DNA from: a virus
Direction: 5' to 3' (one strand)
Length of the DNA: 27,131 bases
Virus record (IMG/VR): IMGVR_UViG_3300024264_000141
Location: 1 to 27,131 of that record
Under the pieces are notes generated by a model. That model made no database searches, was not told where the DNA came from, and saw only the letters and a list, made by a program, of their open reading frames with translations. Made by a program: the position numbers and the translations under genes. Positions 1-27,131 of the stretch are shown in pieces (position 1 is the stretch's first letter; the number at the start of each line of letters is the position of its first letter).

Positions 1-253
1 TTGGATAGACAAGTACTTGGAGAATTGGAGAGGTTACAGTCAAGAAGTTTGCTTTGATCTCAATGTGTTGGTGATAGACAGAAACAACATTGTGTTTGCA
101 CGACACATACCCAAACTGTTTGCAAAACTGAAGTCCTTACACATAGACTGTCACGTTGTGCCACAAAGACACTATTTGTTTTGGGACGGTGGAATACATT
201 GTAGCACACTTGATGTCAAAAGACGAGGCGTCAAAAGAAAAATCATAGATTAA
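1..253 (+). CDS. Amidinotransferase-family protein, C-terminal fragment (5' end outside window)
   Basis: The reading frame is open from base 2 and ends with TAA at 251-253, so the window holds only about 83 C-terminal residues. The fragment reads FDLNVLVID, then VVPQRHYLFWDGGIHCSTLD. A tryptophan-Asp-Gly-Gly-x-His-Cys-x-Thr signature near the C-terminus is that of the glycine/inosamine amidinotransferase family (guanidino-group-modifying enzymes), where the Cys is the catalytic nucleophile that carries the amidino group. Substrate and donor cannot be told from this piece. It is the only gene at this end on the plus strand and it converges on the minus-strand gene ending at 339. A guanidino-modifying enzyme could belong with the sugar-modifying genes elsewhere in the window, but that is inference. 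The true start lies to the left. Confidence 0.8.
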   Translation, partial: WIDKYLENWRGYSQEVCFDLNVLVIDRNNIVFARHIPKLFAKLKSLHIDCHVVPQRHYLFWDGGIHCSTLDVKRRGVKRKIID

Positions 254-338
254 AATTGCTTACCGAAATCGCTGTGCTTACCGCTTCGCGGATTTGAAAT
301 TTCTGCGTTACCGCTTTGCGGAATTTTGCTGTCCGCCT
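254..338. repeat. Intergenic hairpin-repeat segment between convergent genes, possible bidirectional terminator
   Basis: This 85-base gap separates two convergent genes. It holds three copies of a (G)CTTACCG-like word beginning near 258, 276 and 305. The last two copies run into compact inverted repeats, CCGCTTCGCGG at 281-291 and CCGCTTTGCGG at 311-321, each a 4-bp CCGC/GCGG stem with a 3-base loop. GAAATTTC at 296-303 is a perfect palindrome. The segment is clearly richer in GC than its surroundings. Hairpins followed by short T/A runs between convergent genes suggest a weak bidirectional terminator. No long T-tract is present, so this is not a canonical intrinsic terminator. Confidence 0.6.
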
Positions 339-1175
339 CTAGGCTTGTTTGCTGATGCTGATTCCGTAGTATTTGCTCATGGTGTCCCAAGCAACACCGG
401 ATATTAATTCGTCAGAGTTGAATTGTAAATTGGTTAAACAGTTGAACAGGTATTGTCTGTTTTCTGGGTAGTACAAGTTGTTAATTTTATCAATTGAGTT
501 TACACTGTAATCTTTTACACAGCCTGGCACAAGACTGATTACAGGACATCCTTCTCGTAGTGCTTCGGTCATTGCCATGGTGTGTAAACTGACCACACAG
601 TAAATGTTTTCTAAAGAATTACAAAAACCTCTTGAACCTCTTGCTTTCTTAGGCATCTTTTTTCTAATTTTGATTGGTCTGTTTGTGTATTTTTTAATTT
701 CTTGTGTAGTGGATTCTATCCATTGATCTACATTTTGTTTAATGCCATATACTTCTAATCCATTTTGACTAGGAGCAACGATGTATACTTGTTCCCCCAT
801 TTGCCACTGTTTTATTTTTAGTTTAAATTTAACAAATCGCTCGTTGGTGTATTCACCTTTTATATCTAAAATTTGATTTTCGTTGAATGTAACTCTCCAG
901 TAAACCGGTTTCCACCAATTACAATATCCTTTTTCAACGTTCACATAATCAATATTTTTTTCTTGAAAAGACTCATGATACTTTTGAAAACCATCATGTC
1001 CACCAACACCGCCAAGTATTACCAAATCTCCTTGTTGAATATTTTCAACATCTGAAAATATTTCTAAACCTGATCTTATACTGATTGTATTTGCCAATTG
1101 AAGACAGGTACGTCTACTGGTTCCTAAGTCTAAACCTTTGGGTATTACTATTCTTTTGTATGATTTATTCGTCAT
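339..1175 (-). CDS. Capsule-synthesis-like (KpsC/KpsS-fold) protein, remote member of a four-member family
   Basis: 278 aa from ATG at 1175, overlapping the end of gp41 by 11 bases; a TTG one codon earlier is the only alternative. The C-terminal half has the pattern of the glycan-cluster proteins at 12830, 14489 and 15433. It has a strand ending IKIRKK, then VVSLHTMAMTEALREGCPVIS (a Rossmann strand, small-residue loop, helix with Glu, then Gly-x-Pro), then YYPENRQYLFNCL, similar to the SPxxPNRxxW stretch of the others. The N-terminal half shares YVNVEKGYCNWW with the tyrosine/glycine segment of the 15433 protein. In capsule synthases of the KpsC/KpsS type these segments form the C-terminal nucleotide-sugar-binding Rossmann domain. 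The Arg-Pro-His-Pro motif of the 12830 relative is absent here (IRKKMPKK), so transferase activity is doubtful. It is the last gene of the gp41 unit. Confidence 0.6.
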   Translation of the reverse strand: MTNKSYKRIVIPKGLDLGTSRRTCLQLANTISIRSGLEIFSDVENIQQGDLVILGGVGGHDGFQKYHESFQEKNIDYVNVEKGYCNWWKPVYWRVTFNENQILDIKGEYTNERFVKFKLKIKQWQMGEQVYIVAPSQNGLEVYGIKQNVDQWIESTTQEIKKYTNRPIKIRKKMPKKARGSRGFCNSLENIYCVVSLHTMAMTEALREGCPVISLVPGCVKDYSVNSIDKINNLYYPENRQYLFNCLTNLQFNSDELISGVAWDTMSKYYGISISKQA

Positions 1176-2622
1176 CAAGGTTCTTTAAAAAGTCCCTTAA
1201 TTTTGTTTGATCTGTATTATCTGTATTGGCTTTGTGCAACGACTCTCCCTTTGTAGGATTAGGAACTTTTTCTTGAGGTTCTGGCGAATCAGTTGCATTA
1301 TCTTCTATAACTGTTGAAGTTTTTTTCAATGAATTGTATATGGTACTATTACCACCACCACTACCGTAATTTTGTCCCGACTCGTCTTCTGCTAAATCTC
1401 TAATTCTTAAACTGTCTATATCAAATTCTAAATCAATCTTTTGACCAACACCACTAGATGATCTGGTTTTCATTAATTGTATTTGATATCTACCACGCTC
1501 ACGCATCGCTCTTGATGTGAATATACCAAACACATTGTCAGCAGTTTGTATTTTACTTAATCCTCCTGCTATGTGCGAATGATCAAATTCTATTTCTTCA
1601 ACTGCACCTCTGTTCAACTGTGATGCTGTTACAAATATTACATTTAATTCCATTGATAAGTTTCTTAATTCTTCAGAAACAAATTTGTCTTTTACAAAAA
1701 GATCAGCCGGTGATACTTTTTTATTGATCGGCATCATGAGATCCAAATAGTCAACTAGTATAACATCTAGTTTACTGCCAGTTTTAATTTCATATTCTTT
1801 GATATAACTTCTTAAATCGTTTGTGTTCTTACCACTGCTCATGTATTTGATTTGAAACTTGCCTGATTTTTTACCAAGCAGTTTAACTTTCATTTCTACA
1901 CCATCTAAATCTTTAAATATTTCTCTAGCAGGCACATCAGTCAGCATAGAATCTAATCTCATACTTACTAGTGCTTCACTTAATTCAAAAGTTATGTATG
2001 CAACATTCAATCCATTTAATACCCAATTACAACCTAAGTTTGCAAGGAACAAACTCTTACCTGCTCCTGATCCACCAGCAAAAATGTTAAGTTCACCTTT
2101 GTTAAATCCGCCAAACAGTTTTCTGTCTAATGTTGTCCAGCCTGTGCTCACTTGTCCATTTTGATCTTTCAACCCCATCAATCTTGCTTTGGGATCGTCA
2201 AAATAATCTGTTCCTATATCTTTGTGTAATCCTATTTGTACTGCCTTCTTGACCAATTCTTCAACAGGACCGTACTCGCCGTTTTCCAACATATCAGCAC
2301 TTTTTAAAATTGCTCTTTCTAAACTTTTGTGTCTGATAAATGTTTCAAAGTCATCTAATAACCAATTGAAATGTTCTTCAGTCAAACTTTCTGCTGGCTT
2401 TAATTCAATATTGCACGACTTGTTCACAATGTCGTATGTTGGCAATGAGTTGTATTCTGCTACATATTTGTTAACAAAGTCTGCTGTTTCTTGAAGTTTT
2501 CTATCAAACAGTGTGTAATCAAATATGGATTGACAACGCACAAATGTTTCTGCGTCACTTAACATCATTTCAAGATACAGTTTCTGTATCTCGTAACCGT
2601 AGTCTTTATTTTGTTTCACCAT
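1165..2622 (-). CDS. 41: Replicative DNA helicase, DnaB family (T4 gp41)
   Basis: 485 aa from ATG at 2622. This is the hexameric 5'-3' helicase that unwinds the fork and works with primase gp61. Residues 1-130 form the helical N-terminal domain. Walker A GGSGAGKS is at 183-190, Walker B is seen as VILVDYLDLM, followed by the TASQLNR segment and KTRSSSGVGQKIDLEFD, as in DnaB ATPase cores. The acidic, low-complexity tail (about the last 70 residues) fits the flexible gp41 C-terminus. The frame is open for 22 codons further upstream, but I chose 2622 because MVKQNKDYGYEIQ begins the recognisable domain and a consensus promoter ends 7 bases before it. The gene overlaps the end of the carbamoyltransferase gene by 17 bases. 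Length is close to T4 gp41 (about 475 aa). Confidence 0.95.
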   Translation of the reverse strand: MVKQNKDYGYEIQKLYLEMMLSDAETFVRCQSIFDYTLFDRKLQETADFVNKYVAEYNSLPTYDIVNKSCNIELKPAESLTEEHFNWLLDDFETFIRHKSLERAILKSADMLENGEYGPVEELVKKAVQIGLHKDIGTDYFDDPKARLMGLKDQNGQVSTGWTTLDRKLFGGFNKGELNIFAGGSGAGKSLFLANLGCNWVLNGLNVAYITFELSEALVSMRLDSMLTDVPAREIFKDLDGVEMKVKLLGKKSGKFQIKYMSSGKNTNDLRSYIKEYEIKTGSKLDVILVDYLDLMMPINKKVSPADLFVKDKFVSEELRNLSMELNVIFVTASQLNRGAVEEIEFDHSHIAGGLSKIQTADNVFGIFTSRAMRERGRYQIQLMKTRSSSGVGQKIDLEFDIDSLRIRDLAEDESGQNYGSGGGNSTIYNSLKKTSTVIEDNATDSPEPQEKVPNPTKGESLHKANTDNTDQTKLRDFLKNLDDE

Positions 2623-3616
2623 TGTCCTTATTATACCACATTTCTCCGTGAAAGTCAATGTGCTTTTGATATTTGGCACACACTGCACCTATACACGATC
2701 CAGGATCACCAGGATTTGTTGGCACCCATATATCATCCCAAACTGCACTTAATTTACTCACAGCAGTTTTATTCAATGCACATCCGCCTACCAAAACTAT
2801 GTTTGATGTGTTGATATGCATCTGTATCCACGAACTTGCACACATCAACACTTGTTCAAAAATGTGCTGTGTAGTTGCGGCTAGATCAGCCATGTCTTCT
2901 TCTGTGTTTAATTCTGGTCTCCACCAATTACAACCTCTATGCAGATTTATTCTTGTTTTGAAAGGCATTCTGGTGTCTATAATTTCTTCCATCATCATTC
3001 TATGATACTTTCTCCAATTACCTTTTTTCGCCAATTGTTCTAATTTGTATTCTTCTGCGTTTGCTTTGAATCCACATCTTTGTGTCATTGCTGAATAAAA
3101 TAAACCTATGCTGTGTGGATAACGTTGTGTGTACTTCTTCTCCAACCTGGTACCTCTGCCGTGCCAAATAGTAAATGTTTCAAACTCACCAATCGAATCT
3201 AAAACAATAACTGCCGCATTTTTAAATCCCGATGTGTAATATCCATATGCCGCATGGCTATGATGATGATCAACATATTCTATAGGAACATTGTGTACAC
3301 CAGATTTTGCCAAAAACTTTTTAATATCATTTTCTTTCCATTTCCAACCTTGTCCTGCAATCAGTTGTCTCATAGTTTTCTTCCAAGGCTTTTCATAAAA
3401 ATAAATCTTTGCAGGGTAGGCCCATTTAGGATTTGCTCTTACTTCTGCCATCAGTTTAGGACACAACGTTGGATCTCCAGCAACTCCACTAAAATCTTTG
3501 CTCATGCCTGCCCATTTTAATCTAAGATGGTAATTAGGCGTTAATCCTTTTACCTTCCATTCCATCACTGCCAAACTGGCATCGTGATTATTTCCTGTTA
3601 TTCCCCAAATGATCAT
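2606..3616 (-). CDS. Carbamoyltransferase, NodU/CmcH family, short phage form
   Basis: 336 aa from ATG at 3616, with a 4-base ATGA overlap with the 58-aa gene upstream. NodU/CmcH/TobZ enzymes transfer a carbamoyl group from carbamoyl phosphate, through carbamoyl-AMP, to a hydroxyl, usually of a sugar. The family opening GITGNNHDASLAV is at 6-18, the metal-binding run HHHSH at 117-121, and the ASKHA-fold phosphate loops follow (VLDSIGEFET near 138-147, then IVLVGGCALN). Full-length NodU-type enzymes are about 550-600 aa with a separate C-terminal carbamoyltransferase domain. This protein ends soon after the first domain, so it is about 60 percent of usual length with no sign of frameshift. It sits between primase and helicase genes. 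The substrate is unknown; a sugar made by the glycan block is a reasonable guess. Confidence 0.85.
   Translation of the reverse strand: MIIWGITGNNHDASLAVMEWKVKGLTPNYHLRLKWAGMSKDFSGVAGDPTLCPKLMAEVRANPKWAYPAKIYFYEKPWKKTMRQLIAGQGWKWKENDIKKFLAKSGVHNVPIEYVDHHHSHAAYGYYTSGFKNAAVIVLDSIGEFETFTIWHGRGTRLEKKYTQRYPHSIGLFYSAMTQRCGFKANAEEYKLEQLAKKGNWRKYHRMMMEEIIDTRMPFKTRINLHRGCNWWRPELNTEEDMADLAATTQHIFEQVLMCASSWIQMHINTSNIVLVGGCALNKTAVSKLSAVWDDIWVPTNPGDPGSCIGAVCAKYQKHIDFHGEMWYNKDNGETK
2630..2658 (-). promoter_or_regulatory. Sigma70-like early promoter for gp41
   Basis: On the minus strand TTGACT (2653-2658) and TATAAT (2630-2635) are separated by exactly 17 bp. The element lies inside the 3' end of the carbamoyltransferase gene. 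The gp41 ATG begins 7 bases after the -10 box, so the predicted start of transcription falls about at the start codon. AAGGA lies between, but too close to the ATG for a normal Shine-Dalgarno. Confidence 0.8.
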
Positions 3617-3789
3617 CTTTCAATTACCCATGCTCTGTGATAAAAGTCATCAATGTTTCTTTGAATCAGCGATTTTGCTAACTCGTTGGCTTTTATTTTA
3701 TTCATAGGACCATATTCCTTTTTTGTTTTGTTGTCCAATGTTTTCATATCCATTGGGTCTTTATGTATTCCTTCTAAAACGTAATACAT
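3613..3789 (-). CDS. Small conserved-looking hypothetical protein, 58 aa
   Basis: Reading the minus strand gives an ORF from ATG at 3789 to TGA at 3613-3615. It starts MYYVLEGIHKDPMDMKTLND and ends DDFYHRAWVIER. Coding is supported by exact packing: one base separates its ATG from the stop of the 44-aa gene, and its stop overlaps the carbamoyltransferase start as ATGA. The segment EYGPMNKIKANELAKSLIQR predicts an amphipathic helix. No catalytic motif is visible. The frame continues upstream without a stop for 22 codons, but no ATG lies there and the 44-aa frame occupies it. It resembles short unnamed proteins of T4-like cyanophages as I remember them; no function is known to me. Confidence 0.72.
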   Translation of the reverse strand: MYYVLEGIHKDPMDMKTLDNKTKKEYGPMNKIKANELAKSLIQRNIDDFYHRAWVIER

Positions 3790-3790
3790 T

Positions 3791-3925
3791 CTACTTGTAT
3801 ATGAACGGGTCTCTCTTTTGCAATTCTCTAATCTTCTTCTTGTACTTGATGTAGTTTACAAGTTTAGTGATAGGAAAAAACAAAATTGAGATCGCTTTTT
3901 TTAAAAAATTCTTTATGCGAACCAT
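3791..3925 (-). CDS. Very small basic protein with a hydrophobic segment, 44 aa
   Basis: The minus-strand ORF runs from ATG at 3925, inside the last codons of gp61, to TAG at 3791-3793. It begins MVRIKNFLKKAISILFFPIT, a short hydrophobic stretch flanked by lysines, and ends IRELQKRDPFIYK after a strongly basic helix. This looks like a single-pass or peripheral membrane peptide with positive flanks. The RDPFIY ending resembles short proteins next to T4-like cyanophage replication genes, from memory. It overlaps gp61 by 13 bases and is followed after one base by the 58-aa gene, so the chain gp61, 44 aa, 58 aa, carbamoyltransferase is unbroken. Function unknown. Confidence 0.65.
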   Translation of the reverse strand: MVRIKNFLKKAISILFFPITKLVNYIKYKKKIRELQKRDPFIYK

Positions 3926-4917
3926 TTTTTCATCCTTAGTTTAGTTTTTAGTTGTGAATCTTCAGCATTCTTTATTATTGTATACAATGTATGAAGTCTA
4001 CCATATTTACACACAGCATCGTTGACGTCTTTGACATCTTGGTCCCAATCCGGCATACTCACACTCCAGCCTGCTTCGAAACTATCCCAAACTAATTTTT
4101 GTCCTGCTTCATCTCTGTCAGGAACCACAATCACATGTTTTCCTAAACTGTTTACCAATGTTGATTGTTGTTCTTTAATTTCACTACCCAGTAACGCAAT
4201 CCCGTCAACGGCAATAGCATCGATAGGTCCTTCCATTGCTACAATATATTTTCTATCATCATCTTGTGCATCTGTGTTAAACACATATCCTGGTTGTTGT
4301 TCTGACAAATATTTCACTTTGCTTTCCACAACTTTCCTGGCTGTGTATCCCACAATTTTTGATTGATGAATAAAAGGTATGATTAATCTATCTCTAAATC
4401 CTGCTTCAGGACTCCAGTAAAAATCATAATCATCGAGTGTTAATTTTCTTTTAGCAATGTATTCCATCACAGAAAATAAATCTTTATCAACTCCACTGGG
4501 TTCTAAATCTTTGTATGTTGCCCACTCGTATATTGGTTTTGCTTTGGGCGGAAGTTCTTTAATTGTAAATTTTGGAAGTGTGACAATTGACTTGAATCCT
4601 GTATCATCTGTCTTTTGTTGTAAAACTTGAAGTGCTAGTTTTGTGATTACATCATCGGGCATATTCAACCACCTCATAAATTTTTTCATTTTATAAGATA
4701 AGTTTCTCCCAATACGCCAACTCGTTTTAAATCCACAGTTGAAACAATGAAAACTCACACTCTCGTCTGCCTTAGCAATCAATCCACCTCTTTGTCTAGT
4801 GTCAGGAGTTGTTCCATTGTGTCCACAACACGGTGCATTAAAAGCCACCCAACCACTGGGTGTTTGTTTTCTTTTGGCAGGAAGATAAGTTTGTAAAACG
4901 TCAAGCACAATGTTCAT
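3913..4917 (-). CDS. 61: DNA primase (T4 gp61)
   Basis: 334 aa, ATG at 4917. This primase makes the short RNA primers for lagging-strand synthesis and pairs with helicase gp41, encoded just downstream. The N-terminus carries a zinc-binding module: Cys30 and Cys31 in APCCGHNG, then Cys58 and Cys61 in FHCFNCGFK. The TOPRIM catalytic core follows: the acidic motif VAMEGPIDAIA with Glu229 and Asp233, and the DxD-type motif VVPDRDEAG with Asp267 and Asp269. RDRLIIPF at 175-182 is the usual strand-rich entry to the primase fold. Length is close to T4 gp61 (342 aa). A perfect sigma70-like promoter ends 6 bases before the ATG, and there is no Shine-Dalgarno in between. Confidence 0.95.
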   Translation of the reverse strand: MNIVLDVLQTYLPAKRKQTPSGWVAFNAPCCGHNGTTPDTRQRGGLIAKADESVSFHCFNCGFKTSWRIGRNLSYKMKKFMRWLNMPDDVITKLALQVLQQKTDDTGFKSIVTLPKFTIKELPPKAKPIYEWATYKDLEPSGVDKDLFSVMEYIAKRKLTLDDYDFYWSPEAGFRDRLIIPFIHQSKIVGYTARKVVESKVKYLSEQQPGYVFNTDAQDDDRKYIVAMEGPIDAIAVDGIALLGSEIKEQQSTLVNSLGKHVIVVPDRDEAGQKLVWDSFEAGWSVSMPDWDQDVKDVNDAVCKYGRLHTLYTIIKNAEDSQLKTKLRMKKWFA

Positions 4918-4923
4918 GCTGTT

Positions 4924-4952
4924 ATTATAAGTTAAAATGTGATAAAAGTCAA
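4924..4952 (-). promoter_or_regulatory. Sigma70-like early promoter for gp61 and the genes downstream
   Basis: TTGACT (4947-4952) and TATAAT (4924-4929) on the minus strand are separated by 17 bp. The gp61 ATG begins 6 bases after the -10 box, which puts the expected transcription start at or next to the A of ATG. It lies in the 35-base gap between gp61 and the structural gene, and its -35 box reaches the end of that gap. Confidence 0.82.
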
Positions 4953-5738
4953 TTAATTTCGAATTAATATTTTGGTAACACTACCAGAAGTCAGTGTGTG
5001 TTTGAATCTCAAATAACTGTACACTCCATTGAAGTTTACATATTTCAAGTTATTTGCATCTGTGGATGCGAATGTATTAATGTCTGTCCAAAATGTGTTT
5101 CCATCAATCTGATTGGCAAGGGTGCCTTGTACAACTATGTCACCAACTGCTTCGTCAAGATAATAAGCCACAGTGTGCAATGCTGAATTACCATTTATGG
5201 TTGGTTCTGCTGTTACTGTTTCTGAAACGAACACACCCGAACCTGGGTTGTCTTCGATGAATGTTGTCACAGAGTACGAGTCAACTGGACCTGGGAACTC
5301 TTCTGTGCTGATGTACACTGTGCCTTTATTTTCAAAATTTACACCACTGTGCAATATAGTTTTTGTTGAATCAGAATTTTTTTGTAGATACACTGTGTAG
5401 TGCATGTATTGTGATTTAATGTTTAATAAGTCATTTTCTGTTATTGTAACTGTGAAATGTCCCACTTTGCTGGGAGTAGAAGTTTCAATCACAGTACCGT
5501 CTCTTGATACTATTAATCTGTTATTTTCATCATACAATTGAAACTTGGGCGTATATGTGTTCAATATAGATACAGGTTTCTGATCTGCATTAAGCACATT
5601 GAACTGAATTGGGTTGTCTATTCCTTTAGCGATGTTTAAATTTCTTTGATACACTGATCTATACTCCGTTATTTCTCCTGCCAGGTTTGCGGTAAGAGTT
5701 ACATTGTTATTTAATAAATATTTCGAAACAAGTTGCAT
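4953..5738 (-). CDS. Probable virion structural protein, beta-rich
   Basis: 261 aa, ATG at 5738. The protein is rich in Thr, Ser, Val and Asn with many alternating hydrophobic strands and no enzymatic motif. Recognisable stretches are YRSVYQRNLNIAKGIDNPI near the N-terminus, VGHFTVTITENDLLNIKSQY, and FNGVYSYLRF near the C-terminus. From memory these match an unnamed, widely conserved protein of T4-like cyanophages regarded as a structural component. The strand-rich make-up and the late-type element before it support a virion role such as neck, tail or capsid decoration. It is flanked by a divergent plus-strand gene upstream and by the gp61 promoter downstream, so it seems to form its own single-gene late unit. 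Confidence 0.6.
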   Translation of the reverse strand: MQLVSKYLLNNNVTLTANLAGEITEYRSVYQRNLNIAKGIDNPIQFNVLNADQKPVSILNTYTPKFQLYDENNRLIVSRDGTVIETSTPSKVGHFTVTITENDLLNIKSQYMHYTVYLQKNSDSTKTILHSGVNFENKGTVYISTEEFPGPVDSYSVTTFIEDNPGSGVFVSETVTAEPTINGNSALHTVAYYLDEAVGDIVVQGTLANQIDGNTFWTDINTFASTDANNLKYVNFNGVYSYLRFKHTLTSGSVTKILIRN

Positions 5739-5747
5739 AATCTTATG

Positions 5748-5755
5748 TATTTATT
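5748..5755 (-). promoter_or_regulatory. T4-like late promoter element for the structural gene
   Basis: AATAAATA on the minus strand, close to the T4 late consensus TATAAATA, ends 9 bases before the ATG at 5738. No -35 box or Shine-Dalgarno is visible. The same octamer stands before the genes starting at 16915 and 25926 with similar spacing. Confidence 0.6.
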
Positions 5756-5764
5756 GATATTAAA

Positions 5765-6130
5765 ATGCTATTAAACGACATCGAAAAGAACTTTCCGTTT
5801 ATCTCAGTCGTCGAATACGGCGGAAAAGAGTATGTTGGGGTAATCAACAACCAAGATAACTCCATCACCTCCATTTATGTGTACGAAGAAATACATGCAA
5901 ATGCCAAGGAAGAGTTTATGAGTTTATGTCAAACTTGGTGGTGGGAAAGCAACAGAATGATCCCAATGGGTATATTTTTACGTAAAGAATTAATCAAATT
6001 TCGCGAGTGTTTGATGATGATGAACACGAAAGATGTCAATGTAAAGATAGGTCCTGTCACAAGTCTTAACAATCTTGCTATGAAACGAAGTAAGAGAAAA
6101 TCAGTTCAACTAGTTCGTAAACCTAAATAA
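5765..6130 (+). CDS. Conserved hypothetical protein, 121 aa, only complete plus-strand gene
   Basis: ATG at 5765, TAA at 6128-6130. The protein starts MLLNDIEKNFPFISVVEYGG, continues GVINNQDNSITSIYVYEE, has a tryptophan-rich segment WWWESNRMIP at about residues 58-67, and ends in a strongly basic tail KRSKRKSVQLVRKPK. The tail suggests nucleic acid or other polyanion contact. From memory it resembles an unnamed protein shared by T4-like cyanophages. It is divergent from the structural gene (the two starts are 26 bases apart) and its stop codon abuts the stop of the minus-strand gene at 6131 with no space. An AATAAATA octamer on the plus strand at 5713-5720 could serve it, but lies inside the opposite gene. 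No function can be assigned. Confidence 0.75.
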   Translation: MLLNDIEKNFPFISVVEYGGKEYVGVINNQDNSITSIYVYEEIHANAKEEFMSLCQTWWWESNRMIPMGIFLRKELIKFRECLMMMNTKDVNVKIGPVTSLNNLAMKRSKRKSVQLVRKPK

Positions 6131-6688
6131 TCAAGTTAATTGTTCACAGATAAGATTCATGTGTACCACCACTGCGAATGCGTAGGATGTTGCGTGTGAT
6201 TTCTTAAAAAAGTATTTGTCGTCAGTTGGTTTAATCCAAACTTCTTTCATTATTGTGTCCCAATCTTTATTGAGTAGATATCTTTTGCTAGGTCGTATAA
6301 TTGCCAACACAGCCGCCAATTGTTCTATATTTTTTGGCTTTAATGTTTTTAAAATATCATTATGTCCGTTCAAGTGGAAAACTTGATCACTAAATTCTTT
6401 GGCTTCTAATAATTCCCATACTGGTTTTGTTGTCATTAATTTGTTTAAGTGATCGTTGTCTTTTACATTTTTGTATATACTTACATTTAAGCAATCCAAT
6501 TTAAAATAGTTTCTATCTTCAGCAGTTTCATAATCTAAAGTAGATAGATTAGTTGCAGGGTCATGCGGTATCTCTGTAAAGTAAACACCAGTATTGTGCT
6601 TTTTACCATTTTCTAATTTGGCTACTCTGTGTTTTAGTTTTTCTAATAACACATTTCTATCTGCAAAGTCTATATCTACATCAAACAT
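6131..6688 (-). CDS. Miniature DnaE-like protein (C-family polymerase core motifs), 185 aa
   Basis: ATG at 6688 overlaps the stop of the oxygenase gene by one base (TAATG), so the protein really begins MFDVDIDF. In order it shows: DIDF (Asp5, Asp7), like the DxD of the bacterial Pol III alpha palm; KKHNTGVYF at 29-37, like KHAGGVVI; YFKLDCLNVS at 61-70 with Asp65, like VKFDFLGLRT; WELLEAKEFSDQVFHLNGHN and LKTLKPKNIEQLAAVLAIIRP, like the FQLES...LKPxxFEDLxAxxALxRPG stretch; and FFKKSHATSYAFAVV at 160-174, like FNKSHSAAYALVSY. The order matches DnaE, yet the whole protein is about one sixth of its length, without PHP, most of the fingers, beta-binding or OB regions. Similarity is from reading motifs, not from alignment software. 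Whether it polymerises DNA is unknown. Confidence 0.6.
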   Translation of the reverse strand: MFDVDIDFADRNVLLEKLKHRVAKLENGKKHNTGVYFTEIPHDPATNLSTLDYETAEDRNYFKLDCLNVSIYKNVKDNDHLNKLMTTKPVWELLEAKEFSDQVFHLNGHNDILKTLKPKNIEQLAAVLAIIRPSKRYLLNKDWDTIMKEVWIKPTDDKYFFKKSHATSYAFAVVVHMNLICEQLT

Positions 6689-7341
6689 TATAATACCAAT
6701 TTACTGTGTCCGCCACCTATTTCACCTTTAACCCAAACATTAAATGACAGTGTGTGTCTTACATTAGTTGTGCTAGTGTTGGCTTCAACACTGTGATTTA
6801 AAAAACTTGGAAACATAACTAAATCCCATTTCTTTGGACTAATTGCCATTTTAGATTGATGATATAGATAACTTCTTTTGTTAACATAATCGAATTCATC
6901 TTTGTGATCTAATTTTACTGTATCAGTAAAAATATTTGTATGATTTTTATCTTTATGAAATACAATATTTGCTGTGTCTTGACAGTCTGATAAAAATAAT
7001 ACTCCGGATATTAAACTGTTACTATGATAATGTTCTTGTATAAAATGATTATGTTCATATCTATTACACCAACTTGTTGTGATAATAAATCTATGCTTTT
7101 CGTGTATGTCTAAATATCCATGCATAAATTCGCTTACCTGAGTTTCAATTTCATTTTTGAGTGGCATCAAGTTTTCATTATCTAGTACGTAATCATCTTT
7201 AGATATGTATGATACTTTGTGTGATCGTTCAACATATTCTATTTTTTCTTTTAGAAAGTTTTCACTTTCTTCATATGGTTGTATTTGTGTTTGACAAAGT
7301 GGTATTCCAAACAATGGAACAACATTGTGTTCTTTGATCAT
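6688..7341 (-). CDS. 2-oxoglutarate/Fe(II)-dependent oxygenase
   Basis: 217 aa; ATG at 7341 overlaps the upstream stop as ATGA. The double-stranded beta-helix iron site is visible: HYHSNSLISGVLFLSD with His104 and His106 near the first iron-ligand position, His183 in FPSFLNHSVEAN as the distal ligand, and Arg195 in VRHTLSFNVWV as the 2-oxoglutarate anchor. This is the pattern of the putative 2OG-Fe(II) oxygenases common in T4-like cyanophages and pelagiphages. They hydroxylate an unknown target, possibly a protein or nucleic acid. Length is normal for the group. It lies between the zinc-finger protein and the DnaE-like protein in the uvsW unit. Substrate not predictable. Confidence 0.82.
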   Translation of the reverse strand: MIKEHNVVPLFGIPLCQTQIQPYEESENFLKEKIEYVERSHKVSYISKDDYVLDNENLMPLKNEIETQVSEFMHGYLDIHEKHRFIITTSWCNRYEHNHFIQEHYHSNSLISGVLFLSDCQDTANIVFHKDKNHTNIFTDTVKLDHKDEFDYVNKRSYLYHQSKMAISPKKWDLVMFPSFLNHSVEANTSTTNVRHTLSFNVWVKGEIGGGHSKLVL

Positions 7342-8021
7342 AGTCCTGCCTCCTTTACAATTTCTTTTATCATTTCAATATCTGCTGGTAATCGCTTAAA
7401 TCTTAATGCCCAATGTGATGGATCCATCACCGGATACACAATCTGTAATTGTTCATCATTAAATTTCTTCATCATAACTTTACCGCTTTTACAATTTAAT
7501 ATCAACCAAGGAGATATCTTTCCGTCTTTAATATCAATTACTGCTCTGTTTAGACTTGCATATCTAAAATAATCTCCCCATGGTGCTTGTTTTTCGTCTC
7601 CCCAATCCATCATAGTTTTGATTGATCTTTCCATGGCTGTTTCAACCGGTTCTCTTAAAATTAAATCTCCTGCATATTTCAAATACATTTCTTCTCTGCA
7701 CCAATGATCTAGTTTTACGCCAGATGTAACAACATAATCGATATACTTGTTTGGATACAACGGCTTAACATTACTGATAAAACTGCCAAATTTTACAAAT
7801 GCTGTATAATAAGGAGACTTACAAAAGTCTTCATACGATTTTGATTTACTAGATTTTTGACATAGTTCATAAAATCTCATAAATGTTTGATATCCTAGTT
7901 GTACTCTACGTTCATCTTTTTGTACAAATCTTCGTTTTTGTTCACACATATGCACTGATAAAGTTTTTTCTTTGGCAAATTTTGCATTACAGTATTTGCA
8001 CGAATAAAGTTTTTCAATCAT
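7338..8021 (-). CDS. Conserved protein with N-terminal C2HC zinc finger
   Basis: 227 aa; ATG at 8021 overlaps the stop of the preceding gene by one base. Residues 8-26 form a zinc-finger-like module with Cys8, Cys11, His24 and Cys26 (CKYCNAKFAKEKTLSVHMC), followed by a basic stretch EQKRR. The rest is a mixed alpha/beta domain with conserved-looking stretches such as YEDFCKSPYYTAFVKFG and ISPWLILNC. From memory a protein of this build and length recurs in T4-like cyanophages without an assigned function. The finger and its place among replication and recombination genes suggest nucleic-acid or protein binding. I cannot tell whether it is a regulator or a repair factor. Confidence 0.75.
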   Translation of the reverse strand: MIEKLYSCKYCNAKFAKEKTLSVHMCEQKRRFVQKDERRVQLGYQTFMRFYELCQKSSKSKSYEDFCKSPYYTAFVKFGSFISNVKPLYPNKYIDYVVTSGVKLDHWCREEMYLKYAGDLILREPVETAMERSIKTMMDWGDEKQAPWGDYFRYASLNRAVIDIKDGKISPWLILNCKSGKVMMKKFNDEQLQIVYPVMDPSHWALRFKRLPADIEMIKEIVKEAGL

Positions 8022-8500
8022 TAAAATGTTTTCTTAATTTGTTCTTTCGTCATTCCTGAATCTTCTGCTAACTGTTTTAATTCTTTAGTTGAGTTGATGC
8101 TTGCCAGTAATCTTAATTCGTCTTGTTTTCTAGATGGATATAATTTTTCTAAAAACTTCATTGCTTTTGCTGTACTGTTACTACCTTTTTGTTTGTATCC
8201 AATCCATTCGTGATATTTTATTGATTTCGTATCATTAGCAGTCATGCAAAGCAAATACCATAATAGTTTTTTGTGTTTGGATAATGTAAAAAAATGTTTA
8301 TTGTAATACTGATTTGTTTTAAATATTTGTAATTGTTTTTCTTCTGATGTACCTTTGATAGCACTGGCATATCTGTTCAACAGATAAAACGATACCTGTT
8401 TGCGTTCGTCATCAGACAAGTCGTTCCATACATTTTTAGCATTCATGTCGATAGCCGCCAATATATCTTTTAAAGGTAGTTTGTTAGTGTTGTTTACCAT
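8021..8500 (-). CDS. Conserved hypothetical protein, helical, 159 aa
   Basis: ATG at 8500 overlaps the upstream stop by 7 bases. The sequence predicts mostly helices: LPLKDILAAIDMNAKNVWND at the N-terminus, then FYLLNRYASAIKG, NQYYNKHFFTLSKHKKLLWY, an aromatic end YHEWIGYKQKG, and a C-terminal LKQLAEDSGMTKEQIKK that resembles a small helix-turn-helix. I considered the clamp-loader small subunit gp62, which has a similar ring of features (xNRY, Nx5-8, KKxLWxLL, W), but the match is too loose to name, and no gp44 gene is next to it. From memory the protein recurs in T4-like cyanophages. Function unknown. Confidence 0.6.
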   Translation of the reverse strand: MVNNTNKLPLKDILAAIDMNAKNVWNDLSDDERKQVSFYLLNRYASAIKGTSEEKQLQIFKTNQYYNKHFFTLSKHKKLLWYLLCMTANDTKSIKYHEWIGYKQKGSNSTAKAMKFLEKLYPSRKQDELRLLASINSTKELKQLAEDSGMTKEQIKKTF

Positions 8501-8742
8501 CTGTCTTCTCTAATTAAATTATATATTAATTTTAACTTCTTTAACTGTATTTGTAAAGACTTGTTTCCTTCAGATGCATAATCTACAACTTGGCTTATCT
8601 CTAATTCTGTCAAATGCCAGTCTGGGTATTTTGGTTCTTCAATCAACACCCGCTCACCTTTGCCATTAATTGGTCGTGCATACACTGTTGCTCCGCCATC
8701 GGGACTCTCGTAAATCATTGCAGGTTCTTTTTTTTTTGGCAT
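8494..8742 (-). CDS. Small conserved hypothetical protein, 82 aa
   Basis: ATG at 8742 overlaps the previous stop by one base (TAATG), and its own stop overlaps the next gene by 7 bases. The protein begins MPKKKEPAMIYESPDGGATV with a basic tip and a short beta hairpin, then YARPINGKGERVLIEE, and ends with a long helix, KSLQIQLKKLKLIYNLIRED. The YESPDGG opening is one I recall from T4-like cyanophage hypotheticals next to uvsW and virion genes. No catalytic residues can be proposed. Size alone would allow a small transcription accessory such as gp33, but nothing in the sequence supports that. Confidence 0.65.
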   Translation of the reverse strand: MPKKKEPAMIYESPDGGATVYARPINGKGERVLIEEPKYPDWHLTELEISQVVDYASEGNKSLQIQLKKLKLIYNLIREDRW

Positions 8743-9248
8743 TATAATAATGACGTGTATTCTATACTTTCACACTGTCTTGAAATATCTTTTACAAAAA
8801 AAGCACAATCTGGTTTTTTTGTATTTGTTAACGGTATTGATAGCAGTTGATTGTTTTTTATTTTTGGAAAATACCATTTAACATCGTTGTAAAAATTTAT
8901 AACATTAACTTCAAAAAAGTCTGCTTTGAATCCAGTTAACGGATTAAAAATAAATGCTGAGAATCCTCTGTCTGCAATACTGGTTAACGGCACAACTTCA
9001 ACTGTGTTACTGTCTTCTTTGTCTCCCACGGCTATGCTCCAATCTAATGGCATAGTAATCTCTTTACCACCAATATCTAAAACTATTGCCGGAGCATTGA
9101 AAGATTCAATGTAAATTAATGGCAAGAAAAAGAAATCTGGTTCTTTTGGATTACTGTTATCTAACACACTGAATGCCATATCGTCTGATACTGTGTGCGG
9201 CATCTTGTCTAGATCGTATGTAGTATTTTCCACTGTTAATATTTTCAT
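8742..9248 (-). CDS. Conserved hypothetical protein, 168 aa
   Basis: I place the start at ATG 9248, which overlaps the nitrilase stop as ATGA and has AAGGAA about 7 bases upstream. The frame is open 53 codons further, but that stretch is basic and overlaps the nitrilase gene in another phase. The protein begins MKILTVENTTYDLDKMPHTV and contains FFFLPLIYIESFNAPAIVLD, MPLDWSIAVGD, then FSAFIFNPLTGF and VINFYNDVKWYFPKI. It is beta-rich with many aromatic residues and ends ISRQCESIEYTSLL. From memory this is a strongly conserved but unnamed protein of T4-like cyanophages. Its persistent pairing with the 82-aa protein suggests a shared core role. Confidence 0.7.
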   Translation of the reverse strand: MKILTVENTTYDLDKMPHTVSDDMAFSVLDNSNPKEPDFFFLPLIYIESFNAPAIVLDIGGKEITMPLDWSIAVGDKEDSNTVEVVPLTSIADRGFSAFIFNPLTGFKADFFEVNVINFYNDVKWYFPKIKNNQLLSIPLTNTKKPDCAFFVKDISRQCESIEYTSLL

Positions 9249-10069
9249 TTGTTTGTTCCTTCCATAAATGAATGAGTTATGTCGCTGTGATCGTAATAAA
9301 AGTAGTGAGTGCCTGTCTTGGGTGCCTGATATTTTGCCTCTAATGGAAGATAAATTCCTGATGTAAACGATGTACCGTCTTCTGACTCTGAGCCATGTAT
9401 ATGCCAAGGATTATCAACACTTAATATTGGTGTGTTAGTGGCATATGATACAAACTGCATACAAGCGTCATGAAATTTGTCATGTATTAATTTGATGTGT
9501 TTGCCTTGATCTTTTTGTGTGTTACTGGCATGAATTATTAAAGCAACTTCTTCTTGTTTAAGTTTACTAGCAAGATTTTCGCCTCCCCAATAATAATTTC
9601 CTACAAGATCATTACAGATAAGAGCACCAATTTTCATTTTTTCTTCTCCTGCTGTAAGTGTAATAACTGGAGTTTTAGTTTCTTTTTCACAATCTGAATC
9701 AAAACTTACAATTTTAGTTTTTTTCGTAGACCCAATGTATTCTCCTTCTTGATTGTAAAATCTTAATTGATTTGATTTGAATCCAAAGTAAGCACCATTA
9801 ATTTTATCTTTATCGTCTAACCAAAGTGTTCCTATGATCAATCCCAACTTGTTGTTTGAAGCATACTCTACTAATTTTGCCATTGCATCTTCAGTTTCTT
9901 TGCAAGTGTTCAAAGTAAATGCTGGTGTGTTGTATCCACTCAATGATGTTTCAGGTGTAAACAAATAATCTACTTTGTTTTCTACTGCCCATTCGCATGC
10001 TTTCATTATTGCTTCAGCATTTGTTTTCACATCATTTGTTACTGGTATTTGTGCTCCTGCTATTCTCAT
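9245..10069 (-). CDS. Carbon-nitrogen hydrolase (nitrilase/amidase superfamily)
   Basis: 274 aa from ATG at 10069, an ATGA overlap with the uvsW stop; a TTG three codons earlier is less likely. The fold's Glu-Lys-Cys triad is present. Glu40 lies in LFTPETSLSGY, the Lys is at 116-118 in STKKTKIV, and Cys152 lies in IGALICNDLVGN, followed by ASNT at 181-184 in the place of the usual xxPS/xNA turn. Such enzymes hydrolyse amides or nitriles, or transfer the acyl group; some act on N-carbamoyl compounds or as glutaminase domains. Length is normal for a stand-alone member. Lying between uvsW and conserved phage hypotheticals it looks like an accessory metabolic insertion. The substrate cannot be predicted. 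Confidence 0.85.
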   Translation of the reverse strand: MRIAGAQIPVTNDVKTNAEAIMKACEWAVENKVDYLFTPETSLSGYNTPAFTLNTCKETEDAMAKLVEYASNNKLGLIIGTLWLDDKDKINGAYFGFKSNQLRFYNQEGEYIGSTKKTKIVSFDSDCEKETKTPVITLTAGEEKMKIGALICNDLVGNYYWGGENLASKLKQEEVALIIHASNTQKDQGKHIKLIHDKFHDACMQFVSYATNTPILSVDNPWHIHGSESEDGTSFTSGIYLPLEAKYQAPKTGTHYFYYDHSDITHSFMEGTNK

Positions 10070-11523
10070 TTTGTCCAATCCAACTTTTCTATTGTAAAAG
10101 GATAATTTGCATCCTTATAAAATTTTTTTCTATGTGTTAAATGTCTTTTAGCAAATTTACAACTTGAAGTTAAGTCCCATATCTGCACAAAGTCTTTGTC
10201 TTCTGCCTTACGTATGCCTCTTCCAATTGATTGAATCACCCTAACAAACGACTTGCCTGGCTCAATTAATATTAGATTGAATATTCTTGGTATGTTAATA
10301 CCCACACTGGCTACACCATAAGTTGCTATGATAACTTTGTTAGTGCCTTCTTTGATTGTATCGTAAGTTTCTTTTCTATCTACTAACTTGGTTTCTCCTT
10401 GAATAAACACACTATCATCTACTATTTCGCTCAAGCTCTTTCCTGCTGTTAATCTATCAACTAACACAAGAGTGTTTCCTCCGCTTTTAATTTTATTAAT
10501 CATCTTGCCAATGTATTCTATTCTTTTTTCATTAGTGACCAAGTATTTTAATTCTTCTTGATAATTTGTATAAACTTCGGTATCGATCAGTTGTACAACA
10601 TTCACATGACATGTAGATAATACACCCTTGTCTTGCAATTCTTTTGCTGATATTTGATTAACAACAGGACCTATACTTGCTAATATACTTTGAAATTCAA
10701 ATTGTTCTTTAGGCACTGTGCCTGTTAACCCCCATCTTACAGGAGCATTTTTTAGATGCTGTGTTAATAATTTTTTAAGAACTTCTGCTTTTGCTTGGTG
10801 AACTTCGTCTATAATAACAGTTTTAACACCTTCTAAAAAATCAGACAATGTCAAAACAGATTCGCCTGCTTTAGATTTTTTATCTAAAACATTTAAACTT
10901 TGCCAAGTACAAATTGTGTGTGTACGGTTTAATTCTTTTCTATCTCCAAAGTAAACACCAACATCTAAACCAACATTGATATAATCTTCTTCTGTTTGAG
11001 TCACAAGACCTTTGTTGGGCACAATTACTAGAGTACGTCCAAATTTTTCGCATATACTACTCAATGCCGCTGTGATAATTGTTTTACCAGCACCAGTGGC
11101 AACTTCCTGTAAACTTTGTGGTTCTTTAATAAAATTATTAATTACATCAACTTGATAATCTCTCAGTTCGATTGGTTGACCTTCGCATATGTGACCTTTG
11201 GGCCACGACTTACTTGCAAAAAAATCTTTAGTAACTTTATCAAATGTTAAATCAAACTTTTCTCTTTTGTCATCTACTTCTTCTATCTCAACACCCGATT
11301 CGTTAAGATATTCTATAATTTTATCCAAATGATTAACGTATCCATTACCACCTAAACCAAAGAAACCAACCTTACCATCCCATCGTCCTAGTTTGTATTG
11401 TGGTAAGTACCTTGCATAAGGAACTGAAAATTTTAGTTTGTTAGCAATCTTTCTTCTAACATCAACAGGCAATCCTTCAATTTTTACATTGACTTCATCT
11501 GTGATTATAATTTTACATCTCAT
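10066..11523 (-). CDS. uvsW: UvsW, SF2 RNA-DNA / branch-migration helicase
   Basis: 485 aa from ATG at 11523. In T4, UvsW unwinds R-loops at origins, rewinds and migrates branched DNA, and shifts replication from origin-dependent to recombination-dependent. The N-terminal substrate domain (about 1-110) contains PQYKLGRWDGKVGFF, typical of UvsW. The SF2 core follows: Q-motif-like ELRDYQ near 119-124, Walker A ATGAGKT at 142-148, DEVH at 239-242, the LTGTV motif near 266-270, and motif VI QSIGRGIRK at 431-439. Length is close to T4 UvsW (503 aa). I prefer 11523 over an open TTG/ATG extension of 11 codons because it overlaps the upstream stop as ATGA. It is the second gene of the unit starting at 12806. 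Confidence 0.95.
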   Translation of the reverse strand: MRCKIIITDEVNVKIEGLPVDVRRKIANKLKFSVPYARYLPQYKLGRWDGKVGFFGLGGNGYVNHLDKIIEYLNESGVEIEEVDDKREKFDLTFDKVTKDFFASKSWPKGHICEGQPIELRDYQVDVINNFIKEPQSLQEVATGAGKTIITAALSSICEKFGRTLVIVPNKGLVTQTEEDYINVGLDVGVYFGDRKELNRTHTICTWQSLNVLDKKSKAGESVLTLSDFLEGVKTVIIDEVHQAKAEVLKKLLTQHLKNAPVRWGLTGTVPKEQFEFQSILASIGPVVNQISAKELQDKGVLSTCHVNVVQLIDTEVYTNYQEELKYLVTNEKRIEYIGKMINKIKSGGNTLVLVDRLTAGKSLSEIVDDSVFIQGETKLVDRKETYDTIKEGTNKVIIATYGVASVGINIPRIFNLILIEPGKSFVRVIQSIGRGIRKAEDKDFVQIWDLTSSCKFAKRHLTHRKKFYKDANYPFTIEKLDWTK

Positions 11524-12806
11524 ACAGTGTCTGCTCCAAAATGAACTTGACTCCAAAAACTATCTTGACCATTGATTTGTAATTGTAAATCAATTGTGCC
11601 AACGTATTTGTCTACCTTAGAATAATTTCTAGTGTTATCACAAATTAGTACTGCTTCTGATTCCCATTCAGATGTCAGTAATGGCTTTGGAATCTTCTTA
11701 CTAGTAATATACACTATTTTTGTTGATTTTGCAAGTGAATTATTTAATCGATTATCTTTGATGTAGTCATTAAATTCTTTACCAAAAGTTGTTGAGTTTT
11801 TGCATCTTGCCATTACAGCAATTTCATTATTTGGTATAATGTTTTTAAACAGTTTGTGTGTGCTATGCAAATCTGCTAGACATTCTTTTTCAGTGGAACC
11901 GCTAATAATTACCAGTAACGGAAATCTTCTCAATTCTGTAATGGTTTCGATTACTTGTTCCATGGGCCATTTTTTTAAATCTAAATTTATTCGAGGCCAC
12001 TGTCGTTCCAATATTGCTTTACTTAATGCAGATAAACTGTGTGTCGACTGTGCTAATTCTTTTTGGTCAAAGTGTTTTAATCCTAATTTTTCTTTTCTAT
12101 CATAATACAGATACAAATTTTCTTTAACAGGATCACCAAAATATTCTTGATGATATTTTGTTACAGTTTCGGAACTGTTTTTAATTTGATAATTATAAAT
12201 TCCTGGCACATACTGATCGGATTTTTTATAAATTTTTTCGCATTGATCATAAACATCAAGCAATACCGGATCTATATCTTTTATTTTGTTTTTAAATTTG
12301 GTTAAAAGTCTGTGTGTAACTTTTTCTGTGTAAGGCAATATGTATTTGTCTTTTAATTTTTGTGAATAGTATCTACTAATTGCGGGACCTAGTAATTTCT
12401 TAACTTCTGTGATAGTTTTTGAATATGTCATATTGAATGGAAATCTAGTTACAATCACTTTTTGTGGTGTAAATCCTGACCAAAACGGTTCTAAATATTT
12501 AGAGCCTTCTTCTAATCGTATATACTCGGTTCTATCTAAGTGTCTTAATGGTTGTCTAAGATTGTTCACACTGTTTTCTAAATCTATACCACGTATCTTA
12601 AATTGGGATTTGTATCGTGTGATTAATATTTTTTTTACTGCTTCCAGTTGTCTATCAGTTAATGCTGATCCTTTGAAAACCTTTTTTGCTATGTCGAAAA
12701 TGATCTTTTTATCTCTATCCAACACAATAAAAGCAGGAGTCACAGTAGCATTGACAGTAAGTCCCGCCATTGCTTCTAAACACTCTTCTATGGTAATTGA
12801 ACGCAT
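11520..12806 (-). CDS. Protein of unknown function coupled to uvsW, 428 aa
   Basis: ATG at 12806 directly follows a consensus promoter, and the stop overlaps the uvsW start as ATGA. No Walker or catalytic motif is visible. The N-terminal third has FIVLDRDKKIIFDIAKKVF then ALTDRQLEAVKKILITRYKS, a helical stretch like those preceding helicase cores in some phage proteins. The middle is rich in Lys and Tyr. The C-terminal third has two alternating strand-helix units, LLVIISGSTEKECL and TKIVYITSKKIPK, then SEAVLICDNT, as in a Rossmann-like domain. A non-catalytic helicase-like partner of UvsW is possible, but this rests only on context and fold impression. I do not recognise a named family. Confidence 0.7.
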   Translation of the reverse strand: MRSITIEECLEAMAGLTVNATVTPAFIVLDRDKKIIFDIAKKVFKGSALTDRQLEAVKKILITRYKSQFKIRGIDLENSVNNLRQPLRHLDRTEYIRLEEGSKYLEPFWSGFTPQKVIVTRFPFNMTYSKTITEVKKLLGPAISRYYSQKLKDKYILPYTEKVTHRLLTKFKNKIKDIDPVLLDVYDQCEKIYKKSDQYVPGIYNYQIKNSSETVTKYHQEYFGDPVKENLYLYYDRKEKLGLKHFDQKELAQSTHSLSALSKAILERQWPRINLDLKKWPMEQVIETITELRRFPLLVIISGSTEKECLADLHSTHKLFKNIIPNNEIAVMARCKNSTTFGKEFNDYIKDNRLNNSLAKSTKIVYITSKKIPKPLLTSEWESEAVLICDNTRNYSKVDKYVGTIDLQLQINGQDSFWSQVHFGADTV

Positions 12807-12812
12807 ACCAAT

Positions 12813-12841
12813 AGTATAAAGGATTTTGGTTAAAAAGTCAA
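12813..12841 (-). promoter_or_regulatory. Sigma70-like early promoter for the uvsW unit
   Basis: TTGACT (12836-12841) and TATACT (12813-12818) on the minus strand with a 17-bp spacer. The -35 box lies inside the last codons of the upstream gene. The ATG at 12806 begins 6 bases after the -10 box, and no Shine-Dalgarno lies between them. The first bases after the -35 box (TTT) also agree with the other two promoters. Confidence 0.8.
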
Positions 12842-13666
12842 TCTAGAAAATGGAATGCCTTGTGCAATTTCCTCAATGGTCCATTCAGTATGTGTGTAAT
12901 CATTGAGCCATTGCTGTCTATTGGGGGTCTTTGGGCTGTTAATGGTGCTAAAATCTGTGTTTGCAACATCGTATGCTAGACTTTGTTCGCTTACAAAAGC
13001 AGGTATTCCATTGAGTACAGCATGAACACCGGGATTACTGCTATGACTTACAACTGCCCAAACATTGGTAAAATTTAAATTGAAATCGTCATATGTGTTA
13101 GCAATCTGTTTGGGAATCTCGTAACCAACATTATCAAGCACAGGCAAATTTTTTAAAGGACATCTAGGGTGAGGTCTGACTATAATTTTTCTATCTGTGT
13201 GTTGTCTTATATTTTTTACGGTATCGATTACATATTGATCCAATGCAGGCATATCTTTCCACTGTTCACTTTTGATGTGTTGTAAACAAATCAGTATGTG
13301 TTCTCCGTCTGTACTCCATGGTCTTAATTCGATACCTAATTGTTGTGCTCTTTGACTATCGTTGTTGGTTGGCCCAAAGTCTGCTGATCTATTGATTCCG
13401 TTTATTCCAACTTTCCAAGTTGTGTTTCTTTTTATTCCACCCACTTCTATCACTAGAACATTTTTGTTTTGAGATCTGAATTTATCCCAAATAGGTTTAT
13501 TTTTCATCATTCTACCATGCCATAGCAATGACCAAATCACAGGAACATCTGTGTCTAAATTATTTTCGTCTACAGAGTGCCCTAATCGTTGTAACCCAGA
13601 CTTCACAGCCTCCCAAACTAATGGACTGTTTAATGGACCGTTGTCTGTGAATAAACTAAACTTCAT
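12830..13666 (-). CDS. Capsule-synthesis-like (KpsC/KpsS-fold) glycosyltransferase with RPHP motif
   Basis: 278 aa from ATG at 13666; a GTG six codons upstream is an alternative. It starts MKFSLFTDNGPLNS, a Rossmann-like strand-loop. The C-terminal domain holds IIVRPHPR at 161-168 and VVSHSSNPGVHAVLNGIPAF at 215-234, followed by SPKTPNRQQWLNDYTHTEWT. The His-Pro pair and the Ser-rich loop before a helix are the nucleotide-sugar (CMP-Kdo type) binding signatures of bacterial capsule synthases KpsC/KpsS. It shares LGIELRPW and the tail pattern with the 14489 protein, its closest relative here. This is the last gene of the glycan block, overlapping the previous gene by 11 bases and preceding the uvsW-unit promoter. 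Donor and acceptor unknown. Confidence 0.68.
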   Translation of the reverse strand: MKFSLFTDNGPLNSPLVWEAVKSGLQRLGHSVDENNLDTDVPVIWSLLWHGRMMKNKPIWDKFRSQNKNVLVIEVGGIKRNTTWKVGINGINRSADFGPTNNDSQRAQQLGIELRPWSTDGEHILICLQHIKSEQWKDMPALDQYVIDTVKNIRQHTDRKIIVRPHPRCPLKNLPVLDNVGYEIPKQIANTYDDFNLNFTNVWAVVSHSSNPGVHAVLNGIPAFVSEQSLAYDVANTDFSTINSPKTPNRQQWLNDYTHTEWTIEEIAQGIPFSRLTF

Positions 13667-14492
13667 TCCAATATGATTCTGCACGATTAGACAACAGATC
13701 TTTCTTTTGACTTTTGCCTTTGTTTTTTCTATCGCCCTTCATGTGATCAAAATAGTTTCCTAATACAGAATTAATTAAAGGGTGTCCACCGCCACCTGTT
13801 TTGGCAGTTTTATTATATATGTCTTGGGAATAATCATGAAAGTTTTTATCTATAGGCATTAACTGATTTAGTATCTTACCAAACACATAACTATCATGCC
13901 ATTCATCTAGTTTGAATATTCCGTTGTCTGCATCTTGGTACATACGTTCAAATTCATTTAAAAATTTTTTACAAGTATCGTGTTCAGTATTCAAACCATA
14001 AAATCCACACTCGGGCCAAGTTTGTGATCCTTTACCTCTTCCAACAAATGTTATCCACTTATCGCTTGGAAGTAGTTGTTGAAATTGTTCGTAATTGATA
14101 GGGGAATGCACATATGTGTCTCCATCAATCCACACAGTCCACTTGTCGTTATTTCTTTCAACAGCGTCAAACACTGCATACACTTTGTTAGCAAAACGTA
14201 CTGCGTCCCACTTAAATTTTTTATGATGATCTCTTGGACGTTTTTCTGGAAACGGACATTCACCATTTGCTTTAGGCACATTGCCCCAACGTGATTTAAA
14301 TTGATTTAACTTAACTAATTCTTTTGAATCTATAATTGTTATTTGATTTATGTCTGGATTTACAGGTGTACAATTTTCTGCATACACTAACAATTTGATT
14401 TTCTTATCAACATTTTTTGCAAAACTGTCTATGAATCTTTGTCCGTACAAGTCTAATCCTGCTTTATGAAATGTTGTTAATGCAGTAATCAT
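13656..14492 (-). CDS. GT-A-like glycosyltransferase with DGD motif
   Basis: 278 aa from ATG at 14492, an ATGA overlap with the gene upstream; a longer start at 14519 would overlap more. The protein opens MITALTTFHKAGLDLYGQRF, like glycosyltransferases that begin with a short strand and a donor-binding loop. The metal-binding DxD is Asp123-Gly-Asp125 in WTVWIDGDTYVHS, and a second conserved-looking region is CGFYGLNTEHDTCKKFLNEF. The C-terminal tail (about the last 45 residues) is basic and gly-rich (TGGGGHPLINS, then several lysines), not typical of GT-A enzymes. It sits between two KpsC/KpsS-like genes. Donor sugar unknown. Confidence 0.68.
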   Translation of the reverse strand: MITALTTFHKAGLDLYGQRFIDSFAKNVDKKIKLLVYAENCTPVNPDINQITIIDSKELVKLNQFKSRWGNVPKANGECPFPEKRPRDHHKKFKWDAVRFANKVYAVFDAVERNNDKWTVWIDGDTYVHSPINYEQFQQLLPSDKWITFVGRGKGSQTWPECGFYGLNTEHDTCKKFLNEFERMYQDADNGIFKLDEWHDSYVFGKILNQLMPIDKNFHDYSQDIYNKTAKTGGGGHPLINSVLGNYFDHMKGDRKNKGKSQKKDLLSNRAESYWNEV

Positions 14493-15436
14493 TTTACGTA
14501 ATTCCTTAAATGTTTCCATGCTAAACCTTGTTTTACTTCATCTAAGGTCCAATGGATCTGTGCTATGCGTCTGATCCATAGTTCTCTATCAAACTCTTTA
14601 GGAGATTCTATATCTTGCCATTTTTCTAAATTAACACCTTTGATTTGAGCACCATCTGGATCTGTTACCAATGTGGGTATACCTTCTATCACTGATGCCA
14701 CAGTTGGACTTGAATTATGACCAACAACTGCATGAGCATGAGCAAATTCGTCTATTAAATTCTTAGCACCGCTGATTACAATGTTTTGATAAGTTGATTG
14801 TCCACTGTTTATCCATTGTCTTACAAGAGAAACCCATTGTTTAGATGATTTATCTCCTGGATGAAATCTTATTCTAATTTCTTTTTTTGTAAAACTTCTT
14901 ATTTGTTGAATTGCGTGTTGCAACCAAACATTTACTTTTAATCCTCCCATGCTCCATCCGCCATCTCTTTGACAACAGATTAAAATGTATTTGCCTCCGC
15001 CCAATCTCCAAGGTTTTAAATCTATACCTAAATCTTTTTTAATTACTTCCCAACGCAATGGGTCTGGATTATCATAACAATATTCTGCTGTGTTAGGAAA
15101 AATTCCATCATAACCATAACGTAAATAATTTTTTGATTGAGTAGGATCAGCATACAAAAATAAACTTGAATCCACAATCATGGTGCGTTTGTTTCTTTTT
15201 TGCTGTTGTTCAAACACAGTTTTTCTCAACATAAGATGTCTGTGTTTTTGAGGTTGCTGATGCACAAATCCTTGCAACACAGAAACATCTGCTGGAATCA
15301 CTGTCCAAGAATTACTTATTATCCCTTTATCTCCGCATCTATTCACACCTTCAATAAAGTTTTTTATTATCAAAGGCTTTTGTGGTTTTTTATTTCCAGG
15401 CGGAATAACTTTCATATAACCTACAACACTTATCAT
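14489..15436 (-). CDS. Capsule-synthesis-like (KpsC/KpsS-fold) glycosyltransferase
   Basis: 315 aa; ATG at 15436 overlaps the upstream stop as ATGA. The N-terminal half holds VIPADVSVLQGFVHQ and a short Rossmann-like strand TMIVDSSLF. LGIDLKPW near 136-143 matches the 13666 relative. The C-terminal domain has IRIRFHPGDKSS with His192-Pro193, and AVVGHNSSPTVASVIEGIPT at 236-255. Then follows SPKEFDRELWIRRIAQIHWT, again the shared tail. The His-Pro and the Ser/Asn loop before a helix are the features expected for nucleotide-sugar binding in this fold, so activity is plausible. It is preceded by the 15433 relative and followed by a DGD glycosyltransferase. Confidence 0.68.
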   Translation of the reverse strand: MISVVGYMKVIPPGNKKPQKPLIIKNFIEGVNRCGDKGIISNSWTVIPADVSVLQGFVHQQPQKHRHLMLRKTVFEQQQKRNKRTMIVDSSLFLYADPTQSKNYLRYGYDGIFPNTAEYCYDNPDPLRWEVIKKDLGIDLKPWRLGGGKYILICCQRDGGWSMGGLKVNVWLQHAIQQIRSFTKKEIRIRFHPGDKSSKQWVSLVRQWINSGQSTYQNIVISGAKNLIDEFAHAHAVVGHNSSPTVASVIEGIPTLVTDPDGAQIKGVNLEKWQDIESPKEFDRELWIRRIAQIHWTLDEVKQGLAWKHLRNYVK

Positions 15437-16230
15437 AATAGTCCGTGTTCCTTCATTATCCGCACTGCTTGACCACTACCAAGTTCACTGATATGATATT
15501 GACAGTATGCCAACCAATGTTGCCATTTGTGTACTTGGTCTCTGTTTGGATAAAATGGTGATTCTATCTTACTTAGATCCTGTGATACTACACTGTCTGC
15601 CGCAGTTTTTTCCATAGTGAATGCTGGCACACCTGCACACACACTTTCAATAGCCGCTATGGATTGATAAGTTACTGTGGCATAAATTTTTTCTTTGATT
15701 AAGAATTTTGGCACACTGCCTTCACCAACTCTCTGATACCTTTTGCCTTTATCTCTTATAATAATTTCTCTATCAGTATATTTTTTTAATGTGTTTATGG
15801 TCTCAGCAACCCACTGGTCTCTGCTGATGTTGTAATATTTACAAGGCTTTTCGCTTGGCACAACTAACAAAATTTTACCTTTGTGATTTTTACGCCATTC
15901 AACAAATTCTAATTCAGGACTTCTTGATTGTATCTTCCTCCAACGATCGTCAGGCACATCAAACACCAAACTGTGTTGTACATCATTTTTTACAATTCTA
16001 TGATACAGTTTCTTTTTTATAAGATTACCCACATATCCTGTGTCGATATAATAAAATGGTCTACCTGTCTTTATACACTCTCTGATTATTTTTCTTTTGG
16101 CAAGACTTCTAAAACTAACTGTGTTTTCTATTGGTGTACTTTTAATATTTTCCCATGGAAGATAATGAGCGCCTAAACCGCTGTTCCAATGTTGTAGTAT
16201 TTCATCCTGACCATCAAAGTAATAGTGCAT
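15433..16230 (-). CDS. Capsule-synthesis-like (KpsC/KpsS-fold) protein lacking the His-Pro motif
   Basis: 265 aa from ATG at 16230, one base after the stop of the gene upstream; a GTG at 16239 is possible. The N-terminal part has YYIDTGYVGNLIKKKLYHRI, the same layout as the remote relative at 339-1175. The C-terminal domain has REIIIRDKGKRYQ where its relatives carry His-Pro, so that motif is replaced by a basic stretch. YATVTYQSIAAIESVCAGVP and SPFYPNRDQVHKWQHWLAYC complete the shared pattern. It and the 1175 gene form one subgroup, the 13666 and 15436 genes the other. With the key motif missing it may bind a sugar nucleotide without transferring it, or use a different donor. Confidence 0.63.
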   Translation of the reverse strand: MHYYFDGQDEILQHWNSGLGAHYLPWENIKSTPIENTVSFRSLAKRKIIRECIKTGRPFYYIDTGYVGNLIKKKLYHRIVKNDVQHSLVFDVPDDRWRKIQSRSPELEFVEWRKNHKGKILLVVPSEKPCKYYNISRDQWVAETINTLKKYTDREIIIRDKGKRYQRVGEGSVPKFLIKEKIYATVTYQSIAAIESVCAGVPAFTMEKTAADSVVSQDLSKIESPFYPNRDQVHKWQHWLAYCQYHISELGSGQAVRIMKEHGLL

Positions 16231-16231
16231 A

Positions 16232-16915
16232 TCATTCACTGTTCATCATTGTGTTAAGGTATTTTTTCCAAACATCACCGTATTCGCAATTACGATAATT
16301 TTTGAACCAAGGTCCGCCTTCCGTGTAGTGCAAGGCATTGGGCTCACCATCTTGTGGAGTTTTGTACCAACCCACAAGCCAATTCCAACTGTGATCCAGC
16401 GAGCCTATTTCTTCGTCTTTCAACCATGAAAATCTATGAAAATATGCTCCATCATAATTAGGATTGTTTACTAAATCCACTGTTAATTTTTCGTTTGATT
16501 TGTGTCCACAGTTGTACAGCACAACAGAACTCCAATTTTTTCTTGGATACACAGTTTGTTTTTGCCCATCCATCTTAATTCCTGGTTTAGGAGTGTAGTC
16601 GTGTTTTACACACATCACAGCATATTTTTCATCTGCTTGGCTAAAAAGTTCTTTGATATCTTTTAAAAAGATTATATCCGAATCGCAAAACAATGCCCAA
16701 CCTTTATAATTTTCTAATGCTGGTATTAAAAATCTTGTGAATGTAAACTCTGTTGAAGCCAAATGGTCCAGTTCTCTCCAGTACCACTTGTCTTGTCGTA
16801 GTGTTTGTTGATTCAATGGCACAATTTCTGTGTCTGGTGAATGTGAGTTAATTGAATGCTCACATACTTGATATGCAATATCTTCTCTAGTGTCATACCC
16901 TACATAAACTTTCAT
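16232..16915 (-). CDS. GT-A glycosyltransferase with DSD motif, GT8-like
   Basis: 227 aa from ATG at 16915. The frame extends 31 codons upstream, but that part reads as out-of-phase overlap with the previous gene. MKVYVGYDTREDIAYQVCEH is a classic start for phage nucleotide-diphospho-sugar transferases. Asp78-Ser-Asp80 in WALFCDSDIIF is the metal/donor motif, and SWNWLVGWY followed by NALHYTEGGPWF resembles the C-terminal acceptor region with the His-containing HxxG-like turn of GT8 enzymes. It begins a new late-type unit: AATAAATA ends 8 bases before its ATG. The next gene follows with one base between. Sugar unknown. Confidence 0.75.
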   Translation of the reverse strand: MKVYVGYDTREDIAYQVCEHSINSHSPDTEIVPLNQQTLRQDKWYWRELDHLASTEFTFTRFLIPALENYKGWALFCDSDIIFLKDIKELFSQADEKYAVMCVKHDYTPKPGIKMDGQKQTVYPRKNWSSVVLYNCGHKSNEKLTVDLVNNPNYDGAYFHRFSWLKDEEIGSLDHSWNWLVGWYKTPQDGEPNALHYTEGGPWFKNYRNCEYGDVWKKYLNTMMNSE

Positions 16916-16923
16916 ATTGAAAT

Positions 16924-16931
16924 ATTTATTG
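16924..16931 (-). promoter_or_regulatory. T4-like late promoter element inside the glycan block
   Basis: AATAAATA on the minus strand in the 22-base gap between the genes ending at 16938 and starting at 16915. It is flanked by CCA before and TTTCA after, nearly as at 25933-25940 (CCAATAAATATTCA). The ATG is 8 bases downstream and there is no Shine-Dalgarno. Confidence 0.6.
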
Positions 16932-16937
16932 GCAAAT

Positions 16938-17603
16938 TTACAGTGAAGTAGTAGATTTGGTGCCTTGTGTTTTGGTAAAAAAAGGTTTGTACACATACAA
17001 CCATTCACATAATTGTTTACACATTATGGCATCGTTGGGCCACCACCCTATGCTGTCTTGTTTTTCAATTATGTCTCGAGCCGCCCAGGGTGTGATCACA
17101 TAAGCCGAGTGTCCTGGCAGTCCTTGAGGAATATTTTCTGGTGCTACCCAAGGCACTGTGTTAAATCCTTCTTTTACCTTATTGGAATAGTCTTTTGATT
17201 TGAATGTTGCACCCTTAGGATCATTTATGCTGTATGCTCCTACATTTAAAGTTGTACTAGGTGCTTCAAATTTGTGTGTGAATATTGCATCATGTTCTAA
17301 TATCATAATAGGTTCATTAATACCAACACAATGTTTCCAGAGTTTGTAATGACTTTGTGCCGCGGCTATACGTTTATTATTGTCATATGTTTTGTAGGGT
17401 GTTAACAATAAATTTGTTTTTGAACAAGTGATCTTCTTGCCTGTGGGCCAAGTCCATGCAACAGGAAAAATTGTTTCAGGAGTTGTGGCATCGAACAGTG
17501 TGGCTTCGATATCACTTTCTGTGTCTTGGATACTTTGTAAGCAACGTTCAGCATATGACAAACTCCAAACATCTTTCATCAGAGTTATAATAAATGCTTT
17601 CAT
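16938..17603 (-). CDS. GT25-like glycosyltransferase (LPS-type)
   Basis: 221 aa; ATG at 17603 overlaps the upstream stop as ATGA. MKAFIITLMKDVWSLSYAER is the typical beginning of family 25 enzymes, which add galactose or related sugars to lipooligosaccharide or collagen. The family's acidic motif appears as Leu102-Glu-His-Asp105 in IMILEHDAIF, and the preceding SHYKLWKHCV matches the SHxxLWxxC block shared with the GT25-like genes at 23729 and 25186. GHSAYVITPWAARDII is the usual region after it. The three are likely divergent duplicates. Length fits the small family form. Confidence 0.75.
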   Translation of the reverse strand: MKAFIITLMKDVWSLSYAERCLQSIQDTESDIEATLFDATTPETIFPVAWTWPTGKKITCSKTNLLLTPYKTYDNNKRIAAAQSHYKLWKHCVGINEPIMILEHDAIFTHKFEAPSTTLNVGAYSINDPKGATFKSKDYSNKVKEGFNTVPWVAPENIPQGLPGHSAYVITPWAARDIIEKQDSIGWWPNDAIMCKQLCEWLYVYKPFFTKTQGTKSTTSL

Positions 17604-18202
17604 TTTTTAATCTTTAATATGTAACTGTCAGGAATTTTAGAACTACTGAAATCGTGTTCTGTTACTTTAAATTTACTAATTGAATCGATTAATTTATTAA
17701 ATTTTTCCATAGTAAACTCTTTTGAATGTTTTTTAACCCACCAATGCGACATATTATTTCCTTTGTTTAACATCCAAACATCTTCTATATAATATGATCC
17801 TGTAGGTTTTAAAAAATCAATTAAATTTTCAAAGGTTAATCTTTGACCTTCAGGTGTATGTAGTCCATCATCAATGATAAAATCGAATTGAATATTTAGA
17901 TTTTTAAAATTTTCTTTACAATTTAGTGAAGTACTATCAACTTTGAACCATTGTACACGGTTGTTTTTTAATGCAGGAATTTTTTCTGGGACTACTCTTT
18001 CAAATGTGTCTGCTGTGTAAATTTGTGCTTTATCAAAATAGTCAATCCAGGATTGAGTACTTTCACCTTTGAACGTTCCAATTTCTAATATTTTAATATC
18101 CTGATTTTTGAATTCACTAAAATCTTTTTCATATAGTTCATAATATCTATGTTTAGTAGCCTTATCACATTTGTTTTTTATAAAAATTTCTTTTAAACTC
18201 AT
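17600..18202 (-). CDS. SAM-dependent methyltransferase, class I
   Basis: 200 aa; ATG at 18202, one base after the previous stop. The SAM-binding glycine motif is ILEIGTFKGES at 38-48, and FDFIIDDGLHTPEGQRLTFE holds the acidic post-II motif and His typical of sugar- and natural-product O-methyltransferases or cephalosporin-hydroxylase-like proteins. PTGSYYIEDVWML follows. It adjoins another methyltransferase (18204) with the same E-I-G-T-F-x-G core, so the pair look like old duplicates. Within a glycosyltransferase operon the likely target is a sugar hydroxyl, by inference. Confidence 0.75.
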   Translation of the reverse strand: MSLKEIFIKNKCDKATKHRYYELYEKDFSEFKNQDIKILEIGTFKGESTQSWIDYFDKAQIYTADTFERVVPEKIPALKNNRVQWFKVDSTSLNCKENFKNLNIQFDFIIDDGLHTPEGQRLTFENLIDFLKPTGSYYIEDVWMLNKGNNMSHWWVKKHSKEFTMEKFNKLIDSISKFKVTEHDFSSSKIPDSYILKIKK

Positions 18203-18203
18203 T

Positions 18204-18764
18204 TTATTTCTTTCCTAATACAGTGTAGCCTGCGTTTACAGTGTGTCTATAAACAAGTTTCCAATCTTGATGAGACGATAAAAAATTTTGTACAGATTTC
18301 CATAATCTTGGAAATAGTGTTGTATCGTGTAGAACAATAGTTTGTATTGTCCACGGAGCATATTTGTCCAATTCTTTTGCCACGTGTTTAGGGTTATGAT
18401 ATCCGTCTATTAAAAGTACTTCCGTTTTTTTATCTATGTTATATTTCAACGAATCAGTCTGAATCATTTTAAATTCTATTTGATTTTGTTGTGCGTGTGT
18501 TTCAAAAATATGTTTGTGAGGATTAATATGAACAAAGTCGAGATCAATAGTTTCGATGTATGGGATCATATTCATCATTGCTGTAGATGTAGAAGCACCT
18601 TGAAACGTTCCTATTTCTCTATAAGATTGAGAGTTTTTTGTTAATCTAGAAATTTCGTCTAGATAATCTGTGTATTGTTCTCCATGTGCTTTCTGCAACT
18701 GTTGTTTTAACGAGGTTTGATACTCATTAATGTTTTTTGCTTCTTTAAGATTTGCTACTATCAT
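18204..18764 (-). CDS. SAM-dependent methyltransferase, class I (Methyltransf_24-like)
   Basis: 186 aa from ATG at 18764, an ATGA overlap with the upstream gene; a start 7 codons earlier is possible but less compact. REIGTFQGAST at 49-59 is the SAM-binding loop. IDLDFVHINPH follows where the acidic residue contacts the ribose, and VLLIDGYHNPKHVAKELDKY is the Asp-Gly-x-His motif characteristic of this subgroup, followed by VLHDTT. These features are those of small O-methyltransferases found in surface-glycan loci. It directly precedes the related 17600 gene. Confidence 0.78.
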   Translation of the reverse strand: MIVANLKEAKNINEYQTSLKQQLQKAHGEQYTDYLDEISRLTKNSQSYREIGTFQGASTSTAMMNMIPYIETIDLDFVHINPHKHIFETHAQQNQIEFKMIQTDSLKYNIDKKTEVLLIDGYHNPKHVAKELDKYAPWTIQTIVLHDTTLFPRLWKSVQNFLSSHQDWKLVYRHTVNAGYTVLGKK

Positions 18765-19576
18765 AATATACCTTCCACTTTCCATTCTGATCTTGCTGAA
18801 TTAGTGATATGATATAATTGTTCATCACTAAAATAATCTGCACTACTTAATTGAATATGAACAAATTTAGTTAATGCGTTCCTACTATCATTCACTGGAT
18901 CTTGTAATGCTAAAGGACCACGGACACCGTGAACATAATTATTCCAGCCATTATCCATTTCAGTATATTCACTATGCGTTACCATCATGGCATGAAAATA
19001 ATTCTGATCCACACTGTAGAACCTACCCAAGCCACAGGCTCTAATATAATCCATATATTCTTTAAAAGGTACAAACTTTTCTCGAGCAAGTTGCATACCT
19101 TTCTTTGTAAACATCACCATACCAGCATTATAAACTTTGAGATAACCGTCAGCATCTCGAGGCATAGTTGCACCGTATTTTGATTTGATCGCTTGAGCCC
19201 ACCGTTCATCACTTTTCTTGTTTATGTTTTTACCTATAGTTGTAGATTCTCGATACTTACCTTGAAAAGGTTCAGTACAGATGCCAAAGTCTTTGATTGG
19301 CTCGTCAAAAATATTTGTAGTCAAGTTCTCAACTGGAAACACGTCTAGATCAATTACACAGACTTTATCGTATTCAAGGAATGAATCGTCTAACATAGGA
19401 TTTAACCATTCAAAATACATACCGTCTTTACGAACATGCTTACTGGCAATATTAGGACTTATATCTAATCTGTAATCTGCCCCAATTTTTTCTGCATATT
19501 CTCTAAAAAGTTTTTCACTGTACCTACAACCAGGTCTCATTTCACCAGCCCATACTTGATAAATCAAATTTTTCAT
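18761..19576 (-). CDS. GT-A-like glycosyltransferase with DLD motif
   Basis: 271 aa; ATG at 19576, ATGA overlap with the gene upstream. MKNLIYQVWAGEMRPGCRYS opens the protein, then Asp76-Leu-Asp78 in VCVIDLDVFPVEN is the DxD. YNAGMVMFTKKGMQLA is the asparagine-containing donor-site segment seen in GT8-type folds, and YSVDQNYFHAMM holds the Asp that usually positions the acceptor. Its opening is close to those of the 22297 and 22953 genes (LxQ/V-xxG), so these three probably share ancestry. Substrate unknown. Confidence 0.72.
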   Translation of the reverse strand: MKNLIYQVWAGEMRPGCRYSEKLFREYAEKIGADYRLDISPNIASKHVRKDGMYFEWLNPMLDDSFLEYDKVCVIDLDVFPVENLTTNIFDEPIKDFGICTEPFQGKYRESTTIGKNINKKSDERWAQAIKSKYGATMPRDADGYLKVYNAGMVMFTKKGMQLAREKFVPFKEYMDYIRACGLGRFYSVDQNYFHAMMVTHSEYTEMDNGWNNYVHGVRGPLALQDPVNDSRNALTKFVHIQLSSADYFSDEQLYHITNSARSEWKVEGIL

Positions 19577-20727
19577 TTTATTTCCTCTGCTAATTTCACG
19601 TCTATAACATCTTTTGGTTCATTCCGTATTTTTTTCATATTTTTTATAACATCTAGAGACACATATTTAAATCCATTGTAATATAGATGATACATTGGAT
19701 TATTAAAAATCTCGTCTATAGTTAATTTATAGAGTGTTCCTACATATTGATTATGAGAGTCAACGGGTGGATTATTAAAATAAATTAGATCTATATCTTT
19801 ACAATCTCTTAAACCGTATAGCGATAATACAGTTGAACCAGTCATAATTGTATTGTCGTCTGATTTTGTATCAGACATTAGTTTTTTGTAATTAGGAAAC
19901 AAAACGTCTTTTCTATTATTAAGGAAATGTATGCTATTGTCATTGAATACTGTTTTTGCTATACGAATCGTGTCTATATGATAATCATTAATGTGAACAG
20001 AATGGTTACCAACTTTGAATAATGCTCTAATCTCTTTTTTCATTTCTTTAACAGTTTCAAGATTTTTTGCATCTATCAACACAAAGGTTACTTTACTCAT
20101 TCCTCTAAAACACTGCTTACATTTTTTTCTTATTCCTTTTTCGTTAGCCCAACCATCAGAAAGGTATATTTCTTTTACTAAACCAAGTTGTCCTGTGGCA
20201 TTTAATACTTCAGATGATTTATAAAATATATTAGAGTGTTTCTCAATTATATTCATTACTTCCTCCATGCGTGTATGAGCAATAGGAAATAAACATATGA
20301 CATGAGTATTGGATTTAAGTTTTGCATATTCTAATGCAGTTCTTTGTAAGATATGATTTTGTAATCCTTTTTTATGAAAGACTTTGTAATCGGCCTCAAT
20401 AGGATAATTTTCATTTGAATTTGTATTTCTAGTATTAATAGGTCTTTGATGATATAACGCGGCGGCTAATCTGTGAGCACCATTGGCAATATGTCCGTCA
20501 GGATTCACAGGAACTGGTTCATCGACGGTGTTGTTTATAATCGATTTAAATGCATTATCAAATTCTTCAAACCCATTCTTTTTTGGATTTCTTTCATGAA
20601 AACCATTCCAAATTTTGAGATGTTCTTTGTATGCATTTTTATAAAATTCACTTGATAAATTTGCCGCATACAGATATTTGACTACAACATCAAATCGTTT
20701 GTGCGTTAATAAATCAGTTGGGTTCAT
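19573..20727 (-). CDS. ParB-like domain fused to nucleotidyltransferase-like domain
   Basis: 384 aa; ATG at 20727, ATGA overlap. Residues 71-92 (VPVNPDGHIANGAHRLAAAL) match the ParB/sulfiredoxin-type nucleotide-binding pattern, a strand then DGxxxNGxHR. The C-terminal part has TGSTVLSLYGLRDCKDIDLI at 296-315: Gly-Ser, twelve residues, then Asp311-Ile-Asp313, the pol-beta-superfamily nucleotidyltransferase motif. LxLIDAKNLE in the middle and a Cys-x2-Cys (KKCKQC near 211-216) are further marks. Proteins with a ParB-like NG-HR box occur in bacterial surface-polysaccharide loci, where their role is unclear. A nucleotidyltransferase could activate a sugar phosphate, or modify a protein; this is inference. 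Neighbours are a methyltransferase and a glycosyltransferase. Confidence 0.62.
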   Translation of the reverse strand: MNPTDLLTHKRFDVVVKYLYAANLSSEFYKNAYKEHLKIWNGFHERNPKKNGFEEFDNAFKSIINNTVDEPVPVNPDGHIANGAHRLAAALYHQRPINTRNTNSNENYPIEADYKVFHKKGLQNHILQRTALEYAKLKSNTHVICLFPIAHTRMEEVMNIIEKHSNIFYKSSEVLNATGQLGLVKEIYLSDGWANEKGIRKKCKQCFRGMSKVTFVLIDAKNLETVKEMKKEIRALFKVGNHSVHINDYHIDTIRIAKTVFNDNSIHFLNNRKDVLFPNYKKLMSDTKSDDNTIMTGSTVLSLYGLRDCKDIDLIYFNNPPVDSHNQYVGTLYKLTIDEIFNNPMYHLYYNGFKYVSLDVIKNMKKIRNEPKDVIDVKLAEEIK

Positions 20728-21449
20728 TTTTTTGATCCTATAAAAAAGGCACCGTTAGTTTTCAGTGGTGCTTGAATTATGTTTACTGTGAAATCTTTGC
20801 TTATGCGTTCTTTTAAATCTTTAAAATATTCCATATTGTCAATACCATCAAACTTATTGTTGTAAAGTATCATTACATGGTCATAAAGATAATACTTTTC
20901 TTCAAGTATGCTTCTATCAGAAAGAGGCATTTCGTTCACACTATGAAATCCAAAAAGAATACTTTTGCTAACTGGATTTAAATCTCCTAATCCAATAAAG
21001 TTTGGAAGATCAAGATTGTGTTGCTTTATATAGTATTCTTGTATTTCATGCATGATTGGGAAATCAGCAATATCAAAATTTCCTTTGTATCCTAACAACT
21101 TTGCCATTCTATAGAAATTACCATACCCACCACCTATATCAGATATATGATCAAAGTCTTTAATCTCTAAACCAAGATGTTCCAACAAGACCATAAGATA
21201 ATGACAATGTTGAGCAGTCCCTTGACTGAATCCTTCGAATAGTTTTGGGTCACCAACTTTTGAATCAAGGACTTTAGGCAAAACTTTATTTAAAAAATAC
21301 TCGTTTTTCCTTACGTAATTTAAATGATTTAATGTATTACCTTTTTGATTTGGACTTATTGTTTTAGAAATAGTTTTATGCTGTAAGAACTTTTCTTTAT
21401 TTTGAAATTCAGATTGAATGTCTACTAACATGCTTTCCCATAACGTCAT
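20724..21449 (-). CDS. Putative sugar O-methyltransferase
   Basis: 241 aa; ATG at 21449, ATGA overlap with the epimerase gene. The SAM motif ISDIGGGYGNF lies at 102-112, with a helical N-terminal region of about 95 residues before it. FDIADFPIMHEIQEYY provides the acidic turn at the end of strand 2, and ILFGFHSVNEMPL the strand-4 segment. This architecture, with a long helical lead and DIGGGxG, is that of the putative sugar O-methyltransferases in bacterial polysaccharide loci. Position next to a sugar epimerase supports that. Target unknown. Confidence 0.72.
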   Translation of the reverse strand: MTLWESMLVDIQSEFQNKEKFLQHKTISKTISPNQKGNTLNHLNYVRKNEYFLNKVLPKVLDSKVGDPKLFEGFSQGTAQHCHYLMVLLEHLGLEIKDFDHISDIGGGYGNFYRMAKLLGYKGNFDIADFPIMHEIQEYYIKQHNLDLPNFIGLGDLNPVSKSILFGFHSVNEMPLSDRSILEEKYYLYDHVMILYNNKFDGIDNMEYFKDLKERISKDFTVNIIQAPLKTNGAFFIGSKK

Positions 21450-22300
21450 ACTTCACGCTCCAAAGCATCTATACACATATCAGCAACTGATTTAGTTTGC
21501 TCGAAGTGAATTGATTTATCTGGTACAGTTGATACAGCAATATCGCCCAGTCGTCTTTCTCTTTCGATGACATGTAGGTTTTTCTTTGATACGTTACACA
21601 TTGTATCGATAACTTCCCTAACAGATACGCCTTCTGGTGATCCAAGACAATCAATAACTCCAGTTGGTTTATTTTCTACCAACTTTTGTAGAGAATCAAC
21701 AATATCTATAACATGGGTATAATTCCTAATACAAGTTCCATCGCGAGTATCATAATCAGTACCAAAGATTTCTAATGTATCAAACTTACCGTTAGCCACC
21801 GCCGCCGCTTTTCTTATCAGATGAGAATATTCGTCATCAAATTTATCAAATCCGTTATTACCACACACATTATAGAACCGAACAAGACTGTGATTCTCTT
21901 TGAACTGTTTTGTGAGTAACTCACCACCGTACTTTGTAGCCGCATATGGTGACGCGGCAGGATCAAATGCTGAACCAGTAGAACAATAAACAAAGTGATC
22001 ACATTCAGCAAAGTCGATCACGTTTTTTGTACCAACTACATTCGTTTCATAATATAACCAAGGATCTTTTACTGATAAAGGAACTTTACCCATTGCCCCA
22101 ATATGCACTACTTTGTCAAACGACATCTTCATTGGAGATGGTTTACGAAAGTCCCAATTAATAATTCGTGATGAATATTTTTCTATGTTATTTTGATTAA
22201 AATTAAAATCAGTGGCGACCACTTCATGACCATGTTCTGCCGCAATTTTAACATAGTGGGCACCAATATATCCGGTAGCACCGGTTACTAATATCTTCAT
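21446..22300 (-). CDS. NAD-dependent epimerase/dehydratase, GalE-type extended SDR
   Basis: 284 aa; ATG at 22300, ATGA overlap with the glycosyltransferase gene upstream. GATGYIG at 7-13 is the NAD-binding glycine motif. Tyr119 and Lys123 in YAATKYGGE are the catalytic YxxxK pair, and STGSAFD just before supplies the Ser/Thr partner. VRFYNVCGNN and IRNYTHVIDIVDSLQKL are typical of UDP-glucose 4-epimerase and its relatives. It converts a nucleotide sugar, probably UDP-linked, giving donor sugars for the glycosyltransferases around it. Full length for the family is about 310-340 aa, so this is slightly short but with all motifs. Confidence 0.88.
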   Translation of the reverse strand: MKILVTGATGYIGAHYVKIAAEHGHEVVATDFNFNQNNIEKYSSRIINWDFRKPSPMKMSFDKVVHIGAMGKVPLSVKDPWLYYETNVVGTKNVIDFAECDHFVYCSTGSAFDPAASPYAATKYGGELLTKQFKENHSLVRFYNVCGNNGFDKFDDEYSHLIRKAAAVANGKFDTLEIFGTDYDTRDGTCIRNYTHVIDIVDSLQKLVENKPTGVIDCLGSPEGVSVREVIDTMCNVSKKNLHVIERERRLGDIAVSTVPDKSIHFEQTKSVADMCIDALEREV

Positions 22301-22956
22301 TCAACAACTCCTTCTTTTTTTAATTGATTTAAAACTTCTATTTTAGAAACTTTTGGTCCTTCTAATTTGAACTTGTGTCTAATATGTATCATTTTTGCTT
22401 TTTCATAACCAGGAAAACAATTTCCCCAGCACCATTCTTCAGATACATCTGCTTGTTTCATTTTGGCTTGACTTGCTAATCTATGTATTATTCCTTCGTC
22501 ATTGAAATTTCCATTAAAGATTTTCATTTCACTATCGACAATAAATTTTCTTAACTGTTTTCTTTGCTGATTTGTAAATTTCCAAAATGCTCCTCCCCAA
22601 AAAGGACCATCCTTATCCATTAATGTTTTATATTTTTTATGTTTTAGCATAGAAGCAAACAATGTCTGTTGAATTGCAGAATTTAATCCAACTCCGGGTA
22701 TATCAAATATATTTTCTTTAACGTGTTTTGTTACAAACATATCGAGATCTACCATTAGCACATCATCATATATGTCAAATTTTTCATCCAGCATTATTAA
22801 TTTTTGACAGCAAGGATTTAATTTTGGTCTAAATTGATTACCTAAAACTAATTCATATGACGCTTTGCAATATTTTGCATAATTCTCCATATTTGCTTTA
22901 GATGCCAATTCTAGAGGACCTAGTTCTCCTGTCCAATGTTGTAAAATTATATTCAT
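22297..22956 (-). CDS. GT-A-like glycosyltransferase with DLD motif
   Basis: 219 aa; ATG at 22956, ATGA overlap with the gene upstream. MNIILQHWTGELGPLELASK opens it, much like the openings of the 18761 and 22953 proteins. Asp70-Leu-Asp72 in VLMVDLDMFV is the donor/metal motif. GPFWGGAFWKFTNQQ and NDEGIIHRLAS take the places of the donor-site Gly/Asn and acceptor-site Asp segments. MIHIRHKFKLEG near the C-terminus has the His and basic residues expected for diphosphate contact. Substrate unknown. Confidence 0.7.
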   Translation of the reverse strand: MNIILQHWTGELGPLELASKANMENYAKYCKASYELVLGNQFRPKLNPCCQKLIMLDEKFDIYDDVLMVDLDMFVTKHVKENIFDIPGVGLNSAIQQTLFASMLKHKKYKTLMDKDGPFWGGAFWKFTNQQRKQLRKFIVDSEMKIFNGNFNDEGIIHRLASQAKMKQADVSEEWCWGNCFPGYEKAKMIHIRHKFKLEGPKVSKIEVLNQLKKEGVVE

Positions 22957-23732
22957 ATTTTTTTTAATATCTCTTCTATGTTTTCGCCACGTTCTGGTAG
23001 GTGATCTCTCAAAAAGAAGTGAGTGAAGAAACTTTCATGTTGTCTGTCTTTGGTTACTGCTGTGTACAAAGAGTTCCAACGCCAGTCCATATTTTTACAT
23101 TTCATTTTTTCTTTTTTTACAAACCAGTTTAATAACATTTGGTCTGTGCTCCATTTGTAAAAACCAACACCATCAACAAAATCTTTAAATTCTGGTCTAG
23201 TAATAAATTCTTTAGGTGTTTGACCTTTAAGGTATTTGGCAAACGATTTGTTCATCACCATCAGTCCCATGTTGTAAAATTCAGCACCTAAGTGATTCCA
23301 ATGCCAATCAACGTCTTTTAGATTGGTGAAAGCACTGCGTGAGTATTTGGTAATTTTGTTTTTATATTTAGGTGTCAACGGTAATTCTCTTTCAGCAACA
23401 CCACCAAAGTCATATTCTTGTGTTAAGTCTAAAAATATATCAGGTGCTGTTGGTTTTATGTATATGTCGCTGTCTACTATTGCAATTTGATCATATCTAT
23501 CAAAGTATTCAAAAGCATTTTCTTTCTCGTAAATAGGCATGTAACCTAATTTTTCCACTGCTTGTAAACTTCTACCTGTTCTTGAAGGATCTGGTCTTAT
23601 TTTTAGTTTTGGTTCCGTTAACACTATGTGATCTATTGAATATTTTTTACAATATTCTGCCACACTGTTGATACAAGTGGTGTACAACTTGCTAGGTTTA
23701 CCTACACTTACTTGAAATATTAACCTTTTCAT
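22953..23732 (-). CDS. GT-A-like glycosyltransferase with DSD motif
   Basis: 259 aa; ATG at 23732, ATGA overlap with the GT25-like gene upstream. MKRLIFQVSVGKPSKLYTTC begins it. Asp87-Ser-Asp89 in IAIVDSDIYIKP is the DxD. YNMGLMVMNKSFAKYL is the donor-site segment, and KWSTDQMLLNWF the acceptor-side Asp region. The C-terminus has FTHFFLRDHLPERGE, with His and Arg in the place where GT8-type enzymes bind the nucleotide diphosphate. It resembles the 18761 and 22297 proteins in opening and motif order. Substrate unknown. Confidence 0.72.
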   Translation of the reverse strand: MKRLIFQVSVGKPSKLYTTCINSVAEYCKKYSIDHIVLTEPKLKIRPDPSRTGRSLQAVEKLGYMPIYEKENAFEYFDRYDQIAIVDSDIYIKPTAPDIFLDLTQEYDFGGVAERELPLTPKYKNKITKYSRSAFTNLKDVDWHWNHLGAEFYNMGLMVMNKSFAKYLKGQTPKEFITRPEFKDFVDGVGFYKWSTDQMLLNWFVKKEKMKCKNMDWRWNSLYTAVTKDRQHESFFTHFFLRDHLPERGENIEEILKKI

Positions 23733-24310
23733 TTTAAATCCTTTGTGAAACTAAATTTTTTTGAATCAAATGTAACTTTGTTATTTAAATCAAACTTAAC
23801 ATCCAATATGCCATTGTTGATACACCAATCTGCTGGCATGGCTCCTTTGTGCTTAACAAAATCTAACAGTTTTTTAGCACCAGAAGGCTTCAAACAGTAT
23901 GCTCTAGCACCTTCCCACCATTGTCCTACAGGCATTGGTTTAGTAGGTTGGAATCCTTCAAACTTTAAAATGTCTGAAAATTCTTGCTCAATGCTGAAAG
24001 GTTTTTTAAACACAACATCATGTTCAAATACACAAATTTCCTTATTTTCTTTAAAACATTTTTTCCATAATTTGTATTGACTGAGAAAACATCCTTGTGT
24101 TCCGGGTCTTGATAACAGTCTAACACATTTTTTATTGTGTGGGTAAATTTTTACTTTGTAGTCTTCTAACTTTTCTTTTGTGCCATCGACACCATCATAC
24201 AGTTCTAGTTTCCATCCAAATTTTTGTCCTGTTGTAAGTGCATGATTACTCCATTCAACAGATTTTTGATGATTTTTTAAATGTATAATGTATCCTTTAG
24301 GATTTGTCAT
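23729..24310 (-). CDS. GT25-like glycosyltransferase, short form
   Basis: 193 aa; ATG at 24310, overlapping the preceding gene by 14 bases. MTNPKGYIIHLKNHQKSVEW and LELYDGVDG are typical GT25 openings. SQYKLWKKCFKENKEICVFE then His97-Asp98 is the family block, with Phe-Glu-His-Asp where cellular enzymes have Leu-Glu-Asp-Asp. ARAYCLKPSGAKKLLDFVKH follows as in the family. It is the shortest of the three GT25-like proteins in this block, ending soon after the ADWCINN segment, and may lack part of the C-terminal region of its relatives. Confidence 0.75.
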   Translation of the reverse strand: MTNPKGYIIHLKNHQKSVEWSNHALTTGQKFGWKLELYDGVDGTKEKLEDYKVKIYPHNKKCVRLLSRPGTQGCFLSQYKLWKKCFKENKEICVFEHDVVFKKPFSIEQEFSDILKFEGFQPTKPMPVGQWWEGARAYCLKPSGAKKLLDFVKHKGAMPADWCINNGILDVKFDLNNKVTFDSKKFSFTKDLK

Positions 24311-25196
24311 TTTTTCTATTTTTCTTTGCCATTTTTTGTTGCATCTTTTCCAGTTGTATTTTGTCCGACATATTTTTATGAAATTTCAATTTGTCTTTGT
24401 CATCGAACCATGCATATTTTAATGCTTTGTATCTAAATCCATATTTCTTATTGCCTTTTGCTGTGCTGAATATTTCTCCACCAGATTTAAGTCCCCAACT
24501 GTTCCATTTATAAGGTATAGACACAAACTCTCTTGCATCTAATAATTTCTTTAATACATGTTGATCCACAAACCAATAAATTGGTTTTTTAAATGCTTCA
24601 ATCATGTTTTGTGATAATTCTTTTTTAAATTTATCGCCAGGTTCACCTATTCCAGGCGTCACACAACTAGCAATGTACACACTCGGATCTTTGGGTTTAC
24701 GCATTGCCGCGGGCCATGAAGAAATCAGTTTGAATTCGTGTAAAGGAATTCGTTCTCTAGCAATACCATCTGAATCCAGTTGAACAACATGTTGGAATTT
24801 TTCAAAAAATCTATCAAAATAAAAAAATCTAGCACTGGATAGATATATTTTTCTTTTTAGTTCATCGTCTGATTTTGTGTTACATATCTCTGGTCCTCTA
24901 CTAAACTTTGGGTGATCCTTTGCTAATTGAAACTGATCATAAAATCCTTCGCTGTGAGTTTCATAGGTGTATGTTATATTTTCGTCTCGGATTAAATTTT
25001 CTAAGTTGTGTGTTTGATTGTGTTCGTAGATCATATGTACATGTATGTGGATAAGATTCTTTTTGTTTAAAGACAGTGTACTTCTTGCCAAGTATTGTCC
25101 ATGTTCTGCCCAGTATGCAGGATCACAACTGAAGAATATCACATGAGATTTTTTAATAGGTAAGTCTCCGCCAATGTGTAGTTTGTCAAATTCCAT
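24297..25196 (-). CDS. Putative glycosyltransferase with DSD motif, 299 aa
   Basis: ATG at 25196 overlaps the preceding gene by 11 bases. VIFFSCDPAYWAEHGQYLAR near the N-terminus resembles the first donor-binding strand and loop of GT-A enzymes. Asp141-Ser-Asp143 in VVQLDSDGIARE is a probable DxD. YWFVDQHVLKKLL carries the acceptor-side Asp, and FVSIPYKWNSWG follows. The C-terminal 35 residues are strongly basic and Met/Gln/Lys-rich, suggesting a disordered tail or a contact with anionic polymers. I cannot place it in a named family, so the call rests on motif order and its neighbours. Confidence 0.62.
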   Translation of the reverse strand: MEFDKLHIGGDLPIKKSHVIFFSCDPAYWAEHGQYLARSTLSLNKKNLIHIHVHMIYEHNQTHNLENLIRDENITYTYETHSEGFYDQFQLAKDHPKFSRGPEICNTKSDDELKRKIYLSSARFFYFDRFFEKFQHVVQLDSDGIARERIPLHEFKLISSWPAAMRKPKDPSVYIASCVTPGIGEPGDKFKKELSQNMIEAFKKPIYWFVDQHVLKKLLDAREFVSIPYKWNSWGLKSGGEIFSTAKGNKKYGFRYKALKYAWFDDKDKLKFHKNMSDKIQLEKMQQKMAKKNRKNDKS

Positions 25197-25926
25197 TATT
25201 AGCCTCTCTCATTAATTTCTTATCTTGTTTATTGGGTCTGGTAAAAGAATTGGTGCCCTTCATTCGTTTTGAGTTCCAGAACTGCGGATTTATTCGACAA
25301 TAACTGGTATCTGAATAAGTTAACACACAACTTATGCTGTTGATGGAAACATCTGACGCCAATGCACCAGAGGCCCATACCCAATCCACTAATCTTTGAG
25401 CACCTTGTGGTTTAACAATATAACCATGAGCACCTTTAATGTGTGTTTTATTATACAGTTCTAATCCTGATGCCATTGGTCTTGATTTCATGAACACAGT
25501 CACACCTTCTCCACGATGTTCTTGAACTTTGTTGTCATAGTCTGTGGTTAATCTACTCAGTCTATCAAGATTGCACACTTCGTCAAATTTAGCAACAATG
25601 CTGTGAGGAATGGGTCTGATTATTAATGCATCGTGTTCAAGTATCAGTATAGGTTTGTTTATTTCTATACTTTTTTTCCATAATAAAAAATGTGATAACG
25701 TACACCCTTTCATGCCCAAACTTAATTTTTTTATTCTTTGATTAAATTTAAAATCTTTCAAATTGTGTTTTTTCCATTCAATGTCTATTTGTTTGCCATG
25801 AATTGCAGGGAAAATTTTTGGTTCTATACTAAATTTTTTGGCAGAATCGAAACATTGTTGAGATAGCAATTCACTTGTTTGATTGCCTTGCATTGTGATG
25901 ATGTATGATGGAATATTCAAGTTCAT
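25186..25926 (-). CDS. GT25-like glycosyltransferase, first gene of the glycan block
   Basis: 246 aa; ATG at 25926. MNLNIPSYIITMQGNQTSEL and FPAIHGKQID are GT25 openings. SHFLLWKKSIEINKPILILE then His98-Asp99 is the family block. GAHGYIVKPQGAQRLVDWVW is the segment after it, and the Asp/Ser pair in ALASDVSINS resembles the usual DxxL/N acceptor-site turn. It is the longest of the three GT25-like proteins here. A late-type AATAAATA ends 6 bases before the ATG and no Shine-Dalgarno is visible, so this gene starts the 13-kb glycan unit directly after uvsY. Confidence 0.76.
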   Translation of the reverse strand: MNLNIPSYIITMQGNQTSELLSQQCFDSAKKFSIEPKIFPAIHGKQIDIEWKKHNLKDFKFNQRIKKLSLGMKGCTLSHFLLWKKSIEINKPILILEHDALIIRPIPHSIVAKFDEVCNLDRLSRLTTDYDNKVQEHRGEGVTVFMKSRPMASGLELYNKTHIKGAHGYIVKPQGAQRLVDWVWASGALASDVSINSISCVLTYSDTSYCRINPQFWNSKRMKGTNSFTRPNKQDKKLMREANNGI

Positions 25927-25932
25927 TTTGAA

Positions 25933-25940
25933 TATTTATT
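25933..25940 (-). promoter_or_regulatory. T4-like late promoter element at the head of the glycan block
   Basis: AATAAATA on the minus strand in the 35-base gap after uvsY, in the context CCAATAAATATTCA, almost identical to the element at 16924-16931. The ATG at 25926 lies 6 bases downstream, so by T4 late-promoter geometry the transcript would begin at the start codon. Confidence 0.62.
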
Positions 25941-25961
25941 GGAATGTTTTTTGGTAATGTG

Positions 25962-26420
25962 TTATATGGAAGCGTCTTCCATGCCAGCCACTCTTAACTT
26001 AACAATATTGGTCATTTGCCATTGTTTTTGATCGAGTCCTTTGGTAATACCTAGCCACTTGTTTCTCAACAGTGCAAATTCGTTAATTATTTTTTCATAA
26101 TCAACCACATCTGATTCACCGTCTACATATTTTTCAACATCTCTGCTGGACAATGCTCTTTGATAGTTTTCTAGATATTTTTTAAAATGTGACGAACGCA
26201 ATCTACGTAGTTCGATATTCATATACTGTAAGACTGCTTCTATTTCTTGTAATTGATTGAATCTTTGTTCAACAATCCCAGGCATATCTGCTGATGCTTT
26301 TTCAAGATTGCCTCTGATTCTAATTTCTGACTTTGCTACTTCTAGTTCGTCTTCATAGTGTCTGATGGCATCAGGAATAACACCAATATCTCTTGCTATT
26401 TTCTGATACCAACCAGCCAT
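25962..26420 (-). CDS. uvsY: UvsY recombination mediator
   Basis: 152 aa; ATG at 26420 overlaps the preceding stop by one base and has GAGGAC about 8 bases upstream. UvsY loads the UvsX recombinase onto gp32-coated single-stranded DNA. The helical protein opens MAGWYQKIARDIGVIPDAIR, and the region ELRRLRSSHFKKYLENYQRA followed by LSSRDVEKYVDG and NEFALLRNKWLGITKGLD matches the UvsY core as known in T4-like cyanophages, including the basic LRSxxFKK DNA-binding motif. It is slightly longer than T4 UvsY (137 aa). It lies downstream of uvsX, separated by one small gene, and before the late-type element that begins the glycan block. Confidence 0.9.
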   Translation of the reverse strand: MAGWYQKIARDIGVIPDAIRHYEDELEVAKSEIRIRGNLEKASADMPGIVEQRFNQLQEIEAVLQYMNIELRRLRSSHFKKYLENYQRALSSRDVEKYVDGESDVVDYEKIINEFALLRNKWLGITKGLDQKQWQMTNIVKLRVAGMEDASI

Positions 26421-26635
26421 TAAAAGTCCTCGTCCTCAGATTCAGCATCCAAATAGTATTGAATTGCTTTATCAAGATCATCATCTGCACCCAAGGCCTC
26501 ACGAAACTCTTCGTCTCCGATACCATAGTCTGCCATTATATCTACAAATTTTTCAGCAATTACCTTAATAGGTTGTTTCCTGTCGAGATATTCTTTAAAA
26601 AATTGCCAAATTTCAACTAACTGACTTCCTTCCAT
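26420..26635 (-). CDS. Small acidic protein between uvsX and uvsY, 71 aa
   Basis: ATG at 26635, three bases after the uvsX stop and with GAGGA about 8 bases upstream; its stop overlaps the uvsY start as TAATG. The protein is helical and very acidic: MEGSQLVEIWQFFKEYLDRK, then GIGDEEFREALGADDD, and an end AESEDEDF. No catalytic motif is seen. Being translated between recombinase and mediator, it might act on recombination-filament assembly, for example by mimicking DNA charge. That is inference from charge and position only. Confidence 0.75.
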   Translation of the reverse strand: MEGSQLVEIWQFFKEYLDRKQPIKVIAEKFVDIMADYGIGDEEFREALGADDDLDKAIQYYLDAESEDEDF

Positions 26636-26638
26636 GTC

Positions 26639-27131
26639 TTATTCCTCTTCTGTGCTAATGTTTGTTTCTTTAATTTCTTCTATAGAATTAGAACCATCTG
26701 AAAACTCTTTCATAATGTTGTCTAATGGTTCTCCACCACTTTCCCATACCTTACGATATTCCTTGCTTTCTACTCCTTTAGAATCAATATATTTTAGTCT
26801 GTTTCCGTCTTTAACAAGCAAGCCTTTTTTCTCAAAAAGATCAACAAGTCCTGAGTAAGGATTCATTCCAGTTTCATATGGAATCTTAACTTGTACACCT
26901 TCAAACGGTTTTGCGTAACGTGTTTTCATCACTTTACAACCTGCTCTAATACCACGTACTTCTGATATCTTGTTACCGTCTTCATCTTCTTTTAGTTTCA
27001 ATTTCTTCATTGCTACTACAATAGATGATGCATAGATAAAGCCTTGTCCACCTGATATCTTATCATCTGGATCAAACATATCTTGTGATGCATATGTGTG
27101 ATTAGTACAAACTAATCCTACGTTACAACTA
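26639..27131 (-). CDS. uvsX: UvsX (RecA-like) recombinase, C-terminal part; 5' end outside window
   Basis: The frame is open to the right edge, so about 163 C-terminal residues are present and the Walker A region is missing. Reading from the edge, VCTNHTYASQDMFDPDD then KISGGQGFIYASSIVVAM is the UvsX stretch TNHTYxxxxxM...xSGGxG that follows Walker B and includes the DNA-binding loop region. RYAKPFEGVQVKIPYETGMN and PYSGLVDLFEKKGLLVK match the end of the RecA core and the conserved PYSGLLD of T4 UvsX. The tail GSNSIEEIKETNISTEEE is acidic as in T4, where it modulates DNA binding. UvsX performs homologous strand exchange for recombination-dependent replication. An internal ATG at 27079 is not the start. 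Confidence 0.93.
   Translation of the reverse strand, partial: SCNVGLVCTNHTYASQDMFDPDDKISGGQGFIYASSIVVAMKKLKLKEDEDGNKISEVRGIRAGCKVMKTRYAKPFEGVQVKIPYETGMNPYSGLVDLFEKKGLLVKDGNRLKYIDSKGVESKEYRKVWESGGEPLDNIMKEFSDGSNSIEEIKETNISTEEE

Follow-up and report, generated by a model that had tools for sequence, protein, structure and literature searches.

The 27,131-nucleotide stretch of viral DNA analysed here (IMG/VR virus record IMGVR_UViG_3300024264_000141; hereafter the window) raises the question of what a protein of 185 amino acids is doing with the motifs of a bacterial replicase. Its open reading frame, on the minus strand at 6131–6688, opens with an ATG that overlaps the stop codon of the upstream gene (6688–7341) and encodes the N-terminus MFDVDIDF. 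The original prediction, made from the letters alone, took it for a stand-alone protein that keeps the motif order of DNA polymerase III alpha (Pol III alpha, DnaE) in miniature, either a reduced C-family polymerase or a new nucleotidyl transferase. We asked what the protein is, whether it is complete and what it might do.

Family profiles place the protein among relatives of Pol III alpha. The phage family phrog_11778, annotated 'DNA polymerase', matched it at E 2e-58 over profile positions 8–194 of 197, and two larger families, phrog_405 and phrog_12219, matched weakly. All four NCBIfam families found at E ≤ 0.01 are Pol III alpha models (best E 5e-4); the Pfam model DNA_pol3_finger gave E 0.0012, under its curated cut-off. 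As a single sequence against the PDB, the protein had no significant Pol III match: a designed helix bundle came first (E 0.63), and the best Pol III chain, M. tuberculosis DnaE1, stood at E 5. The link to Pol III therefore rests on family profiles and on fold. In PDB profile searches, where E-values are marginal for this protein alone as they are for the partner described below, seven of eight matches at E ≤ 10 were Pol III alpha for a profile of eight relatives (best 0.054), as were all six weak matches at E ≤ 10 in an hmmsearch with 50 relatives (best E 0.029). Aligned by hhalign to phage DnaE, the family profile scored 94.6% over 105 columns.

The predicted structure (pLDDT 88.4, pTM 0.70; mean pLDDT 66 over residues 1–10) aligned with Pol III alpha over 183 of its 185 residues in VIA-align (Z 9.0, rmsd 4.3). 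Eleven of the top 14 fold matches were Pol III alpha; the other three, titled only 'DNA polymerase', are probably PolC by the fit of their numbering, and the next unrelated match had Z 3.2. The model covered E. coli residues 400–780, Taq residues 461–837, and 970–1300 in the three chains with PolC-like numbering. A Z of 9 is moderate, since models that match nothing clearly often reach 7 to 8; we therefore place weight on how far the next match falls behind, on the coverage and on consistency with the profiles. The structural check that the original prediction had proposed held in VIA-align and in Foldseek's ranking, which put Pol III chains first, but yielded a single Foldseek match at E ≤ 0.001; the profile search proposed with it did find C-family matches. 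Profiles and fold together rule out a chance resemblance of motifs, the DnaE motifs do occur in the predicted order, and the idea of a reduced C-family relative is upheld. We are close to certain that what the gene encodes is the C-terminal half (C-half) of a Pol III alpha split in two.

To describe conservation, we took open reading frames matched at E ≤ 1e-15, merged identical ones and excluded weaker matches, which left 88 distinct C-halves and 71 distinct members of the partner family (N-halves). With the DxD register set on the PDIDIDF of M. tuberculosis DnaE1, D3, D5, D7, H31, K63, D65, R132, P133, K135, H165 and Y169 are invariant in 88/88 C-halves (Table 1). The three acidic palm positions thought to be kept (D5, D7 and D65) are thus among them. 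Predicted strands at E4–8 and E63–68, together with the alignment of nearly the whole protein to Pol III alpha, suggest that these three aspartates cluster in space; their counterparts in E. coli Pol III alpha we take to be 401, 403 and 555. The fine superposition is approximate, because VIA-align places its first matched residue 1–3 positions away from where the motif register would, and residues 1–10 average pLDDT 66. Counted from the farthest ATG, the C-half starts no more than two residues from the DxDxD motif in 59 of the 88 distinct members, and 12 of the 88 have no ATG at the start region. The 185-aa protein lacks GRGS, the nucleotide-binding motif of Pol III.

That motif is found in a second gene. 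With the Pfam model PF07733 we found an N-half in phages Phosso and Atu_ph07, 177 aa in each, ending in FDEFLN or FSEFLE and carrying GVGRGS near the end. The family, phrog_11127, is about 175 aa long. G.GRGS is invariant in all 70 rows (of 71 distinct N-halves) that have a letter there, and the stop codon follows 33–40 residues past the start of GRGS, exactly 33 in 51/70. Against the PDB, three N-halves gave five matches at E ≤ 1, four of them Pol III alpha (best 0.02), and a larger N-half profile gave nine at E ≤ 10, all Pol III alpha (best E 0.025). An N-half model from an IMG/VR record (L015; pLDDT 92.6) matched the fold of Pol III alpha at Z up to 12.6 over 95 residues, with residues 77/78–176 lying on E. 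coli 278–392 and Taq 294–454 and residues 86–176 on PolC 825–964; Foldseek ranked Pol III chains first, with none at E ≤ 0.001. All C-family fold matches of the N-half begin at residue 77 or later. Residues 1–77, which occupy the position of the PHP domain and are partly conserved (NRT..DYG in three rows; for example L015:10001-10528), could be a docking domain.

The two genes travel together. We defined long records as those of 193 kb or more (n = 20: seven named phages, 11 IMG/VR records, and two relatives of the window, G012 and G013, of 357,559 and 236,751 bases). All seven named phages, picked by their C-half, carry an N-half, as do both window relatives, picked in the same way; conversely, 10 of the 11 long IMG/VR records picked by their N-half carry a C-half, the exception being a 193-kb fragment. 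The N-half is thus present in 20/20 long records and both halves in 19/20, where they lie 15–230 kb apart. A stand-alone miniature polymerase, as originally envisaged, is ruled out by these records, in all of which the GRGS half is a separate, distant gene. We found no N-half in the window itself, which is a fragment, on the 44-kb contigs of its closest relatives, or in five relatives of 74–168 kb, two of which were matched only by single-chain DnaE. Among 209 sequences, no locus combines strong matches to both halves, and no open frame is a natural fusion of the two; the only double match is a single-chain DnaE (L119). The N-half lies near a clamp loader in Atu_ph07 and CBB, two of three genomes checked; in Phosso the 4.5 kb covered around it hold no clamp loader.

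Where does the break between the halves fall? On E. coli Pol III alpha the N-half ends at 392 and the C-half starts at 400; on Taq Pol III the corresponding positions are 454 and 461. Six to eight positions separate these ranges, so the two proteins lie end to end along a single Pol III chain. Mapped onto M. tuberculosis DnaE1 (5lew, numbered by sequence), the N-half stops at 407, and D415 is the counterpart of the leading Asp in the C-half motif. In the predicted models, the chain is thus broken at a single short loop that follows the N-half and precedes the DxD strand. A joined profile, built from the halves of 19 genomes and searched with the database size set to 100,000, matched single-chain phage DnaE in 80/80 frames (best 4e-13, weakest 5e-8); the halves alone reached 1e-4 and 3e-3 at best, with 80 and 50 frames matched. 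In the three best joined matches the first segment (profile 102–181 or 109–181) runs unbroken across the junction, which is residue 169/170 in the Phosso row, and the second segment (167–305) comes after a part of the target equivalent to the missing region. Against reversed sequences there was no match.

Spacing between motifs locates what the C-half has lost. In M. tuberculosis DnaE1 the last DxD Asp (419) and the third Asp (581) are 162 residues apart, the third Asp and the RP Arg (661) 80, and the RP Arg and the NKSHA His (781) 120; the same intervals in the C-half measure 58, 67 and 33 (medians, 50 or 49 rows), and D7 to H31 takes 24–28 residues in 50/50 rows. These differences point to loss in two places, about 104 residues between the DxD motif and the third Asp and about 87 in the mid-fingers. 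The first gap is supported as the thumb region; the available text of PMC3919608 puts the thumb helix-loop-helix at Taq 513–552, within 461–837, and describes reduced thumbs in Thermotogae DnaE3 and PolC. The PHP domain, which precedes E. coli 278, is gone as well, as is everything past 780: the chain stops at the fingers helix, with no HhH, clamp-binding motif or OB domain. Compared with bacterial Pol III alpha (E. coli DnaE, M. tuberculosis DnaE1, Taq Pol III, PolC), the C-half therefore has the palm DxD, third Asp, KH-G, RP and K-x-H motifs in common order, but is about one sixth the size, has its palm split over two genes, and lacks the C-terminal domain along with the parts just listed.

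A split minimal Pol III alpha is already on record. Iyer et al. 2021 (PMC7824862), in the part available, describe one in 'group 2.2' jumbo phages that also carry a B-family polymerase, reduced more or less to the catalytic and template-binding domains, and propose that it works with PolB in one-strand synthesis or repair and models an ancestral form. The window protein is the same half by that description, its relatives have the distant second gene and PolB, and phrog_11778 would correspond to the C-terminal subunit described there. The 185-aa protein is hence a new marine example of an enzyme described from genomes in 2021, not a newly seen one; several records already label C-half members 'DNA polymerase' or 'DnaE-like'. 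The break-point residue and the thumb loss mapped here are absent from the available description. The N-half has been recorded too. CBB_328 of Pectobacterium phage CBB was noted in 2017 as a truncated Pol III alpha of 172 aa, according to the available text of PMC5259590, and Atu_ph07 gp316, an N-half, is listed in the genome paper (PMC6102473). CBB gp328, like the GAP32 'DNA polymerase III alpha subunit', is a member of the partner family and has GRGS and no Asp triad; the C-half of CBB is gp287. In the literature searched, which held few subscription journals and preprints, we found neither an activity test of the split enzyme nor any description of it besides PMC7824862.

The C-half recurs among large phages. 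By tblastn the 185-aa protein matched 63 phage records out of 50,697, never reaching 60% identity (33–52% among the best 60 of the 63 matches), and 57 of those best 60 records exceed 280 kb. RaK2, 121Q, GAP32, CBB, PA5oct, XacN1, Atu_ph07 and SCTP-2 are among the matched phages. At least 546 IMG/VR stretches encode a C-half; the viral scan with the SCTP-2 protein as query gave no matches. A scan of cellular contigs returned, among the matches listed, one full-length C-half (L241, PBPT01000082.1) on a contig binned with a Neomarinimicrobiota MAG, which is probably phage, or a hint of the host; two further matches were weak and partial.

The gene lies in a replication block, as its predicted setting in a uvsW operon implied. 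The block runs from UvsW through several genes without known function to the C-half, followed by the convergent phrog_11637, a structural protein, primase and helicase, and is kept across 80 IMG/VR loci, of which only those with enough sequence were counted for each neighbour (Table 1). The neighbourhood is arranged differently in phage XacN1. The window also encodes UvsY and a UvsX fragment. The gene at 6688–7341, whose end overlaps the C-half start, is a putative 2OG-Fe(II) oxygenase (PF13759, E 2.7e-16) with a counterpart in only 9 of the 78 related loci that extend far enough, and a Nol-like carbamoyltransferase gene (2606–3616) sits between primase and helicase.

Table 1. Coordinates in the window of the C-half gene, its motif codons and its neighbours, with conservation in distinct C-halves (motifs) or related IMG/VR loci (neighbours).
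Feature	Position	Strand	Conservation
C-terminal half of split minimal DNA polymerase III alpha (very probable), phrog_11778, 185 aa; catalytic, Mg-binding and fingers part	6131–6688	-	
D3-V-D5-I-D7-F8 codons, palm DxD motif	6665–6682	-	D3, D5, D7 each 88/88
K29–Y36 codons (KKHNTGVY), likely counterpart of the DnaE KH-G motif	6581–6604	-	H31 88/88
K63-L-D65-C-L67 codons, third catalytic Asp	6488–6502	-	K63, D65, L67 88/88
R132-P-S-K135 codons, fingers RPG counterpart	6284–6295	-	R132, P133, K135 88/88
K162-K-S-H165-A166 codons, NKSHA counterpart, end of fingers	6191–6205	-	H165 88/88
phrog_11637, convergent neighbour, no known function	5765–6130	+	75/75 loci
'Virion structural protein' by relatives' annotation	4953–5738	-	68/68 loci
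DnaG-type primase (T4 gp61-like)	3913–4917	-	62/63 loci
DnaB-like replicative helicase (T4 gp41-like)	1165–2688	-	51/52 loci
phrog_11058, no known function, upstream of C-half	7338–8021	-	78/80 loci
phrog_11758, no known function, upstream of C-half	8021–8500	-	78/80 loci
UvsW-type helicase, upstream in block	10066–11556	-	46/48 loci

What would two such halves do? The C-half bears the metal-binding half of the palm (D5, D7 and D65) and reduced fingers. We propose that during infection the N-half and C-half bind each other and restore a single palm domain. In it the N-half would help to hold the incoming dNTP and the C-half would hold the template and two Mg ions, and the rebuilt pair would thereby make DNA. 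The invariant C-half residues, together with the invariant GRGS, argue for retained catalysis in the split enzyme, and we judge that the two halves are probably an active two-chain polymerase. Since PHP, thumb and clamp-binding parts are missing, a short-range enzyme is to be expected, one that other replisome proteins would hold at the fork, in keeping with a C-half gene beside primase and helicase and an N-half gene near the clamp loader in two of three genomes. A B-family polymerase (PF00136), which the original prediction expected in this phage group, is encoded in 20/20 long records, and the most likely job of the split pair would be gap filling, primer extension or lesion repair beside that PolB replicase. 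An epsilon-like exonuclease (PF00929) occurs in only 8 of the 20, so a full alpha-epsilon core is not general and we did not adopt an obligatory epsilon proofreader.

The same PolB replicase, the loss of the thumb region and half of the fingers, and a gene embedded beside primase and helicase would also suit a catalytically silent part of the replisome, in which the split fold serves as a DNA- or protein-binding scaffold that holds primase and helicase or mimics host Pol III alpha to capture its partners. Such a scaffold would have no need of invariant D5, D7, D65, H31, R132 and H165 (88/88) or of GRGS (70/70). Host partners bind Pol III alpha at the PHP and OB domains, the clamp motif and the C-terminal domain, and these are the very parts that are gone. 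We hold a silent scaffold to be unlikely, if credible.

Somewhat less probable again is a transferase that works without a template to extend an end, a primer or a small molecule by one or a few nucleotides. The palm of Pol III is a Pol-beta-type nucleotidyltransferase fold, according to the available parts of PMC7824862 and PMC3919608, and loss of the thumb should weaken the grip on duplex DNA, both of which would fit this activity. The fingers residues of a DNA polymerase (RP and NKSHA-like) are nevertheless kept and invariant, and the gene stays within a DNA replication block whose primase and helicase are conserved in nearly every locus.

A further reading, that the C-half acts without its N-half, arises from some close marine relatives of the window. 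In these, the gene after the helicase encodes a single-chain, PHP-less DnaE of about 551 aa with the motifs of both halves (L211:1456-3111, L244:10001-11653, L212:3-1244), whose best NCBIfam match is 'error-prone DNA polymerase'. It adjoins the C-half region in some phages and, unlike the split C-half, is one chain with all motifs, including GS, and a C-terminal extension; DxD and KH are 82 residues apart in L211, against a median of 24 in C-halves. An IMG/VR scan gave 308 stretches that encode it. Of 37 C-half loci that extend 700 bases or more past the helicase, 8 have it; of 24 single-chain loci that include 9 kb or more of upstream sequence, 21 have a C-half 4–8.6 kb away. The two sets share some contigs. 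No N-half was found on nine contigs with the single-chain gene, which in turn is absent from all 20 long N-half records. This pattern would suit a C-half that acts alone or with the single-chain enzyme; yet the nine contigs are fragments of 42–101 kb, and with 15–230 kb between the halves in long records an N-half may lie beyond their ends. The window, moreover, has no single-chain DnaE but a different gene after its helicase, and contigs of its closest relatives (94–95% identical C-half) have neither N-half nor single-chain DnaE. We therefore consider action without an N-half very unlikely. For one marine clade, we give a low but somewhat better chance to replacement of the N-half, with the orphaned C-half working with or regulating the single-chain DnaE nearby; the replisome would then consist of PolB and one and a half bacterial-type polymerases. 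On such fragment contigs, the single-chain DnaE beside the C-half is a lead, not a result. In a 484-kb uncultured phage (LR756508.1), a single-chain DnaE of 574 aa (L236:5977-7701) is itself the sole phrog_11778 match, and no split C-half was found.

That the protein is a decaying, functionless relic of a host or phage dnaE gene, as its small size beside Pol III alpha might suggest, is so strongly disfavoured by its breadth (at least 546 IMG/VR stretches and 63 phage records), similar length and start, and invariant active site that we give it next to no weight.

If the two halves are active, as we favour, they would form a very small C-family polymerase, thumbless and in two chains, working beside a B-family replicase. 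Such an enzyme would show the minimum that a bacterial replicase needs and would test the published idea of its likeness to the ancestor of Pol III. With the break point mapped and the lost parts listed, the two proteins can readily be expressed and assayed, and the extra single-chain DnaE of the marine relatives offers a further lead.

Elsewhere in the window, a long run of minus-strand genes extends from UvsY to UvsW (12830–25926), many of them without a family. It includes three glycosyltransferase-25 genes, an NAD-dependent epimerase, two methyltransferases, of which one scores above and the other below its Pfam cut-off, and a GT8-like gene that is also below the cut-off, and looks like a glycan or surface-sugar island.
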